Origin: an uncultured Lachnospiraceae bacterium
GTDB taxonomy: Bacteria > Bacillota > Clostridia > Lachnospirales > Lachnospiraceae
NCBI GenBank assembly: GCA_900318375.1
Contig: ONKG01000026.1
Location: 23,882 to 87,881, forward strand
Length of the DNA: 64,000 bases
Direction: 5' to 3'
Both the position numbers and the translations under genes were made by a program. The notes beneath the pieces were generated by a model, which saw only the letters and a program-made list of their open reading frames with translations, was not told the origin of the DNA and did not search any database. Positions 1-64,000 of this stretch are shown here, in pieces. How positions within the stretch are numbered: the stretch's first letter is position 1; every line of letters starts with the position of its first letter.

Positions 1-77
1 CTGCTCTTTGATCGATGGAAAATCCGGTTTTCACTGCTTACTCTTTTTCACCGGAGTATCTTTTCTGCCTGAACGTC

Positions 78-1772
78 TTACTCCACTTTCCGGATGACCT
101 GCTCGACTGTGCTGCGCATCATTTCGACGCGTGCCGCAGATTCCTCTCTTTCCGGAGAAACTGCATAGTAATAGAACTTGATCTTGGGTTCCGTGCCGGA
201 CGGGCGCACAGCAAACCAGCTGCCGTCGTCCATCATGAATTTAAGGACGTTGGAAGCGGGGATATCCTCATATCCGTTGATATAGTCAATAATCTCCGCC
301 GCCTTCAGGGTACCGTATTCCCTGGGGGGATTGCCCCGGAAGGAGTCCATGATGCGTCCGATCTTGGCGGCGCCCTCCTGGCCCTTGAGGACGATCGAAA
401 CCTGGTCCTCCGCATAATAGCCGTATTTCTGATAGAGGGCCTCCAGGGCATCTCCGATATTCTCCCCGCGCTTTTTACACCAGGCAGCCAGTTCCATCAC
501 CAGCATGGCGGCACAGATGCCGTCCTTGTCGCGGACTGCCTCGCCGGGCGCGCATCCGATGCTCTCCTCATAGCCGAAGAAATAGCTGTAGCCCTCTTCT
601 TGCAGGCGGGGGATCACACCGCAGATATTTTTAAAGCCTGTCAGGGCCTCATAGACACGGATCCCGTTGGCCTTGCAGATTGCTTTTCCCAGGTCTCCTG
701 TGACGATCGACTTGATCATACCGGCCTTTTTGGGAAGGGTTCCCGCATCTTTCTGGCTCTGCGCCATATAGGCGATGAGCAGGGCGCCGGTCTGATTGCC
801 GTTGAGGGGCACATAGCCGCCCTTTCCATCCGGGATCTCGATGGCCATGCGGTCGCTGTCGGGGTCCGTCGCGATCAGGACCTCCGCGCCGACCTCTTTT
901 CCGAGTTTTTCGGCCAATTCAAAGCCTTTGGGATCCTCGGGATTGGGATAGCCCACGGTCGTAAATTCCGGGTCAGGGTCCTTCTGCTCCGGCACGATAT
1001 GGAAATGGTCGTATCCCAGCTCAGCAGCCACCGTCGCCATGGGAATACTGCCCGCTCCGTTCAGAGGGGTATAGACCACGCAGACACTCTTGTCCAGCTC
1101 ACAGTCCGTGCGCTGGCGCATGGAGTAGACGTAGTCCAGATAAGCCCGGTCCGTCTCCTCTCCCAGCATGGTCAGAAGCCCTTTCTCCTTTCCCTCCTCC
1201 AGGGAGATTCCGCCGAAATCGTCAAACAGATCCAGCTTCTGGATCCGCTCCAGGATTCCGTCCGAGACACTGCCGGAGATCTGAGCACCGTCTTTCCAGT
1301 ATACCTTGTATCCATTATATTCTTTCGGGTTGTGGCTGGCAGTCATGTTGATGCCGGACACTGTCCCGTATTTGCGGATAGCAAAAGACAGCTCCGGTGT
1401 CGGACGCATGGACGGGAACAGATAGACATGGATCCCGCTGCCCATCAGAATAGAAGCCGCCAGTTCCGAAAACTCTTTGGAGAAATACCGGCAGTCATAG
1501 GCGATCGCCACACCCGCCGAGGGGTCCTCTCCCGAATCCAGAATGTAGTCCGCGATTCCCTTTGTGGCGCGCCCCACCGTCAGGCGGTTCATCCGGTTTG
1601 TGCCCGCCCCGCAGATGCCGCGAAGGCCGGCCGTGCCGAACACGATTTCCTGATAAAAACGGTCTCCGATTTCCTTTTCATTTCCTTCAACTGCCAGGAG
1701 CTCCGCATGCAGCGGATCGTCTGCCGGCAGTTTTTCCAGCCAGAATCTGTATAAAGAAAGTTCGTCTGCCAT
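78..1772 (-). CDS. Phosphoglucomutase / phosphomannomutase (alpha-D-phosphohexomutase)
   Basis: Interconverts hexose 1- and 6-phosphates in the cytoplasm, linking glycolysis to nucleotide-sugar supply. The 564-residue protein has the family landmarks: the phosphoserine loop TASHNP at about residues 144-149, the metal loop DPDSDR, and the phosphate-binding RPSGTEPK near the C-terminus. Length fits the PgcA/PGM2-like bacterial branch. I place the start at 1772 because GGAAAGGGG lies just upstream. The frame stays open to 1916, but that extension is translated from a palindromic repeat and is unlikely to be real. Whether glucose or mannose phosphate is preferred cannot be told from motifs. Confidence 0.93.
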   Translation of the reverse strand: MADELSLYRFWLEKLPADDPLHAELLAVEGNEKEIGDRFYQEIVFGTAGLRGICGAGTNRMNRLTVGRATKGIADYILDSGEDPSAGVAIAYDCRYFSKEFSELAASILMGSGIHVYLFPSMRPTPELSFAIRKYGTVSGINMTASHNPKEYNGYKVYWKDGAQISGSVSDGILERIQKLDLFDDFGGISLEEGKEKGLLTMLGEETDRAYLDYVYSMRQRTDCELDKSVCVVYTPLNGAGSIPMATVAAELGYDHFHIVPEQKDPDPEFTTVGYPNPEDPKGFELAEKLGKEVGAEVLIATDPDSDRMAIEIPDGKGGYVPLNGNQTGALLIAYMAQSQKDAGTLPKKAGMIKSIVTGDLGKAICKANGIRVYEALTGFKNICGVIPRLQEEGYSYFFGYEESIGCAPGEAVRDKDGICAAMLVMELAAWCKKRGENIGDALEALYQKYGYYAEDQVSIVLKGQEGAAKIGRIMDSFRGNPPREYGTLKAAEIIDYINGYEDIPASNVLKFMMDDGSWFAVRPSGTEPKIKFYYYAVSPEREESAARVEMMRSTVEQVIRKVE

Positions 1773-1840
1773 ATCTGTCCCCTTTCCTGTTTCAATTCGA
1801 ATGAATGACTGTTCCTGCAAATAATTATAACAGACTAGGT

Positions 1841-1910
1841 GAGTCATTGGGGACGGTTCTGAAAAACTCATTGCGTGCAATGAGTTTTTCAGAACCGTCC
1901 CCAATGACTC
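1841..1910. repeat. Perfect 34-bp palindrome, GGGACGGTTCTG repeat family (copy 1)
   Basis: Two 34-base arms are exact reverse complements around a 2-base loop. The arms contain GGGGACGGTTCTG followed by AAAAACTCATTGC. It sits between the stop of the upstream membrane protein gene and the phosphomutase start, both on the minus strand. It could act as a processing or termination hairpin, although neither side has a U-run directly at the stem. The same core recurs at 3978-4010, 28336-28374, 28415-28453 and 34075-34130. Confidence 0.95.
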
Positions 1911-1912
1911 AT

Positions 1913-2872
1913 TCAAGATCCTGCCTCTCTATGTCTGCCAATAGGGATTTTCACAAAGGGATGCGCCTGCAGCCGTTCCTTGAGCCTGTCAACTTCTGCT
2001 TTCTGCTTCCTCATCTCATCCGTGGCGGTCTGTTCATCATAAAGCATAGCGATCAGCTCATCCTGTGCTCCGATCAGGTCGGCCCGGATCAGATAGACCG
2101 GTTCAAGACTGGCGGCAATCGCCTTTTTCTGTTCTTCAAAATGCTTTTCCGCTTCCATTCGTCTGCGCTCCGCCTCTTCTTTGATTTTTTCAAGGCGGGC
2201 CTTCACACGGTCGGTCTTATAGACCACATCCGGGTAGGCATCCGCAAAGCGGGCGTGGAAATAGGACTTGTTTGTCAGCAGATGTCTGACTTCCCTGCTG
2301 ATCTCTTCGGTATTGTCCGCCTCACTGCTGTCGATCCCGGTCTTGACCAGTTTCAGGACAAAGATGGAGATCACGCTGTCCGCGGCTAATACCAACAGGA
2401 GAAAAGTCGTGACCGCCTCCCTAGTCCTAAGGGAAAAAGCGCCGAGTACTTTATAGAGAGCAGGGTTGAGGAGATGTATGATCCCCACACCGGCAAGGCC
2501 GAACAGAATTAGGTTGCCGATCCAGATCCTTCCATGAAGATTCATAGGTTTCTGACTATAGTCCCACCAGCGGGCGTGGAAGATCTTTTCCAGTATCAGG
2601 CTGGTAAAATATTCCACAGCTCCGCAGATCACAAAGGACAGGGCAAAGGTCATGACCACGCCCGACTCGAGGCTGGTCAGATTTCCGACGACCAGGGTGA
2701 TCAGAGCCGCTCCGCCTCCGTAAATCGGCAGTATGGGCCCTGTGAGGAAGCCGCGGTTGATAAACCTGCCGTACTGCCGGTATTTCAGGATGACCTCCAT
2801 GCACCATCCCGCAAAGCCATAAATGAAAAACAGCAGGATAATATTTACCCAATAATCCATCAATGTCTCCAT
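1913..2872 (-). CDS. Membrane protein of the putative ABC transporter permease family (CmpB-type, PF06541-like)
   Basis: A 319-residue protein with several hydrophobic segments in the first 180 residues. The opening IYGFAGWCMEV followed by GRFINRGFLTGPILPIYG is typical of a clostridial family usually labelled putative ABC transporter permease. The last 100 residues are charged and predicted coiled coil (KARLEKIKEEAERRRMEAEK), probably cytosolic. No ATPase partner is nearby, so transport is unproven. AAAAGGTGA precedes the start. The stop codon is immediately followed by the 70-bp palindrome. Confidence 0.78.
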   Translation of the reverse strand: METLMDYWVNIILLFFIYGFAGWCMEVILKYRQYGRFINRGFLTGPILPIYGGGAALITLVVGNLTSLESGVVMTFALSFVICGAVEYFTSLILEKIFHARWWDYSQKPMNLHGRIWIGNLILFGLAGVGIIHLLNPALYKVLGAFSLRTREAVTTFLLLVLAADSVISIFVLKLVKTGIDSSEADNTEEISREVRHLLTNKSYFHARFADAYPDVVYKTDRVKARLEKIKEEAERRRMEAEKHFEEQKKAIAASLEPVYLIRADLIGAQDELIAMLYDEQTATDEMRKQKAEVDRLKERLQAHPFVKIPIGRHREAGS

Positions 2873-2940
2873 ATTCTGTCACCTTTTTATTCTTGAGAAG
2901 CGACTGTCATTTCTTTAGTTCCCGCCTCTCCGGGCATTGC

Positions 2941-3756
2941 TTAATCCGCAGATTCGTCTCCGTACAATTCTTCTAATTTGGCATCCCAGATTGCGTCCAG
3001 TTCTTCCGCTGTCCTGATCTCACCGTCGTACTCGATTCCTTTTACCTCCGGGTGCTCCTCCATATAGGTTTTCAGGTCATAAAGGACAGATACTCTGTTC
3101 TCTGCCTGGCTCTCCAGACATTCATCCGGCGTCATGCCCACCTGACTGCACATCTCCTCCAAAGAGGGCACCAGCTTATCTCCTTTCTCCGCGAATACAG
3201 CGTCTGCAATCTGATAATTGCCGTCCTCATCTCTCTTGTGCGTAAACAGAACAAAATCTTCTGAACTGCTTACAAACCGCAGCTGATTATCCTCGTCCAT
3301 TCTATAATTGTTCTGGATCACAGCGTTTAAAAACTTTACTTCTTCCTGAATGAACCTGTCCTGGTAGCAATTGCTGCTTGATACAATCTGCACTTCCGCG
3401 CAGTCCATCAGTCCGGCATTGTATTCTTTGATATATTCGTTCTCCGCATTTACGGCATCTCTGTACAACTTGATCTCTTCGTCAAAAGCATCATAGCCAG
3501 CCCCCTCACTGTCATCTGTTCCGGGAAAGGCGGCCCGGCTCATGAGCTCTTCCGCAAAGTTCCTCACTTCCTCTTGGCTGAGTCCGTCGGTTTGATCCCG
3601 GGCTTTTTCTTCCACAGCCGCCCCTTCAGTCTGTCCCTGCGGCAAATCCGCTCCCTGCTCCGCAGATGATTCCGCCGCGGTCTGCCCCGCAGGCGCGCAG
3701 GATGCACAGATTGCCATGATCAGAACAGCCGCAAATAAAACATTTTTAAGTTTCAT
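2941..3756 (-). CDS. Probable secreted lipoprotein of unknown function
   Basis: 271 residues. The N-terminus has KLK, a hydrophobic stretch of about 14 residues and a cysteine at position 20 in the context CASC, a weak lipobox. A Ser/Glu/Gln-rich linker of about 40 residues follows, then an acidic, mostly helical domain. I recognise no catalytic motif. The start at 3756 is preceded by AAAAAAGGA. It is likely exported and membrane anchored. Its role is unknown. Confidence 0.7.
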   Translation of the reverse strand: MKLKNVLFAAVLIMAICASCAPAGQTAAESSAEQGADLPQGQTEGAAVEEKARDQTDGLSQEEVRNFAEELMSRAAFPGTDDSEGAGYDAFDEEIKLYRDAVNAENEYIKEYNAGLMDCAEVQIVSSSNCYQDRFIQEEVKFLNAVIQNNYRMDEDNQLRFVSSSEDFVLFTHKRDEDGNYQIADAVFAEKGDKLVPSLEEMCSQVGMTPDECLESQAENRVSVLYDLKTYMEEHPEVKGIEYDGEIRTAEELDAIWDAKLEELYGDESAD

Positions 3757-3977
3757 TGGTACGCGTCCTTTTTTGTAAAGTTCCGGAATCTCAGACAGCT
3801 GCCCTTTTTCAATGAATCCTCACTTTCTGATTCCCCGTTTTCAGATGCTTGTTCTTTATTCATCTTGCAGATACACATGTACTCCACAGTTAATCCGGGA
3901 TGTGCCTATATTATACCCAAAGTTCCTGTGAGCATCCATAAGATGGATAGAATCAGCAATTAGTCCAGACAAAAACA

Positions 3978-4010
3978 GGGGACGGTTCTGAATCAGCCAG
4001 AACCGTCCCC
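3978..4010. repeat. GGGACGGTTCTG hairpin repeat (copy 2)
   Basis: A 13-base stem GGGGACGGTTCTG with its exact complement and a 7-base loop, in the gap between the lipoprotein gene and the copper ATPase stop. This is the minimal form of the family; it lacks the CTCATTGC inner arm of copy 1. Confidence 0.9.
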
Positions 4011-4040
4011 CGCGTCTGATCATTCGGCAGAGCCTGTCTC

Positions 4041-6725
4041 TTATGCGATGCCCAGCACTTCGTAGTCCTTGTCCTCGACTGCCTTTTTGAGAACATCGTC
4101 TGCGACCTCGGCGTCCATGGAGACAACCGCAGTGCCCTTCTCATGGCTGACTTCCGCGCTGGTTACTCCTGCGACTGCTTCGATGGCCTTCTTTACAGTT
4201 GCCTCACAGTGAGGGCACATCATTCCTTTGATCTCCATTGTCTTTGTCATCATATTCTCCTTTCTCTGCGCTTCCAGCGCTTTTTGCTGTTCCAGTTCCT
4301 TCTGACGGCTGTACTCTCCCAGAAGCTTTCCGTCCGCGTCGAGCGGGAGCGGATTCTTTTTGCGGTTTTTCCAGTTGTCTGTATCCTTAGCGGCGCTGTG
4401 CACCTGCATGAGGTTGAGCCTGAGCGCGTTGGTGACCACGCAGAAGCTCGAGAGGCTCATGGCGAGCGCGCCGAACATGGGATCCATGGTAATGCCGAGC
4501 GGGACCAGAAGGCCCGCGGCAACGGGGATGAGGATGGAGTTGTAGATCAGTGCCCAGAAGAGGCCCCACAAAATAGTCTTGTAAGTCTGGCGGCTCAGGC
4601 GAACGGCAGCGCTGACGTCTGTCAGGCGGCTCTTCATAAGCACGACATCTGCGGCATCGATGGCGACGTCCGTGCCGGCGCCGATGGCGATGCCTATGTC
4701 GGCCCGGGTCAGGGCGGGAGCATCGTTGATGCCGTCGCCGACCATGGCTGTCTTTCCTTTCTCCTGCAGCAGGCGGATGACCTCCTCCTTGCCCGCAGGC
4801 AGGACGCCGGCCACGACCTCATTGACGCCCGCCTGGCGGCCGATGGCCTCGGCAGTGCGGCGGTTGTCGCCGGTCAGCATGACCACGTGGATGCCCATTC
4901 CCCTAAGCTCCGCGATGGCCTGCGCGCTGTCCTCCTTCATGGTATCCGCGACGGCGATCGTACCCAGATACTGCCCGTCGCAGGCAAAGAACAGAGGTGT
5001 TTTTCCTTCTTCGGCAAGCTTTTCCGCTGTCTCACGGATGGTGTCCCCGGCCTGCCGGGCGCCGGAGAGCTGACCGGTGATAAAGGACAGATTTCCGCCC
5101 GCCATTTTGCGGCCGTCGACCCCTGCTGTCAGTCCGTTCCCGGGAAGAGCCCGGAAATCCGTGATCTCCGCTTCCTTCTGTGCGGCGCTCCCGGTCTTTC
5201 CGGTCTGCGTATCCTGCTCCGCTCTCTGCTCTGCAAAACCGATGATGGCTCTGGCCAGAGGGTGCTCGCTGCGGGATTCCAGCGCAGCCGCCCGGCTCAG
5301 GAGTTCCTCCTCTGTCACACCCTCCGCGGGAAGAATGTCCGTGACCACCGGCTCGCCTTTGGTGATGGTACCGGTCTTGTCGAGGGCCACGATCTGCACA
5401 TTGCCGGTTTCCTGCAGGGCTTCCGCTGTTTTATAGAGGATACCGTTTTTTGCCCCCATTCCGTTGCCCACCATGATGGCAACGGGCGTCGCCAGTCCCA
5501 GGGCACAGGGGCAGCTGACCACCAGGACGGAAATACCGCGCGCCAGGGCAAAACCGATGGGCCGGTGCAGGAGCACCAGCCAGACAAAGGTCACGAGCAG
5601 GGCGATAGCAATGACCGCCGGCACAAAGACGCCGGAGATCGTGTCCGCCAGCTTTGCGATCGGGGCCTTGGTGGCCGCCGCGTCGCTGACCATCTGTATG
5701 ATCTGGGCCAGGGTGCTGTCCTCGCCCACTCTGGTCGCCTCACAGCGCAGAAAGCCCGACTGGTTCAGGGTCGCCGAAGATACCTCATCGCCGGGCTTTT
5801 TGTCCACGGGAATACTTTCGCCCGTCAGCGCCGCCTCATTGACCGCGCTCGTCCCCTCCAGGACAATACCGTCCACGGGTATGTTTTCGCCCGGGCGCAC
5901 CACGAAGATATCGCCCTTTCTGACATCATCGATTCCAATCTCCTGCTCCTGCCCGTCCCGGACGACCGTCGCTGTCTTCGGTGCCAGCTTCATCAGGCTC
6001 TTGAGGGCGTCCGTGGTCCTGCCCTTGGACCTGGCCTCCAGCATCTTGCCGACGGTGATCAGGGTCAGGATCATGGCCGCGGACTCAAAATAAAACTCCA
6101 TCATGTACTGAGAGACCGCCGCCGTGTTTCCGTCGACCTGGGCCCTGGTCATGGCAAAGAGCATGGTCGTGCTGTAGACAAAGGCTGCGCCCGATCCCAG
6201 AGCGATCAGGGTATCCATATTGGGGGCGCCGTGAAAGAGGCTCTTGAAACCGCTGATAAAAAACTTCTGGTTGATCACCATGACGATGCCCGCCAGCAGC
6301 AGCTGCAGAAGGCCCATGGCGATATGGTTGTCATGGAAAAAAGCCGGAAGCGGGAACCCGAACATCATGTGTCCCATGGAGAAATACATGAGCACGAGCA
6401 AAAATCCCAGTGAGGTCAGAAGACGTCTCTTCAGGACCGGCGTCTCCCGGTCTTTCAGCGCGTCCTCCTCCGCGGCCAGCTTTGCGGAGAGACTCCCCGC
6501 GGAACTGCTTCCCGCTCCTGCGTCGACGCCCTTGGGCGCTGCCCCGTATCCGGCATTCTCCACCGCCTGTATAATGGTCTCCGCTGAAGCCGAGCCCTCC
6601 ACAGCAAGGGTGTTGGTGAGAAGACTGACATTGCAGCTCGTCACGCCGTCCAGCCTGGAAACCGCTTTTTCCACGCGCGCCTGGCAGGCTGCGCAGCTCA
6701 TTCCTGTCACTGTATACTGATCCAT
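4041..6725 (-). CDS. copA: Copper-exporting P1B-type ATPase with fused C-terminal CopZ-like domain
   Basis: Exports Cu(I) across the membrane using ATP. The 894-residue protein starts with a heavy-metal-associated domain (GMSCAAC, Cys11 and Cys14), followed by eight-helix P1B topology with TGES, the transmembrane SCPCALG copper motif near residue 404, the phosphorylation site DKTGTITKG near 448, SEHPLARA and GDGINDAP near 667. Unusually, after the last helices and a charged linker a complete second metal-binding domain (about residues 826-894, GMMCPHC) is attached, looking like a whole CopZ chaperone. An internal ribosome binding site precedes that domain (see 4248-4263). AAGAGGT supports the start at 6725. 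It lies downstream of csoR, 61 bases away, in one operon. Confidence 0.96.
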   Translation of the reverse strand: MDQYTVTGMSCAACQARVEKAVSRLDGVTSCNVSLLTNTLAVEGSASAETIIQAVENAGYGAAPKGVDAGAGSSSAGSLSAKLAAEEDALKDRETPVLKRRLLTSLGFLLVLMYFSMGHMMFGFPLPAFFHDNHIAMGLLQLLLAGIVMVINQKFFISGFKSLFHGAPNMDTLIALGSGAAFVYSTTMLFAMTRAQVDGNTAAVSQYMMEFYFESAAMILTLITVGKMLEARSKGRTTDALKSLMKLAPKTATVVRDGQEQEIGIDDVRKGDIFVVRPGENIPVDGIVLEGTSAVNEAALTGESIPVDKKPGDEVSSATLNQSGFLRCEATRVGEDSTLAQIIQMVSDAAATKAPIAKLADTISGVFVPAVIAIALLVTFVWLVLLHRPIGFALARGISVLVVSCPCALGLATPVAIMVGNGMGAKNGILYKTAEALQETGNVQIVALDKTGTITKGEPVVTDILPAEGVTEEELLSRAAALESRSEHPLARAIIGFAEQRAEQDTQTGKTGSAAQKEAEITDFRALPGNGLTAGVDGRKMAGGNLSFITGQLSGARQAGDTIRETAEKLAEEGKTPLFFACDGQYLGTIAVADTMKEDSAQAIAELRGMGIHVVMLTGDNRRTAEAIGRQAGVNEVVAGVLPAGKEEVIRLLQEKGKTAMVGDGINDAPALTRADIGIAIGAGTDVAIDAADVVLMKSRLTDVSAAVRLSRQTYKTILWGLFWALIYNSILIPVAAGLLVPLGITMDPMFGALAMSLSSFCVVTNALRLNLMQVHSAAKDTDNWKNRKKNPLPLDADGKLLGEYSRQKELEQQKALEAQRKENMMTKTMEIKGMMCPHCEATVKKAIEAVAGVTSAEVSHEKGTAVVSMDAEVADDVLKKAVEDKDYEVLGIA
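4248..4263 (-). promoter_or_regulatory. Internal ribosome binding site and start for a free CopZ-like peptide
   Basis: Inside copA, in frame, AAAGGAG at 4263-4257 is followed after six bases by ATG at 4250 (a second ATG lies at 4253). Starting there would give a 69-residue stand-alone copper chaperone (MTKTMEIKG...) ending at the copA stop. The spacing is ideal. It could equally be a relic of an ancestral separate copZ whose upstream stop codon was lost. Confidence 0.6.
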
Positions 6726-6786
6726 TCGGTTACCTCTTGAAAAACACTCTGTTCCCGGAAAAAACTCTCTGTCCTCAGCACATCAT

Positions 6787-7176
6787 CTATCGCATCATCT
6801 TCTGAAGCGTTTTCACCAGCTCATCCACCTTCTCCTCATGCCCCTCGCGGACATCTTCGGTGACACAGGTGCGGATATGGCTGGAGAGCAGAACCTTACA
6901 GAAGCTGGAGAGGGCACTGCTTGCGGCCGAAGCCTGGTTGAGGATATCGATGCAGTAGGCATCCCGCTCGACCATGCCCTTGAGCCCCCGGATCTGCCCC
7001 TCGATCCGGCTGAGCCGGTTGAGAAGATCCTTGTACTCCTTCTCAGAGCGCGTCTTTCTGCGCTCCCCGCAGCAGCAGGCCCGGGCCTGCGCGCCATCGT
7101 CCCTCAGTTGTTCGTTTTCGGCAGGGACGAATGTCTCCCGCAGAGCATTTTCATCTTGAACGCCTGTCTTCGTCAT
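6787..7176 (-). CDS. csoR: CsoR-type copper-sensing transcriptional repressor
   Basis: A 129-residue all-helical DUF156-family repressor that releases DNA on Cu(I) binding. The conserved core LLNRLSRIEGQIRGLKGMV begins near residue 51. The copper ligands fit the Cys-His-Cys pattern: Cys75 (AYCIDIL), His100 and Cys104 (SSHIRTC). The first 45 residues are a non-conserved extension holding a Cys triplet (residues 34-36), which is unusual. AGGTGAT precedes the ATG. It is transcribed with copA, and two palindromes resembling CsoR operators sit in its promoter region. Confidence 0.9.
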   Translation of the reverse strand: MTKTGVQDENALRETFVPAENEQLRDDGAQARACCCGERRKTRSEKEYKDLLNRLSRIEGQIRGLKGMVERDAYCIDILNQASAASSALSSFCKVLLSSHIRTCVTEDVREGHEEKVDELVKTLQKMMR

Positions 7177-7208
7177 ATGATCACCTTAACCCTGTATTTC
7201 AAGACTCG

Positions 7209-7292
7209 CCCGCGAGTCTTGCGCAATGAAGCAAGTTTCCCTTTCTGCGCGTGTATCCCATGTCTGAAGACACGAGTCTTGCGCAATGAAGA
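7209..7292. repeat. Direct repeat CGAGTCTTGCGCAATGAAG in csoR leader
   Basis: Two copies, at about 7212-7230 and 7272-7290, lie between the promoter and csoR in a leader of about 175 bases. A related TTCTTGCGCGATGAAGAA occurs near 47547-47564. Just before the first copy, GACTCGCCCGCGAGTC forms a small inverted repeat. Their function is not known. Confidence 0.6.
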
Positions 7293-7330
7293 ATAAACCT
7301 TATATATTTTTCCTTTCCCTTTCGGGAAAT

Positions 7331-7347
7331 ATACCCCCTGCGGGTAT
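7331..7347. promoter_or_regulatory. CsoR-like operator, leader-proximal copy
   Basis: ATACCCCCTGCGGGTAT, an imperfect palindrome matching the known CsoR operator style (TACCC...GGGTA). It lies just downstream of the predicted -10 box, around or after the transcription start of csoR-copA. Confidence 0.75.
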
Positions 7348-7358
7348 CTTTATTCGCG

Positions 7359-7387
7359 ATTATATACCCTCGGGGGGTATATTGCAA
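7359..7387 (-). promoter_or_regulatory. csoR-copA promoter with embedded CsoR operator
   Basis: On the minus strand TTGCAA (7387-7382), a 17-base spacer, then a consensus TATAAT (7364-7359). The spacer is almost entirely a palindrome, ATACCC-TC-GGGGGGTAT at 7364-7380, so bound CsoR would block RNA polymerase. The second operator at 7331-7347 starts 33 bases away, about three helical turns. Confidence 0.8.
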
Positions 7388-7553
7388 TAGATATTTCGGC
7401 TCAAAAACTTTCTTTCCAAAATTCCTCTTTCCAAAGTTCCTCTTTCCAAAACCCAAAAATTCTTTTACAGACATTTTCCAAAAACTCCTGTAATTGAGGA
7501 CTCGCTCATGGTTTTTGCACGCCCGGCAGCTTCGCAAAACCCAAACAAAAAAC

Positions 7554-7594
7554 CCTGCGGTCTCTGAATCCGGTCATATCTCACCGGTGAGACC
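7554..7594 (-). terminator. Rho-independent terminator after the methyltransferase gene
   Basis: Read on the minus strand, CCCTGTGGTCTC pairs with GAGACCGCAGGG (one mismatch) and is followed by TTTTTTG. It lies about 50 bases after the stop at 7645. The upstream 7388-7553 stretch holds only short TTTCCAAA-type repeats and no convincing gene. Confidence 0.8.
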
Positions 7595-7644
7595 ACAGGG
7601 GCTGCTGTTTTCTGTCTTCTTTCTCCCGTTTCCCCATCCCCGCC

Positions 7645-8358
7645 TTATTCCCCTGAGGGCAGCTCATAGACAAGGATTTTTTCTCTCTGGTCCCTGCCGC
7701 CGTAGAGGTCTGTGCAGTCGATCTCATCATAAAACATGATCTCGTCGAACATGGAGAGAAGTGCAAGGTCCTCGTCCTTGGGATAGTAAAAAAACAGATA
7801 CATCTGCCGCGGATCCTCGTACCAGGAACCGATGATTTCCCGCAGGACCGCCTGCAGGATCACTTCGGAAAAAGGGTTAAAAAAGTAAAAGGCGTTTTCA
7901 TCTGTCACCCGGTAGTTCTGGGCTTTGGCCCTGCGAAAGAAAACCGCTTCCTTTCCAAAACCAGCGGCCTCATCTGCTTTCCCTGTTCCTTTCTCCTGCA
8001 GCGCCCCGGTCCGGGCCGGACCGGACTGTGTCTCTGAGGTCTCCGGTCCTGCCCCTTTCATACGCGCCAGGTTGGCTTTTGCCTCCCTGATCAGAACCGG
8101 ATTGTGATCGATCCCGATTGCCCGGCAGCCGGTCTTTGCGTGCAGAAAGAGTGTGCATCTGCCTCTTCCGCAGCCATAGTCGATCAGCACACTGCCGGCG
8201 TCCAAAAGGCCGCTCTCCGCGAGCCGCTCCAGCACCGCATAGGGAGTCGGCTCATAGCGGAAATTGACCAGGTCGGAAGAATCCCCTTCCGCTCCCGCCG
8301 TGACTATACCCAGTTTTTCATCCCACTCTCTGTCGGGTCCTTCCTGCAGATCCCGCAT
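7645..8358 (-). CDS. Class I SAM-dependent methyltransferase
   Basis: 237 residues, cytoplasmic. The SAM-binding motif I is VLIDYGCGRGR, followed by an acidic strand end in GIDHNP. The N-terminal region (VNFRYEPTPYAVLERL) resembles class I methyltransferases of the 50S L11/PrmA-like fold group. The middle is interrupted by a Gly/Ser/Glu-rich insertion of about 50 residues, probably a disordered loop. I start at 8358, where AGGAAGGGGAAATAC precedes ATG; an open extension to 8403 has no comparable site. The substrate cannot be inferred. Confidence 0.8.
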   Translation of the reverse strand: MRDLQEGPDREWDEKLGIVTAGAEGDSSDLVNFRYEPTPYAVLERLAESGLLDAGSVLIDYGCGRGRCTLFLHAKTGCRAIGIDHNPVLIREAKANLARMKGAGPETSETQSGPARTGALQEKGTGKADEAAGFGKEAVFFRRAKAQNYRVTDENAFYFFNPFSEVILQAVLREIIGSWYEDPRQMYLFFYYPKDEDLALLSMFDEIMFYDEIDCTDLYGGRDQREKILVYELPSGE

Positions 8359-8435
8359 GTATTTCCCCTTCCTGAACATGCCGCCCGTGAACATGCCGCT
8401 CAAGGGCGCAGAGCCCTGAAAATATCATAAACAGC

Positions 8436-8576
8436 GCTCTCCGGATCATGCTCCCCGGATCATGCTCCCCAAACAGCACTCCCCAAATCATGCTCCCCGG
8501 GCAGCGCTCTTCACACAATGACCTCCAGGCAATTCTCTCCAGACAGCTCTCCCCGGATCATGCTCCCCGGGCAAAT
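8436..8576. repeat. Degenerate GGATCATGCTCCCC repeats
   Basis: Several partly degenerate copies of (G/A)(G/A)ATCATGCTCCCC with CAGCNCTCCCC variants fill the gap between the methyltransferase and the MFS transporter gene. No open frame or hairpin with a U-run stands out. Confidence 0.55.
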
Positions 8577-8584
8577 CCTCCGCT

Positions 8585-9855
8585 TTACCTTGCGGAAAGC
8601 CGGCTCTTCTCCCCCGGTCTGCGGATCATAAAGGAAATCAGCGCGGACAGCACGATCGCTCCAAGCAGCAGAAACAGTGATCCCAGGTAGGAATGGGTCT
8701 GGTCATACATGCGTCCCGCCAGAACCGAAGCAAAGGAGGTAAAGAGCGCGTTGGTCGGGATCAGGGCAAAGTTTGTCGAATACCAGGTCCTGCCGTAGAA
8801 ATCCAGGATCAGCGGCGGACTGATGGAGGCGTTGCCTCCGTAGCCGAATCCGCCGGCTATAAATCCGATGACAACCAGAGCAAATATGCCGGTCTTGACC
8901 GCGAGAATCATCATGACCGCGGCAAATCCAAAGGAAAGCATCACCATCAGCATGGTGATCCGGTAGCCGAACCGGTCATAGACCGTTCCCGTGACAATCC
9001 GGCCGGCCGCATTCAGGATGGAAATCATACCGACTGCCGTCGCGATGGTATTGCCGGAGAGCTTCGTTCCGACCTCTGCCGCTATTCCGCTCGCCTGTGA
9101 GACAAGCATGAGTCCGGAGGCGGTCAGAAGAGCCACCCAGATATAAAAGAGCCAGAAGGAACCCTTTTTGATCATCTCGGTTGCGGGAATGTCGCTGGCG
9201 GGCTCCCTGCCTTTTTTCTTTTTCGAGGAGGACTTTCCTCCTGCATCCCCTGCCGCTGCCGCAGCCTCCCCGGGGCCGGGAGTGCGCATGACAAAAATCC
9301 CCAGAACCAGGACAGCCAGGGCCAGAACCGCAAGCAGCCTCAGGCCAGACGCCCAGGCGCGGCTTCCGTCCGCGGGCGCAAGAGCCGCAAAGAGCTTGCC
9401 TGCGATGAAGCTGCTCATTCCGAATCCCGCAAGGAGGGTGCCGGAGGCAACGCCCTGCATATCCGGAAACCAGGCGGACACGGTACTGACTGTCGAATTA
9501 TAGCACAGCCAGTTGCAAGGCCGCACATGGCACCGAATCCTATATACAGCAGAATCGGCGACTGCGCAAAAGAGGAGAGCATCATTCCGCCCGAAAACAG
9601 GGCTGCTCCCGCCGCAAGGATCACCTTTGGCCCGGTCTTTTTGAGGAGCACGCCGCTCACCATGCCTCCCGCCGCATAGCCCATCATGGTGATCGTAAAA
9701 GTCATGGATAAGGTCTGCGCGCTCCAGTCCGGAAAGGTCGCCGCGATCGATCTGGCTATGATCGTCCACGTATAGACCGTGCCCGCGATGAGCATGATCA
9801 GAACACCGGTGATCAGCCATACACTCCTGTTTTTCTTTTTCATAATTGTGATCAT
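8585..9855 (-). pseudogene. MFS transporter (OFA oxalate/formate-antiporter type), single-base frameshift
   Basis: Two overlapping frames together make one twelve-helix transporter. The first (9855 to about 9510) begins MKKKNRSVW and carries the first five helices up to GAMCGLATGC. The second resumes with CYNSTVSTVSAWFPD and runs to 8585. Family members read GLATG-L-CYNSTV across this point, so one base (a C in GGC(C)TGTGC) is missing near 9507-9510. Restoring it gives 423 residues, normal for the OFA family, with the usual WFPDMQGVASG. The long Ala/Gly/Lys cytoplasmic loop (about 9210-9270) is normal. Either a recent mutation or an assembly error. The function if intact would be organic-anion transport; the substrate is unknown. 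Confidence 0.85.
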
Positions 9856-9954
9856 AACCCCCTGTCAGAAAACATGTATTGTAACTCCTGCATCCAGCGA
9901 ATCAGTGTAATCCAAAGCTGCAAAAAAGACAAGCGTTACCGGTCACGAATCTAT

Positions 9955-9963
9955 GGTATAATT
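9955..9963 (+). promoter_or_regulatory. Extended -10 promoter of deoD
   Basis: TGGTATAAT, a TGn extended -10 with a perfect TATAAT hexamer, 153 bases before the deoD start. The -35 region (around 9935-9941) is weak, as expected for extended -10 promoters. Confidence 0.6.
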
Positions 9964-9971
9964 AGACATCG

Positions 9972-10006
9972 GTTACACGCCCTTCAAGAGGACGTGTATA
10001 TGTAAC
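9972..10006. repeat. GTTACACGCCC...GTAAC hairpin in the deoD leader
   Basis: An imperfect palindrome with outer arms GTTACACGCCC and GTGTATATGTAAC, lying just after the predicted transcription start. A close copy (about 29 of 35 bases, by eye) occurs at 26660-26693, also in front of a plus-strand gene. Confidence 0.7.
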
Positions 10007-10115
10007 AGATATGGTGTTCTCTGTTCAGACAGGAACGAACTCCGGTGCGTTCTGCATGATTTTCAGTGAACCATGCAGGCGCTCTTCTGTCCCGAATAAC
10101 AGAAAGGAGATAAAA

Positions 10116-10880
10116 ATGTCAACACCCCATAATTCAGCCAATCCCGGAGACATTGCGGAGTCTATTCTCCTTCCGGGAGATCCGCTTCGTGCCAAAGTCA
10201 TCGCGGAGACTTTTCTCTCCGACATAGTCTGCTTCAACTCCGTGAGAAACATGTTGGGATACACAGGAACCTATAAGGGCAAGCCTGTTTCTGTCATGGG
10301 CACCGGCATGGGCATGCCCTCCATAGGGATCTACTCCTACGAACTGATCCATTTCTACGGTGTCAAAAACCTGATCAGGGTCGGCTCCTGCGGATCCATT
10401 GTGAAAAATGTCAGGATCGGCGACATCGTCATGGCCCAGGGCGCCTGCACAAACTCCTCTTATGCCCTGCAGTACGGGCTGAACGGCACCTTTTCCGCCA
10501 TTGCTTCCTATGACCTTCTGCATAAGGCTGTAAAATCCGCAGAGGCCCACGGCTACCCCTATGTAGTCGGAAACGTCCTCTCCTCGGATACCTTCTATAC
10601 CGAGACGCCGGTCTGGAAGGACTGGGCAAAAATGGGATGCCTGGGAGTCGAGATGGAGACTTTCGCACTCTACTGCAATGCCGTGCGCGCAGCCAACGCA
10701 GGGGAAGGCTCCGACGACGCATCCAAAGACACTGCCAACCCGTTTGAGGATGTCAAGGCACTGGGCATCTTCACTGTCTCCGATTCCCTGGTGACCGGCG
10801 AGGCGACCACTGCGGAAGAGCGCCAGAACAAATTCACCAACATGATGGAAGTCGCCCTGGACGTCGCGGCAGACCTGTAA
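10116..10880 (+). CDS. deoD: Purine-nucleoside phosphorylase, DeoD type
   Basis: Splits purine (deoxy)nucleosides with phosphate to base and (deoxy)ribose 1-phosphate for salvage. The 254-residue protein matches the hexameric DeoD class: MSTPHNSANPGDIA start, SILLPGDPLRAK, MGTGMGMPSIGIYSYELI, RVGSCGSI phosphate loop, EMETFALY and the catalytic aspartate in TVSDSLVTGE. It is about 15 residues longer than usual because of a hydrophilic insertion near residues 196-212 (GEGSDDASKD). The start is set by AGAAAGGAG at 10101-10109. It is transcribed alone, between its own promoter and a strong terminator. Confidence 0.95.
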   Translation: MSTPHNSANPGDIAESILLPGDPLRAKVIAETFLSDIVCFNSVRNMLGYTGTYKGKPVSVMGTGMGMPSIGIYSYELIHFYGVKNLIRVGSCGSIVKNVRIGDIVMAQGACTNSSYALQYGLNGTFSAIASYDLLHKAVKSAEAHGYPYVVGNVLSSDTFYTETPVWKDWAKMGCLGVEMETFALYCNAVRAANAGEGSDDASKDTANPFEDVKALGIFTVSDSLVTGEATTAEERQNKFTNMMEVALDVAADL

Positions 10881-10896
10881 TCCGGATTCTTTGCTT

Positions 10897-10933
10897 CCGG
10901 CTGCTGTCATCTACAGACAGCAGCCGGTTTTTT
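10897..10933 (+). terminator. Rho-independent terminator after deoD
   Basis: CCGGCTGCTGTC pairs perfectly with GACAGCAGCCGG around a short loop and is followed by TTTTTTAT. Confidence 0.9.
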
Positions 10934-11110
10934 ATGCCGGCGCCGGACATCCGGATTCCTCCGAAACCGTATCCGGCGCGCAAAATCGGGGGCGGCAATC
11001 CCCGAATATTGCATAGAGAGCAGTCCCCCGGAAAGATATATTGGTTATACCGACTTCACTAAAGTAAGCCCCTGAAATTCGTAAACCAATAATTTTGACT
11101 GGAGGATATC

Positions 11111-11737
11111 ATGAAAAAGAAGAAGAAAAAGCTGCCCATTATCATCCTGATCCTTGTTCTGCTCATCGCTTTTTCCATGATGAGAGGAAAAGGTTCCAAA
11201 TCGGATCCCGCCCCGACGCAGACCGCACAGGCGGAAGCTGAGGAGAAAGCGGAAAAGACCCGGGAAGAAACTCCTGAAGAGGAAACAGAAGAAACCGGGG
11301 AGGATAAGGACACGGAAGAAGAGGCCGACACTCCGGAAGAGGAGACCTCTGATGACAGTCAGGCAGACGAGGATACGGACGATGCGGCTTCTCCGGAATC
11401 CGGCTCTGAAGACGATGGAGAGAACTCCGAAAACACAGAAGACGGGGATGACACACCGGTAAACGGAATCCGCCCTTCCTTCAAAAAAGCAATGGATGAG
11501 TACGAGGCATTCTTTGATTCCTATGTGGAATTCATGAAAAAATATAAGAATGCAGACGCTTCAGACCTGGCCTCAATGATGGTCGATTATACCACCTACA
11601 TGACCGAATATACAGAGACCATGGAAGCTCTGGACAAGATCGATGATGATGAAGATCTCTCCAATGAAGAGCTCGTCTACTACACCGAGGTAATGGGCAG
11701 AATCAACACAAAACTGGCCGAAGTCGCAGTGGAATAA
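11111..11737 (+). CDS. Membrane-anchored protein with acidic linker and helical domain (DUF6591-like)
   Basis: 208 residues. A KKKKKK start and one hydrophobic helix (residues 8-22) anchor it with the bulk probably outside. Residues 30-115 are an extreme Glu/Asp/Thr/Ser linker. The C-terminal 90 residues (RPSFKKAMDEYEAFFDSYVEF...) form the conserved helical part, which I recall as DUF6591 but could not check. GGAGG lies 6 bases before the ATG. The function is unknown. It has its own terminator and no evident operon partner. Confidence 0.8.
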   Translation: MKKKKKKLPIIILILVLLIAFSMMRGKGSKSDPAPTQTAQAEAEEKAEKTREETPEEETEETGEDKDTEEEADTPEEETSDDSQADEDTDDAASPESGSEDDGENSENTEDGDDTPVNGIRPSFKKAMDEYEAFFDSYVEFMKKYKNADASDLASMMVDYTTYMTEYTETMEALDKIDDDEDLSNEELVYYTEVMGRINTKLAEVAVE

Positions 11738-11792
11738 ATATGTTGAAAGCACGAAAGTGCTGAAAACATAAAATACAGGGACGGAAAAACAA

Positions 11793-11868
11793 GAGCCATC
11801 TGCAGGTTTGGATGATCGATTTGTTCAGCATGGATCATCTTCTTCCGGCAGATGGCCTTTTTTTGTCC
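11793..11868. terminator. Bidirectional terminator between convergent genes
   Basis: GCCATCTGC and GCAGATGGC enclose an inner hairpin (GATGATC/GATCATC). TTTTTTT follows on the plus strand, and an A-rich stretch ACGGAAAAACAAGA gives a U-run on the minus strand. It can serve both the anchored protein gene and the STAND gene that ends at 11880. Confidence 0.8.
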
Positions 11869-11879
11869 TGACACGGACT

Positions 11880-14800
11880 TCAGTTTTTCTGATCGAACCA
11901 TTCCCTTGCGGCGGCATAGTCCTCCATGACTGCCTTTGTGCGGGGATGGTCCGGGCCGAATATTTTTTCCAGGATAGCAATGGCTGTCTCAAAGCAGAGG
12001 AAGCCGTTTTTCTTATCTCCCCTGAGGAGATAGGCCTCCGCCATGTTATTGTAAAGATCCGCCCTGTGCGGGTTTTCCGGTCCGTAATTCTTATCCAGAA
12101 TGGCCAGCGCCTTCCAGTACCAGTGGAAGGCCTCGTCCAGCAGCCTGTCCGCCTCCCCATCTCTTCCCTCATCGCAGGCCTTCCGGCAGCGTTCGTCATA
12201 CATGAGGCCGACGTTGTTGCAGATCCCTGCATTTCCGGCATAGTCCTCTCCGAACAGCTCCTTATTGATACTTAGAGCGCGGTCAAAATATGTCTCTGCC
12301 CTTTCCGGATCTGAAAGCTCGCTGTACTCCTGTCCGAGATTGCAGCAGATGACCGCCGTTCCCGGATGCAGTTCCCCGAAGCATGATTTCTGCAGGACAA
12401 GAGACTTTTCATAAAACTGCACTGCTTTTTCATGGTCCTGCCGGGCAGAACACAGCAGTCCCAGATTGTTGCAGGTCGTGGAGAGCTGAATGCTGTCAGG
12501 CCCATAGAATTCTGTCTGGATCTGAAGGGCTTTGTTCAGGAGTTCTTCTGCTTCCTCATACTTCTCCATCTCATACAGCACGACCGCCATATCATTATAT
12601 GTGATCGCAATTTCGGGGATCCCGCCCCCTTCCATGGATTCCTGCAGTCTGATTGCTCTCCGGTAATGGGCAAGTGCCTCTTCGAAGTGTCCCAATGCTC
12701 CCTCCGCCTGGGCGCCTGCCTTAAAGACAGAGGCAGAGAAAGCGGGTCCCGCTGCCGCGGGCGGCAGCTTTTCGGCGGCGCTTTCCGCCGCCTTCGCCCA
12801 TTGCAGGGCCGTCTGCGGATGCCCGGTCTCATACTCGATCAGGGAGGCCTTCCAGGCAGCCCGGGCCCCTTCTTCAGCCCCCTTTTTCAGTGCAGAAACG
12901 GACTTTCTGCTTTCCGGACTTTCTTTCAGGCTTTCTTTCAGGCTTTCTTCCGCCCTTTCTTTCAGGCTTTCTTTCGGGCTTTCTGCAGACTGTACGGACT
13001 GGCTTCCAGCTCTGCCCGCGTATTTCTCCTTTTCTCTCACCGGTATTTCCGAACGGACATCTTCCCGGCTGCCAAGTCTGTAATAAAAACGCATGAGCAG
13101 GCGCGAAACCTGTCCAAGCAGGCGGTAATCCCGTTTTTTTTCCGTGTAGTGTTCGTAATAAGCAAGAGAGCGGCGGATAAACTCCCCGCAGTTCTCCGGG
13201 TCCGGCAGGAGTTTGTCCGCAGCCAGGTCTGCTGTGACCGGATGCATGGAAATCGTCTTCCCGACATTTGCCAGGTGCAGATCGCGGAAACGCAGCAGCA
13301 TCCCCCGCAGAGCCTCCGGACGAAAGCTTCCTTCACAAAGTTCCATAAAGAGTCCGCGGTCGAGCCCGCTTCCGGGAAGGAGAGAAAGTATGCGCAGAAG
13401 AAGCTTCTGTTCTTTGGAAAATCCCGAAAAAGAAAAGAGCTGTGTCATCTGGCTGTACATATCCGGAGCCCCTCTATAGACGCCCGCCGCTTCGTTCCCG
13501 ATCTGCGAATATCTGCCGCTGCGCACCTTTCCCAGGACCTCCTCGATGGTACTGAACCCCGCACTATACTTGAGGGCTGCAGCGATCAGTTCGACGACCA
13601 TGACATGCTTGCCGACGGAGAGGATGATCTCCTCCATCATCACCTCTTCGGCTTCCGTCCATTCGTGGTCATCATAGATCTCTCTGGCAAGCTCTGTCAG
13701 CTCCGCCCTCGACAAGAGGTGTTCCCGGGCGGAAAGGCAGACCGACGAATACTGGGGCGGCACAAAGAGTCTCGTAGTGAGAAGGATGTTTGCACCGGTC
13801 CTGCAGAGCAGATCGAGGATGTCCCCGTTTGTCCGCTGCTCCGGATCTGTCTCACAGACCCCTGCGAGCATCTCAAAAAAGGTCCGGTCATACTGTTCCG
13901 AATCAAAATTGTCGATGAGCAGGAGCAGACGCGGTCCATAGCGCGAAATCCGGGACAGGTGAAATTCAAACAGTTCTTCCTGTGAAATTTCTTCCCAGTG
14001 CAGCCTGTCCTGAAAGCGGATCTCGGCGACGGTATTGTACAGGTCTTCATGAAAAGGAGCATAGATACAGCAGGTATCTGCCGCCAGCGCGGCGTAGCGC
14101 AGAGCAAGAGAAGTCTTTCCGCATCCGCCGTCTCCTGTGATCCAGACGGGACTCTGCCTGCGCAGGAACCGCTCATCGATCCATTCCAGCTCTCTCTGCC
14201 TGCCCTTGAAAATCCGTCCGCTGCGGGGCGGCCGGGAGACGGATGCTATTTCCGGAAGGCCTTTCAGCCTCGACTCCCGTTCCTCCACCTGCAGGATCTG
14301 AATATTCTGCGGCAGAAGACTGCACAGGCACTGACAGCTGTCGCGCAGAAGGGCGGCGAGCATAAGCCAGGCAAGCGCCGTTCCCAGCGCACGGTCAGCG
14401 CTCTCCTCTTCGCCTCTTTCGCTGTACTCGTCAAAAGAAGTCAGCAGAGCTCGTATGTGGCGAAAGATCGCATACCGGTCCGCCGGATTCATCTGCGGCA
14501 CAAGGCCCTTTTCCTCCTCCGGCCCGTTCTTCAGAAACCCTTCAATCTCATTGCGCAGGTCCTTCTTGTTTTTTTCACTGTAGAGGCCGCAATATTGCTG
14601 CACGATCAGTATATTTGCTTCGAGAATGCAGCGCATGGAGGCAGATGCTTCGGACGCCCCTTCTCCGGGCTCTCCCTCAACCAGCATCCGGTCAAACCGG
14701 ACCCGCTCCGAAGCGACAGAATACCCCTTTTCCTCACAGCGCAGCAGAAAACTGCGGCGCTTGGTGTCCGCCTGAATATAGTCCATCAGCGCATCCCAGC

Positions 14801-15029
14801 CGCCGAAATGCAGAAAGAGAAAGTGGTTCATCTGCACATTGGGACGGCCATGTTTTGTCAGGATCTCCGTCATATAAGTCAGACATTCCTCGGAAAGACC
14901 CTTGTCCGTATGATTCCCCGCGGGCATGGAAAGATCGGAGGCTGAAAACCGCATCAAGGGGCGGTTCTTGTCTTTGGAATACAAGCGGCGGTCGATCGCT
15001 TCCAGGGTAAGTATATAGTCACTGCTCAT
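11880..15029 (-). CDS. STAND-type NTPase with C-terminal TPR array
   Basis: A 1049-residue cytoplasmic protein. Residues 1-270 have no motif I recognise and may hold the effector or sensor. The NTPase core starts near 275 (FKGRQREL), with Walker A GDGGCGKTSL at 299-308, Walker B RLLLLIDNFD at 367-376 and a sensor-like ILLTTRL. A low-complexity ESLKE-repeat linker lies near residues 680-710. From about 720 to the end there are tetratricopeptide repeats of kinesin-light-chain type (TCNNLGLLCSARQDHEKAVQFYEKSL). This build is shared by signalling STAND proteins and by several anti-phage systems. Its start lies 18 bases after a small gene on the same strand, so the two are probably co-transcribed. 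The ligand and output are unknown. Confidence 0.85.
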   Translation of the reverse strand: MSSDYILTLEAIDRRLYSKDKNRPLMRFSASDLSMPAGNHTDKGLSEECLTYMTEILTKHGRPNVQMNHFLFLHFGGWDALMDYIQADTKRRSFLLRCEEKGYSVASERVRFDRMLVEGEPGEGASEASASMRCILEANILIVQQYCGLYSEKNKKDLRNEIEGFLKNGPEEEKGLVPQMNPADRYAIFRHIRALLTSFDEYSERGEEESADRALGTALAWLMLAALLRDSCQCLCSLLPQNIQILQVEERESRLKGLPEIASVSRPPRSGRIFKGRQRELEWIDERFLRRQSPVWITGDGGCGKTSLALRYAALAADTCCIYAPFHEDLYNTVAEIRFQDRLHWEEISQEELFEFHLSRISRYGPRLLLLIDNFDSEQYDRTFFEMLAGVCETDPEQRTNGDILDLLCRTGANILLTTRLFVPPQYSSVCLSAREHLLSRAELTELAREIYDDHEWTEAEEVMMEEIILSVGKHVMVVELIAAALKYSAGFSTIEEVLGKVRSGRYSQIGNEAAGVYRGAPDMYSQMTQLFSFSGFSKEQKLLLRILSLLPGSGLDRGLFMELCEGSFRPEALRGMLLRFRDLHLANVGKTISMHPVTADLAADKLLPDPENCGEFIRRSLAYYEHYTEKKRDYRLLGQVSRLLMRFYYRLGSREDVRSEIPVREKEKYAGRAGSQSVQSAESPKESLKERAEESLKESLKESPESRKSVSALKKGAEEGARAAWKASLIEYETGHPQTALQWAKAAESAAEKLPPAAAGPAFSASVFKAGAQAEGALGHFEEALAHYRRAIRLQESMEGGGIPEIAITYNDMAVVLYEMEKYEEAEELLNKALQIQTEFYGPDSIQLSTTCNNLGLLCSARQDHEKAVQFYEKSLVLQKSCFGELHPGTAVICCNLGQEYSELSDPERAETYFDRALSINKELFGEDYAGNAGICNNVGLMYDERCRKACDEGRDGEADRLLDEAFHWYWKALAILDKNYGPENPHRADLYNNMAEAYLLRGDKKNGFLCFETAIAILEKIFGPDHPRTKAVMEDYAAAREWFDQKN

Positions 15030-15047
15030 AGTTAAGTTTCAATCCTC

Positions 15048-15401
15048 TCAGTTGGCTGCCCGTCCGGCATTACAGTAGATCAGCCGCAGATGCAGCATGG
15101 AGATCTCGTCCCACGCAATCTTCGAGTCAACATCATCGATCTCTATGGACCAGAGCGCCTGCCTGTTGGTCCAGAAGCACCCGTTGTGGCGGCTCAGAGC
15201 AATCTCCGCGATAGCCTCGTTTCCATCAATTATAGCACATTCGATTTCCGGCTCAATATCCGGCACAGCGGGCGACCTGGTGCAGGCAGTCATCCTCCCG
15301 CGGATCGTGATCCTGCCCGATTTCCGGTCCGTCACCGTCTTCACCATGTCGATCCGGATACCCGATTCCAGTCCCATGGGGTCTTCTACTACAGCATTCA
15401 T
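15048..15401 (-). CDS. Small protein upstream of the STAND NTPase, unknown function
   Basis: 117 residues, no signal peptide or membrane segment. Alternating hydrophobic patterns (RITIRGRM, EIECAIIDG, ALWSIEIDD, LHLRLIY) suggest a beta-sandwich fold. An excellent AGGAGGT precedes the ATG. The TGA stop is 18 bases before the NTPase start, so a joint function is likely. I do not recognise the family. Confidence 0.7.
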   Translation of the reverse strand: MNAVVEDPMGLESGIRIDMVKTVTDRKSGRITIRGRMTACTRSPAVPDIEPEIECAIIDGNEAIAEIALSRHNGCFWTNRQALWSIEIDDVDSKIAWDEISMLHLRLIYCNAGRAAN

Positions 15402-15509
15402 TTACGCACCTCCTGTTTTTGCGGCACAGATATTGCCTTGCTCGCAGCGCCGCAGTGTCATACATTCCGGCACAGCCACGATCACAGCATCGCTGCCCTG
15501 CTCCGTCAT
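15402..15509 (-). CDS. Possible 35-codon ORF coupled to the small STAND partner gene
   Basis: ATG at 15509 opens a frame (MTEQGSDAVIVAVPEC...) whose TAA directly abuts the ATG of the 117-residue gene, and that gene's AGGAGGT site lies within its last codons. Cysteines occur at residues 16, 22 and 28. No clear ribosome binding site precedes it. It could be a leader peptide, a real micro-protein, or chance. Confidence 0.3.
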   Translation of the reverse strand: MTEQGSDAVIVAVPECMTLRRCEQGNICAAKTGGA

Positions 15510-15841
15510 ACCTATAAAGCTATCGTAAAGAATGCAGTTTGCACCGGCAATGCATTTTCAGGGGAGATAGTCCCTGAAAATCACCGGCGGAGCCTCATGA
15601 CTATTTTCCCAAATGATTCCCAAGTATTATCAGCGCCCCGCACGCAGAACTCTTGTTCCGGACTCAGTCGTTTCAGCAAAACAGTTTCCCGCACAGGGCT
15701 GTGCCAATAGAGCAGAGGCAGCCCTGCGAATAGGGTAAAGGCGGCAATATGAACTGCTGTGCAGTTCATATGCGCCCTCTGTCCACGACCGGCTTGTGTC
15801 CGCCGAAAGGCGGAAAAATACATTACACGGGCTGTATCATA
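15510..15841. other. Gap with inverted repeats, no convincing gene
   Basis: Holds TTTTCAGGGGAGATAGTCCCTGAAAA near 15555-15580 and a perfect 11-bp inverted repeat ATATGAACTGC/GCAGTTCATAT at 15747-15771. A 91-codon minus-strand frame crosses it but shows no recognisable protein features. Confidence 0.5.
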
Positions 15842-15885
15842 AAAAAGCTGACACATTTGCTTTAAAATGTGTCAGCCAACTTTTT
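15841..15885. terminator. Terminator hairpin after the HD hydrolase gene
   Basis: GCTGACACATTT pairs with AAATGTGTCAGC. The minus strand continues into TTTTTTATG, and the plus strand has TTTTTAA four bases after the stem. Confidence 0.85.
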
Positions 15886-15892
15886 AATTCCA

Positions 15893-16432
15893 TCAGTTAC
15901 CGGTCAGCTTCCGGAACAGTGTCAGATATTCCTCTTCCACCTGCCCAAAAGGCCGCACGGCATAGTCAAGGTCGATGTGAAGCTGCGGCGCCGGCCGGGG
16001 CTGGGGCTCCTGCAGCAGAAGCTCCAGGTCATACCAGAGCAGGTCATCGTCGATCTTCTTCAGCTCCTCCTGCTCCTCTTCTGTCAGCGTGCTGCCCAGA
16101 AAGCGCTCATACACCAGATCCAGCATGTGATCCTCCAGCTTCTGATAGGCCGGCAGGGATTCCTTGAAAGGACGCGGAATATCAGACAGATAGCACTCGC
16201 TGGCGTCATGCAGCAGACAAGCCAGTGCCAGCCGGGCACCCAGGCCGCGCGCCAGCGCCTCCTTCGCACAGCAGATACAATGCTCCCCCACCGACCAGAA
16301 GGTTTTCACGTGCCCGTTCCCCCTGCAGAGCATGGGAAGCGCATGGGCTATATCCTCGATCTGTATTTTCTCTTTTTCGGGTTCTGTAGGCACAAACCGC
16401 ATGCCCGTGAAAGTTCTGATATAACTTGCCAT
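15893..16432 (-). CDS. HD-domain phosphohydrolase (YfbR-like)
   Basis: 179 residues. A metal-dependent HD-superfamily hydrolase: a first histidine in SVGEHC (residue 51) and the HD pair in CLLHDASECYLSDIPRP (His75-Asp76), then a distal aspartate in KKIDDDLL. The pattern resembles YfbR/5'-nucleotidase-like proteins acting on (deoxy)nucleotides, but the substrate is inferred. The start at 16432 is fixed by AGGAGGATT immediately before the ATG; a longer open frame to 16465 lacks a site. Confidence 0.82.
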   Translation of the reverse strand: MASYIRTFTGMRFVPTEPEKEKIQIEDIAHALPMLCRGNGHVKTFWSVGEHCICCAKEALARGLGARLALACLLHDASECYLSDIPRPFKESLPAYQKLEDHMLDLVYERFLGSTLTEEEQEELKKIDDDLLWYDLELLLQEPQPRPAPQLHIDLDYAVRPFGQVEEEYLTLFRKLTGN

Positions 16433-16568
16433 AATCCTCCTGCCTCTATTGAAAGCCCGCTGCATATGCGAGCCTTAGTACATCTATGCGAAGAGCGCCG
16501 GACCCCAAAGGATCTATGCCGCTCAGGCTCGTCCTCTCATATCAGGCCGGCCCTGGTCCCGGTCCAGT

Positions 16569-17951
16569 TTAAAACACGCCGGTCCTCTTCACCTTCCTCT
16601 TCACATAATACAGGCAGACCAGGCCCATGATGATCTGCAGGGTGGAGGAGAAGGGCGTCGCCAGCCCGATCTCGAAGAGGGAGACAGGCACCCGCTTACT
16701 CATGAGGAAGGACACCGGCACACGGACGCAGAAGGCACTGATGATACCCTGGGCCATGACAAAACGGGTCATGCCGATGCCGTTGAAGAAGCCGATGAAA
16801 CAGAAGAAGATGGGGGTCAGCATACAGTCAATGGCATAAGCCTTGAGGTAGTCCGCGCCTGCAGCAGCGACATCCATATCCTTGGCGAACAGGAGCGCCA
16901 GCTCCGTGCCGTGGAAAAAGGACAAATAGAACATACCGATACCGACCGCCAGGGAAAGCAGGATTCCGTAGCGCAGAGCTTTTTCCGCGCGGTCAAAGCG
17001 GCCGGCGCCTGCGTTCTGGGCGACAAAGGCGGACATAGACTGCATGAAGGCAGAGGGCACCAGCATGATAAAGGCGCAGACCTTCTCCGCGACACCGATT
17101 CCCGCGGAAGGGACGACGCCGAGGGCATTGACGATTGCCTGAATGATCAGAAAAGAGATGCCGACCAGAAGATCCTGGGTCGCAATGGGCAGGCCCAGCC
17201 GGGTGATGCGGGCGATGATGTCACCCTGAAAGCGGATCTGTTCCTTTGCCAGCGTAAAGGGCATCTCGTTTCTGCGCATACGCCGCCGCATAAGGAAGAA
17301 GGAGATCACCACGCTGATTGCCTGGGCGCCGACCGTCGCGATGGCGGCGCCTATGGTTCCCATATGGAAACCCGCGACAAGCAGGAGGTCTCCCGCGATA
17401 TTGCAGACACAGGCGATGGCCACTGTGATCAGGGGTGTTATAGAGTCCCCGATCCCGCGGAAAATACTGCCGATCAGGTTGTAGGCGATAATGACCAGCA
17501 TACCTGCTCCGCAGATCCGCACATAGGCGGTGGTAAGTTCAAATGCCTCCGCCGGCGCATGCATGATCCCGGCGATCACACCTGCTCCGGGCACTAAGAG
17601 CACCGTAAATACCAGACCAATGACGGCAAACAGCACAATACAGGCGCCGATGGTCTCCCCGCCCTTTTGGGCCTGTCCGCGTCCGATCTGCTGTCCCAGC
17701 AGAATCGTGGCACCCATGGCAAAGCTCGCCACAAGATTGGTCAGTGTTATCATGATCTGCGATCCTGTCGTGACCGCCGAGACATGGGCCGAGACGCTCG
17801 CCGCATCTGTAAACTGTCCGACGATCATCAGATCGACCGCGCCGTACATGGCCTGCAGAAACAAGGCCGCCAGAACCGGCAGCGCAAACCGCACCAGCGG
17901 CAGCAGTATTTTTCCTTCTGTAAATGTTTTTACCTGTGCTCTGTGTTCCAT
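16569..17951 (-). CDS. MATE-family multidrug/Na+ antiporter
   Basis: 460 residues, twelve predicted membrane helices in two homologous halves, beginning GKILLPLVRFALPVLAALFLQAMYGAVD and containing the typical SVSAHVSAVTTGSQIM and FVAQNAGAGRFDRAEKAL. Exports cationic drugs or metabolites with an ion gradient; the substrate is unknown. A second, divergent MATE gene lies at 56396. The ribosome binding site is weak. The 183-base gap upstream shows no feature beyond AT-rich promoter-like sequence. Confidence 0.92.
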   Translation of the reverse strand: MEHRAQVKTFTEGKILLPLVRFALPVLAALFLQAMYGAVDLMIVGQFTDAASVSAHVSAVTTGSQIMITLTNLVASFAMGATILLGQQIGRGQAQKGGETIGACIVLFAVIGLVFTVLLVPGAGVIAGIMHAPAEAFELTTAYVRICGAGMLVIIAYNLIGSIFRGIGDSITPLITVAIACVCNIAGDLLLVAGFHMGTIGAAIATVGAQAISVVISFFLMRRRMRRNEMPFTLAKEQIRFQGDIIARITRLGLPIATQDLLVGISFLIIQAIVNALGVVPSAGIGVAEKVCAFIMLVPSAFMQSMSAFVAQNAGAGRFDRAEKALRYGILLSLAVGIGMFYLSFFHGTELALLFAKDMDVAAAGADYLKAYAIDCMLTPIFFCFIGFFNGIGMTRFVMAQGIISAFCVRVPVSFLMSKRVPVSLFEIGLATPFSSTLQIIMGLVCLYYVKRKVKRTGVF

Positions 17952-18134
17952 TGTCCGTCTTAACTTCTTTATTCGTCTGTTTAGTCTTCTGTCTCAATTA
18001 TTATGTATTATTTTTTTCTGAAAAACACTCACTGATAATATCTCGTCTTAAGAAAAACTGCGCAGCAGTATAAACACTTTCTGCCGCGTTTTCGAAAGAA
18101 CCTCGTACAAAATCCGATAAAATTGACCGGCAGA

Positions 18135-19364
18135 TCAAAGGATATCCGAGCGCTGCAGGATCCGCGGGTCATCCGTGTGGATCGGGCACACCTTGCGGTC
18201 ATCCCCGATATTGGTGACCGGAAGACTGGAAGCCCTGAAAAGGCCGGAGTCAAAATACCGGTCATCCGCGCAGAGCATCATGCCGCAGATATAGTCTTCG
18301 AAGGGCCTTCCCTCCCAGACCGTCGCATATTTTCTCTGACGGATAAAAGGCTGCAGGATCATATCCCGCACATCCCCCTTTTCCCACAGTTCCTTCCAGG
18401 TCCTGTCATCTGTCAGAGGGCCCGCGTACACTTTCTCGCTCTTCCCCAGCCGGTGGTGCTTGAGGATAAAGCCGTCCTTGTCAGAGCGGGCCTTCTTCCA
18501 TATCTCCTCCCCTTCTTTGTACAGAAAAGTCGGTATGGCATGGCTGCGCAGGAAAGCGGTCTCCTCCGCCGTCAGACACCTGTCCGTAAAAGCATCCTGA
18601 AACCACAGATTCATAAAGCGCTTGTCATGGACGATCAGGATCGTCCTGAAATCATTGTAGATCCCCGCCCTGATCATGGCCTCGATGGTCGTCATCGAAA
18701 AAGAAAGAATGTCCTTCTGATTCAGGGCGCCGATCACAAAGCCCTTTTTCCAGCGGTCTGTATTTTTTTCCACCTCGTCGGCTTCAAAAATCTCCACTGT
18801 CTTTCCGCAGGCCTCGTAAAAAGGCTTGTAGAGCGCGATCTCACTGGTCTTGTCGGCGCTTTTGAGCACGTATATTTCCTTCCTGCCCTCCGTGATCTGC
18901 AGCATGTACTCCATACTCTCATTAAAAGAAGAGCAAAGCGAAAGAGGCTCTCCCTCTTCCTGTGTCTGCCTGACCTTCTGCAGAAACTTTTCCGCCGCAC
19001 AGTCCGAGAAATAGGACATGAAAATACCGTGGCCGAAAAAGCGGCTGGTAATCTCGCAAAGGAGCAGACTGCCCTGCTCGGACACAATATAATCCGGCCT
19101 GTAGGTCCCCGCCCGGAAAGGACAGCGGCTCTGCATTTCCAGGATTTCCATCTCCTTTTCGGAAAGGGGCATGTACTGCGGTACAAACTCCCTGTAATGG
19201 CGAGCCATATACACAATGCATTTATATAAAATCTGATGGAGACGGCGCAGTTCATCTCTGCGCGCGGAGGTGATCGCCAGCGGTCTGTCGTGGTACCAGC
19301 GGCCGTAATATGCCTCCCTGTCCCCGTGAAGACGGGAAAACAAGGCCTTGTAATCTCGTGTCAT
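18135..19364 (-). CDS. ATP-grasp-like protein, last gene of the glycan-modification operon
   Basis: 409 residues. The C-terminal third has features of circularly permuted ATP-grasp enzymes of the glutathionylspermidine-synthase type: GFILKHHRLGKSEKVYAG (nucleotide-binding lysine and loop) and DMILQPFI. The middle contains YRPDYIVSEQGSLLLCEI. Such enzymes join a carboxylate to an amine. I start at 19364, after GGGGAAGAAAGA; an open extension to 19490 overlaps the previous gene and is unlikely. It follows the radical SAM gene by 122 bases and ends the six-gene run. The substrate is unknown. Confidence 0.62.
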   Translation of the reverse strand: MTRDYKALFSRLHGDREAYYGRWYHDRPLAITSARRDELRRLHQILYKCIVYMARHYREFVPQYMPLSEKEMEILEMQSRCPFRAGTYRPDYIVSEQGSLLLCEITSRFFGHGIFMSYFSDCAAEKFLQKVRQTQEEGEPLSLCSSFNESMEYMLQITEGRKEIYVLKSADKTSEIALYKPFYEACGKTVEIFEADEVEKNTDRWKKGFVIGALNQKDILSFSMTTIEAMIRAGIYNDFRTILIVHDKRFMNLWFQDAFTDRCLTAEETAFLRSHAIPTFLYKEGEEIWKKARSDKDGFILKHHRLGKSEKVYAGPLTDDRTWKELWEKGDVRDMILQPFIRQRKYATVWEGRPFEDYICGMMLCADDRYFDSGLFRASSLPVTNIGDDRKVCPIHTDDPRILQRSDIL

Positions 19365-19486
19365 TCTTTCTTCCCCGTATTGATTCTGCATCACGTAAGG
19401 CCTGTGACTTCCGCCGCAGGATACGAACACAAAAAGAAACCCGCTTTCTCTTGCCGTTTTTGTCTTCGAAAAACCGTTTTCGAAAA

Positions 19487-20845
19487 TCACTCCTGGCTTT
19501 TAAAGAGTTTCGACTGGTAGCCCAGACACTGGAAGCCGTTCTCATTGATGAGAGGGATCATGTCGTTTCCGATGTGCAGCTGTTTTCTCACCCAGTAGCA
19601 GATACTGGTTGACATGCCGATCTGCTTTGTGTAATCCATCATTTTCCGGATGTTGTCGATACTCAGAGCCCGGTCCGGCGCCGTGCGGCCGCGCTGCTTT
19701 TTGTGGTCGGCATTTTCCGGCATGATGTAGTCCTCGTAGAGGGCACGCTCCAGATCCTTGTCAAAATATCCCAGGACCTGTCCCAGCATGGCCAGGTTCT
19801 CCATGCAGGCCGTGAGGAATTCCGGCTTGTAATTGATGATCCCTTCCGCCCTCAGCATGTCAAAAAAGCTGCGGATATGTTCCGGCGTCAGATAAGGTGT
19901 GAAAATCGGCTGGACCAGGGCGGCCTCCGCGGGGATTCCGTTTTCGCGGCAGAGACGGACCGCCTTCAGGCGCTCTTGGATGGGCGCGGCATAGGGTTCC
20001 AGAATGTCACGGAAGGCATCCGGCATGATCGAGACGGAGACGTTGTACTGCATTTTACCCTTGAGCTGCCGGAAGAGATCCAGGATCGTCTCTCCCTCGT
20101 ATTCACAGAGCAGGTGCCTGGCGCCGGCCTTGGAAGCGACGAAAAGCCTGGCGTTGGAATCAGGATATTCCTCATAATGACGGATGAATTCCTTCAGGAT
20201 CCTGTGGGCAATACCGGTCCGCAGAGTGGGCTCCTGCAGGGCCTCTGTCTTGGGAGAATAATAGTAGTAATGATTCCAGTTCTTGCCGCGGCTGATCTGT
20301 GTGATTTTGCGCTCGATGTCTTTTTTTCCGGCAGGGTTCTCTTCGATGCAGCGCGCCAGTTCTTTCAGCAGCTCATCCTTACTGCGCAGGTCCTCCGCAG
20401 TAATCTCCCGGGTCGGCGTACCGTTCATCTCTTTGAGAAGCCGGCGCACATAGAGGTGATAATTTTCATAGGCGATCAGCTGCTGCTCGTGGACACCGTC
20501 TGTCACCAGGCAGTACTGACAGCCCACGTTGCAGCCCTTTACGGGATTGATCTCGAAAGTCAGCGTGGGGCAGCGGCCGGTGTAGTTGTGGATCTCGGTG
20601 TCCACTTCTTCCGGAACGACATGCTCCAGCACCAGCTTCTGTACCGGAATTACTGTGTGATTTTTCCACCGCTCCATGAAGATGCGGGAACCCGCCTCCA
20701 GTCTGGCATAAGTCTCTTCCGACGCATGCACGGTCACGCCCAGGTTCTCCAGATATGCCCGATCCACGATAACCGGCGAAAAGCCTTTCAGAGAATAAAT
20801 GTCGGTATCGTGCTGATAAAAATTCTCAAATGCCATTTCTTTCAT
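19487..20845 (-). CDS. Radical SAM protein (spore-photoproduct-lyase-like)
   Basis: 452 residues. The iron-sulfur motif is CNVGCQYC (CX3CX2C) near residue 104, preceded by LTFEINPVKG, as in the SPL-like branch. Long charged helices between residues 120 and 200 are not typical of the core barrel. Family members do radical chemistry on nucleic acids, sugars or peptides. Here, placed between WbqC-like and ATP-grasp-like genes, it may modify a sugar or amino-acid-like substituent (inference). AAGGAGG precedes the start. It is 24 bases after the WbqC-like gene. Confidence 0.78.
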   Translation of the reverse strand: MKEMAFENFYQHDTDIYSLKGFSPVIVDRAYLENLGVTVHASEETYARLEAGSRIFMERWKNHTVIPVQKLVLEHVVPEEVDTEIHNYTGRCPTLTFEINPVKGCNVGCQYCLVTDGVHEQQLIAYENYHLYVRRLLKEMNGTPTREITAEDLRSKDELLKELARCIEENPAGKKDIERKITQISRGKNWNHYYYYSPKTEALQEPTLRTGIAHRILKEFIRHYEEYPDSNARLFVASKAGARHLLCEYEGETILDLFRQLKGKMQYNVSVSIMPDAFRDILEPYAAPIQERLKAVRLCRENGIPAEAALVQPIFTPYLTPEHIRSFFDMLRAEGIINYKPEFLTACMENLAMLGQVLGYFDKDLERALYEDYIMPENADHKKQRGRTAPDRALSIDNIRKMMDYTKQIGMSTSICYWVRKQLHIGNDMIPLINENGFQCLGYQSKLFKSQE

Positions 20846-20869
20846 GGCTCTCCGTCCTCCTTCTTTTCG

Positions 20870-21577
20870 TCATGCCTGCGGTTCCGTGATCAGCGAAAAC
20901 CGGTCCAGCATACTGATGATCTCCTCTCTGGAATTGAACATGATCACATCCAGAATAGAAAGATTGGGTACAAATGTCTGTCCGGACTGCCTGTAGGTGA
21001 TTTGATCCGCCTTCAGGAACTGAAGGGTGATCCCCCGTTCCCGAAACTCCGCAAAATCATACAGGGCAGTGCCTCCGATGAGATTGATATAAGTGTCCGC
21101 CCCTGTCCTGCGGCACAAGTCGTAGATCCTGTATTCGCGTCTGTATCTGCTGTTTTCCGGGTAATCCGAGGTCCTTCCGATCGGAGTAGTGATCCCCAGA
21201 TATGCGCAGATCGTCCTGATGGAGTGGAGCAGATATTCAGACAGCACCGTCTCTTCACAGTCCAGAATATCCTCCGCCAGACGAAGCCCTTCTTCATAAT
21301 AGGGCGCCTTGTGATAGGCATCGTACAGAAGATTCAGCTTCTTTCTGCGGTTGATCTGCGACATATACATCTCATTGCACATCTGCAGACTGCCGGTATT
21401 CTTTTTCTCTACACAAAACCAGACCGGTCTGCCGCGGACCAGTATCCTGTTGCGGCTGATCCAGCCCCCTTTGCGGTACTGGTAATCATCTCCGATCAGA
21501 AAAAGATCCGCCGCATGGATCAGCTGCCAGTAACCGATATAGGGCAGAAAATATGGCTGATTAACTGCCAGAATCAT
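20870..21577 (-). CDS. WbqC-family protein
   Basis: 235 residues with the family signature at the N-terminus, NQPYFLPYIGYWQLIHAADLF followed by DDYQYRKGGWISRNRI, and the later GGTALYDFAEFRERGI. WbqC-like proteins occur in O-antigen and other glycan clusters and are thought to add a non-sugar group, but no reaction is firmly established to my knowledge. GGAGGAG lies before the ATG. The 41-base gap from the aminotransferase gene supports one operon. Confidence 0.85.
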   Translation of the reverse strand: MILAVNQPYFLPYIGYWQLIHAADLFLIGDDYQYRKGGWISRNRILVRGRPVWFCVEKKNTGSLQMCNEMYMSQINRRKKLNLLYDAYHKAPYYEEGLRLAEDILDCEETVLSEYLLHSIRTICAYLGITTPIGRTSDYPENSRYRREYRIYDLCRRTGADTYINLIGGTALYDFAEFRERGITLQFLKADQITYRQSGQTFVPNLSILDVIMFNSREEIISMLDRFSLITEPQA

Positions 21578-21618
21578 AGTATGTCTCCTCCGCGGCGCAC
21601 ATGCTCCGCCACGTATTA

Positions 21619-22737
21619 TTAACCCTTCAGAAGGACACTGCAGACCCGGTCCACATCCTCCGCAGTCATCTCTGAATACAGGGGAAGTGTGAGCACCTGC
21701 TCCGCCGCCAGCCGGGCTGTCGGCGTTTCATACCGCCCGATAAAAGAGCCGTTGTCCGCCGCTGTCCGGTAACATTCAAAATCACTTGTGAGCGGATAAA
21801 AATACTTTCTCGCGAAAATACCCTGCTCCGCCAGCCTGGCAAAAGCCTCATCTCTTGTGAACCGATACTTTTCGAAGAGGACCGGAAAATAAGAGTAATT
21901 GGGCTCCACGTCTTTTCGCGGGGTCGGAAAGCGCAGTCCTTCCGCCCCCTGCAGATGTTCCCGATAGCGGTCCGCGGCCGCTCTGCGCCCTGCGATCTCC
22001 TCGTCAATATGGCGGAGATTGCAGATGCCCATGGCCGCCTGAAACTCACTCATCTTGGCGTTTCCGCCCACGGCAGCAATCGTCTCTTCATCGCGGATCC
22101 CGTAGTTTTTGAGATCGTCCAGCGCCTGGGCAAAGGCCTGGTCCGCAAAACAGGCAGCCCCGCCCTCGACAGTGTGAAAAACCTTGGTGGCGTGAAAGCT
22201 GAAAATCGAGACATCCCCGAAACAGGCGGCCGATTTCCCTCCGCAGCGGACGCCGAAGGCATGTGCCGCGTCATAGATGACCTTCAGATTATGCCGCTTC
22301 GCGATCCTGTCAATTTCTTCCACGCCGCATATATTTCCATAGACATGGACCGGGAGAATGGCAGCCGTTTTTTCACTGATCAGAGACTCTATCAGGGAAG
22401 TGTCCATGGTCAGGTCCTCCCGGCGGATGTCGCAGAAGACCGGGACCAGTCCGTTTCTCACGATCGCATGTGTCGTGGATGCAAAAGTGAAGGGCGTCGT
22501 GATCACCTCGCTTCCCGCCGGAAATCCGAATGCCCGGATGGATTCCTCGAGAGCCAGATGCCCGTTTGTAAAAAGTGTCAGATGCGGAACCTCCAGCCGG
22601 GTCTCCAACTGCTGACGGAAGAGTTCATGCTTTACTCCCATGTTGGTGAGCCGGCGATTGTCCCACAAATCCCGTATTTCCCTACAGTATTCTTCAAAGG
22701 ACGGCATGGAGGATCTTGTGACATTCATTTTTTTCAT
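21619..22737 (-). CDS. DegT/DnrJ/EryC1/StrS sugar aminotransferase
   Basis: 372 residues, PLP-dependent, expected to put an amino group on a nucleotide keto-sugar. Visible landmarks: TNGHLALE, TPFTFASTTHAI, Asp156 in YDAAHAFG and the PLP lysine, Lys185, in FSFHATKVFHTVEGG. It is a different subfamily from the RffA-like enzyme at 39312. Products could be a 3- or 4-amino sugar. Neighbours (glycosyltransferase, flippase, WbqC) agree with surface-glycan synthesis. Confidence 0.9.
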   Translation of the reverse strand: MKKMNVTRSSMPSFEEYCREIRDLWDNRRLTNMGVKHELFRQQLETRLEVPHLTLFTNGHLALEESIRAFGFPAGSEVITTPFTFASTTHAIVRNGLVPVFCDIRREDLTMDTSLIESLISEKTAAILPVHVYGNICGVEEIDRIAKRHNLKVIYDAAHAFGVRCGGKSAACFGDVSIFSFHATKVFHTVEGGAACFADQAFAQALDDLKNYGIRDEETIAAVGGNAKMSEFQAAMGICNLRHIDEEIAGRRAAADRYREHLQGAEGLRFPTPRKDVEPNYSYFPVLFEKYRFTRDEAFARLAEQGIFARKYFYPLTSDFECYRTAADNGSFIGRYETPTARLAAEQVLTLPLYSEMTAEDVDRVCSVLLKG

Positions 22738-22821
22738 TCTCGTATCCCCATTTCCTTTTTTAAAACCATTATAAAAAATATACTCCTGTGCAGAAAGGCT
22801 TGTTTCTCGCTTCGCGGGGTT

Positions 22822-24276
22822 TTACCCCCTGCGCAGAAAAGCTTTCGCCGCAGACAGCAGATAGCGGAAGGCCTCCAGCCTGCAGAGAGCGGAGCCTGCA
22901 ATATAGATCACCGCCCCGAACAGGATCTGCAGCATCAGTGTGGCGAAATCTCCCAGCCCCAGACGCGGCAGCAGCCGGATACAGAGACTCATGAAAACCG
23001 CCATGGCGATTCCCGGCAGAATATCCGAGACCTGGTCAAAATAACCGTATCCGAGCAGCTCTTTGTTGGGCATGCTGTTGATGATCTGTCCGACAAGGCT
23101 CATACCCAGAACGCTCCAGGCCAGTGCCATCACACTGATCCGGATGGTGATCAGAATTACCAGAACACCGATGACTTTTTTTATTATTTCCAGCTTGAGG
23201 AAGAGGTCGCTTCTGCCCATGGCTTTGATCGCATTCAGGTTTGCCGTATGGATCGGATAGAACATAAAAGCAATGCAGTAAATAGCCAGAAAAGGAACGC
23301 ACGGCAGCCATTTTTCTGTCAGGATCAGGCGCACCAGCGTCTGTGCGCAGACCGCGAGACCGATCATCAGGGGTGCCATGATAAAGGTGCTGGTCTGGAT
23401 CGCTCTGCGTGTCATATGCCTGACTCTTTTCCGGTCATCCTGTTCCCTGGACATAGTCGGAAACAAGACACTGTCAATCGAAGCATTGATATTCGTCACG
23501 ATCAGATTGGGGAACTGCTGTCCCCTGTTGAAAAATGCCAGGTCCTCTGAGGTATATATCTTGCCTATCAAAAGCGAACGAAGGCTGTGATAGCCTGTGT
23601 CCAAAAGGGAAGAAGCCAGCAGCTTCCATCCATAGGAAAAGAGTCCCCGCAGCCGCTCCGGGGAGAAAATCCGCTGAGGCCGCCACCGCACTGTGAGCCA
23701 CAGGATCAAAGTATCGACAGCTGTGTTGAACAGATGCTGGGCGACCAGCGACCAGACGCCGAAGCCCCTGTAGGCCATCCAGATTCCAATCATCCCGGCG
23801 CCGACGGTCCCGCCCAGAGTGGCAAAGAAAAACTTTCGGAACAGCAGATTTCTGGAGACATAGGCCTGCTGGACATTTTTGACACCGGAAATGACCAGCG
23901 TCAGACTCAGGACCCGTACGACCGATGTCAGTTCAGGCATGCCGTAAAATGCTGCGATCAGCGGCGCCGCCGCAAACATGAGAGCGTACAGGAGCAGGCA
24001 TGACGCTATATTAAAATAAAAGACCGACGAAAAATCCAGATTGTCCGCATCCTTTTTCTGGATCAGCGCGTTTCCCATTCCACTGTCCACAAAGACCTGC
24101 AGGATCGATGTAAACACCGTCACCAGCGCTATGGTCCCGTACAGAGAGGGCTGCAGAATACGGGCGAGGATGACAGAGACCGCGAAGGCCGTCCCCTGCG
24201 CCAGAATCCGTTCCGAAAAACGCCAAAGGAAACCGCTTGCAGCCTCCCGCCGGTCGTTCTTTCTCTTACTTTTCAT
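22822..24276 (-). CDS. Polysaccharide flippase (Wzx/TuaB-like, MOP superfamily)
   Basis: 484 residues, 12-14 predicted membrane helices, beginning with a Lys/Arg-rich stretch and SGFLWRFSERILAQGTAFAVSVILARIL, typical of lipopolysaccharide-biosynthesis-type flippases. It would move a lipid-linked oligosaccharide across the membrane. The start is uncertain: ATG at 24276 (overlapping the previous gene by 11 bases) or GTG at 24303. The overlap implies translational coupling to the glycosyltransferase. Confidence 0.9.
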   Translation of the reverse strand: MKSKRKNDRREAASGFLWRFSERILAQGTAFAVSVILARILQPSLYGTIALVTVFTSILQVFVDSGMGNALIQKKDADNLDFSSVFYFNIASCLLLYALMFAAAPLIAAFYGMPELTSVVRVLSLTLVISGVKNVQQAYVSRNLLFRKFFFATLGGTVGAGMIGIWMAYRGFGVWSLVAQHLFNTAVDTLILWLTVRWRPQRIFSPERLRGLFSYGWKLLASSLLDTGYHSLRSLLIGKIYTSEDLAFFNRGQQFPNLIVTNINASIDSVLFPTMSREQDDRKRVRHMTRRAIQTSTFIMAPLMIGLAVCAQTLVRLILTEKWLPCVPFLAIYCIAFMFYPIHTANLNAIKAMGRSDLFLKLEIIKKVIGVLVILITIRISVMALAWSVLGMSLVGQIINSMPNKELLGYGYFDQVSDILPGIAMAVFMSLCIRLLPRLGLGDFATLMLQILFGAVIYIAGSALCRLEAFRYLLSAAKAFLRRG

Positions 24277-25453
24277 ATATTTCCGGCCCTTTTTCTTTGA
24301 CACTGCGCACCCGGCTCTTTTTCAATTTCCCGCCGGTCGGCCTTTCCTTTCCCAGCTTCAGCACTGTCCTGGTCTTTCCGTCCGGTTTCAGCACTGTCCC
24401 GGTCTTTCTCGCCTTCAGCACTGTCCCGGTCTTTCTGTACGGCTTCAGCGCCTTCAGCACTGTCCTGGTCTTTCTGTCCGGCTTCAGCGCCTTCAGCACT
24501 GTCCTGGTCTTTCTGTCCGGCTTCAGCGCCTTCAGCACTGTCTTGATCTTTCTGTCCGGCTTCATCACGCTGAGGATTTCTCTGTACACAGGATTGGTAC
24601 ACAGCTCATGCACGGGAGCGTTTTCCAGCATAGCGGCGCCCGAAGTCGCCATAAACGGAAGAAGTCCTCTATGATAAACATGACCGGTAAATTGATCGAG
24701 AGCCGCCAGCATCCGGTAATTCATCCCGGCGTCCCGCTCCGCTTTCCGGGCATCCTGCTCCCTCCAGCTCTTCATGATGGATCCGGCACTGTCTTCCCTG
24801 TAAACACAGGTCTTTTCATTGATGAAGTGCGCATATCCCAGTGACGTCACGAACAGACGAAGGCGCAGATCATCGACAGGGCAGTGCGGAATACCTGCAG
24901 ACATGAGAGCATCATAGCACTCTGTGCGGAAAAAAAAGGATGCCGTGGGTATAAAGGTGAGACGGTGAAAATCGTGAAGGCAATAGTCTTCTTTGGCAGG
25001 ATCAAACTGCTGCGCATCTTTCCGGGAATAGGGAACGAAGGTCCTGCGGGTGCCCTTCCCGTCATTGCGGATCACCGCGTTGGTAAAACACAGCGTGCAG
25101 TCCGGGTGGGCCTCCATATAGTCGTACTGCTTTTGCAGTTTATGGGAATCCGTCCAGTAATCATCCCCCTCACAGATTGCGATATATCTGCCCCTGACCC
25201 GCGGCCGGATCTGTGTCTCCACAATGCTGATCCCCTTGGACCACTGGTTTTCGGTCTGGCAGACCGGCCGGATGATCTCCGGATATTCTGCCGCGTATGC
25301 CCGGATGATCGCCGCGGTTCCGTCCGCAGAGGCATCATCATGAACGATCACCTCGAAGTCAAAATCAGTCTTCTGACGGACCATTCCCTCCAGGGCTCTG
25401 CGAATGGTTTTTTCGTGATTATATGCCAGGCAGTATACACTCACCGCTACCAT
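24266..25453 (-). CDS. Family 2 glycosyltransferase with repetitive basic C-terminal tail
   Basis: 395 residues. Residues 1-240 form a GT-A fold: VSVYCLAYNHEKTI, HDDASADGT, CEGDDYWTDS (metal-binding acidic cluster) and PVDDLRLRL. From about residue 296 the protein becomes a tandem repeat of KALKPDRKTRTVL-type units (13 residues, plus shorter 9-10 residue versions), then a very basic end. The tail is strongly positive and could bind membrane phospholipid or anionic polymer (inference). GGAGGAG precedes the ATG. First gene of the operon running to 18135. Confidence 0.85.
   Translation of the reverse strand: MVAVSVYCLAYNHEKTIRRALEGMVRQKTDFDFEVIVHDDASADGTAAIIRAYAAEYPEIIRPVCQTENQWSKGISIVETQIRPRVRGRYIAICEGDDYWTDSHKLQKQYDYMEAHPDCTLCFTNAVIRNDGKGTRRTFVPYSRKDAQQFDPAKEDYCLHDFHRLTFIPTASFFFRTECYDALMSAGIPHCPVDDLRLRLFVTSLGYAHFINEKTCVYREDSAGSIMKSWREQDARKAERDAGMNYRMLAALDQFTGHVYHRGLLPFMATSGAAMLENAPVHELCTNPVYREILSVMKPDRKIKTVLKALKPDRKTRTVLKALKPDRKTRTVLKALKPYRKTGTVLKARKTGTVLKPDGKTRTVLKLGKERPTGGKLKKSRVRSVKEKGPEIYEK
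24362..24568. repeat. In-frame tandem repeat (39-bp units and shorter variants)
   Basis: Near-identical 39-bp units (CTGTCCTGGTCTTTCTGTCC plus GGCTTCAGCGCCTTCAGCA on the plus strand) follow one another from about 24420, with 27-30 bp derivatives before them. All unit lengths are multiples of three, so the glycosyltransferase reading frame is kept and copy number can change without frameshift. Confidence 0.9.
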
Positions 25454-25617
25454 ATTCCTGTCTCCTCCGCCGCTCTGCTCTTCCTTTTTACAGGTATTGC
25501 CTGTTCAAACGGCGATTACGGGCTTTTCCTTTTCGAAACGCAGCATATTCGAAAGACAGCATGCGCATTCCGCTTTGAAATCGCAGCCGCATAAATCACA
25601 TGCTGTAAATCCCACCC

Positions 25618-25646
25618 ATTATACTCGTAAAAATAGTTCGTTTCCA
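25618..25646 (-). promoter_or_regulatory. Probable promoter of the glycan-modification operon
   Basis: On the minus strand TGGAAA (25646-25641), 17-base spacer, TATAAT (25623-25618), about 165 bases before the glycosyltransferase start. The -35 matches four of six consensus bases. Confidence 0.5.
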
Positions 25647-26558
25647 CTATGTCTCAGAAATCTTCTTTCTCATGGTGTTCAAAACATGTTTTTTGTCCGC
25701 CGACCACGCCGGCGCGATGAGTATGGATTTGGGGCCGTCGCCGGTGAGCCGGTGGATTAAGATCTCATCCGGCAGGACCTGCAGGCAGTCCCGCACAAGG
25801 CCGCAGTATTCCTCCAGCGTCATGACGGGAAAGGGCTTTTCTTCATATTCGGCAGCCATCTGTGTCCCTCGCAGGATCTGCAGCTGCTGCAGCTTGATCC
25901 CGTCAATGGCGGGTTCCATCTGCCCCAGATACCGCACAGTCTCGAGCATATCTTCACGGCTCTCGCCGGGAAGTCCCAGAATCACGTGGACGATCACTTC
26001 AATGTCGGCTTTTTTCAGGTCACGGACAGCCTTTTCGAAGACAGGAAGGCCATAGCCCCGGTGAATCCTCTCCGCAGTCCGCTCATGGATCGTCTGCAGT
26101 CCCAGTTCCACCCAGACCGGCTTGACCGCGCGCAGTTCCCCCAGCATTTCCAGAATTTCCGCAGGCAGGCAGTCCGGCCGTGTTCCGATCGAAAGCGCGG
26201 CAATTTCCGGGCGTTGTATGGTCTCCGCGTATAGTTTCCGCAGGCCTTCCATCTCTTCTCTATTTCTGACATAGGTGTTTGTGAAAGACTGGAAATAGGC
26301 AATATATTTTCGTTCCGACACAGGGATGCGCGAAGGAAATTTGGCATCCACCCGCTGCCTGGCAAGACGGATCTGTTCCTCAGGAGTCAGAAGCGGAGAC
26401 GCGAACTCACCGGAGCCTCCTTCCGAGCAGAAGGTGCAGCCGCCATAACCGGACCTGCCGTCCCTGTTCGGACAGGTACAGCCGCTTGTCATTGAAAGCT
26501 TATATACTTTTGTACCGAAGCGCTCCTTCAGCGCCTCCGAAAGCATTTTCTGACGCAT
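25647..26558 (-). CDS. Radical SAM protein, TIGR01212/YhcC family
   Basis: 303 residues. The cluster-binding cysteines sit in TSGCTCPNRDG...GGCTFCSEGGSGEF, the family hallmark, followed by ALSIGTRPDCLP and VWVELGLQTIHERT. Homologues are widespread and were tied to tRNA or cell-envelope processes without a settled reaction. The start at 26558 follows a run AGAGGGGGGGG. It is a single gene, separated from the glycan operon by the promoter at 25618. Confidence 0.88.
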   Translation of the reverse strand: MRQKMLSEALKERFGTKVYKLSMTSGCTCPNRDGRSGYGGCTFCSEGGSGEFASPLLTPEEQIRLARQRVDAKFPSRIPVSERKYIAYFQSFTNTYVRNREEMEGLRKLYAETIQRPEIAALSIGTRPDCLPAEILEMLGELRAVKPVWVELGLQTIHERTAERIHRGYGLPVFEKAVRDLKKADIEVIVHVILGLPGESREDMLETVRYLGQMEPAIDGIKLQQLQILRGTQMAAEYEEKPFPVMTLEEYCGLVRDCLQVLPDEILIHRLTGDGPKSILIAPAWSADKKHVLNTMRKKISET

Positions 26559-26659
26559 TGCATCCCCCCCTCTTTTTCGTGACCACGGTATCGCGCACGC
26601 AGGTATTTAAATATTACCATCTGCGGTTTAAAATAGGCATAGCCAATGCTGCCTGTTAT

Positions 26660-26736
26660 GTTACACGCCCTGTCGAGGGCGTGTACATGTAACGTCGCGT
26701 TCGACGATTCCAATACGCTTCGCGTGCGTCGAACGC
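26660..26736. repeat. Double inverted repeat upstream of the AlkD-like gene
   Basis: First element 26660-26693: GTTACACGCCC ... GGGCGTGTACATGTAAC, stem of 12 pairs with one bulge, homologous to 9972-10006. Second element 26697-26736: GCGTTCGACG and CGTCGAACGC, perfect 10-bp arms. The rest of the 26559-26872 gap is AT-rich with no gene seen. Confidence 0.75.
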
Positions 26737-26872
26737 CGTAAAACTCCGGTTTTTGTAGCATTAGAGGGATTTCCCTGCTATGCTGGAAGAGCCATGCGCC
26801 GGACCGGGACAGAAGGCAGTGATCTGCCCCCGGCAGACACCTAACCTATCACATACAGGAAGGACAAAAGCC

Positions 26873-27670
26873 ATGAATGAGCAGTCCCCCATCCTGCAGC
26901 GGCTCTTTGAGATGCAGGACCTTGAATACCGCGATTTTCAGAGCAGACTGATTCCCAATGTCTCCGATGATGTCTTCATCGGTATTCGTACGCCCGCTCT
27001 GCGGAAATACGCGAAAGAATTGTATAAAGAAGCAGAAGCGCAGCGAAAAAGGGCTGAGAGCAGGAAGACAGCAGGCTCCGGCGATAGGGGCAGCACAGGC
27101 CTTCTAAAAGGACAGGGCACTTCCCTTGATCATTTTCTTCAGGATCTGCCGCATCATTATTTTGATGAAAATCAGCTGCACGCTTTTATCATCTCAGAAG
27201 AAAAGGATTTCACAAGATGCATGGAGCAGGTCGACCGCTTTCTGCCTTATGTCGACAACTGGGCAACATGTGATCAGCTGTCCCCCAAGGCTTTCAAAAA
27301 GAACCGGCCTGCACTGGTCCCCTATATCAGGAAATGGATCAGCTCCGGTGAAACCTACACGATCCGTTTTGCCATCGGAACGCTGATGCAGCATTTTCTG
27401 GACGATGCATTTGATCCGGAATGGCCGGAGATGGCAGCCGGAGTGCAGTCAGAGGAATACTATGTAAAGATGATGATTGCATGGTATTTCGCGACAGCAC
27501 TCGCGAAACAGTACGATGCCGTGCTTCCCTATCTTGAGGAACACAGGCTCGATGCGTGGACACACAACAAGACGATTCAGAAAGCTGTCGAGAGCTATCG
27601 GATCAGCCCTGAACAGAAAGCATACCTGAAGACGCTGAAAATTCCGGCGCGCACAGGCAGCAGATCCTGA
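26873..27670 (+). CDS. DNA alkylation repair protein (AlkD-like HEAT-repeat glycosylase)
   Basis: 265 residues, all-helical. Contains VSDDVFIGIRTPALRKYAKEL at the N-terminus and VDNWATCDQLSPKAF, the conserved aspartate-tryptophan region of AlkD-family proteins, then MMIAWYFATALA. It removes N3/N7-alkylated bases in characterised members. A Lys/Arg/Ser/Gly-rich insertion near residues 54-80 is unusual. CAGGAAGG sets the start; an open extension to 26780 is not supported. Confidence 0.87.
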   Translation: MNEQSPILQRLFEMQDLEYRDFQSRLIPNVSDDVFIGIRTPALRKYAKELYKEAEAQRKRAESRKTAGSGDRGSTGLLKGQGTSLDHFLQDLPHHYFDENQLHAFIISEEKDFTRCMEQVDRFLPYVDNWATCDQLSPKAFKKNRPALVPYIRKWISSGETYTIRFAIGTLMQHFLDDAFDPEWPEMAAGVQSEEYYVKMMIAWYFATALAKQYDAVLPYLEEHRLDAWTHNKTIQKAVESYRISPEQKAYLKTLKIPARTGSRS

Positions 27671-27698
27671 AAACAGACAGCGATCGAAAGAGAAAAAA

Positions 27699-27748
27699 GA
27701 CGCAGAGCCATCGATAGATAAAAAAGACGCAGAGCCATCGATAGAGAC
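27699..27748. repeat. Short tandem duplication GACGCAGAGCCATCGATAGA
   Basis: Two copies about 27 bases apart between the AlkD-like gene stop and the shared terminator. Confidence 0.7.
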
Positions 27749-27767
27749 AGGCAAAAACAGAACCTGA

Positions 27768-27815
27768 AAAACGCTGAAGACTCCTGCCGCAGGAGGCCGG
27801 TCTTCAGCGTTTTCT
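27768..27815. terminator. Bidirectional terminator
   Basis: AACGCTGAAGAC pairs with GTCTTCAGCGTT around an inner CTCCTGC/GCAGGAG hairpin. TTTTC follows on the plus strand and GTTTTTC on the minus strand, serving two convergent genes. Confidence 0.85.
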
Positions 27816-27840
27816 GATTGTGCTGCAGATTTTTACAATC

Positions 27841-28254
27841 TTAAAGATCAGCGGAAGCCTTTCTCTCCTCGAGGATTTTTTCCACAAGCTCCGTGGCTTC
27901 ATAGACCATTCCGTCACAGTGGGGCTTTTGCTTTCCGCCCTTTTCCTTATTCATGCGCAGAAGATCTCCGCAATTCAGACATCCGCTGTGATTGTCGCGG
28001 ACCGCACGCAGAAACGCGCCGATCGTGGGGGTATCGTCGACACCCTGCAGGCCGAGTACCATAAGGCCTCCGGTCACAGCACCGCAGGTGGCCGCCATCT
28101 TCATTCCGTTGCCGAAGTTGGCGCCGATTCCGCAGGCCTGCTCTTTTGTGATTCCGCAGTCCTCTGCAAAGGCACATAACACAGCCTGTGCGCAATTATA
28201 ATGCACATCCGGGTCATTGCGGATTATTTTCGCGTTTTCAAGATTCTTTCCCAT
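27841..28254 (-). CDS. C_GCAxxG_C_C family (redox/oxidoreductase-like) protein
   Basis: 137 residues. Conserved cysteines: NCAQAVL (Cys21), ATCGAVTGGLMVLG (Cys57, the GCAxxG-type core) and a C-terminal CLNC pair, with the glycine-rich ANFGNGMKM. Members are common in anaerobes and often annotated redox-active or split-Soret cytochrome-like. The exact function is unknown. GAAAGGGGAAAC precedes the ATG. Confidence 0.85.
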   Translation of the reverse strand: MGKNLENAKIIRNDPDVHYNCAQAVLCAFAEDCGITKEQACGIGANFGNGMKMAATCGAVTGGLMVLGLQGVDDTPTIGAFLRAVRDNHSGCLNCGDLLRMNKEKGGKQKPHCDGMVYEATELVEKILEERKASADL

Positions 28255-28320
28255 TGTTTCCCCTTTCCGGCCGCTCTATTGCCGCCTGCTGCATGCCAGC
28301 GATTTTCCTCCGGGACTGTA

Positions 28321-28453
28321 TTGCCGCTGATTAATTGAGTGCAATGAGTCAGACAGAACCGTCCCTCGTGACTCTCTCCTGACTTCTTTGACTCAGTATT
28401 GCCGCTGATCAGATTGTGCGCAATGAGTCAGACAGAACCGTCCCTCGTGACTC
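28321..28453. repeat. GGGACGGTTCTG family copies 3 and 4, tandem 79-bp unit
   Basis: Two near-identical blocks begin TTGCCGCTGAT at 28321 and 28399 and end GACAGAACCGTCCCTCGTGACTC. Each carries one half of the palindrome rather than both arms. The second block ends inside the stop codon of the PncC gene (28452-28454). Confidence 0.9.
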
Positions 28454-28979
28454 ATATCTCGAACTTCATTCCTGTGATGCGCGGAATCATGGCGGCGAGG
28501 AAGCTGTAGACGTATTCCACACTGGCGATGCGGACAGCGTCTCTTCCCAGGCTGCCGAATTGTTTTGTGGCGCTCATGGTCTTTCCGTCGATGTAGAAGC
28601 CGAAACAGACCATTCCCACAGGTTTACCGGGGGTGGCGCCGGTGGGGCCTGCAATGCCGGTGATTCCGACACCGACCTGGGCCTTGTTGGCACGGGCGGT
28701 ACCGACTGCCATCTGGACCGCGACTTCCTCGCTGACGACGCCTTTTTCGGCGATGGTCTCTTCGGAGACGCCGATATATTTGACCTTGGCATCGTTGGAA
28801 TAGGTCACAAAGGACGCGTTGAAAACATTGGACGCGGACGGTATGTCCACAAGGTGCGCCGCGGCAAGGCCTGCGGTGCAGGACTCGGCGAACGAAATGG
28901 TCCAGCCCTTGGCTGTCAGAATATCCACGATCAATGCCGCGCGGGAATCGGTCTCCCCGCTGTTAATCATATACTTCAT
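28452..28979 (-). CDS. pncC: Nicotinamide-nucleotide amidohydrolase (CinA C-terminal / PncC type)
   Basis: 175 residues, covering only the amidohydrolase domain. Deamidates nicotinamide mononucleotide to nicotinate mononucleotide in NAD recycling. Signatures: FAESCTAGLAAAHLVDIP (catalytic serine region), VTYSNDAKVKYIGV, GIAGPTGATPGKPVGMV. AGGAGG lies 14 bases before the ATG. The gene follows the amidase gene by 40 bases. The stop codon overlaps a dispersed repeat, so the extreme C-terminus (GMKFEI) may be repeat-derived. Confidence 0.92.
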   Translation of the reverse strand: MKYMINSGETDSRAALIVDILTAKGWTISFAESCTAGLAAAHLVDIPSASNVFNASFVTYSNDAKVKYIGVSEETIAEKGVVSEEVAVQMAVGTARANKAQVGVGITGIAGPTGATPGKPVGMVCFGFYIDGKTMSATKQFGSLGRDAVRIASVEYVYSFLAAMIPRITGMKFEI

Positions 28980-29019
28980 AATAGATTCTCTGTCCTCCTG
29001 CCGGATTTACAAGGAAGTC

Positions 29020-30192
29020 TTATTTCTTCAGTACTCCGTCTTTGGTAAAGTGATAGATTTTGCCGCCGATCCACTGGCGTCCGGTCAGCATATGACCGTC
29101 TTTCACGCTGAAATAGTATTTCCTGCCTCCGATCATCTGCCAGGCAGTCAGCATGGCGCCCGACCTGGGGTGGAAATAATACTTCCTGCCCTTGATAGTC
29201 TGCAGGCCGGTCAGCATATGGCCGTCTTTGGGACTCAGATAATATTTTTTATTGCCTATTTTCTGCAGACCGGTCAGCATGCGGCCGTCTTTGACACTGA
29301 AATAATACCATTTATTTTTGATCTTCTGCCAGCGGGTCAGCATATAACCGTTCCCGTCATAAAAATAGGTTTTTCCGGAAGACTTGTACCAGCCTGTATG
29401 GTATTTCCCGGTCTTTTTCAGACCCAGGTATTCGGCGATGGCCGCGGCGTCCGCCTGGCCGAGTCGTTTAAGAAAGGCCTCGTTCTGAAGCTTTGCGGCA
29501 TCGCTTTTATTGGACATAAATGCATGTTCCACGATCACGGCAGGAATTTTGTATTTCTTATTATAAAAAAGAACGCCGTAGTAGTCTCCCTTTTTGCCGG
29601 CGGGATCGCGGCGGCTCCGGTCATCACTGTATTTGGTGCGGGCGCCTCCGTTGACAAGACCGCATGCGCCGATCCGTCTCGCCAGGATCCGTGCGAGATT
29701 TTTGGACTGTCCGCCCACGTGGGCATAAAAGCTGTCGTTCTGATGATAGACACGGACTCCCCTGGTCGCCGGGCTCTCGCCCTCGCCGTAGGCATTATTG
29801 TGGAGGCAGACAAAGATATCCGCATTGTTCTTTTTGGCTATATAGCTGCGGGCCTGAAGATCCGCAGAGGTTCCGCCGCTGCTGACAGCGCGGTCCGAAG
29901 TCCTGGTCATGACCACTTTGACATTTGCGTATGTATTCAGCTCCGCCTGACAGTATCGGGCAATCTTTAAGTTGAGCACCTTTTCCTGCATGCCGTAGTA
30001 GCAGGCACCCTTTTCCCAGCCGCCGTGGCCCGGGTCCAGTACTACAACCCTGGTCTTCGCGGCAGCATCGGCGGTCATTGCTGTGGGGAGCATCCCCGGT
30101 ACAGGGCAGATTCCCGCCGCGCAGAGCATGATCACCGCGGCCAGCAGAAATGACACCATCCTTCTTGGAAGCACCTTTTTTTCTTTATACAT
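29020..30192 (-). CDS. Secreted N-acetylmuramoyl-L-alanine amidase with cell-wall-binding repeats
   Basis: 390 residues. A signal peptide (RRMVSFLLAAVIMLCAAGI) is followed by an Amidase_3 zinc domain: VVLDPGHGG, EKVLNLKIA, CLHNNAYGEG and catalytic IVEHAF. It cleaves the stem peptide from glycan strands. Residues 255-390 hold about six choline-binding-type repeats (GNKKYYLSPKDGHMLTGLQ), likely for wall anchoring. AAAGGGGAATTC sets the start at 30192. The repeats resemble those of the two L,D-transpeptidases at 47.7-49.8 kb. Confidence 0.93.
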   Translation of the reverse strand: MYKEKKVLPRRMVSFLLAAVIMLCAAGICPVPGMLPTAMTADAAAKTRVVVLDPGHGGWEKGACYYGMQEKVLNLKIARYCQAELNTYANVKVVMTRTSDRAVSSGGTSADLQARSYIAKKNNADIFVCLHNNAYGEGESPATRGVRVYHQNDSFYAHVGGQSKNLARILARRIGACGLVNGGARTKYSDDRSRRDPAGKKGDYYGVLFYNKKYKIPAVIVEHAFMSNKSDAAKLQNEAFLKRLGQADAAAIAEYLGLKKTGKYHTGWYKSSGKTYFYDGNGYMLTRWQKIKNKWYYFSVKDGRMLTGLQKIGNKKYYLSPKDGHMLTGLQTIKGRKYYFHPRSGAMLTAWQMIGGRKYYFSVKDGHMLTGRQWIGGKIYHFTKDGVLKK

Positions 30193-30281
30193 GAATTCCC
30201 CTTTATGTACTCTTTCCGATCTGCCGGAGTCCGGCAGCACGCATGCATCGTCCCATGATCAAGGCTCCCCCGTCCTGATCA

Positions 30282-31382
30282 TCAGTCTTCTTCAGGCATT
30301 TTGGCCGCAAGTGCGTGATTACTGTAGGTCTTGTCGCAAGTCACTTCACGGATCACACTGATCTCCTCCGGGAAAACAACCTCCTGGTCCTCCGTGCGCA
30401 GTTCCACTTCCAGAATCGCCTGTTTTTCCCATTCCGGATAAACGTCGATCTCGTAGTAGCAATTGTTCTCGGTAAGGCAGTAGCGGGTCTTGCGGATCGG
30501 TCTTCTGGACGGATCTGCCTCCATCAGATATCCGACATATTCAGCCTGCGAAATCCTTCTCTCGATCTCTGTCCTGGCAGTATCGGAGACGCGGCTCTTT
30601 TCCGTCCGGTAATACATATATCTTCCGTCTCTTCCGCGCTGCCGCACACGCACTTCGGTGTCTCCCCGGCTGTTCAGATATGTCTGAATGATCTCGACCT
30701 TCTCACAGTTCGGCTTTTCCTCCAGCTTCTGCAGATCCGGATAGCGGATCAGATATTTTCGCTCGATTTCCAACGGGATCGGCTCTCCCAGGAAGGAAGC
30801 GATCTCCGCCGTCAGTCTGCTCAGCTTTCCCTCGAAGGAGGTTGAATTGTCGATCACGCGCAGATGCGGATGTCCGGTCCATGCGGAGATGAGCAGATCA
30901 TCGACCCGGATGGCTTCCTCCGGCGTCTCCGTCCTGGCGCCGTTGTTGGAAAGCGTATAGGCCTCCATGGCCCCCTTGGCAGCCGTAGTGAGATGAAAGA
31001 CTGCGTCGTACTGATCCCTCTCTTCAACTTCGTGAAGGCCCAGGGCGCGCATCACATTTTCATATTCGATGTCATTCATGTATGCCTTGTTGTCCATGAC
31101 TCCCCGGTCACAGACGATCAGCACTTTTTCGGCACCCAGTCTGGAGGCTGCCTGCTCAAAGATCTCCTCTTTTCTTTTCTGCAGGGAAATCTGGCACTTC
31201 TGGTATTCTTCATTCGACACCAGGGTCCAGGGAGCAACGCCTCCGTTGATCAGCTCCGTTGCCGTCTCCGGCACAAAAAGGACCTTGTATCCCAGCTTGG
31301 CGAATTCCTTCTGGATTCTGCCCATTCCGGTTGTTTTCCCCGCACATGGACCTCCGGTAATGACGATTTTCGTGATTTGCAT
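30282..31382 (-). CDS. AAA ATPase (AAA_28) fused to CYTH triphosphate-tunnel domain, copy 1
   Basis: 366 residues. The N-terminal P-loop is GGPCAGKTTGM (residues 10-20) with CDRGVMDNKAYM typical of NadR/AAA_28-like kinases. From about residue 204 a CYTH domain begins with the EXEXK signature (LEIERKY, residues 204-210) and basic tunnel residues EVRVRQRG and KTRYCL. CYTH enzymes act on triphosphorylated substrates with a divalent metal. The kinase-plus-CYTH fusion recalls plant TTM proteins. A paralogue lies at 57857. GGAGGAG precedes the start. Confidence 0.85.
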   Translation of the reverse strand: MQITKIVITGGPCAGKTTGMGRIQKEFAKLGYKVLFVPETATELINGGVAPWTLVSNEEYQKCQISLQKRKEEIFEQAASRLGAEKVLIVCDRGVMDNKAYMNDIEYENVMRALGLHEVEERDQYDAVFHLTTAAKGAMEAYTLSNNGARTETPEEAIRVDDLLISAWTGHPHLRVIDNSTSFEGKLSRLTAEIASFLGEPIPLEIERKYLIRYPDLQKLEEKPNCEKVEIIQTYLNSRGDTEVRVRQRGRDGRYMYYRTEKSRVSDTARTEIERRISQAEYVGYLMEADPSRRPIRKTRYCLTENNCYYEIDVYPEWEKQAILEVELRTEDQEVVFPEEISVIREVTCDKTYSNHALAAKMPEED

Positions 31383-31422
31383 AGGCTGCTCTCCTCCCGC
31401 GCACCGGGCGTCTGTACATAAA

Positions 31423-31502
31423 GATGAGCCGCTGGTGATGCTGTCCGGCACGCTTTGAGAATATCTCAGAATGTGCCGGACAGAACCATCCGGCGGCTCA
31501 TC
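31423..31502. repeat. 80-bp imperfect palindrome
   Basis: Nested arms GATGAGCCGC/GCGGCTCATC and CTGTCCGGCAC/GTGCCGGACAG around GAGAATATCTC. Located upstream of the AAA-CYTH start in the leader or promoter zone. Confidence 0.85.
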
Positions 31503-31524
31503 GGATTATTTCTGAACAAGCCGG

Positions 31525-31562
31525 GCAAAACCCGCCTTTCAGGCGGTTCTGTCCTTGCAGCA
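31525..31562 (-). terminator. Possible terminator after ftsH and the mini-FakA gene
   Basis: On the minus strand ACCGCCT-GAA-AGGCGGG followed by TTTTG, about 50 bases after the stop at 31610. The U-run is short. Confidence 0.5.
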
Positions 31563-31609
31563 GCAGATCTATCTCTGACGACCTGTCCCCAAAACTCACG
31601 CCGATCCGA

Positions 31610-31882
31610 TCAGCCCTGCAGGCCTCTTGCCTGGCGGTCCATATCCTCTACGACAATATCATAGATCTCGCCCAGGGTCCTGCAATAAGCAAGTACCAGC
31701 CAGGGCTCATTGGTGTGATAGTGAATCTTGATCGGGTCTCCGTCACCGCCGACTGCCAGAAGGCTGTCGCCCTTGAAATTCGAGGCGATATAATCAAAGA
31801 CCTCATCCTCATCCAGGTCTTCGTATCCGTCGATCAGAAGCTGTGTGTCATATCTGAATTCAATCGTCTGTTCCGGTATCAT
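31610..31882 (-). CDS. Small protein resembling the middle domain of FakA (fatty-acid kinase)
   Basis: 90 residues. The stretch GDSLLAVGGDGDPIKIHYHTNEPW...LGEIYDIVVEDMDRQ closely follows the FakA/YloV pattern GDSLVVVGDD-KVHVHTN-PG-G-IENM-Q. The kinase (Dak2) and C-terminal domains are absent, so it cannot phosphorylate fatty acids by itself. GGAGGGAAGAGC lies before the ATG, inside ftsH, and the two genes overlap by 23 bases, implying coupled translation. It may regulate FtsH or bind a FakB-like partner (inference). Confidence 0.72.
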   Translation of the reverse strand: MIPEQTIEFRYDTQLLIDGYEDLDEDEVFDYIASNFKGDSLLAVGGDGDPIKIHYHTNEPWLVLAYCRTLGEIYDIVVEDMDRQARGLQG

Positions 31883-33752
31883 GCTCTTCCCTCCAATTCA
31901 TTTCCTCTGCCGTGCCGATGAGTCCCTGTTCAGGTTTCCTGTTCAGGATCGCCATGAACTCTTCACCGGTGATTGTCTCTTTAAAATACAGGTATTCTGC
32001 AATCTCGTCAAGCTTACGCTTGTTGTCGCGCAGTATCTTCAGAGCTTTTTCGTGCTGGGTGCGCACAAGCTCGACGACCTTGCGGTCGATCAGAGCCTGG
32101 GTCTCGGCAGAGCAGGCCAGAGAAGTGTCGCCGCCCAGATACTGGTTGGTGATCGTCTCCATTGCCACCATATCGAATTCATCGCTCATTCCGTAGCGGG
32201 TGATCATGGCGCGGGCCAGTTTGGTCGCCTGCTCGATATCATTGGAGGCGCCGGTCGTAATGGAACCGAACTCCACTTCCTCCGCCGCGCGGCCGCCTGT
32301 CAGGGTCGCAATCTTGTTTTCGATCTCTTCCTTGCTCATCAGGTAGTGGTTGCCCTCCTCCTCTACCTGCATGGTGTAACCCAGAGCGCCGGAGGTGCGG
32401 GGGATGATGGTGATCTTCTGCACCGGCGCGCTGTTGGTCTGCATGGCAGCCACCAGGGCGTGGCCCACCTCGTGGTAGGAGACGATCAGCTTTTCCTTAT
32501 CCGTGAGGATCGCGTTCTTTTTCTGATAACCGGCGATGACAACCTCTATGCTCTCCTCCATATCCGCCTGATTGGCAAATTTACGTCCGTCACGGACAGC
32601 GCGCAGCGCCGCCTCGTTGACGATATTGGCAAGCTCGGCGCCGGAAGCTCCGGCTGCCATACGGGCGATCTTGCCGAAATCGACGTCTCCGCCGATCTTG
32701 ATCTTCTTGGCGTGGACCTTGAGGATATCGATACGGCCCTGCAGATCGGGGAGTTCAACAGGCACGCGGCGGTCGAAACGGCCCGGTCTTGTAAGCGCAG
32801 GATCAAGCGCCTCGGGGCGGTTGGTTGCAGCCAGAATGACAACACCCAGGTTCTCCTCGAATCCATCCATCTCGGTCAGCAGCTGGTTCAGGGTCTGCTC
32901 ACGCTCGTCGTTGCCTCCCAGCGCACTGCCGTCACGTTTTTTGCCGATGGCATCGATCTCATCGATAAAGACGATGCAGGGTGCCTTTTCCGTGGCCTGA
33001 TTAAACAAATCACGCACCTTGGAAGCGCCCATGCCGACGAACATCTCGACGAATTCCGAGCCTGACATGGAGAAAAAGGGAACATTGGATTCGCCTGCCA
33101 CGGCCTTGGCCAGCATAGTCTTGCCGGTTCCGGGAGGGCCCACGAGCAGAATGCCCTTGGGCATGGTCGCGCCGATCTCCTTGTATTTTCCGGGATCGTG
33201 AAGATACTCCACGATCTCCATCAGGTTTTCCTTGGCTTCCTCTTCACCCGCGACATCGGAGAAACGGATGCCCTCTGTCGATTTGACATAGACCTTGGCA
33301 TTGCTCTTGCCCATGCCGAACATCATCGACGAAGCGCCTCCGCCTGCCCTGTCCATCATCTTCTTGTTCAGATACTTGCCGATTCCCACGAAAATCGCGA
33401 TCGGCAGCACCCAGCTGACCAGAAAGGCCGCCATCGGCGACGTCTCCTGGATAATATCGCTCTTGAATGTCGCTCCCGCTTTGTACAGACGTTCAGTCAG
33501 ACCGTCATCCGTCACATAGCCGGTACAATAGATCGTTCCTTCCTTATCCGTAAACAGGATATCATTGGAGCGAAGTTCGACGGACTCAATCTTCTTTTCC
33601 TCCGTCATCTGCATAAATGTCTCATAGCCGACTTCCTTAATGGACTTTCGCTCAAGAGACGGCATGATAAAGGCATTGATGATCATCATCGTCAGAATGA
33701 CGATCAGACCATAATACATCATCGACCTCCGGGGAGGTTTTACTTCCTTCAT
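31860..33752 (-). CDS. ftsH: ATP-dependent zinc metalloprotease FtsH
   Basis: Membrane-bound AAA protease degrading misfolded membrane and regulatory proteins. 630 residues: transmembrane helices at 11-30 and about 107-127, Walker A GPPGTGKT (205-212), Walker [10 protein letters not shown] (259-267), second region of homology around 308-330, and zinc site HEVGH (427-431). The length and order are standard. AAGGAGG precedes the start, with spacing of about 11. The downstream overlap with the mini-FakA gene is the unusual part. Confidence 0.97.
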
Positions 33753-34074
33753 TGTTATTGTTTCCTCCTTTTATGAATAAAACAGACGGCATGGCTCAAA
33801 GCACACTCACCTTTTGCGGGCCTGTCAGCACAGCGCATTGCCGCTTGTTCTAACGATAATAGCACAGCTCAAACGGTATTCCTATAAAAAACCTATAAAA
33901 AAACAATTATAATTCTTTTGGGCTTTTGAGACAGCAGACTGCCTGCGGTCTGCTGCGTTCGTAAACATGAGGAGTATGCCCTTTTGCGCACGCTTTTCGC
34001 GCAAAAGGAGCGGATCCCGAAGGGCTTGAGGGGCAGAGAGTGCTCCCGCAATACCAAGGGGACGATGAGCCGCC
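33753..34074. other. Gap upstream of ftsH with hairpins
   Basis: No gene seen. Contains CAGCAGAC/GTCTGCTG at about 33931-33954 and CCTTTTGCGC/GCGCAAAAGG at about 33979-34008. The ftsH promoter should lie here but no clear boxes were identified. Confidence 0.5.
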
Positions 34075-34130
34075 GGGGACGGTTCTGTCTGACTCATTCC
34101 GCGAAAATGAGTCGGCCGGAACCGTCCCTT
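34075..34130. repeat. GGGACGGTTCTG hairpin repeat (copy 5)
   Basis: Outer arms GGGACGGTTC/GAACCGTCCC and inner arms GACTCATT/AATGAGTC, separated by short unpaired bulges. It lies just after the stop of the chemotaxis-kinase fusion gene, which ends at 34159. Confidence 0.9.
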
Positions 34131-34158
34131 TTGACTCTCCGTCCCCTGCATCATTTCA

Positions 34159-37100
34159 TTATTCCGCCGGTGTTTTCTCCTCCAGATCCTGTGCTTTCTG
34201 CATTTCTCTGGAAAGCGTGGAGAAGAGCTGTGCTGTATCGATGGGTTTTCTCAGGCAGGCATTCATCCCTGCTTCGAAGCATCTCTGTTCATTGGAGGGT
34301 TCAATATCCGCCGTCAGAGCTACGATCGGAATCGTTTTTGCGTCCTGGAGCGAGCTCCTGCGTATTGCCTTAGTCGCCTCCAGTCCGTCCATGATCGGCA
34401 TCATGACGTCCATCAGGACTGCCTGGAAGTGATAGGGGCCGTTGTTCTCATACATCTGGACAGCCTCTTCCCCGTCCCTGGCAAGCTCCGCATGCACACC
34501 GAGAGTCTCAAGGATTTTGATGACAACTTCGGCGTTGAGAGTGTTGTCCTCCGCAACAAGGACATTTTTCCCGTAGAGCAGACGTCCCTCAATGGTGGAA
34601 CTGCGGCGGCTCTGGGTGCGGATCTGATCCGGCGAGGCCAGGTCATATTCGAGAGTCACGATAAATGTCGTGCCCCGTCCCAGTTTGCTGTGGCAGGTAA
34701 TGGTGCCGCCCAGAAGATCGACCAGGTTCCGGCAGATATAGAGGCCCAGGCCTGTGCCGTCGCGCATACTGTTGTCAGAGCCGTTCTCCTGCTCGAAGGG
34801 CAGGAACATTTTCTGCTGAAATGCATCACTGATCCCGCGGCCGGTGTCGCGGATCGTGTAGGTGTGGTTTGCCTGATGGTCTTTATAGAAAACATTCGCT
34901 TCAAAAGCGACTCTTCCGCCTGCCGGTGTGAACTTGATGGCGTTGCCCAGAAGGTTGACGATGATGCGGGTCACATGTTCTGTGTCCATCATGACCACAC
35001 GATTCTCACATCCCTCGATCCTGGTCTGGAGATAGAGTCCTGCGGCATTGGCCTTCTGCGCGATGATCGCCACCGCCTCTTCCAGGACCTCCTGCTCGCG
35101 TACCGCTGTACTGACGCTGACCACCTTGCCCGCGTTGATGCGGCTGGTCTCCAGCACTTCATCGATCAGGCTGGTCAGATAGTGGGTTGAAGAGAGCACT
35201 TTCTCCATATTGTCCCGGGCGCCGTCAGGCAGCCCTTTTTCACGCAGTGAGAGCTGGGCCAGACCCTTGATGGCTGTCAGAGGCGTCCGCATGTCATGAC
35301 TCATATGAGATAGGAATGCCTCTTTCTCCTGTCCGGACTTGACAGCCGCGCGGAGTGCCTTTGTCATCTCCTCGATCTGTGTCTTGTCTCCGATCTGCTG
35401 CGTCGTATCGATAAAGGTCAATACCAGTCCGCTGACATAGCCCTTGTCTCTTTTCACGGGTTTATCATCAGCAGGGGCTTTCTGGTCCCGCCTGCCGGCT
35501 CCGGCCATAGTTGCGGAAATATCCGCGGGCGCGCTGTTTCCGCTTATAATGCTCTCGCCGCTTTCGGAACCGCTTCCGGCACCTGTTCCGGAAACCACAC
35601 GGAATCCGCCGACAGGCACTTCGGTCTCGTCGCTGTCCAGAGGCTTTTTCTCATGGGTCCGGTAAGGCGCTATACGCACAAGATAGGTCTTGCCCGCAAC
35701 CGAAGCGCATGCCAGTTCCACAGGCTGCATAGTCTGCAGGACCTGATGGCAGAGCGCAATGAGATCAACGGTCGCAAAGTGATAGGCTATGTAACGGAGA
35801 GAACGTCCGACATCATGCTCCGCGACACTGAATTCATCCGCAATATATTCGGTAAATTTCCGCACATTGAGCTTTCGGTCGACCATGACGATACCGACCA
35901 TGGTCGTGGCGAGGAAGTTTGCCATGTCGTCATTGACAGACGCCAGCTCTCCGACCTTGGCCTGGTACTCGGAGTTGACCGTATAGAGTTCCTCATTGAC
36001 GGATTGCAGCTCTTCATTTGAGCTCTGCAGTTCTTCATTTGCCGTCAGCAGTTCCTCGTTTGCTGCCTGAAGCTCTGCGTTGACGGACTCCAGTTCCGTG
36101 ACTGTATGGCTGAGGTTATCCTGGGTGACATGAAGATCTTTTTCCAGATCCGCGATGCGCTGCGCAGCTGCTGTGTCGATGTTGTAGTGCTCCATGTCAA
36201 CAGGCTTGTCCGCCTCCCGGGAAGGCCTGAGGAATGCGATCGCCGTTATGCCCGTATCTGCTCCGATTTTGTCACTGATAGGCTGGGCGACGAGCGAAAT
36301 ATATTCCGGCGATTCGCCGATCTGCACAGGGATTTTGTCATAGGCCACACGTCCGTGCAGTTCCCTTGACTCCTTGAGCGCCTTGGAGACCGCGATCCGC
36401 AGATCTGCCCTGATCAGCGAGAAAATATCCAGCGTGACATTTCCGACCGGTATCGTGATAAAGTCTCCGCACTTTCCGTAAGAATGGCAGAGTTCATTTT
36501 TCTCGTCGACAAGAACACAGGCCGGCATCAGAAGTTCCAGCACGCGGGTATCTATCTCTCCTGCCGGGAAATGCGAATCAGTGTCAAAGCTGTCCCCCTT
36601 GTAGTGCTGGGGCATCAGCTGGCTCTCGATTCCCTGCAGAGAGTAGGTGATGTGTTCATGGGACGGAGTGCGCCCGGACCTGTTGTGCACAAAGATCTTT
36701 TCATTGGGGCAGAGCACACGGAAGACGTCGTCATAATCGATGACGGATTCCGAGCGGCCCAGAAACAGATATCCGCCGTCGTTGAGCGCCATATGGAAGA
36801 TGGCGAACAGATTTCTCTGCAGGATACTCTGGAAATAGATCAGAAGATTTCTGCAGCTGACCAGATCCAGCCTGCCGAAGGGCGGATCCTGGAAAACATT
36901 ATGTTGCGCAAACACGATCATCTTCCTGATATCGTGATTGACCGTGTAGCGGTTTCCTTTTTTCGTGAAAAAGCGGGACAGGCGGGTGATCGTCACATCC
37001 TCCTGGATGCTGTCTCCATAGATGCCGCGGCCGGCAACCGCGATGGAATCCGCGTCCAGATCCGTGGCGAAAATCTTGATATCGCGGCGAAGCCCCATTT

Positions 37101-38097
37101 CCTCCATGGCTTCCGCAAAAATGATTCCTATGGAGTAGGCTTCCTCGCCGGTGGAACAACCCGCTACCCAGATACGGATCTGGTCGGAGGGACGGGCATT
37201 GCGCAGAAGATCCTTGACGACACGTTCCTTGAGAACATCAAAATAATCCTGGTCGCGGAAAAAGCTGGTGACACCGATCAGGACCTCTTTGGCCAGAAGC
37301 CTCGCCTCCTCCGGATTGTTGGACATGTAATTCACATACTCGCGGAGATTGCGGTTATGGGTGACCACGATCCTTCGCTCGATGCGGCGCAGGACAGTTG
37401 TCTGCTTATAATAGGAGTAGTTTACATTTGTGACGTTTTTCAGAATCGAAAAGACCTGTGACAGAAGATCCCCGTCCGAGAGCTGGAGTCTCTGCCCGGC
37501 GTCTGCCATGGAACGGGAGATGTGCGCCATCTCTCGGGCGATACTGTCGGGATTCAGGATCAGATCCACAAAGCCCGTCGCAATCGCGCTGCGGGGCATG
37601 CCGTCAAACTTGGCGCTCTCCGGAGACTGGGCGATGATCATGCCGTTGCGCTCCTTGATGGAGCGGATTCCGTTGGTTCCGTCCGAGCCCGTGCCCGAAA
37701 GGATCATGGCGACGGCGCGGTTCTCATAGGACTTTGCCAGGGAACGGAAAAAGACATCGATCGGATGATTGATATGCTGATGATTATATTCGTGAAGATG
37801 CAGGACATCCTCTTCAATGACCATATTGTATTTGGGAGGAAGCATGTAGACTGTATTTTTGCGCACATGCATTCCCTCCTGGACCTCCACCACGGGCATT
37901 GTGGTGTATTTGCCCAGAATATCCGCCAGAAGACTGCGATGATCCGGGGACAGATGCTGTATGACTACAAAGGCCATCCCCGTATCGACAGGAAGGAAGG
38001 TCAAAAACTGCTGAAGCGCCTCCAGACCGCCTGCTGAAGAACCGATTCCGACTACACAGCCGGGACGTTCACTTTTTTTGCTCTTGTCTATTTTCAT
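34159..38097 (-). CDS. CheB-CheR-PAS-histidine kinase-receiver hybrid protein
   Basis: 1312 residues combining five modules. Methylesterase CheB at 15-190 (GIGSSAGG, QHLSPDH, SGTGSDGT); methyltransferase CheR at about 210-470 (GVTSFFRDQDYF, AGCSTGEEAYS); a coiled coil of repeated NEELQS-type units at about 660-720; a PAS-like region; a histidine kinase with SHMSHDMRTPLTAIKG (His near 929), LLGNAIKFTPAGG and DTGRGI; and a receiver with Asp near 1231 in MDVMMPIMDGLEA and KPID. It senses an unknown signal and probably relays phosphate internally. No other chemotaxis gene is in the window. Start 38097 follows GGAAGGAAGTT. Confidence 0.92.
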   Translation of the reverse strand: MKIDKSKKSERPGCVVGIGSSAGGLEALQQFLTFLPVDTGMAFVVIQHLSPDHRSLLADILGKYTTMPVVEVQEGMHVRKNTVYMLPPKYNMVIEEDVLHLHEYNHQHINHPIDVFFRSLAKSYENRAVAMILSGTGSDGTNGIRSIKERNGMIIAQSPESAKFDGMPRSAIATGFVDLILNPDSIAREMAHISRSMADAGQRLQLSDGDLLSQVFSILKNVTNVNYSYYKQTTVLRRIERRIVVTHNRNLREYVNYMSNNPEEARLLAKEVLIGVTSFFRDQDYFDVLKERVVKDLLRNARPSDQIRIWVAGCSTGEEAYSIGIIFAEAMEEMGLRRDIKIFATDLDADSIAVAGRGIYGDSIQEDVTITRLSRFFTKKGNRYTVNHDIRKMIVFAQHNVFQDPPFGRLDLVSCRNLLIYFQSILQRNLFAIFHMALNDGGYLFLGRSESVIDYDDVFRVLCPNEKIFVHNRSGRTPSHEHITYSLQGIESQLMPQHYKGDSFDTDSHFPAGEIDTRVLELLMPACVLVDEKNELCHSYGKCGDFITIPVGNVTLDIFSLIRADLRIAVSKALKESRELHGRVAYDKIPVQIGESPEYISLVAQPISDKIGADTGITAIAFLRPSREADKPVDMEHYNIDTAAAQRIADLEKDLHVTQDNLSHTVTELESVNAELQAANEELLTANEELQSSNEELQSVNEELYTVNSEYQAKVGELASVNDDMANFLATTMVGIVMVDRKLNVRKFTEYIADEFSVAEHDVGRSLRYIAYHFATVDLIALCHQVLQTMQPVELACASVAGKTYLVRIAPYRTHEKKPLDSDETEVPVGGFRVVSGTGAGSGSESGESIISGNSAPADISATMAGAGRRDQKAPADDKPVKRDKGYVSGLVLTFIDTTQQIGDKTQIEEMTKALRAAVKSGQEKEAFLSHMSHDMRTPLTAIKGLAQLSLREKGLPDGARDNMEKVLSSTHYLTSLIDEVLETSRINAGKVVSVSTAVREQEVLEEAVAIIAQKANAAGLYLQTRIEGCENRVVMMDTEHVTRIIVNLLGNAIKFTPAGGRVAFEANVFYKDHQANHTYTIRDTGRGISDAFQQKMFLPFEQENGSDNSMRDGTGLGLYICRNLVDLLGGTITCHSKLGRGTTFIVTLEYDLASPDQIRTQSRRSSTIEGRLLYGKNVLVAEDNTLNAEVVIKILETLGVHAELARDGEEAVQMYENNGPYHFQAVLMDVMMPIMDGLEATKAIRRSSLQDAKTIPIVALTADIEPSNEQRCFEAGMNACLRKPIDTAQLFSTLSREMQKAQDLEEKTPAE

Positions 38098-38277
38098 AAC
38101 TTCCTTCCCCGGACCGTCTCCCGGTCCGCCGGATGAATACATGTCTGTACAGTTAACTGTGACAATACAATGTGCTGCGGGACTTTCTCCGCAGTATATC
38201 CTTAAAGGGAACAAGTCTGCCTGATCTGTATTGTTTGTATTGTTGTTTTCCTGCTGTTAATGTGTTTCCTTTTCCAT

Positions 38278-38814
38278 CTATTTCTCTGAGTCTTTTTGTT
38301 TCTCTGATGCAGCGCGGACTGTCCGGATGATTCTCGCGACGACCTCTTCGACCTCCCCGCTTCCTTCCCGCACGATCAGATCGGCGTATTTTTCATACAG
38401 CACCGTCCTCTCATCGTAGAGGTCACGGAGGGTCTGCCCCTCCCGGAGTACCACTCCCCGCTGACGGATGTTCCGGAGCCTTTTCTGTATGACATCAAAA
38501 TCCACTTGCAGATAGATGACTGCGCCGATATCCCGCAGATGCTTCATCGCCTCTTCCCCGTATACGGCGCTGCCGCCGGTCGCGATGACACTGCGCGATG
38601 CCCGGATCGAAGCATTTACATCATTTTCCACCCGGATAAATCCTTCAACACCCTTTTCCAGAATAATTTCCCTGAGGCGCTTTCCCTCTCTTCTCTGGAT
38701 GAGCAGGTCTGAATCGATAAAATCAAATCCCAGGACTTTCGCCAGGATGACACCGACAGTGCTTTTCCCCGATGCCGGCATTCCGATCAATATCAGATTG
38801 TCTTTTTTAGCCAA
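38278..38814 (-). CDS. aroK: Shikimate kinase
   Basis: 178 residues. Phosphorylates shikimate on the route to aromatic amino acids. The P-loop is GMPASGKST (11-19), followed by DSDLLIQRREGKRL (shikimate-binding aspartate), IRVENDV, and ATGGSAVYGEEAM. I use TTG at 38814, preceded by GAGGAGAG; the frame is open to 38937 but that part has no family similarity and no site. The conserved RPLL lid arginine segment is altered (RQRGVVLREGQ), so weak or divergent shikimate affinity is possible. Confidence 0.85.
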   Translation of the reverse strand: MAKKDNLILIGMPASGKSTVGVILAKVLGFDFIDSDLLIQRREGKRLREIILEKGVEGFIRVENDVNASIRASRSVIATGGSAVYGEEAMKHLRDIGAVIYLQVDFDVIQKRLRNIRQRGVVLREGQTLRDLYDERTVLYEKYADLIVREGSGEVEEVVARIIRTVRAASEKQKDSEK

Positions 38815-39311
38815 TGTCAGCTCTCCTCTCCTTCCGGCAGCAGGCCGCAGCAAACAAATATTGACGCGGCGGTTTGCCCCCGGCATGACGGGACACTGCC
38901 ACTGCTTAAGTATACCACAAGTAGAATCCCTCAACATGTAAATAATATTGATTTATTAAGATTTAAAGAGAATTTTATCCTGCCGCGCGCAGGACCTGGG
39001 GCAGGTCCTGATGCTTGAAGGGGATGCCGGAAGCCTGCCGCCCGGCCCTCTCTATGCCCCCGGCTTTGGTCCCGGCTTTGGTTCCCGGCTTTGGTTCCCG
39101 CCCCCTCTTCCAGTGAAACAGAGTTGTTTCTTTCATGCGCAACTCGTGGTATACTGTAAACGCCTGAATATCCGGAGACTGCGGCCCGAAGACATTCCGG
39201 ACCCGCTCCATTAATCCGAACCTTCATAAAGCCGAAACTCAATGAATCTGACAGTATGGAAACAGTCCCTGCGCTTTCAGGAATACTGTTTTTATAACAA
39301 GAGGTACAATT
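38815..39311. other. Gap before the amino-sugar cluster
   Basis: No convincing gene. Holds three tandem copies of CGGCTTTGGT(T)CC at about 39060-39098 and an extended -10 box near 39147. A 78-codon minus-strand frame is open but compositionally odd. Confidence 0.5.
39147..39155 (+). promoter_or_regulatory. Extended -10 promoter candidate for the amino-sugar cluster
   Basis: TGGTATACT, a TGn plus TATACT box, 157 bases before the aminotransferase start. No good -35 hexamer accompanies it. Confidence 0.45.
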
Positions 39312-40445
39312 ATGATTTCTTTTAATGTTCCCCCTTATATCGGAACAGAACTTGATTACGTAAAACAGGCTATCGACGCGCACAAGATCTGCGGCGACGG
39401 GCAGTTTACCAAAAAATGCCATGCATATCTGGAAGAGCGCTTTAATGCGCAGAAGGTATTGCTGACAACCAGCGGCACCACTGCCCTGGAAATGGCCACG
39501 ATTCTCTGCGGCCTTGAGAAAGGCGACGAAGTCATCGTCCCGAGCTTTACCTTCTCCAGTACTGCCACCGCGATCGTACTGACCGGCGCGACACCTGTCT
39601 TTGTCGATATCCGCCCGGACACCATGAATATCGATGAGACAAAGATCGAGGCAGCGATCACGGAGAAAACCCGCGCGATCATGGCCGTTCATTACGCCGG
39701 TGTCGCCTGCGAAATGGACACCATTATGGACATCGCCGCCCGTCACAATCTCAAGGTGATCGAAGACGCGGCACAGGGTGTCATGTCCTCCTACAAAGGA
39801 CGCGCTCTGGGCACGATCGGCGATTTCGGCTGCTACTCTTTCCATGAGACCAAAAACTACTCCATGGGAGAGGGCGGGGCGCTTCTCATCCGCGACCCCG
39901 AACACAATGACGACGCAGAGATCCTGCGCGAAAAAGGCACCAACCGCGCACGGTTTTTCCGCGGCCAGGTGGATAAATACACCTGGGTGAACTATGGCAG
40001 CAGCTATCTGCCCAGTGATATGAATGCCGCCTATCTCTGGGCCCAGCTCCAGGAGGCAGACAGGATCAATGATAACCGTCTCGCTATCTGGAATACCTAT
40101 TCCCAAGCCTTTGCGCCCCTTGCCGCCGCCGGCAGAATCGAAGTTCCGACCATACCTGAGGGCTGCGTCCACAACGCGCATATGTATTACATCAAGCTTC
40201 GGGATCTCGATGACCGCACTGCCTTCATCAAGTATCTGAAGGATAAGGGTATCGTCGCTGTCTTCCACTATGTCCCTCTCCACAGCGCGCCGGCCGGCCG
40301 CAAATTCGGCCGTTTCCACGGAGAAGACCGCTATACCACCAGCGAAGGAGACCGTCTGGTCCGTCTGCCTCTCTATTACGGGCTGACACCGGAAGACCAG
40401 GAGTACGTCATCGCTACTGCCATGGAATACCTCAACAAGGCCTGA
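39312..40445 (+). CDS. rffA: dTDP-4-amino-4,6-dideoxygalactose transaminase-like enzyme (RffA/WecE)
   Basis: 377 residues, PLP-dependent. From recalled family sequences it matches RffA/WecE along its whole length: FNVPPYIGTELDYV, CGDGQFTKKC, VDIRPDTMNIDETKIEAAIT, HYAGVACEMDTIM, EDAAQGVMSSYKGRALGTIG, FSFHETKNYSMGEGGA with PLP lysine Lys181, REKGTNRARFFRGQVDKYTW. It should convert dTDP-4-keto-6-deoxyglucose to the 4-amino-4,6-dideoxygalactose nucleotide. No RmlA/B genes are in the window. AAGAGG precedes the ATG. First gene of a six-gene plus-strand cluster. Confidence 0.92.
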   Translation: MISFNVPPYIGTELDYVKQAIDAHKICGDGQFTKKCHAYLEERFNAQKVLLTTSGTTALEMATILCGLEKGDEVIVPSFTFSSTATAIVLTGATPVFVDIRPDTMNIDETKIEAAITEKTRAIMAVHYAGVACEMDTIMDIAARHNLKVIEDAAQGVMSSYKGRALGTIGDFGCYSFHETKNYSMGEGGALLIRDPEHNDDAEILREKGTNRARFFRGQVDKYTWVNYGSSYLPSDMNAAYLWAQLQEADRINDNRLAIWNTYSQAFAPLAAAGRIEVPTIPEGCVHNAHMYYIKLRDLDDRTAFIKYLKDKGIVAVFHYVPLHSAPAGRKFGRFHGEDRYTTSEGDRLVRLPLYYGLTPEDQEYVIATAMEYLNKA

Positions 40446-40586
40446 CAAGGCCGGCGTACTCTCTGCACACCGGGACGGACCCTGCTCATCCGGCAGCCGC
40501 CTTTTCCGGAATCCTGCGGCAGGGACCGGAACCGACGCACTCTCCCTGCGCACAATCTATTGAATCATTCATTCGAGAGGAAGACT

Positions 40587-41657
40587 ATGCCTTCTGGACA
40601 GAAAAAGAAACTGATCAGCTTTATCATCCCCTGCTATGCAAGTGAGGGGTCCGTGGGTCTTGTCATCGACGAGATCCGCGAAGTAGTTGCTCAAAAGCCC
40701 GACTTTGACTATCAGATCGTCGCTGTCAATGACTGCTCCCCCGACAACGTGCTCGGAGTCCTGCGCGGCATCGCAGCCAAAGACCCCAGGGTCGCCGTCA
40801 TCGATCTGGCCAAAAACGGCGGGCGCCACAATGCGCTCATGTGCGGCTGTCACTATGCCTCGGGCGACTACGTTGTCTTCATCGATGACGACCAGCAGTG
40901 TCCCGCGGACCGGCTCTGGGATCTTCTCGATCCTCTTGTAAACGGCGATTACGACGTCTCGATCGCCCGCTACCGCAAGAAGACCCAGTCGGGATTCAAA
41001 AATTTCGGATCCGCAGTCAATGACCGCGTCGCCACCTGGCTTCTGGGCAAAGATCCCAACCTGAAATTCTCAAACTTCTCCGTGATGAAGAAATTCGTCA
41101 AGGATGAAGTTGTCAAATATACGAATCCCTATCCCTATCTGTCCGGCCTGATGCTCCGCGCGACACGCCGCGTCATCAATGTGGATATGGAGGAGCGCGT
41201 CCGCACCATAGGTGTCGGACATTACAGTTTTAAAAAATCCTTTGCCCTCTGGATGAACAGCTTCACGGCCTTTTCTGTCAAGCCCCTGCGCCTGGCCACC
41301 GGAATCGGCGTCCTCTGGGCAATCCTCGGTGTCATCATGGGTCTCCGCACCGTGATCAGAAAGCTCCTCAACCCGAGCATCCCGCTGGGCTACAGTTCCA
41401 CGATGGCCGTCCTTCTCTTCTCCACGGGAATGATCATGTTCATGCTCGGTCTGATCGGAGAATACATAGGGCGGATATACATATCGCTGAACAACTCCCC
41501 CCAGTTCGTCATCCGGGAAAAAATCAATCTCCCCGATCCCCGTTCAGAATACGGATGGGCTGCAGGGCAGGATCCCCGCGCGGTTTCACGCAGACCGGCA
41601 TACCCGCAGCATACTCTGCCCCATACGGAACAGCACGACTACAGATTTAAGGAGTAG
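40587..41657 (+). CDS. Polyisoprenyl-phosphate glycosyltransferase (GT2, ArnC/GtrB/DPM1-like)
   Basis: 356 residues. The cytosolic GT-A domain has SFIIPCYASEGS, VNDCSPDNV, NGGRHNALMCGC and FIDDDQQCP. Two C-terminal membrane helices (about residues 230-250 and 270-300) place it with enzymes that load one sugar onto undecaprenyl phosphate at the inner face. By context the sugar would be the amino sugar made by the upstream enzyme. ATG at 40587 has GAGAGGAAG before it; an upstream TTG at 40560 is less likely. 141 bases after rffA. Confidence 0.9.
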   Translation: MPSGQKKKLISFIIPCYASEGSVGLVIDEIREVVAQKPDFDYQIVAVNDCSPDNVLGVLRGIAAKDPRVAVIDLAKNGGRHNALMCGCHYASGDYVVFIDDDQQCPADRLWDLLDPLVNGDYDVSIARYRKKTQSGFKNFGSAVNDRVATWLLGKDPNLKFSNFSVMKKFVKDEVVKYTNPYPYLSGLMLRATRRVINVDMEERVRTIGVGHYSFKKSFALWMNSFTAFSVKPLRLATGIGVLWAILGVIMGLRTVIRKLLNPSIPLGYSSTMAVLLFSTGMIMFMLGLIGEYIGRIYISLNNSPQFVIREKINLPDPRSEYGWAAGQDPRAVSRRPAYPQHTLPHTEQHDYRFKE

Positions 41658-41665
41658 ATTCATTC

Positions 41666-42982
41666 ATGTCAGATTCTGTTATTCATTCCGCCTCTCCGTC
41701 TCTTTCCTCACAAGACCGGAGTTCCTCTAAAAAAAAGCTGCTGGTCATCGGAGCGGGCGATTTCCAGCTTCCTCTGGTGCAGCAGGCTGCAAAGACCTGC
41801 GAGGTCCTTCTCGCCGCACCGGTGATCTCCCCCGCCTTTGACCCCTACATCTCCGACCGCCTGATCGTCGATGTAAGGGACGAAGAATCGATCCTCTCTT
41901 TCGCGCAGGCGCACAAAATCGACGGAGTCATTACAGACCAGACCGATATCGCCGTCCGCAGTGTCGCCTATGTCGCCGAAAAAATGGGCCTTCCGGGCAT
42001 CGGATATGAGACCGGCCTTCTCTTCACCGACAAGAGCCGCATGCGCAGCCGTCTGGCTGAGCTGGGGCTCCCTCTTCTCGCCAACAGGACTGTCTCCTCA
42101 GTCGAAGAGGCAGTCGCTTTTTATAGGGAACTGGTCAGTTCTGCCGGCCGGAGCACAGACCCTGTCCGCGTCATCATCAAGCCTCTCGATACCCAGGGAA
42201 GCCGGGGAGTCCAGGTCTGCGCGGGCGAACAGGAGATCCGGGACAAATATCCCGAGGCTGCCCGCTGGTCCGGCAATCACGAAGTCATCATTGAGCATTT
42301 TGCGACCGGCCGCGAGTTCGTCGTGGAGTCCCTCGTCCTGGATCATAAATACAAGACTCTCTGTATCGGAGATACGCTCTATTTCGATATCCCCGATGCT
42401 TTTGCCGCCAAGAGCCGTATCTTCCCCACAACGGCAGACGATGCCCTCCGCGGCAAGGTGCTGGATCTGGATGAGAAGATCATCACCGGCTTCGGCCTGA
42501 CCCAGGGTATCACCCACAGCGAATATATAATGGACGGAGACGAGGTCTACCTCATCGAGACAGCTGCCCGCGGCGGCGGGGTCTTCATCTCCTCTGACCT
42601 GATCAGCCTTTCCAGCGGTCTGCACACCGAACAGTTCCTGGTCGATATGGCCCTCGGACAGCAGAAGGAAATGCCCCTCATCCTGCCTCAGCAGTGTTTC
42701 TGCGGCTACATGGCCTTCTATCTGCCCATCGGACGAGTCATCCGCGCCGACGGCATCGAAGATGTCCTGGCCTTTCCCTTTGTCCACCGCACCCAGCTCG
42801 GAAAGCTGCATGCCGGCATCGAAAATCACGAGGGAGCGACCGACAAGACCTCCCGCCTCGCCGTCATTGTCTCAGGTGACACCCGCGAAGAGCTCATGGA
42901 GCACATGGCCCAAGTCCGCTCCACACTGAAAATCGATATTGAAGCCCCGGACGGTTCGATCATCGGTCCGATCTGGGAATAA
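41666..42982 (+). CDS. ATP-grasp ligase (carboxylate-amine ligase type)
   Basis: 438 residues. KKLLVIGAGDFQLPLVQQA is the N-terminal Rossmann-like domain; ATP-grasp loops are RVIIKPLDTQGSRGVQV and the metal-binding YLIETAARGGGVF. The last 100 residues carry a small beta domain. Such enzymes form amide bonds using ATP. Within this cluster the simplest idea is acylation of the 4-amino group with an amino or hydroxy acid, before or after lipid loading (inference). AAGGAG precedes the ATG, and the gene starts 8 bases after the glycosyltransferase stop. Confidence 0.82.
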   Translation: MSDSVIHSASPSLSSQDRSSSKKKLLVIGAGDFQLPLVQQAAKTCEVLLAAPVISPAFDPYISDRLIVDVRDEESILSFAQAHKIDGVITDQTDIAVRSVAYVAEKMGLPGIGYETGLLFTDKSRMRSRLAELGLPLLANRTVSSVEEAVAFYRELVSSAGRSTDPVRVIIKPLDTQGSRGVQVCAGEQEIRDKYPEAARWSGNHEVIIEHFATGREFVVESLVLDHKYKTLCIGDTLYFDIPDAFAAKSRIFPTTADDALRGKVLDLDEKIITGFGLTQGITHSEYIMDGDEVYLIETAARGGGVFISSDLISLSSGLHTEQFLVDMALGQQKEMPLILPQQCFCGYMAFYLPIGRVIRADGIEDVLAFPFVHRTQLGKLHAGIENHEGATDKTSRLAVIVSGDTREELMEHMAQVRSTLKIDIEAPDGSIIGPIWE

Positions 42983-43002
42983 ACGATACGGAGGTATTGC
43001 TC

Positions 43003-43380
43003 TTGCTCAAGCACTTTCTTGACAGGCGGCGCAATGTTTTCCTGCTCGCCGCCTTCGCTGTATTTATGGAGAGCCTGACTTCTCCCTGCCTGAAAATAGG
43101 ATCTCAGCGATATGAGCCCTTTTCCGCGGGGTATTTTTTCTGGTTCGGCCTGGCCGTCGTCATCCTCGGCATCTATGCGGTGTGCTGGCAGCTCATCCTG
43201 GAGCGCATTCCCCTGACAACCGCCTATCTGAGGCGCGGCTTCAGCTATATCCTGCTCTTCGTCTGGTCCACACTGATCTTTCATGAGACCATCACTCTCA
43301 AACAGATCATAGGCATTGCCGTGATCTCCCTGGGAATGGTGATCAGTGTTTCCGACGAACACGGCAGAAAAAAGAAATAA
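43003..43380 (+). CDS. Four-helix SMR/EamA-like membrane protein, subunit 1 (ArnE/F-like)
   Basis: 125 residues with four predicted membrane helices, half an EamA transporter: FWFGLAVVILGIYAVCWQLILERIPLTTAYL and FHETITLKQIIGIAVISLGMVIS, the terminal motif common to SMR-type proteins. Start TTG at 43003, 8 bases after GGAGG. Together with the next gene it resembles the ArnE-ArnF heterodimer that flips undecaprenyl-phosphate-aminoarabinose. 20 bases after the ATP-grasp gene. Confidence 0.8.
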   Translation: MLKHFLDRRRNVFLLAAFAVFMESLTSPCLKIGSQRYEPFSAGYFFWFGLAVVILGIYAVCWQLILERIPLTTAYLRRGFSYILLFVWSTLIFHETITLKQIIGIAVISLGMVISVSDEHGRKKK

Positions 43381-43464
43381 ATAATCCGTTCAGGCCCCGA
43401 ATTCCGGGTCCATCCTTACAGGCATAGTTCCGAATGGTCTGAAACATAAAGAGGTATCCTGCAA

Positions 43465-43821
43465 ATGTCCAACCTTCTGACTCCTCAGGTCTGCTACGCA
43501 GCCGCCATCATCGGCGCTTTTATCACAGCTCTGAGCCAGATTCTGCTCAAGACTCAGGCAAATACGACCGGTGAAAAGGGATTTTTCAGCAAATTCCTCA
43601 ATATCCGTGTCATTGTTTCGTACGGCCTTCTTTTCCTTACACTGGCCATCAATCAGGTCGCCCTGCGCTTTGTCCCTCTCTCGGTCATGCCCTGCATCAC
43701 AGCCACAAGCTTTGTGTGGGTCTTCGTGCTGGGCGCTCTGATCCTGAAGGAAAAGGTATCCCCGAGAAAAGTCCTCGGTGTCGCTGTCATCATCGCAGGC
43801 GTTGTGATCTCCAGACTCTGA
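43465..43821 (+). CDS. Four-helix SMR/EamA-like membrane protein, subunit 2 (ArnE/F-like)
   Basis: 118 residues, four membrane helices: AAAIIGAFITALSQILLKTQA, VSYGLLFLTLAINQVALRFVPLSVMPCITA and LKEKVSPRKVLGVAVIIAGVVISRL. It has the canonical SMR/EamA ending. Distinct in sequence from its neighbour, consistent with an asymmetric dimer working as a lipid-linked sugar flippase (inference from context). An AAAGAGG site precedes the start by about 9 bases. Confidence 0.82.
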   Translation: MSNLLTPQVCYAAAIIGAFITALSQILLKTQANTTGEKGFFSKFLNIRVIVSYGLLFLTLAINQVALRFVPLSVMPCITATSFVWVFVLGALILKEKVSPRKVLGVAVIIAGVVISRL

Positions 43822-43855
43822 TCTTCCGACTAAGATTCCCCGAAAGGAATACCCC

Positions 43856-45505
43856 ATGTACGCTCTTTTAAAAGAATTCTCCGAAAAGATAACGAGCAGG
43901 AAATCCTACTGGATCCCCCTGCTCTTTTACACATTCGGGGCTTACGGCTTCTCCATGCTCAACCGCACAGTGGGCGCCGATGATCTGGCCACCTTCAAAT
44001 ATGTAGACGAAACCGTCTGGCTCTCGGAGCTCCGCTGGGGCGCCGTCCTGTGGAAAAAGCTGTTTTCCTTCGGAGACTGTGTTCCTTTCCTGGATAAATT
44101 TCTGTCCGTCTGCTTCCTGATGCTGGCCGGCACCGCCTTTGCCTGCCTCTTCTATCTGATGAACGGAAAAAGAGACCGCGTATGGCTCTACACCGTCGCG
44201 GCCTGCTCATTTATCACTTACCCGATCATCTGCGAGATCTGGGAATTTACCTGCGGAGGCACGATCATAGTCCCGGGTGACTATTTCTGCTGTTTCATGC
44301 TCCTGCTGATGATCCTGACCGGAAGTACGGAAACCGTCCCTGCACAGGCCCGCACGCTCCTGACAGCCGGCGTGCTGCTGACGCCCGTCATATCCAGCGC
44401 GGAATCCATCGCTCCGGTCTATGTGACAGCCGTCCTGATCATCCTGTTTTACCGCTATTGCGTCCGCAGGACCGCACGGGGCAGGAAGACCGCCTGGTTC
44501 TTTGAAGGTGTCCGCTTTGCAATCCCCCTCTTCATCGCCTTTGTCCTCCGCCTTGTCATCGGCTACGGGATCATGGGCATCATGGGGCTCAAATTCAAGC
44601 ACACAGGAGATACCAGCATAGGCTGGAAACACGGAGAAATCGGCAGCCAGCTTATCGCCCTCTTCAAGGGAATCCTGATCAACTACGGCGCCGCCGCACT
44701 GATCAATCTCCCCATCACGATCTTTATCGTATGTACCGTGCTTTTCGCTGTCCGCTGCTTTATCCTGGCTTTCAAAAACAGGTCTCCTCTTTCCGTTTTT
44801 CTCGGAATCTGCATCGGCATATCTCTCTTTTTGATTTCTCTCATACAGGGAACCGTGATGCACTACAGGACAGCCATCACCCTGATGATCTTCTGCGCCT
44901 TCGTCTTTTATCTGCATGCCGAAAGCTTTTATGACTGGATCAACAGCGGCATCCTGAAACACAAGCGCTTCCGCGTACTTCTGGGCCGCTGCGGCCTCGT
45001 CCTGCTGCTCTTCATCACCTGGCGGCAGGCCGCCCATCTTCACCGCTTCCTCGCGCTCAACAATCAGCGCTACGACAACGAGGCGGTCGTCATGCATCAG
45101 ATCGGGTACAGACTGACCGACGAGTTCGATACTGCCAAACCCATGATCTTTGTGGGAAATTTCGACAGCGGTGACGCCTTCTACTACGCCACCCACGACG
45201 ACGGCAAGAGCTGGAACGGTCAGCTCTTCCGCAAGATCCGCCACAAGATCGACGGCACTGAGCTCTGGAAGTCCCCCATGATCGTCCAGACCACTGTCTC
45301 CTCCGCCATCGACTGGTACCACCTGGAATTTGACGGAGAGCTCATGAAAGACTTCCTGGCCTACTACGGATACGACTTCGATATCATGGCTCTCTCCCGC
45401 AAAGAACTGGAGCCCTATAACGAAAAGGCAAAAGAACTCGGTATGACAACCTACGATATAGTCGACTGCGGAGATTACATACTCATCTGCATAGGAGAGC
45501 TGTAA
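43856..45505 (+). CDS. Membrane glycosyltransferase of the GtrII-like (Glucos_trans_II) type
   Basis: 549 residues, about ten membrane helices and a C-terminal extracytoplasmic domain of about 150 residues. Early features fit GT-C enzymes: an acidic pair in NRTVGADDLATFKY within the first loop, and later GTVMHYRTAITLM. Homologues such as GtrII move a sugar from undecaprenyl phosphate onto a surface polymer on the outer face. This would be the last step of the pathway encoded upstream. GAAAGGAAT precedes the ATG. A strong terminator follows. Confidence 0.8.
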   Translation: MYALLKEFSEKITSRKSYWIPLLFYTFGAYGFSMLNRTVGADDLATFKYVDETVWLSELRWGAVLWKKLFSFGDCVPFLDKFLSVCFLMLAGTAFACLFYLMNGKRDRVWLYTVAACSFITYPIICEIWEFTCGGTIIVPGDYFCCFMLLLMILTGSTETVPAQARTLLTAGVLLTPVISSAESIAPVYVTAVLIILFYRYCVRRTARGRKTAWFFEGVRFAIPLFIAFVLRLVIGYGIMGIMGLKFKHTGDTSIGWKHGEIGSQLIALFKGILINYGAAALINLPITIFIVCTVLFAVRCFILAFKNRSPLSVFLGICIGISLFLISLIQGTVMHYRTAITLMIFCAFVFYLHAESFYDWINSGILKHKRFRVLLGRCGLVLLLFITWRQAAHLHRFLALNNQRYDNEAVVMHQIGYRLTDEFDTAKPMIFVGNFDSGDAFYYATHDDGKSWNGQLFRKIRHKIDGTELWKSPMIVQTTVSSAIDWYHLEFDGELMKDFLAYYGYDFDIMALSRKELEPYNEKAKELGMTTYDIVDCGDYILICIGEL

Positions 45506-45540
45506 AAAAGCCGGCAGCGATAGATTTGTACAAAACAAAC

Positions 45541-45584
45541 GAGAGCGGTTTGAGTCACGCAGGACTCAAACCGCTCTCTATTTT
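45541..45584. terminator. Bidirectional terminator closing the amino-sugar cluster
   Basis: A perfect 16-bp stem GAGAGCGGTTTGAGTC with 6-base loop, followed by TATTTTC on the plus strand and GTTTGTTTTG on the minus strand. Confidence 0.88.
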
Positions 45585-45648
45585 CAATACTCATTCAAAG
45601 TATAAAAACTCTCTCTATTTTCAATACTCATTCAAAGTATAAAAACTC
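45575..45648. repeat. 37-bp tandem duplication at a gene end
   Basis: CTCTCTATTTTCAATACTCA and the following 17 bases occur twice back to back. One copy contains the last codons and stop of the minus-strand gene ending at 45621; the other lies between this stop and the terminator. Confidence 0.9.
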
Positions 45649-47279
45649 ACTTTGATGGGACAGTAGCTGGGGAAGAAGTAATATCCGCCATGTTCCTTTA
45701 TCAGAGTTTTCGAAGTATCGCTGTTCAGCTTTTTCAGGTGGATTCCATAGGAACCGTCTTCATCGACCATAGGACGTATATATGTGTCATTACCGAGATA
45801 AACGCCTTTATAGTATTGAATGTCCATTGTCCCGATCTTGACTCCGTCTTTAAAAGTGATCTGCGTGACATTATTCGGATTAAAGCCCGACTGCACATCA
45901 AAGATGCTGTAAGAGCCATCCTGATTCACTTCTACATTATCTGCCGCACTGTTAAACCCGGAGATCTGTGATATTTTTCCATTCTCTGCACAACTCAGCC
46001 CTCCCTTTGCAAAGAAAAGCTTGTTATTATGCCAGCCGAGTCTGATCGGAGATGAAGATCGGGAGGGATCGCCCAGCCAGGCTATTCGCTCCAATTGATC
46101 ATCCTTTGTAGAATATATTTCATATTGCTCACCGTTTCTTATCAAAGCCACAGTATTGTCTCCTGTCCTGGTGATGGACAGGTAGTCAGAAAGGTATTCC
46201 CCAAATTCATTCTCCCTGAAATTTCCGAATTTATAATACAGTTTACCGGGATCGCTGTCCCCGTTTTTGGTATAGATACACAGATCGTTTTCTCTTTCCA
46301 GAAACGTCATCCCTTCAGTAAGCAATTCTGCTTTCCCGTCAGAGGATAATTTATATTCATTGATCAGAGTCTGTTCTTCCTGCTCCCCGTTCTGACCTGC
46401 TCCTTCAGAAGCCTGGTCCCTGTACTCCGTCCTGACATAAATTTCATCATCAGAACAATAGATGACGTCACTAATCTCTCCGGCAAAATCACCTTCAATC
46501 CCGGTAGTCTCTCCGGTATTCTTGACCAGATAGAATTTTCCTTCAGACTCACAGCACAAAAAATCGCGGTTACAATATCTATATCCGAGAATAGTTTGTT
46601 TATCACCGAGAGGAACCTTATTAATTGTTGTGGAATGCCGATCTCTGTCATTTAAGATCCAATAGGCAATGTTATCAGATGAAACAATCAGCCATGATCC
46701 GTCCCATTCAGACCTATAGACTTCTATATCATCTGCGAGGATTTCAGAGCCATGTTCGTCGATATGATAAAACTTATTGTTTGTTCCGGAAGAGTGGACA
46801 AACAGCAGGACACTCCCGTCAGCCAGATTGTACAATTGTGCGAAATACTCATCGGGATCAGAATTGTCATTAATATCGATGTCCAGAATTTCTGTTTTTT
46901 TGCTGTTTGCCGCAAGGCTGTTTGTCAGCCCCTTCAAAGAAGTCCGCGACAGGTGCCTCTCTTTTTTTCCTTCGGAATTTTCTGTGTAGATGATCGCGTA
47001 AATCCACTTGCCGTCATCTGTGATAATAGTTCCGTTCTCGATTCCAGAGGAAACGGCCTTGTCGCAGAGTTCATAGCTTTTCATGTTCCCGGCCAAGATA
47101 TTATCTGTAAAATAAATATGCCTGTAATCGGTTGTCTGATCCGGGATAAAATAAATCATCGGGACCTTTTCGTATAAAAAAGGATCATCCGCCGGGATCA
47201 CCTGCGTTTTAAAAGCAACGAGCAGGAGCAGCAATACCGACGCAAGGATCTGTTTCCGGATTTTTTTACCTGTATTCAT
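45621..47279 (-). CDS. Secreted or membrane-anchored protein of unknown function (beta-propeller-like)
   Basis: 552 residues. KKIRKQILASVLLLLLVAFKTQ is an N-terminal signal/anchor. The rest is acidic, beta-rich and has repeating blocks of the type DGSVLLFVHSSG, DGSWLIVSSDNIAYW, ENDLCIYTKNGD, which suggest propeller blades, as in clostridial DUF5050-like proteins (unverified). No catalytic motif seen. AAGGAGG lies about 12 bases before the ATG at 47279. Base composition is more AT-rich than the neighbouring cluster, hinting at a separate origin. Confidence 0.72.
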   Translation of the reverse strand: MNTGKKIRKQILASVLLLLLVAFKTQVIPADDPFLYEKVPMIYFIPDQTTDYRHIYFTDNILAGNMKSYELCDKAVSSGIENGTIITDDGKWIYAIIYTENSEGKKERHLSRTSLKGLTNSLAANSKKTEILDIDINDNSDPDEYFAQLYNLADGSVLLFVHSSGTNNKFYHIDEHGSEILADDIEVYRSEWDGSWLIVSSDNIAYWILNDRDRHSTTINKVPLGDKQTILGYRYCNRDFLCCESEGKFYLVKNTGETTGIEGDFAGEISDVIYCSDDEIYVRTEYRDQASEGAGQNGEQEEQTLINEYKLSSDGKAELLTEGMTFLERENDLCIYTKNGDSDPGKLYYKFGNFRENEFGEYLSDYLSITRTGDNTVALIRNGEQYEIYSTKDDQLERIAWLGDPSRSSSPIRLGWHNNKLFFAKGGLSCAENGKISQISGFNSAADNVEVNQDGSYSIFDVQSGFNPNNVTQITFKDGVKIGTMDIQYYKGVYLGNDTYIRPMVDEDGSYGIHLKKLNSDTSKTLIKEHGGYYFFPSYCPIKVSFYTLNEY

Positions 47280-47423
47280 ATTGGATCCGTCCTCCTTCAT
47301 ATGTCTTTCCAGTAAATATGATGCTGAGGTCAAAAAGTATGCGATGGTACGATTATTATGATGTAAAGGTCAAAAGGTATCCAATGGCTCTGAGTCTCGT
47401 CAAGTTGCACAAACAGCTGAAGG

Positions 47424-47512
47424 GCCTTGGCGAGCGGCCGGTACTTGGCCGCTGATTTTTAGCGGCCTTAGCACCGCTGCCAGCGAGGGTAGAGCGAGAG
47501 CGTGCCCAAGGC
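47424..47512. ncRNA. Candidate structured RNA element
   Basis: A closing stem GCCTTGG (47424-47430) pairs with CCAAGGC (47506-47512). Inside are AGCGGCC/GGCCGCT (47433-47453) and AGCGG/CCGCT (47461-47478), then a GCGAGGGTAGAGCGAGAGCG arm, giving a multi-branch junction. The segment is far more GC-rich than its flanks and encodes no plausible protein. Direct repeats GGTCAAAA(A/G)GTAT...CGATGG or CCAATGG lie at 47330-47390. Strand and class are unknown. Confidence 0.4.
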
Positions 47513-47581
47513 GTTTGACGCGCCGGGCAGGGACCTGTTCCGGATTCACTTAAGATTCTTGCGCGATGAAGAACAAGGCAT

Positions 47582-47636
47582 CATAAAAAGCCCCGCGTAA
47601 AGCATGGATACCATGATTTACACGGGACTTTTTTAA
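47582..47636. terminator. Terminator after the first L,D-transpeptidase gene
   Basis: AAAGCCCCGCGTAAA pairs imperfectly with TTTACACGGGACTTTT around a CATGG...CCATG inner stem, with a U-run on both strands. It lies 35 bases after the minus-strand stop at 47671. Confidence 0.8.
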
Positions 47637-47670
47637 ATAGCTTTAGTGATTATCAATCAGGACGGATCGA

Positions 47671-48708
47671 TCAGTATACGATAACACGGGTATTCTTCGG
47701 TACTACCTGATGGATATACTTGGCATCCTCCAGTCTCAGGCGGATGCAGCTGTTGGACCTCATCTTGCGGAGAGTGCTGTCCTTGGGAGAATGTGTGTAG
47801 GGATTTCTGCAGCCAAGTCTGTAGAGAATCGAGTGGAAATAATTGCCTGCACTGATTCTGGTGGTATAGAAGACTGTGGAACCGCTGAAATCCTTGTAGC
47901 CATAAGCCTTGGAGCTCTTGTGGTCAAGACGGAAGCTTCCGGACGGGGACGGTGTGGATCTCTTTCCGATGGTGCAGGGCATTCCTCTGCGCACTACAGA
48001 CCAGTTGCCTTTAGATCCCTTGTAGATATTGATCTCGTAATTCTTTTTATTGACAAGGATCAGATAACGGGTGCTGCTGCTGTAGCCCTGTGCCTTCTTG
48101 TCCATTCCGTGGACATCCGTAACTGCACCGGTAGCTCCGATCTTATATCCGTCAATAGTGGTATTCGTCGCGATAGAGCCGTCAGCCTTGACATAATACA
48201 TGGCATTATTGACAAAGAACCAACCCTTTGTGCGGCGCTGTTTGCCATCGTTGGAATTGAAATAATAGAGCTTTTTGTTGATGGTGATAAAGCCGCTCGC
48301 ACGGGCACCGGCCTTCTGAGGGTGGAGATAGTAATAATCGTTGCCGATCTTCCTGTAACCGGTCAGGATCTGGCCGACGCCGATTCCCTTCGCGCCGCTC
48401 TTCACGCTGGCATAGTAAGTGGCGTTATTGATCTTAAACCATCTGCAGCAGAGATTGCCCTCTTTGCTGAAACCAAACAGCTTATTCTCTATTTTCTTGA
48501 CACAATTCTTGTAATACTTGCCGCTTGCGTAATAGTATCTGTAATACTTGCCGACCTTGACCCAGCCTGTTTTCGTTACAGCCTGTGTGCCAACGGTGTC
48601 CGCCGCTGCTGTTTCAGCTTCCGCGGGTGCTGTAAATGCCATGACCGGCATGCAGGACAGCATCAGGATCATAAGGAAAGCAAACAGCATGGTAAATTTT
48701 TTCTTCAT
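47671..48708 (-). CDS. Secreted L,D-transpeptidase-like protein with cell-wall-binding repeats (copy 1)
   Basis: 345 residues. A signal peptide (LFAFLMILMLSCMPVMA) is followed by cell-wall-binding repeats (GWVKVGKYYRYYYASGKYY, GNDYYYLHPQKAGARASGF) to about residue 205, then a YkuD domain from RYLILVNKKNYEINIY. The catalytic cysteine is Cys321 in RSNSCIRL and the upstream histidine His292 in YFHSILYRLG. The usual SHGC is replaced by SNSC, so the neighbouring histidine and glycine are both missing. It would crosslink peptidoglycan or attach proteins if active. Start ATG 48708 after GGGAGGT; a TTG at 48717 is less likely. Confidence 0.85.
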   Translation of the reverse strand: MKKKFTMLFAFLMILMLSCMPVMAFTAPAEAETAAADTVGTQAVTKTGWVKVGKYYRYYYASGKYYKNCVKKIENKLFGFSKEGNLCCRWFKINNATYYASVKSGAKGIGVGQILTGYRKIGNDYYYLHPQKAGARASGFITINKKLYYFNSNDGKQRRTKGWFFVNNAMYYVKADGSIATNTTIDGYKIGATGAVTDVHGMDKKAQGYSSSTRYLILVNKKNYEINIYKGSKGNWSVVRRGMPCTIGKRSTPSPSGSFRLDHKSSKAYGYKDFSGSTVFYTTRISAGNYFHSILYRLGCRNPYTHSPKDSTLRKMRSNSCIRLRLEDAKYIHQVVPKNTRVIVY

Positions 48709-48768
48709 AAAACTCAATACCTCCCTGTTGCGGTTCAGTTTAACAGGTTCAGATTCACAGAGTAAAGA

Positions 48769-49806
48769 TTACCATACAATAACTCTGGTGCCACGTTTCA
48801 TGTTGTCCCAGATAAACTTCGCATCTGCCAGAGGCAGGCGGATGCAGCCGTTGGACTTGTTCTTGCCGAGAGTCGCATCCTTAGGAGAGTTCGTGTAGGG
48901 ATTTGAGCAGCCCAGCCTGTAAAGGACTGAGTGGAAGAAGTTGCCTGCATTGATTCTGAACGCATAGAAAGCTGTAGCGCTCTTGAAATCCTTGCGGCCG
49001 TATTTTCCGTTCTTTGTGACCTTCAGAGAAAGTTTGAAATTACCGGACCTTGTAGGAGTGGCCTTCTTGCCGATCGTGCAGAGGATATTTCTCTTGATAT
49101 TGACCCAGTTTCCTTTGGATCCCTGGTAGAAGTTGACAAGGTGTCTGCTCTTGTCGACGAGGATCAGATAACGGGTGCTGCTGCTGTAGCCCTGTGCCTT
49201 CTTGTCATATCCGTAGGGGTCCGCAACACGGCCGTTTGCGCCGATCTTGTAACCGTCGATCGTTTTGTTGGTGGCGATGGAGCCGTCAGCCTGCACATAA
49301 TACATGAAATTGCCGACGAAGAACCAGCCCTTTGTGCGGCGCTGCTTGCCGTTGGCCGGACTGAAATAGTAGAGCTTAGCGCCGACTTTGACAAATCCGC
49401 TTGTACGGGCACCGCTCTTCTGGGGATCCAGATAGTAATAGTCATTGCCGATCTTTCTGTAGCCGGTCAGGATCTGGCCGACGCCGATTCCCTTCGCGCC
49501 GCTCTTCACGCTGGCATAGTAAGTTACATTATTGATCGTAAACCATCTGCAGCAAAGATTACCCTTCGGGCTGAAGCCGAACAGCTTATTTTCGATTTTC
49601 TTGACGCAGTTTTTATAATATTTGCCCGCTGCGTAATAATATCTGTAATACTTGCCGACCTTGACCCAGCCTGTACGACTGGCCTGTACTTCCACGGTAT
49701 CATCTGCTGCTGCCGCATCTTTGCCTGCCGGTATAGTAGCTGCCATAACCGGCATACATGACAGAATCATGATTACGACAAACAGCATCGCGAGTTTCTT
49801 TTTCAT
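48769..49806 (-). CDS. Secreted L,D-transpeptidase-like protein with cell-wall-binding repeats (copy 2)
   Basis: 345 residues, exactly the length of the next gene downstream and alike along its whole length: signal peptide, repeats GWVKVGKYYRYYYAAGKYY, then a YkuD domain (RYLILVDKSRHLVNFY). The catalytic Cys321 lies in KSNGCIRLPLADA, with His292 in FFHSVLYRLG. Here only the histidine of SHGC is replaced by asparagine. Clearly a tandem gene duplication; this copy is closer to a working active site. AAGGAGG immediately before the ATG. Confidence 0.88.
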   Translation of the reverse strand: MKKKLAMLFVVIMILSCMPVMAATIPAGKDAAAADDTVEVQASRTGWVKVGKYYRYYYAAGKYYKNCVKKIENKLFGFSPKGNLCCRWFTINNVTYYASVKSGAKGIGVGQILTGYRKIGNDYYYLDPQKSGARTSGFVKVGAKLYYFSPANGKQRRTKGWFFVGNFMYYVQADGSIATNKTIDGYKIGANGRVADPYGYDKKAQGYSSSTRYLILVDKSRHLVNFYQGSKGNWVNIKRNILCTIGKKATPTRSGNFKLSLKVTKNGKYGRKDFKSATAFYAFRINAGNFFHSVLYRLGCSNPYTNSPKDATLGKNKSNGCIRLPLADAKFIWDNMKRGTRVIVW

Positions 49807-50278
49807 GGTATCCTCCTTGCTTTGTAAGTATGGACATGCAAAATGCACGCCGTGCTGTTGTTCATGATATAAAATCAAATTGTTCGACTCATGGGTATCT
49901 TATATAATACTACGAAATACTCATTTTTTCTACACAAATTTTTCACATTTTCATGAGGTATTTGTAACCTTTTTACCAAGGCACAGAATCCACGCGATTT
50001 TTCCTGTGTAAAATATTTCCAATATTTCATATTGACAGCAAGGCTTCAGCGTCGAAACACTTACATGCGTGACGCTGCTCTTTGCTCCGTGCTTTGAGCG
50101 TCCCGAAAAGGATAAAGGCGGCTCTGGTTTTCTCTTCGGAGGCTCCTCGGGCTTTGATTTGTTAAAGAAATCCTGCAATTAACAATTTTATGTAATTAAC
50201 TTATTAAAAAATCCAACAGTATAATCATTTTCAGTTAATTAATCCAGTACGGCATAGCAAACAAAGGAGGAGCTTGTC
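49807..50278. other. AT-rich divergent promoter region
   Basis: No gene seen. Has a TATAAT at 50220-50225, 54 bases before the BspA-like gene, with a poor -35. AGCGTC...GACGCT near 50047-50078 can form a hairpin. Promoters for both divergent genes should lie here. Confidence 0.45.
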
Positions 50279-52441
50279 ATGAAAAGAAATTTATTTATAT
50301 TTCCTGTTCTGGCTGTATTTTTATTTATTCTGTCAGCCATACCCGTATTCGCTGACGATGGTGATGAATACAAATTAGATAAAACCGGTCATTTCAAATA
50401 CGAGCTGTCAGAGGAAGGACTGACCATCACATCTTATGAAGGATCTGATAAAGAAGTTATCATCCCTGATGAGATCGACGGCTACAAAGTTTCTGTCATC
50501 GGTAAAAAAGCATTCAAAGATAACACAACAATGACCAGCGTCGTGATCCCGGAAGGTGTGTCCAATATTAAGGCTGAGGCATTTTATGGATGCAACGCAC
50601 TTTCCCACATTGAATTTAATGCCAAAAACTGTACTGTGACTGCAGCAAATACCTATGATGGCAACGCAGGTGCATTCTCCGGTGCGGGATCCGCTTCTCC
50701 AAACGGATTGGAAGTTATTTTCGGAGAAAAGGTCTCAAAAGTCCCTGACAACCTGTTTGATACAGCAAGCCTGGATGGGGTCAACCATCACAATGGACAC
50801 CCTTATGCCTATGTGACATCTGTCACCTTTTCACCAGGCATCAAAGAAATCGGTTCCTGGTCCTTCCGGGGCTGTCGTGAACTGGAAACGCTTGTTTTCG
50901 GCGGAAAAGAGCAGACAATCGGAGAGGAAGCATTCTGGGGATGTGCCGCAATCAAGGAGTTGAACTTCGGAGATGCCCTCACATCTATTGGAGAAAGCGC
51001 CTTTTCCGGAAACACAGCACTGGAGTCCATCACATGGGGACAGAACCTGGATCTTATCGATGAGTACGCCTTTTCAGGCTGCACAGCACTGCCGAAGGTT
51101 ACCTTTGTTAATCCACTCACTACAATCAGCAAAGGCGCTTTCAGCAATTGTACTGCACTTAAAGAAGTGGTGCTGCCGGAAACTCTGAACAGTCTTCAGG
51201 CAGAAGCTTTTTACGGCTGCATCAACCTTAACCATATTGAGGTTGAATGCAAAAATTTATCTGTTACTGCTGCAAATACCTATGATGGCAACGCAGGTGT
51301 GTTCTCCGGTGCGGGATCTGCGTCTGTGAAAGGTCTTGAGGTTATCTTTGGAGCCAAGGCAGCGAAAGTTCCGGACAATATGTTTGATACAGCAAGCCTG
51401 GATGGGGTCAACCATCATAATGGACACCCTTATGCCTATGTGACTTCCGTCACCTTCAAGGACGGAGTTAAAGAAATCGGATCCTTCTCTTTCCGCAACT
51501 GCCAGTCTCTGGAGACGATCAACTTCGGTGAAAATATTCAATCTATCGGAGAACAATCTTTCTGGGGATGCAGTGCTCTTACAGAACTGGTTTTCAATAA
51601 AGAACTCTCTTCCATCGGAGAAAAAGCATTTTCTGACAATACCGGGCTTGAAAAAATCATCTGGGGTGAAAACCTCGATAGTATAGGTAACGACGCGTTC
51701 AGCGACTGTATCTCTCTCACCAAAGTGCACTTTGTCAACCCTATTACAACCATCGGAAGCGGTGCGTTCAGGAATTGTAAAGCACTCAAAAAGGTCATCC
51801 TTCCCGAGTCATTGACCAATCTTGGCGCAGAAGCTTTCTATGGATGCGTCGGTCTCAACCAGCTGATCGTGCAAAGCGTAAATCTTTCCGTTCCCGAAGC
51901 AAATACCTATCATGGCAACGCAGGTGTGTTCTCCAGTGCCGGGTCAGGTTCTGCGACAGGTTTTGAAGTGGTCTTCTATACGGGTGTGAAAACAGTTCCT
52001 GCCAATATATTAGACACCGCAAGTCTGGATGGAGTTAACCATCATAACGGATATGAACATGCATATGTAACATCCATTGTGTGTGCTTCCACTGTGACTG
52101 AAGTCGGCGACCGAGCCTTCCGCAGCTGCCAGAGTCTCGAAAAGATCCACTTCTACGGCAAAGACGTTGCCTTTGGCGAGGAAGTCTTCGACAACTGCGT
52201 CAATCCGTCCTTCCGCATCGAAGGCCCTGCGAACGGAACACTTCAGACCGCTGCCGGTGAGAATAATATCACCTTCAAGAGCAATAGCGAAAAAGAAGTC
52301 ATGCCGGAGATGGAAGAGCCCGAAAAGGCCACACCGGCTCCCGCCTCAGACAATACAGCCGAAACCTGGACCTGCCCCAAGGGGCACACCGGCAACACAG
52401 GAAAGTACTGCTCCGAATGCGGTACCAAAAAACCTGAATAA
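50279..52441 (+). CDS. BspA-type leucine-rich repeat surface protein with C-terminal zinc ribbon
   Basis: 720 residues. A signal peptide (LFIFPVLAVFLFILSAIPVFA) is followed by LRR_5/BspA repeats (AFYGCNALSHIEF, IGEEAFWGC). The protein is three tandem super-units of exactly 209 residues, each with NTYDGNAG-FSGAGSAS or a variant and DTASLDGVNHHNG. BspA-like proteins mediate adhesion in oral and gut bacteria. The C-terminus after a Pro/Ala/Glu linker is a four-ligand zinc ribbon (Cys699, His703 or nearby, Cys711, Cys714), odd for an exported protein. No LPXTG or membrane tail. AAAGGAGGAG precedes the ATG. Confidence 0.9.
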   Translation: MKRNLFIFPVLAVFLFILSAIPVFADDGDEYKLDKTGHFKYELSEEGLTITSYEGSDKEVIIPDEIDGYKVSVIGKKAFKDNTTMTSVVIPEGVSNIKAEAFYGCNALSHIEFNAKNCTVTAANTYDGNAGAFSGAGSASPNGLEVIFGEKVSKVPDNLFDTASLDGVNHHNGHPYAYVTSVTFSPGIKEIGSWSFRGCRELETLVFGGKEQTIGEEAFWGCAAIKELNFGDALTSIGESAFSGNTALESITWGQNLDLIDEYAFSGCTALPKVTFVNPLTTISKGAFSNCTALKEVVLPETLNSLQAEAFYGCINLNHIEVECKNLSVTAANTYDGNAGVFSGAGSASVKGLEVIFGAKAAKVPDNMFDTASLDGVNHHNGHPYAYVTSVTFKDGVKEIGSFSFRNCQSLETINFGENIQSIGEQSFWGCSALTELVFNKELSSIGEKAFSDNTGLEKIIWGENLDSIGNDAFSDCISLTKVHFVNPITTIGSGAFRNCKALKKVILPESLTNLGAEAFYGCVGLNQLIVQSVNLSVPEANTYHGNAGVFSSAGSGSATGFEVVFYTGVKTVPANILDTASLDGVNHHNGYEHAYVTSIVCASTVTEVGDRAFRSCQSLEKIHFYGKDVAFGEEVFDNCVNPSFRIEGPANGTLQTAAGENNITFKSNSEKEVMPEMEEPEKATPAPASDNTAETWTCPKGHTGNTGKYCSECGTKKPE
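50645..52200. repeat. Three 627-bp in-frame repeat units in the BspA-like gene
   Basis: The segment starting GCAAATACCTATGATGGCAA recurs at 50645, 51272 and 51899 (third copy CATGG), spacing exactly 627 bases both times. Units 1 and 2 are closest; unit 3 has diverged and ends early. Confidence 0.92.
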
Positions 52442-52523
52442 TGTATCAAAAATCCTGATGAGATTTAGAAAACTGTTAAAAACCAAATTGTAACAAATCT
52501 GAAATAAATATGCCGTAAATATT

Positions 52524-52564
52524 GGGCTTCCTGTTATATGCTTATTACAGGAAGCCCTTTTTTA
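52524..52564 (+). terminator. Rho-independent terminator after the BspA-like gene
   Basis: GGGCTTCCTGT and ACAGGAAGCCC form a perfect 11-bp stem followed by TTTTTT. Confidence 0.92.
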
Positions 52565-52721
52565 CAGAAATGCTTTTTTGAAATGTGGATTGTTAAGACT
52601 TTTCTTTAAACACTGAAGCCTTAAATATTAGGTAATAAATTAACTATTAAAAAAAAGATAAAGAAAAGATTCTTCTTTAAAGAGTGTATCACACCCGGCG
52701 TTTATTGTACCGTTCTGTCTT

Positions 52722-53927
52722 TTACAGTCTGGAAGCCTGCAGCATCTTCTCACGCAGCTGTGCCTCGATGCCGGAGAGCTCGGCCTCTGCCTCCTGGCGT
52801 CTCTGTTTGCCTTCTGTCTGGATCGCCAGGACTTCGTCCATGGTAGAGATCAGCATCTCGTTGGTGTGGCGGAGCGTCTCAATGTCCACGATACCTCTCT
52901 CGGATTCCTTGGCGGTCTCGACAGTGGCCATCTTGAGGGCATCCGCATTTTTCTTGAGCAGTTCATTCGTCATATCCGTGACCTCTCTCTGCGCGCGCGC
53001 CGCCTTGTTTGCATGCTCGACTCCGATGGCGATGACCATCTGGCTCTTCCAGAGCGGAATTGTGTTGACAATAGTGGACTGGATCTTTTCCGCCATGACG
53101 GAGTCAGAAGACTGGATCATGCGGATCTGGGGACCTGTCTGCATCGCGACGGTTCTGGTCAGCATCAGGTCATGGAGTTTCTTCTCGAAGCGGTCGCACA
53201 TCTCCGCGTAATCCTTGGCAGCCTGGGCGTCCTCGGGGAGTCCCGAGCGCTGCGCCTTCGCCTGCAACTCTGCCAGCTCTGTCTCGCGGGCTTCTTTGAG
53301 CTTCTTCTTTCCCGCAAGGATGTACATGGACAGTTCTTTGTAATAGCTCAGGTTCAGCTCATACATTTTGTCGAGCAGGTCGATGTCTTTCATCAGAGTG
53401 ATCTGGTGTTTCTCCAGTTCCTTGGTGATGGCATCCACGTTGGTCTCGACTTTGTTGTATTTGGTCTTCATCTCCTGCATGCGGTTGGATCCCTTTTTAA
53501 AGAATCCGAAAAGACCTTTTTCCTCTTCTTCCACATCGAAGTTTTTGAGCTCTGTCACAAGATTGGTGATCATGCCGCCCACTTCCCCGAGATCCTTGGT
53601 CTTGACGCTCTCCAGGGTCTTCTCTGAGAAATCCGCCATTTTTTTCTGTGTGCCGACACCGTAGGTCATGACTGCCTGTGTATTGGTGACATCGATCTGC
53701 TTGACAAAAGCGTCGACCATTTTGAGCTCTTCGGGGCTCAGGGCTGCCTCCTCGGGCTCCGCCTGCACCGCAGGCGCAGGTGCGGGCTGCGCTGCCGCAG
53801 CTGCTGCCTCCGGCTCGCCAAAGGAAAGCGAAGGAGCCGCAGGTGCCTCCAGTCCTGCAAAGGGATCTGCCGCCTCTGCGGATGCAGCTGCCATTCCTGC
53901 CGTCTCGTTTCTGATTTCGTCTGCCAT
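52722..53927 (-). CDS. TelA-family toxic anion resistance protein
   Basis: 401 residues, cytoplasmic. An Ala/Pro/Glu-rich N-terminus of about 60 residues precedes a largely coiled-coil TelA domain: GFFKKGSNRMQEMKTKY, DLLDKMYELNLSYYKELSMYI, LTRTVAMQTGPQIRMIQ, IPLWKSQMVIAIG. TelA proteins are linked to tellurite and antimicrobial tolerance; the mechanism is unclear. AAGGAGG precedes the ATG at 53927. It follows the XpaC-like gene by 202 bases, the same pairing as xpaC-yaaN in Bacillus. The gap holds short TTTCTAAGGATTTCTA repeats. Confidence 0.92.
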   Translation of the reverse strand: MADEIRNETAGMAAASAEAADPFAGLEAPAAPSLSFGEPEAAAAAAQPAPAPAVQAEPEEAALSPEELKMVDAFVKQIDVTNTQAVMTYGVGTQKKMADFSEKTLESVKTKDLGEVGGMITNLVTELKNFDVEEEEKGLFGFFKKGSNRMQEMKTKYNKVETNVDAITKELEKHQITLMKDIDLLDKMYELNLSYYKELSMYILAGKKKLKEARETELAELQAKAQRSGLPEDAQAAKDYAEMCDRFEKKLHDLMLTRTVAMQTGPQIRMIQSSDSVMAEKIQSTIVNTIPLWKSQMVIAIGVEHANKAARAQREVTDMTNELLKKNADALKMATVETAKESERGIVDIETLRHTNEMLISTMDEVLAIQTEGKQRRQEAEAELSGIEAQLREKMLQASRL

Positions 53928-54129
53928 AATTACCTCCTTCGAGATCCTCCAGCGGCTGTTCGCCTGCCGGGACACTGTGTTTTCCTTTATTTACGTATTT
54001 ATGGATGTCCGGGGATCCGGCTGATCACCGGGGGTGAGCCCCATTCCCCTGTGTTTTCCTTTTTCTAAGGATTTCTATTTCTAAGGATTTCTATTTTCTA
54101 TGGATTTGGATGCCTGTCTGTCGGCCCGC

Positions 54130-55743
54130 CTACTCGCCGAAGGTAAGCCTGATCCCTTCTTCTTTTTTGTCCCCGTCTTCCGATACGGCCCGGGCAGCCG
54201 CCTGTCCGGACTCCGTCAGTTCATCCGTATACCCGTCCGTGAATCCGGCATAGGGCTGTGACTGCTGTGAAACAGGCCGCGCATTCTGTCCGGTCCCGTT
54301 CCCCCGGATCCCGTTCCCGGTCAGTCCGTCCTGTGCCATCATGGTCTTCATGACGGAAATATCCGAAGAGATATCCCAGGCCATATCCTGGAAGAGACTG
54401 TCCAGCAGATTTTCGAATGCCGCATTGATCGTTCCGAGGGCCTCCCGGATCTCCTGTTTTGTGGAGACGATATTCTCTCCCGCCGAAGGCTGCCTGTCCA
54501 GTTCGATATAGGCCTGCAGCAGCTTCATGGTAGTGGGAAGATAGTAGACCATCAGGCGCCGCAGGTTAGGCGCGCTCGAAGGGTCCTTGCGGATCTGATC
54601 GATGATGCGCTTCATGGTTGTTTCAAGCTGAAGCAGTTCGTCTGAAATCTCCTGATCGCCGATCTCGCGGTTGGCATCGCGGATCCGTCCCATGTACAGA
54701 AGTCCTTCTTCAACGATTTTTCTTGCGTCCTGGGGAAGTCCGGCATCTTCAGGCAGGGGGCGCAGATCCGCGTCGGCATTGGCAAAGGCTTCTTCGGAAG
54801 TCGCCTGCCCGGATGCGACGCGTTCCTTCATCCGCTTCTTCGCGTCCTCGGCCTCCTGCTCCCGGCGCTCCCGCTCCAGCCGCAGATATTCATTGTACAT
54901 CTGCTCGGAGAGCATCAGTGTCGTCTTCTGCTCATCAAACCAGGCTGCCGGCAGCATATCCTCGCTGATCATCTTCTCCAGATTATTCAGGACCGTCTCG
55001 CGGCTCTGCCCTGTGGCGCGGGCAAGCTTGTTGATCTCCAGATATTCCCCTGTGCCTGCGATCCGCCCGTACTCGTAATAATCTTTGATCAGCTTCCTTC
55101 TCTCCTGCCCGCTCTTGATCAGCAGAGCCCCCAGAATTCCCAGTCCCAGCGCAACTACCAGAAAAGTGATCCCCGTAGCTGAAAAGAAACTGCTTCCGAC
55201 CACGGAAAACATACCCATCAGGCTTGAAAACAGACCGTCCAGAAGACAGAAGCCAGCCACCACCAGGCTGATCACACCGCCGATGATCTTGCCCAGACCG
55301 CCGGTTTTACTGACCTTCCTCTGCAGAAACGGTGAAAGCTTACTCGAATAGGTTGTATGATGGCGGGCTCCGGTGACACGCTGTCTGTACTGGTCCGTCA
55401 CATTCTGAGAGGAGTACCCCGCATGCCCGTAACTGCGGCTCTGATTCTGCGGTCCGTTTACTCCGCCCCCGGGGACACTTCCCGGACTTCCCTGACTTCC
55501 GGGATTTCTCTGGTTGCCCGGCCCCCTCTGATTTCCCGGATTTCTCTGGTTTCCCGGATTTCCCTGCACATAGCCCTGAAAGCTGTACAGCGCGTCCGCC
55601 GCAGTGCCCGCCGCGGCTCCGGTCACATTCCGCACCGTTTTCTGAATGGTGTCGCTCAATCCGGAAAAATCACCTCTGTTGACAGCATCGTCTACCGCAT
55701 CTCTGATCCCGCTGCCGATTCCGTTGATTTCTTTATTATCCAT
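54130..55743 (-). CDS. XpaC-like membrane protein (5-bromo-4-chloroindolyl phosphate hydrolysis family)
   Basis: 537 residues. The N-terminal region has repeats of the form NPGNQR/GPGNQR/NPGSQG near residues 68-90, probably disordered. Two adjacent membrane helices follow (about 155-215), then a cytosolic helical domain with KKRMKERVASG and YYLPTTMKLLQAYIELD, the XpaC signature region. The name reflects an old screen; the true function is unknown. It works with TelA by gene neighbourhood. AGAGGATT lies before the ATG at 55743. Confidence 0.88.
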   Translation of the reverse strand: MDNKEINGIGSGIRDAVDDAVNRGDFSGLSDTIQKTVRNVTGAAAGTAADALYSFQGYVQGNPGNQRNPGNQRGPGNQRNPGSQGSPGSVPGGGVNGPQNQSRSYGHAGYSSQNVTDQYRQRVTGARHHTTYSSKLSPFLQRKVSKTGGLGKIIGGVISLVVAGFCLLDGLFSSLMGMFSVVGSSFFSATGITFLVVALGLGILGALLIKSGQERRKLIKDYYEYGRIAGTGEYLEINKLARATGQSRETVLNNLEKMISEDMLPAAWFDEQKTTLMLSEQMYNEYLRLERERREQEAEDAKKRMKERVASGQATSEEAFANADADLRPLPEDAGLPQDARKIVEEGLLYMGRIRDANREIGDQEISDELLQLETTMKRIIDQIRKDPSSAPNLRRLMVYYLPTTMKLLQAYIELDRQPSAGENIVSTKQEIREALGTINAAFENLLDSLFQDMAWDISSDISVMKTMMAQDGLTGNGIRGNGTGQNARPVSQQSQPYAGFTDGYTDELTESGQAAARAVSEDGDKKEEGIRLTFGE

Positions 55744-56020
55744 ATAATCCTCTGCTCCGCTCACAGCGAAAAGCCGCTGCAGCTGCCGTATACCGGCAGG
55801 CTCCGCCTTTCCGGCGGATCTCCTGACGCCCTTCGAAAATGCTTTACAATATCAAAGCGCAATATGCAGAATTATTATACCGCAACATTTGACAAAAAAA
55901 CACTGCTTAGAAAGAATACCGCTGTAAATAAGATGTTGCATGAACGATTCGCAAAAGACTATAATTAATACAACCTTTCACGCCGTTTTGTCAACAGATA
56001 TCGTATACAGGAGAGAGAAG

Positions 56021-56296
56021 ATGCAGTTTATTTATCCCGCAGTTTTTTGTCAAAAAGAAGACGGTTCCTACCACGGCTATTTCCCGGACCTTGAACAGTG
56101 CTTTGCCACGGGCGACACACTGGACGAAGTCCTCAACAACGCGATCGAAGAAGCCAGGACATGGATCCAGGTGGAACTCGAGGACTCCTTTGAACTGCCC
56201 TCTGTCACCCATCCCGGAGACCTCGACCTGAAAGAAGGCGAATTCGTCCGCAATATCGCCGTGACCATCCGGCTCACCGACGGCTGGGACGAATGA
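56021..56296 (+). CDS. Orphan HicB-like antitoxin-family protein
   Basis: 91 residues. The partial RNase-H-like fold is visible: FIYPAVFCQKEDGSYHGYFPDLEQCFATGDTLDEVL, then AIEEARTWIQ. There is no C-terminal DNA-binding domain, and no HicA toxin gene sits on either side, so it may be a solitary regulator or chaperone-like remnant. GGAGAGAGAAG sets the start at 56021; an open extension to 55940 is unsupported. Confidence 0.82.
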   Translation: MQFIYPAVFCQKEDGSYHGYFPDLEQCFATGDTLDEVLNNAIEEARTWIQVELEDSFELPSVTHPGDLDLKEGEFVRNIAVTIRLTDGWDE

Positions 56297-56329
56297 GCTT
56301 CAGGGCTCCGGCATCACTATAGTACACAT

Positions 56330-56370
56330 ACGTGTCTGTGTCTGCTTTTCCCGCAGGCACAGACACAAAC
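56330..56370. repeat. Inverted repeat between HicB and MATE genes
   Basis: GTGTCTGTG and CACAGACAC arms around TCTGCTTTTCCCGCAGG. No U-run follows, so attenuation or a leader structure is more likely than termination. Confidence 0.6.
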
Positions 56371-56395
56371 AGATACAGAATTCGGAGGCTGATTC

Positions 56396-57745
56396 ATGCA
56401 GCAGGACATGACCACCGGCAGGATCCTTCCGGTCATCCTCCGGTTCACGCTTCCTTTGTTTATCGGAAATATTTTCCAGCAGTTCTACAGTATGGCGGAC
56501 ACGGTCATTGTGGGACGATGTCTTGGGGCCGCTGCTCTGGCCGCCGTCGGCGCGACGAGCACGGTCTCTTTTTTGCTGCTCGGATTTGCCATGGGACTTG
56601 CTTCCGGCTTTGCGGTACTGACCGCCCAGCGTTTCGGAGCCGGAGATGACGAAGGCGTCCGGATCAGTGTTTCCAACGGAATTCTTCTGACAGTCATCCT
56701 CTCAGCCTGCCTGACCTTTCTGGGACTGATGATCGTCCCCCGACTTCTTGCCCTCATGCAGACCCCGGCAGACATACTCGGGGACGCGACCAGATACATG
56801 CTCATTATCTGCAGAGGTCTTGCCGCTTCCATGTTTTACAACCTTTTTTCCTCTTTTCTGCGCTCGGTAGGAAACAGCAGGGCCCCTCTGTTCTTCCTGA
56901 TTTTTTCCTCCTGCACCAATATATTTCTCGATCTTTTTTTCATCGTCCGCCTCGGCATGGGGGTGGAGGGCGCCGCACTCGCGACAGTCCTTGCCCAGGG
57001 ACTTTCCGCTGCCCTGTGTCTTCTTTATATAATAGCCCGCGTACATGTTCTGGTCCCCGCCCGGCGGCACTGGGGCTTTCATCGAGAAGCTTCCGTCCAC
57101 CAGCTCAGGATGGGAGTGCCCATGGCCCTGCAGTTTTCCGTCACCGCGTCCGGGACCATCGTGATGCAGTCAGCCATCAACATGTTCGGCTCCGTCGCCG
57201 TCGCCGCTTTCACCGCGGCCTGGCGGATCCAGAACATCCTGACACAGGGAATGATCGCCATGGGGCAGACCATGGCCGCCTTCTGCGGACAGAATTTCGG
57301 CAAAAAAGATTTCGCCCGCATCCGGGAGGGCGTTCGCTCGGCTGTCCGCGTTGAAATCATTTATTCTCTGGTGTCCGGCTTTGCCGCAGTTGCTCTGCTC
57401 CCGGTCATCATGCGTCTGTTTTTCTCCTCCGATACGGATATTGCCGCCCTCATGCCGTGGGCAATGACCTACACTGTAGAATGCGCGGTCTTTTTCATCC
57501 CGCTGAGTTTAATCTTCATCTTCCGCAACGCCATGCAGGGATGCAGCTATTCCTTTCTGCCGCTCATGGGCGGCGTTGTGGAAATGGCCGCCCGTGTCCT
57601 TTGCGCCATCGCCGGCATCTATCTGCACAGCTATCTGCTCTCTGCCGGATGTGACGGAGCCGCCTGGCTCACAGCCGGCCTGTTCACCCTCCTGGCCTAC
57701 CGCTTCATGATGCGGCAGCTCGAATCAAATAAAAATGTTCACTAG
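56396..57745 (+). CDS. MATE-family efflux transporter (second copy)
   Basis: 449 residues, twelve helices, starting GRILPVILRFTLPLFIGNIFQQFYSMADTVIVGRCLG, the classic MATE opening (NorM/DinF relatives), with MGVPMALQFSVTASGTIVMQ at the second half. Substrate unknown. Divergent from the MATE gene at 16569, so not a recent duplicate. CGGAGGC precedes the ATG. It lies 99 bases after the HicB-like gene. Confidence 0.93.
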   Translation: MQQDMTTGRILPVILRFTLPLFIGNIFQQFYSMADTVIVGRCLGAAALAAVGATSTVSFLLLGFAMGLASGFAVLTAQRFGAGDDEGVRISVSNGILLTVILSACLTFLGLMIVPRLLALMQTPADILGDATRYMLIICRGLAASMFYNLFSSFLRSVGNSRAPLFFLIFSSCTNIFLDLFFIVRLGMGVEGAALATVLAQGLSAALCLLYIIARVHVLVPARRHWGFHREASVHQLRMGVPMALQFSVTASGTIVMQSAINMFGSVAVAAFTAAWRIQNILTQGMIAMGQTMAAFCGQNFGKKDFARIREGVRSAVRVEIIYSLVSGFAAVALLPVIMRLFFSSDTDIAALMPWAMTYTVECAVFFIPLSLIFIFRNAMQGCSYSFLPLMGGVVEMAARVLCAIAGIYLHSYLLSAGCDGAAWLTAGLFTLLAYRFMMRQLESNKNVH

Positions 57746-57803
57746 GAAAAACCTGTCATAAACAGTCTGTTTCATAAAAATGCCATGTCAGTCATAAAAA
57801 AAT

Positions 57804-57850
57804 AACCTGCCGCAGATAAAAAGCTTTTGCTTTCTGTCTCCGGCAGGTCT
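57804..57850. terminator. Bidirectional terminator
   Basis: ACCTGCCG and CGGCAGGT enclose AAAAGC/GCTTTT. The minus strand continues TTATTTTTTTATG, the plus strand CTCTTTATTTA. It serves the convergent MATE and AAA-CYTH genes. Confidence 0.8.
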
Positions 57851-57856
57851 CTTTAT

Positions 57857-59035
57857 TTATTGCTCTGCTGTTTTATGACGATCCGCCAGAACTGCGATCT
57901 CATATCTCCTTTCTCCCGTCACCTCCCTGATCACGCGCAGAAAATCAGGGAGCATCACCTCTTCCTCCTCGTCGCGAAGCGGCACTTCCAGGATCGCCTG
58001 ATCCTTCCAGAAGGGATACAGGTCGATTTCATAAAAGTGATTTTTCCAGTTGAGGCTGTACCTGGTCTTGTGAACGGGGATTTTGTCAGAATCAGCGTTT
58101 CCCGCAAACTGCATATACTCCCTCTCGGTAAGACGGCCTTCTGCCTCCAGACGTCTGCGCCCGTTGATGATCCTTTTTCTCGTGATATAAAAAACGCAGT
58201 CCCCGGCGCAGGCACGCCTGCGGATACGGATTTCCTCGTTCTCCGGCGCGTGCAGGAAAATCTGCTCGATCTCCTCCTGATAGCAGTCCGGAAGGGCATC
58301 CAGAAGGGCCGTGTCCGGATATTCGACCAGAAAGCGGCGCCGGGCTTCGTAAGGAGCCGGCTCTCCGAGAAATGCCGCGATTTCCGCGACCAGATGCCGC
58401 ATCTTGTCCTCAAAACCGTTCAGATTTTCGATGATGCGAAAATAGGGGTGCTTTTCCCAGGCGGCAATGATGCGGTCATCCAGAGCTGCCGCCTGTTCGG
58501 GGGTCTCGTCCCGAATGGCATTGGTGGCAGTCCCGTAATAGACACTCGCGTTCTTTGCCGTGGTCTCCAGGTGAAAGACAGCATCATAACTGAGAAGTTT
58601 CTCTTCCTCCGAAACACCCAGAATCCTGAGTGCCTCCTCAAATTCCTCTTCCGTCATATAGGCGCGGTTGTCAAAAAATCCTCTGTCACAGACAATCAGC
58701 ACCTTCCTCCCTGCCTGTCTTCCGATCGAAGCCGCAGAGGACTGCTCCCCTGTTTCTTCCGTACAGCCTCTTGCAATGTCCCCTGCCGCGCGGGTATAAA
58801 CTTCTTCTTTTTCAAGCTGCAGCTTCATCTGAAACAGCTGATAGGCCATCATCGATGAACAGCGTGCGGGTGTGATTCCCGATGACTTGAGTTCTGTCGC
58901 CGGCTCCTGCATGAAAATCAGGGTATAACCCATTCTTTTGAATGTATTCTGGATCCAGCTCATGCCGGTCGTCTTGCCCGCACAGGGACCTCCCGTGAGG
59001 ACAATCTTGGTGATCCTTCTTCCGGTTGTTTTCAT
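57857..59035 (-). CDS. AAA ATPase (AAA_28) fused to CYTH-like domain, copy 2
   Basis: 392 residues with the same layout as the gene at 30282: P-loop GGPCAGKTTGM at 15-25, CDRGFFDNRAYM, FHLETTAKNASVYYG, then a CYTH-like half. Here the EXEXK signature has decayed to EARRRF, although many tunnel basic residues remain (EIRIRRRACAG, KTRYSLNW). The kinase part is well kept. This suggests the tunnel domain lost catalysis or changed substrate. AGGAGG lies 14 bases before the ATG. Confidence 0.82.
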   Translation of the reverse strand: MKTTGRRITKIVLTGGPCAGKTTGMSWIQNTFKRMGYTLIFMQEPATELKSSGITPARCSSMMAYQLFQMKLQLEKEEVYTRAAGDIARGCTEETGEQSSAASIGRQAGRKVLIVCDRGFFDNRAYMTEEEFEEALRILGVSEEEKLLSYDAVFHLETTAKNASVYYGTATNAIRDETPEQAAALDDRIIAAWEKHPYFRIIENLNGFEDKMRHLVAEIAAFLGEPAPYEARRRFLVEYPDTALLDALPDCYQEEIEQIFLHAPENEEIRIRRRACAGDCVFYITRKRIINGRRRLEAEGRLTEREYMQFAGNADSDKIPVHKTRYSLNWKNHFYEIDLYPFWKDQAILEVPLRDEEEEVMLPDFLRVIREVTGERRYEIAVLADRHKTAEQ

Positions 59036-59152
59036 TCTTGCGGCTATTGCCTCCTGTTCACAAAATCATCTCTTTTATGACCCGCCTGCTTCAGAAAACC
59101 GGACAGCAGTCCGTCTCTGCGGTCCGCTGTCCGGTCATTTTTTCAATATATC

Positions 59153-60011
59153 TTATTCACCGAACAGAGGCGTGGAGAAATAACGCTCCGCAGTGTCGGG
59201 AAGGACAGTGACAACAGTCTTGCCCTCACCCAGCTTGGCAGCCAGCTTCAGAGCAGCGGCCACATTTGTGCCTGAGGAAATGCCGACCATCAGGCCTTCC
59301 TCCCGCGCCAGGCGCTTGGATGTCTCAATTGCCTCCGTATCGGTAGTGACACAGATCTCATCGTAAATCTCACGATTGAGGATATCCGGGATGATGCCGT
59401 CGCCGATGCCCATCTGCATATGAGTGCCGATGGTCCCGCCTGCCAGAATCGCTGCGTTCTCCGGCTCAACTGCCCAGATTTCCATGTCGGGATTGTGCTC
59501 TTTGAGCACTTCGCCGATACCGGTCAGCGTACCGCCGGTACCAATGCCGCTGCAGAATCCGTCGATGGGACCGTCCACCTGCTTCAGAATTTCCTGTGCG
59601 GTGAAATTTTTCTGTGCCATCGTATTGTTGGGATTGGAAAACTGCTGCGGGACAAAGACCTTGGGGTCCTTTTTCTGCATGCGCAGAGCGGTCTGAAGGC
59701 ATTCATCGATACAGGCCCCGATATCTCCTGCATCATGAATCAGACGGACTTCCGCTCCGTAATGACGCACGAGTTTTGCGACCGATTCCCTGGTTGCCGC
59801 TTGTGGGCTCTACGATGATCGTATCCGGACCGATCAGGCCGTCTTTCTCCGCCTGCTCGATCATGTTAAGCGCAGTTCTTGTCTTGATGGAACCGCCGAC
59901 ATTGAGGCCCTCTACTTTGACCAGAACGCGCGCACTTCCGGGCGCAGGCATTCGCTGCAGTTCGACCATGGGAGTATTTCCGACAGCTTCCAGAATGTTA
60001 TGGTAAATCAC
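59153..60011 (-). pseudogene. cysK: Cysteine synthase (O-acetylserine sulfhydrylase) with internal deletion and frameshift
   Basis: Would make cysteine from O-acetylserine and sulfide with PLP. The first part (60011 to about 59790) has MIYHNILEAVGNTPMVEL, the PLP lysine in NVGGSIKTRTA and the TSGNQG loop. The second (from about 59790 to 59153) resumes ESVAKLVRHYGAE and includes the phosphate loop SGIGTGGT and GISSGTN. The helix that normally follows TSGNTG is missing. The total of 859 bases would become 310 codons by adding about 71 bases, so a deletion of that size with frameshift is the simplest reading. Probably inactive, unless an assembly error. Confidence 0.85.
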
Positions 60012-60202
60012 GTCAATATTTCCTTTCTATGCCGACCGGCTCGTCCGACCACACCGGCTGAGATTTTTACACATTTCAAAAGGATATCATTGCCGGACAA
60101 TGAATGCAAGCCCGTGTCTTCAGACAAACAGCAAAAAGAGTTCTTTGACCGGTTTTAAATCATAATTTTACCCTAATTTTAGAAACATAAACGCTCCAAA
60201 AC

Positions 60203-60232
60203 TGGACAAGTTGCACACATATATCATATAAT
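60203..60232 (+). promoter_or_regulatory. Probable promoter of the pgi transcript
   Basis: TGGACA, 18-base spacer, TATAAT. It would give a leader of about 280 bases before the pgi start. Confidence 0.6.
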
Positions 60233-60521
60233 TGTATCAAATGTGCCGAACTGTATCTCATAGCCGGTCTCAGGGGACACGAATTCCGGAATCCTTTGTA
60301 TCACATCGTTTCTATGATATATCCGCTATGAGCAGGACTGTTTTCAGCTCACACACATAGGATATCGGCACACAAGAAGCAACTGCGGTATTCCTGCCCC
60401 ACGCATAACGCTCTAATGTAAACAGGGGGGGCTGTTTACAGAATTAAGATCGTTATACAACATCCCGTGACAGGCTGCTGTATGACTCATGTAAAAGCCT
60501 AAATGAAGGAGGACATTTCAA
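60233..60521. other. Long leader upstream of pgi
   Basis: No gene. Contains a perfect inverted repeat GTAAACAG-GGGGGG-CTGTTTAC at 60418-60439 and an ATATC/GATAT-rich middle. It does not match a riboswitch class I know. Confidence 0.45.
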
Positions 60522-62105
60522 ATGATTTCCTGGAAAAACCTGGACACACTCGCTGTTTATGACAAGTTCATGGCTCTGAAAGGCCGCGTTAACATCGTAG
60601 AGGCCATGGCCGGCGAAAGCGGTGCGGAGCGTGTAGCCAAATACTCCGTTCCCATGGCGTGCGGAATGAAATACAATTACGCCGCCAAGGCTGTCGATGA
60701 CACTGCCATCGATGTCCTGCAGGAGCTCTCTGACGAGCACCAGCTGATCGACAAGTACAAAGCTCTCCTCGGCGGTGAAGTCATCAACACCGGTGAGAAA
60801 CGTCTCGTTCTTCACCAGCTCTGCCGCGGACAGCTGGCAGGCGATGTAATCGCCGACGGCGTCAACAAGCGCGACTTCTATACCGGGCAGCAGAAGAAGG
60901 CAGCAGACTTCGCCAACAAGGTCCATGCCGGCGAGATCACCAATGCTGCAGGCGAGAAATTCACCACTGCCGTTCAGATCGGTATCGGCGGAAGTGATCT
61001 GGGTCCCCGCGCCCTTTACCTCGCTCTTGAGAACTGGGCAAAGACAAACAACAGCCTCAAGATGGAAGCCCGCTTCATCAGCAACGTCGATCCCGACGAT
61101 GCCGCAGCGGTTCTGAAATCCGTAGATATTCCTCACACCCTGTTTATCGTTGTTTCCAAGTCCGGCACGACTCTGGAGACTCTGACCAATGAGTCCTTTG
61201 TGCGTGACGCTCTGCGCAACGCAGGCGTGGATCCTTCCAGACACATGCTCGCCGTCACAAGTGAGACCTCCCCGCTTGCCTCCAGCTCCGATTATCTGGA
61301 AGCCTTCTTCATGGATGACTACATCGGCGGACGTTATTCCTCCTCTTCCTGCGTCGGCGCTGTGATCCTTTCCCTGGCATTCGGTCCCGAAGTCTTCGCC
61401 CGCATCATGAACGGAGCATCCGAGAGTGACAAGGCCGCTCTCAATCCCGATATCCGTCAGAACGCCGCTCTGCTCGACGCCCTGATCGGTGTCTACGAGC
61501 GCAATGTTGAAGGCTATCTGTGCACGGCAGTCCTGCCTTATTCCCAGGCTCTTTGCCGCTTCCCCGCACACCTGCAGCAGCTCGACATGGAGTCCAACGG
61601 CAAGTCCGTCAACCGCTTCGGCGAGCCCGTCAACTATGTGACCGGCCCCGTCATCTTCGGTGAGCCCGGCACCAACGGCCAGCACTCCTTCTATCAGCTC
61701 CTGCACCAGGGCACCAACATTGTTCCCATGCAGTTTGTCGGCTATAAAGACAGCCAGATCGGCATGGATGTTGACATCCAGGGCAGCACCAGCCAGAAGA
61801 AGCTGTGCGCAAACGTCGTCGCGCAGATCATGGCTTTCGCATGCGGCAAAGATGACGAGAATCCCAACAAGGCATTTGCAGGCGGCCGTCCTTCCAGCAT
61901 CATTATCGGCGACCAGCTCTATCCCGAATCCCTCGGCGCTCTGCTCGGTCACTTTGAAAACAAGGTCATGTTCCAGGGCTTTGTCTGGAATATCAACAGC
62001 TTCGACCAGGAAGGTGTCCAGCTCGGCAAACTCCTCGCAAAGCGCGTCCTTGCTCACGATACCGACGGCGCCCTCAAGGCCTATGCAGACCTGTTTGAGA
62101 TCTGA
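60522..62105 (+). CDS. pgi: Glucose-6-phosphate isomerase
   Basis: 527 residues, glycolytic interconversion of glucose 6-phosphate and fructose 6-phosphate. Signatures: VQIGIGGSDLGPRALY, VVSKSGTTLET, the PGI signature FGEPGTNGQHSFYQLLHQG with catalytic Glu and His, and the C-terminal catalytic Lys in EGVQLGKLLAKRVL. It follows the long bacterial PGI type. GAAGGAGG precedes the ATG. It is strongly biased toward C-ending codons, consistent with high expression. Confidence 0.96.
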   Translation: MISWKNLDTLAVYDKFMALKGRVNIVEAMAGESGAERVAKYSVPMACGMKYNYAAKAVDDTAIDVLQELSDEHQLIDKYKALLGGEVINTGEKRLVLHQLCRGQLAGDVIADGVNKRDFYTGQQKKAADFANKVHAGEITNAAGEKFTTAVQIGIGGSDLGPRALYLALENWAKTNNSLKMEARFISNVDPDDAAAVLKSVDIPHTLFIVVSKSGTTLETLTNESFVRDALRNAGVDPSRHMLAVTSETSPLASSSDYLEAFFMDDYIGGRYSSSSCVGAVILSLAFGPEVFARIMNGASESDKAALNPDIRQNAALLDALIGVYERNVEGYLCTAVLPYSQALCRFPAHLQQLDMESNGKSVNRFGEPVNYVTGPVIFGEPGTNGQHSFYQLLHQGTNIVPMQFVGYKDSQIGMDVDIQGSTSQKKLCANVVAQIMAFACGKDDENPNKAFAGGRPSSIIIGDQLYPESLGALLGHFENKVMFQGFVWNINSFDQEGVQLGKLLAKRVLAHDTDGALKAYADLFEI

Positions 62106-62238
62106 TCCTTTCAGCGGCCGGCCCTTTCGGAAATCGTTTTTCGAAAGCCCGGCTTTCCGGGAGCAGAACTTCGTAATACTCTGTCCTTTTGGATGAAAGC
62201 CTGTTTTTACAAGTCCTGATCCTTAATGAAAAATCAAA

Positions 62239-62291
62239 AAAGCACCGCAGGCATTCCGCACGGCATGTGTGAATGTCCGCGGTGTTTTTCT
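62239..62291 (+). terminator. Rho-independent terminator after pgi
   Basis: CACCGCAGGCATTC pairs with GAATGTCCGCGGTG (with wobble) and is followed by TTTTTC. AAAAAA precedes the stem. Confidence 0.85.
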
Positions 62292-62692
62292 GTTGTCCCG
62301 AAACAAGCCTTCTCAAAGGGCCTGTATATGCAGCGGCGCAGAAATGCCCGGGTTCACCAATACAGATTTCTCCGGGTTCACCCGGGAAGAGATCCGCCCG
62401 GAAATCCGGAGCGGGCGCGCCCGCAGTCCGTAAAAATGGGGCCGGACCCTTCTGTTATTAACCATTTCCACATTTATTTTCGGAAAAACCATGAAAAATC
62501 GTACAATTTGTGAATTCCATTTCAGTAAAAGACTGTGATACTCTATAAGACGGATTATACAAAAAGCGCTGCGGCGCTATGCAGGGATGCAGAAATTCAG
62601 TTCATCCTGACATTCAGTTCATCCTGACATAAGGAACATAAGGAAATAGATAAAACAAGCTCCACCACACACGCAGAAGGAGGCAGACAATC
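62292..62692. other. Leader/promoter region of fhs
   Basis: No gene seen. Contains CCCGGGTTCACC and CCGGGTTCACCCGGG near 62348-62386, the palindrome GCGGGCGCGCCCGC at 62411-62424, and a direct repeat CAGTTCATCCTGACAT at about 62598-62630. I looked for THF- or ZTP-riboswitch cores and did not find them. Confidence 0.45.
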
Positions 62693-64000
62693 ATGGGATA
62701 TAAATCCGATATTGAAATCGCGCAGGAAGCACATCCGCAGAAAATCACGGAAATTGCCGCGGGACTCGGCATTGACGAGAAGTATATCGAGCAGTACGGC
62801 CACTACAAGGCAAAAATCGATTACAACTATCTCAAAGATCACGCAGACGCTCCCGACGGAAAACTGATCCTCGTGACCGCGATCACCCCCACCCCCGCAG
62901 GTGAGGGCAAGACCACGACCAGCGTCGGTCTGGCAGACGGCCTCCGCGCCATCGGCAAGAAAACTGTAGTCGCTCTCCGTGAGCCTTCCCTGGGACCGGT
63001 CTTCGGCATCAAGGGCGGCGCTGCAGGCGGCGGCTATGCGCAGGTCATTCCCATGGAAGACATCAACCTCCACTTCACCGGTGACTTCCACGCCATCGGC
63101 GCGGCCAACAACCTGCTCGCAGCCATGCTCGACAACCATATCCAGCAGGGCAATGCCCTCGGCATCGATGTCAAGCAGATCACCTGGAAGCGCGCAGTCG
63201 ACATGAACGACCGCCAGCTCAGAAATATCGTCGACGGTCTCGGCGGCCGCATGCAGGGCGTTCCCAGAGAGGACGGCTTCGAGATCACCGTCGCTTCCGA
63301 AATCATGGCAATCCTCTGCCTGGCAAGCGATATCACAGACCTCAAGGCACGCCTTGGCAGAACTATCGTCGCCTACACCTATGACGGCAAGCCCGTCACA
63401 GCACATGACCTGCACGCGGAAGGCGCAATGGCAGCCCTCCTCAAGGATGCCCTCAAGCCCAACCTGGTACAGACCCTGGAGCACACCCCCGCCTTTATCC
63501 ACGGCGGTCCCTTCGCCAACATCGCCCACGGCTGCAACAGCGTGACCGCGACCAGAATGGCACTCAAGCTCAGTGATTACACTGTCACTGAGGCAGGCTT
63601 CGCAGCAGACCTGGGCGCCGAGAAGTTCCTCGACATCAAGTGCCGCCTGGCTGACCTCCATCCCAGCGCAGTTGTTCTCGTAGCCACTGTCCGCGCCCTC
63701 AAGTACCACGGCGGCGTTCCCAAGGCTGACCTGAACAGCCAGAACCTTGAAGCACTGGAGAAGGGGCTTCCCAACCTGCTCCAGCACATCGACAATATCA
63801 AGAACGTATTCGGTCTGCCCTGCGTCGTGGCGATCAACGCTTTCCCGACCGACACCAAAGAAGAGCTCGACCTGGTTGAGGCCAAGTGCAGAGAGCTGGG
63901 TGTCAATGTCGCTCTGTCCGAAGTATGGGCAAAGGGCGGCGAAGGCGGCAAGGCTCTGGCACAGGAAGTCGTCCGTCTCTGCGAAGAGCCCAATGATTTC
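62693..64000 (+). CDS. fhs: Formate-tetrahydrofolate ligase, 3' end outside the window
   Basis: ATP-dependent formation of 10-formyl-tetrahydrofolate, a step of one-carbon metabolism and the Wood-Ljungdahl pathway. 436 codons are present without a stop; the family is about 555 residues, so roughly 120 are missing. Seen: [12 protein letters not shown] start, P-loop [12 protein letters not shown] (about 66-76), [31 protein letters not shown] and [22 protein letters not shown] precedes the ATG. Highly expressed codon style. Confidence 0.97.

Follow-up and report, generated by a model that had tools for sequence, protein, structure and literature searches.

A six-gene cassette from an uncultured Lachnospiraceae bacterium predicted to make and export an N-acylated Fuc4N decoration

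The window, a stretch of 64,000 nucleotides from an uncultured Lachnospiraceae bacterium, contains six adjacent genes whose products, with a probability of about 0.55, make and export an N-acylated Fuc4N decoration. The families of the proteins, the order of the genes, their conservation and their co-occurrence are direct observations. The conserved cassette, from a gut-type bacterium, is a new combination of individually known parts and most likely builds a rare, acylated surface amino sugar.

Layout and conservation of the cassette

The open reading frame listing and the sequence confirm six genes within 39312-45505, all on the + strand and in the order first annotated. The features are as follows.

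39147..39155, + strand: extended -10 element TGGTATACT, read by eye
39312..40445, + strand: rffA/wecE, dTDP-4-amino-4,6-dideoxygalactose (Fuc4N) transaminase, 377 aa
40560 (TTG) or, more likely, 40587 (ATG)..41657, + strand: GT2 polyprenyl-phosphate glycosyltransferase, GtrB/ArnC type
41666..42982, + strand: ATP-grasp carboxylate-amine ligase, L-amino-acid-ligase-like, 438 aa
42997..43380, + strand: SMR half-transporter 1 (SMR1), ArnE/ArnF-like, putative flippase subunit, 127 aa
43465..43821, + strand: SMR half-transporter 2 (SMR2), ArnE-like, putative flippase subunit, 118 aa
43856..45505, + strand: outer-face GT-C transferase (GtC), GtrII family by orthologues, 549 aa
45541..45578, both strands: terminator-like stem of 16 pairs, + strand tail TATTTTCAAT

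The intergenic gaps, in gene order, are 114 (or 141), 8, 14, 84 and 34 bases, and a profile search gives the Pfam families DegT/WecE, Glycos_transf_2, ATP-grasp_4 and, twice, EamA/SMR in the same order. The extended -10 box proposed by the first-pass annotation is visible by eye but absent from the list of a promoter scan that requires a -35 element (5 matches in the region, 4.8 expected from shuffles). The proposed terminator is present, its 16-pair stem being the strongest terminator-like site and making up two of the 11 listed entries (shuffles expect 6.5). The claim that the six genes carry every step of the pathway was overstated, as RmlA, RmlB and a companion PaaK-like ligase are encoded elsewhere in the genome.

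The GT2 gene adjoins the ATP-grasp gene at 16 of 17 loci from named genomes and at 19 of 19 genus loci with flanks, the two sets sharing four genomes, and the SMR pair lies in the flank of 18 of the 19 genus loci. No SMR pair was detected at L019 to L022, and no rffA within the DNA examined at L019 and L020. Conservation of this arrangement across related genomes shows that it is not due to chance, and the concern that homologues of the six genes might rarely occur together is not borne out. The ATP-grasp gene was found in 27 of 62 genus genomes, all of them among the 34 with an orthologous GT2. It was not found in the other seven, all metagenome-assembled genomes 72-90% complete for which, as for G631, binning leaves some doubt, although these have the sugar genes. 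The chassis therefore seems independent of the ATP-grasp gene, whose product appears to be an optional cap added to a shared framework.

The amino sugar and its ligases

RffA scores 630 bits against the WecE model NF008687 (cut-off 375) and 626 bits against TIGR02379 (cut-off 435). It aligns with PDB 4piw over residues 1-374 at 580 bits, including the PLP lysine motif HETKNY. Full length and above the curated cut-offs, it is a WecE/RffA-type 4-aminotransferase, as had been proposed. The UDP-Ara4N aminotransferase model gives it 187 bits, and its status as a WecE equivalog suggests that the sugar should be dTDP-Fuc4N rather than aminoarabinose, which replaces the earlier analogy with an Arn-type sugar. 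The genome also encodes RmlB (contig C85, 500 bits) and RmlA (contig C54, 470 bits), both above cut-offs, and thus has the gene content for supplying dTDP-4-keto-6-deoxyglucose, which RffA would aminate to dTDP-Fuc4N. RmlA lies inside the cassette at L069, L094 and L098, and RmlA and RmlB lie immediately upstream of GT2 at L019.

The third protein matches PF13535 (ATP-grasp_4). The top Foldseek match of its AlphaFold model (pLDDT 86) is 3vot (E 3e-24), and the leading fold matches are the amino-acid ligases 3vot, BacD and RizA, with 4dim third; GAR synthetases and carboxylases follow and are also good matches. With the L-amino-acid ligases it shares the fold and the Glu/Arg motif, its E-x-A-A-R aligning with BacD, and it differs from them in sequence (about 18-20% identity to BL00235, BacD/YwfE and RizA) and in its predicted acceptor, a sugar amine. 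The fold and catalytic residues are thus those of an L-amino-acid ligase, though related ATP-grasp families match too and ATP-grasp ligases accept many acids and amines. The second C-terminal domain of such ligases (PF18603) reaches E 0.0044 in the window copy, below the cut-off, and 6e-14 in a paralogue at L023. Grouping with an unrelated metabolic enzyme, which had been raised as a possibility, was rejected: amino-acid ligases lead the fold list, although GAR synthetases and carboxylases follow, and the two other matches in the same genome, in open frames of 1021 and 1076 aa, share just 25% and 23% identity with it.

The ATP-grasp ligase is predicted to form an amide at the 4-amino group of Fuc4N. 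It would join to this group the carboxyl of an amino acid, or of a comparable acid, either on the nucleotide sugar or later on the carrier-linked sugar. We infer the acylation, the amino-acid substrate, the nitrogen that is acylated, the order of steps, the acceptor and the phenotype, including the charge of the sugar and the possible effects on peptide resistance or phage binding proposed by the first-pass annotation. It is quite improbable that the product of the enzyme is a free dipeptide or another small molecule, exported by the SMR pair, with the sugar genes an incidental setting, even though its nearest solved relatives are dipeptide makers and SMR proteins include drug exporters. L067, from another family, would suit such a role: it has ATP-grasp and PaaK-like genes, with an ornithine-cyclodeaminase-like gene near the former, and no rffA, GT2 or SMR match in 19.9 kb. 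However, adjacency to GT2 persists down to 44% ATP-grasp identity, even at L023 where the gene order is changed. Moreover, the SMR pair accompanies rffA and GT2 at L095 and L096, where no ATP-grasp gene was found, and so follows the sugar genes.

The PaaK-like ligase is encoded inside the cassette in some relatives and unlinked to it in the genome of the window, where the copy carries an SGSTG loop and a PNGKLR motif, which we take to be the telling motifs of such ligases. Matches 58-66% identical to the ligase of L011 occur in 26 of the 27 ATP-grasp genomes (four of them partial) and in none of the 35 others (62 genus genomes; Fisher p 1e-16, with genomes counted without regard to descent). 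Matches of any kind occur in 33 of the 34 genomes with an orthologous GT2. Six of these matches (G585, G619, the second copy of G631, G638, G639 and G642) were rejected as full ligases on their partial coverage, and are counted among the 33 and excluded from the 26; they are 53-55% identical, and their alignment to the 439-residue query runs from residue 2 to 317-339. The copies in G585, G631, G638 and G642, read whole, stop before the C-terminal ligase part and have a TetR-like N-terminus, for which Pfam support (PF14278) was sought in one of the four; those of G619 and G639 are known from partial matches.

The PaaK-like ligase, an adenylating enzyme, would act alongside the ATP-grasp enzyme and probably attaches another acyl group. 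A somewhat unlikely division of labour is that the PaaK-like ligase itself acylates lipid-linked Fuc4N, while the ATP-grasp enzyme merely prepares the acyl donor, such as a small amide or an N-acylated amino acid. The wider distribution of PaaK-like matches (33 genomes against 27) and the motifs kept by the window-genome copy would suit this arrangement. However, G619 yielded only a relative of the truncated type fused to a TetR-like part, L019 carries a pair of ATP-grasp genes but lacks a PaaK-like match in 21 kb, and no PaaK-like gene is among those named for the Clostridioides difficile flagellin locus (PMC5207246). With the ATP-grasp enzyme as the acylating ligase, we tentatively propose a two-ligase capping module. 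The ATP-grasp enzyme would add an amino acid to the 4-amino group of Fuc4N, or perhaps two where its genes are tandem, and the PaaK-like ligase, dedicated to this task, would add a terminal acyl group to that amino acid, free of any carrier protein. The lipid-linked Fuc4N chassis would stay constant while the module is swapped in or out.

Membrane steps and the acceptor

The GT2 protein matches PF00535 (E 3e-25). Its structure-sequence matches, PDB 5ekp (sll0501, which we take to be GtrB; E 9e-27) and the ArnC-type PDB 9hwj (E 3e-25), bear out the annotated ArnC/GtrB type, and hydropathy indicates two hydrophobic segments at the C-terminus, as in the GtrB-like component of a three-component system. 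It would transfer the sugar to undecaprenyl phosphate. Its best NCBIfam match, below cut-off, is PgfS, a protein glycosylation enzyme; none of the GT2, ATP-grasp and SMR proteins reaches a curated NCBIfam cut-off.

The two SMR proteins are 34% identical over 53 residues. SMR1 scores 41.2 bits against the ArnE model, 33.9 against ArnF and 22.3 against EbrA, and SMR2 scores 35.5, 23.4 and 25.0, respectively. All are under the curated cut-offs, which are 92 and 99 bits for the ArnE/ArnF models and at least 160 bits for the Qac/Ebr models, where neither protein exceeds 25 bits. Both match EamA/SMR/ArnE families, and GtrA, the GtrA/GtcA flippase type, is absent among the matches listed. The description of an ArnE/ArnF-like pair stands insofar as ArnE is the best model for both; the cut-offs are missed, and SMR2 scores lower with ArnF than with EbrA. 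Quaternary-ammonium export was rejected, since ArnE outscores the Qac/Ebr models for both proteins and the pair accompanies rffA and GT2 even where no ATP-grasp gene was found. The pair would flip the lipid-linked sugar across the membrane.

A glutamate in the first transmembrane segment of SMR1, presumably at the position of the EmrE glutamate, is present in six of seven aligned SMR1 sequences and absent at L023. It is equally compatible with a proton-coupled SMR protein and with a flippase, and does not discriminate between them.

The GtrII family (PF14264) is matched by orthologues of the last gene at L007 (E 4e-16) and L010 (E 4e-14) and by homologues at L069 and L094, and through these the outer-face GT-C component of a three-component system is represented. 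The annotated GtrII likeness thus holds for the orthologues but finds no match in the window copy even at E<=10, nor at L096. GtC has about 11 hydrophobic segments by hydropathy, and D42-D43 is invariant in the nine sequences aligned; its structure prediction, from four sequences, has a pLDDT of 36. It would hand the sugar to a polymer at the cell surface, for which a wall glycopolymer is the likeliest candidate. Where relatives encode a YfhO-type transferase beside the cassette, that protein probably performs this transfer; YfhO is found nearby at L011, L012, L019, L021 and L022. A CDP-glycerol glycerophosphotransferase lies near the cassette at L019. In the window's own genome, 82% complete, YfhO genes occur separately, with GT2-like genes close by, and a search for a teichoic acid polymerase (PF04464) gave no match.

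The GT2-type transferases of the C. difficile flagellin locus are presumably cytoplasmic. There are three of them in the account of that locus (PMC5207246), against a putative flippase and an outer-face GT-C transferase here. Among the neighbouring genes scanned in relatives are those for YfhO, LCP, a member of the teichoic-acid-polymerase family and wall hydrolases, but none for a flagellar protein. Both points argue against the same chemistry delivering the sugar to a protein acceptor, be it flagellin, S-layer or adhesin, in place of a wall glycopolymer. We consider such an acceptor unlikely, although PgfS is the best NCBIfam match of GT2 and the best-studied amino-acid-capped dideoxy-amino sugar found sits, as described, on C. 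difficile flagellin (PMC5207245).

Relation to known systems and significance

The cassette resembles the Arn pathway in its 4-aminotransferase, ArnC-type GT2, ArnE/ArnF-like pair and outer-face transferase. In Gram-negatives the corresponding Arn components serve a UDP-Ara4N pathway, whereas the cassette has a predicted dTDP-Fuc4N, a GtrII-type transferase and an additional amide-forming ligase. Family and model searches found no ArnA, ArnD or ArnT among the six proteins, which places the cassette outside the Arn systems. WecE/RffA is also the transaminase of the Fuc4N branch of enterobacterial common antigen, and is shared at equivalog scores; the cassette differs in having no acetyltransferase family in its six proteins and in a sugar predicted to be single on its carrier.

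Three-component Gtr and CsbB-GtcA-YfhO systems, as far as described in PMC7389260 and PMC8035078, likewise have a GT2 that loads undecaprenyl phosphate, a small membrane flippase and an outer GT-C transferase, and YfhO near the cassette in several relatives is a further likeness. The cassette adds on-site amino-sugar synthesis and an N-acylating ligase, and has a two-gene ArnE-like SMR pair instead of GtcA/GtrA; the words ArnE, SMR, EamA, EmrE and ATP-grasp are absent from the text of the review PMC8035078. Judged by its protein families, the cassette would work like a three-component system with another flippase.

The C. difficile type B flagellin peptidylamido-Fuc3N locus, likened here by description and not by protein sequence (PMC5207245, PMC5207246), shares an RmlB-derived dideoxy-amino sugar, an amino-acid cap and, as near the ATP-grasp gene of L067, an ornithine-cyclodeaminase-like gene. 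Its PF13535 ATP-grasp gene, CDR20291_0245, is reported as necessary, disruption removing the terminal amino-acid-bearing sugar of flagellin (PMC5207246; PMC5207245). It differs in its flagellin target, its 3-amino sugar and a FemAB-like protein, and a flippase or GT-C transferase is not among the components named in these accounts.

Lipid-linked single-sugar decoration in Gram-positives is described for sugars including GlcNAc and galactose (PMC7389260), and by the same account the flippase-step proteins of lipoteichoic acid glycosylation in B. subtilis and Listeria had been unidentified before that work. The cassette appears to join this kind of decoration with an amino-acid-capped dideoxy-amino sugar, and its SMR pair is a candidate flippase for a Gram-positive sugar carrier. 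The ATP-grasp and PaaK-like ligases are a defined, testable enzyme pair, and one genus offers a natural series of cassettes with and without ATP-grasp. If the two-ligase module were true, related gut bacteria would differ in how a single surface sugar is charged and shaped, through exchange of ligases, and Gram-positive walls would carry a non-ribosomal 'peptidyl-sugar' decoration.

Gene content of the cassette

The cassette consists of six genes on the same strand and, as first described, lies between an extended -10 box and a terminator-like stem:

39147-39155, + strand: extended -10 box, recognised by eye
39312-45505, + strand: the six genes, between the extended -10 and a 16-pair stem
45541-45578: 16-pair stem, the 3' bound of the cassette

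The first gene, rffA, matches the NCBIfam WecE/RffA model at equivalog level (630 bits, cut-off 375) and PDB entry 4piw at 580 bits. From this assignment the sugar of the cassette should be dTDP-Fuc4N. The genome containing the window (3.9 Mb, 82% complete, 4.7% contaminated) encodes RmlA (contig C54, 470 bits) and RmlB (C85, 500 bits), both above cut-off. At related loci RmlA lies inside the cassette (L069, L094, L098), RmlB just behind it (L068), or both directly 5' of GT2 (L019). The second gene encodes this GT2 protein, whose top solved relatives are 5ekp (sll0501, which we take to be GtrB; E 9e-27) and the ArnC-type 9hwj (E 3e-25). The third encodes the ATP-grasp protein, and the fourth and fifth encode half-size SMR/EamA proteins (SMR1 and SMR2). 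Their proposed likeness to ArnE/ArnF is partly borne out: ArnE is the top NCBIfam model for both, but below cut-off, while ArnF comes second for SMR1 and behind EbrA for SMR2. The last gene had been called GtrII-like. Orthologues 78-79% identical do match GtrII (PF14264; L007, E 4e-16; L010, E 4e-14), as do the copies in L069 and L094, whereas the Pfam search gave no GtrII match for the window copy itself, and the L096 copy does not match PF14264.

Upstream, a minus-strand gene (34159-38214) encodes a 1351-aa protein with, by eye, CheB/CheR-like, histidine kinase and receiver parts; it adjoins a shikimate kinase gene (38278-38937). L007 and L010 also show minus-strand frames of about this length ahead of their cassettes.

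Conservation of the gene neighbourhood

Searching genome contigs with the ATP-grasp protein yielded 17 loci. GT2 adjoins the ATP-grasp gene in 16 and rffA adjoins this pair in 11, with two more (L021, L022) where it lies 7-8 kb away on the opposite strand; the SMR pair is found in 11. Some loci are only partly readable: L013 and L017 stop 147 and 644 bases past the ATP-grasp gene, and L015 starts at GT2. L017 carries the ATP-grasp gene alone; a contig of equal length in genus genome G631 has gtC-rffA-GT2-SMR-SMR ~27 kb away. The ATP-grasp protein is present in 27 of 62 genomes of the genus (E<=1e-60). All 19 flanks read from these besides the window contain rffA and GT2, and 18 contain the SMR pair; this set and the 17 loci have four genomes in common. 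In L050 the SMR pair follows a PaaK-like gene, as the longer stretch L069 makes visible. The expected co-occurrence of the cassette genes is thus upheld. Outside the genus the ATP-grasp protein is rare, occurring in 3 of 199 other genomes of the family (E<=1e-40, all 30-35% identical) and in 1 of 390 others of the class (E<=1e-60; L067), where no rffA, GT2 or SMR match was found over 19.9 kb.

GT2 occurs at >=73% identity in 34 of the 62 genus genomes, leaving out two further genomes at 46%. Seven genomes have GT2 with no ATP-grasp found, all of them MAGs 72-90% complete; in six of the seven, with both sides of GT2 read, no ATP-grasp match was found beside it. The order is rffA-GT2-RmlA-GtC in G588 and G641 (GtC being the GtrII-like transferase), GtC-rffA-GT2-SMR-SMR in G619 and G642, and rffA-GT2 in G585 and G638; in G639 GT2 lies at a contig end. 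The chassis is therefore made up of rffA and GT2, which the SMR pair or GT-C usually accompanies; the ATP-grasp gene looks like an add-on. Very probably this chassis exports lipid-linked Fuc4N and transfers it outside.

The ATP-grasp protein and its PaaK-like partner

The alignment of 22 ATP-grasp homologues contains 30 invariant positions, including K123, K172, E210, E217, E298 and R302. The AlphaFold model (pLDDT 86) is closest in the PDB to the L-amino-acid ligase 3vot (E 3e-24), followed by 4dim, whose title is phosphoribosylglycinamide synthetase, and then by BacD and RizA, with GAR synthetases and carboxylases after them (E ~1e-20). The profile aligns E-T-A-A-R of the window protein with E-S-A-A-R of BacD. 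Tandem ATP-grasp genes occur in L019-L022, the second copy being 42-43% (L021/L022) or 21% (L019) identical to that of the window. Five genus matches (L054, L056-L059) have one TAA within the alignment, though the open frame is of 407 aa; the alignment probably extends upstream of the start codon.

Neighbours of the three distant homologues include NeuB and a fused CMP-sugar synthetase domain (L024), an Asp/Glu racemase (L024, L025) and a methyltransferase (L025, L026). These annotations again place the ATP-grasp genes among those for amino sugars, and two of the three loci have an amino-acid enzyme as well. In L024 (8908-10893) a cytidylyltransferase domain is fused to the ATP-grasp ligase beside NeuB and the racemase, and L025 (8405-10368) clusters an rffA-like gene, ATP-grasp and racemase; these arrangements suggest acidic D-amino acids on amino sugars. 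We consider it rather likely that the cassette's ATP-grasp protein is a ligase acting on the Fuc4N moiety.

A precedent is C. difficile type B flagellin, where, according to PMC5207245, the Fuc3N amino group bears a glycine-alanine-taurine unit. In PMC5207246, mutants of CDR20291_0245 (ATP-grasp, PF13535) and likewise of an ornithine-cyclodeaminase-like gene retain just the core trisaccharide, which fits acylation before transfer. L067 also has an ornithine-cyclodeaminase-like gene, close to its ATP-grasp and PaaK-like genes. PMC5207245 cites a further surface sugar acylated by an amino acid, Leg5GluNMe7Ac of C. botulinum.

A PaaK-like adenylating ligase lies between ATP-grasp and SMR1 in L011, L012, L014, L015, L016, L018 and L050/L069, and beside cassette genes in L021, L022, L023 and L040. 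It matches the PaaK structure 2y27 (E 5e-10), with a TIGR02155 score far under cut-off. The window's own genome has an orthologue elsewhere:

Contig C96, 4328-5641: PaaK-like orthologue, 59% identical, between histidine kinase and rhomboid genes

PaaK-like matches occur in 33 of the 62 genus genomes, every one among the 34 with GT2. Of the 27 genomes with ATP-grasp, 26 contain a match 58-66% identical to the L011 ligase (four partial: G592, G620, G630, G643), and none of the 35 without ATP-grasp does (Fisher p 1e-16 over the 62 genomes, kinship ignored); no PaaK-like match was found in G623, which is 77% complete and has ATP-grasp. Among the seven genomes with GT2 and no ATP-grasp, the ligases are 51% (G588, G641) or 42-43% identical (G585, G638, G639, G642), and G619 has a relative only of a shortened kind. 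G631 groups with G619 by GT2 and a TetR-fused PaaK relative, yet has ATP-grasp and a full ligase at 66%; it is informative on the pairing as a single contrast from one MAG, its ligase placed at an open fork in the tree. The pairing of types holds within the genus only, because the ligase of L040, which does have ATP-grasp, groups with those at 42-43%.

Four genus genomes carry a TetR-like N-terminus joined to a PaaK-like core, with no C-terminal ligase part (L155:1901-3499, L156:2347-3969, L157:1154-2755, L158:1744-3477); PF14278 was found in that of L155, the one of the four searched against Pfam. The fusion is possibly a regulator sensing an acid or acyl-adenylate.

The last step and the acceptor polymer

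A YfhO protein is encoded immediately upstream of rffA in L011 and L012, on the opposite strand in L021 and L022, and, together with a CDP-glycerol glycerophosphotransferase, upstream of RmlA-RmlB-GT2-ATP-grasp-ATP-grasp in L019. The outer-face transfer step may be swapped between relatives. According to PMC7389260, YfhO acts on the outer face when lipoteichoic acid is glycosylated in B. subtilis; because of this role and its position near cassettes, a wall polymer is favoured, by analogy, as acceptor. Against this count the search of the window's own genome (82% complete), in which no PF04464 gene was found, and its separate YfhO genes on C135 and C94; GT2-like genes lie near the C135 copy, and other such systems therefore coexist in the genome.

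Two L,D-transpeptidases (47671-48717, 48769-49878) and one amidase (29020-30240) with choline-binding-type repeats are encoded near the cassette, all on the minus strand. An amidase with such repeats precedes rffA in L069, and proteins resembling the repeat-bearing protein of L099, by similarity only, lie near cassettes in L095-L098 and L100. PF19127 has 33 matches on ~11 open frames in the window's own genome, and LicD lies near RmlB in L064. The repeat proteins and LicD may be signs of a wall polymer that carries phosphocholine.

Among the titles listed by searches of open-licence papers, none was an account of this gene combination. Each part is already known. As far as we have seen, neither their combination nor the paired ligases nor the on/off cassettes have been described. 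We give a probability of roughly 55% to the model as a whole, in which Fuc4N would be made, N-acylated before or after its loading on undecaprenyl phosphate, flipped by the SMR pair and moved to a surface polymer.
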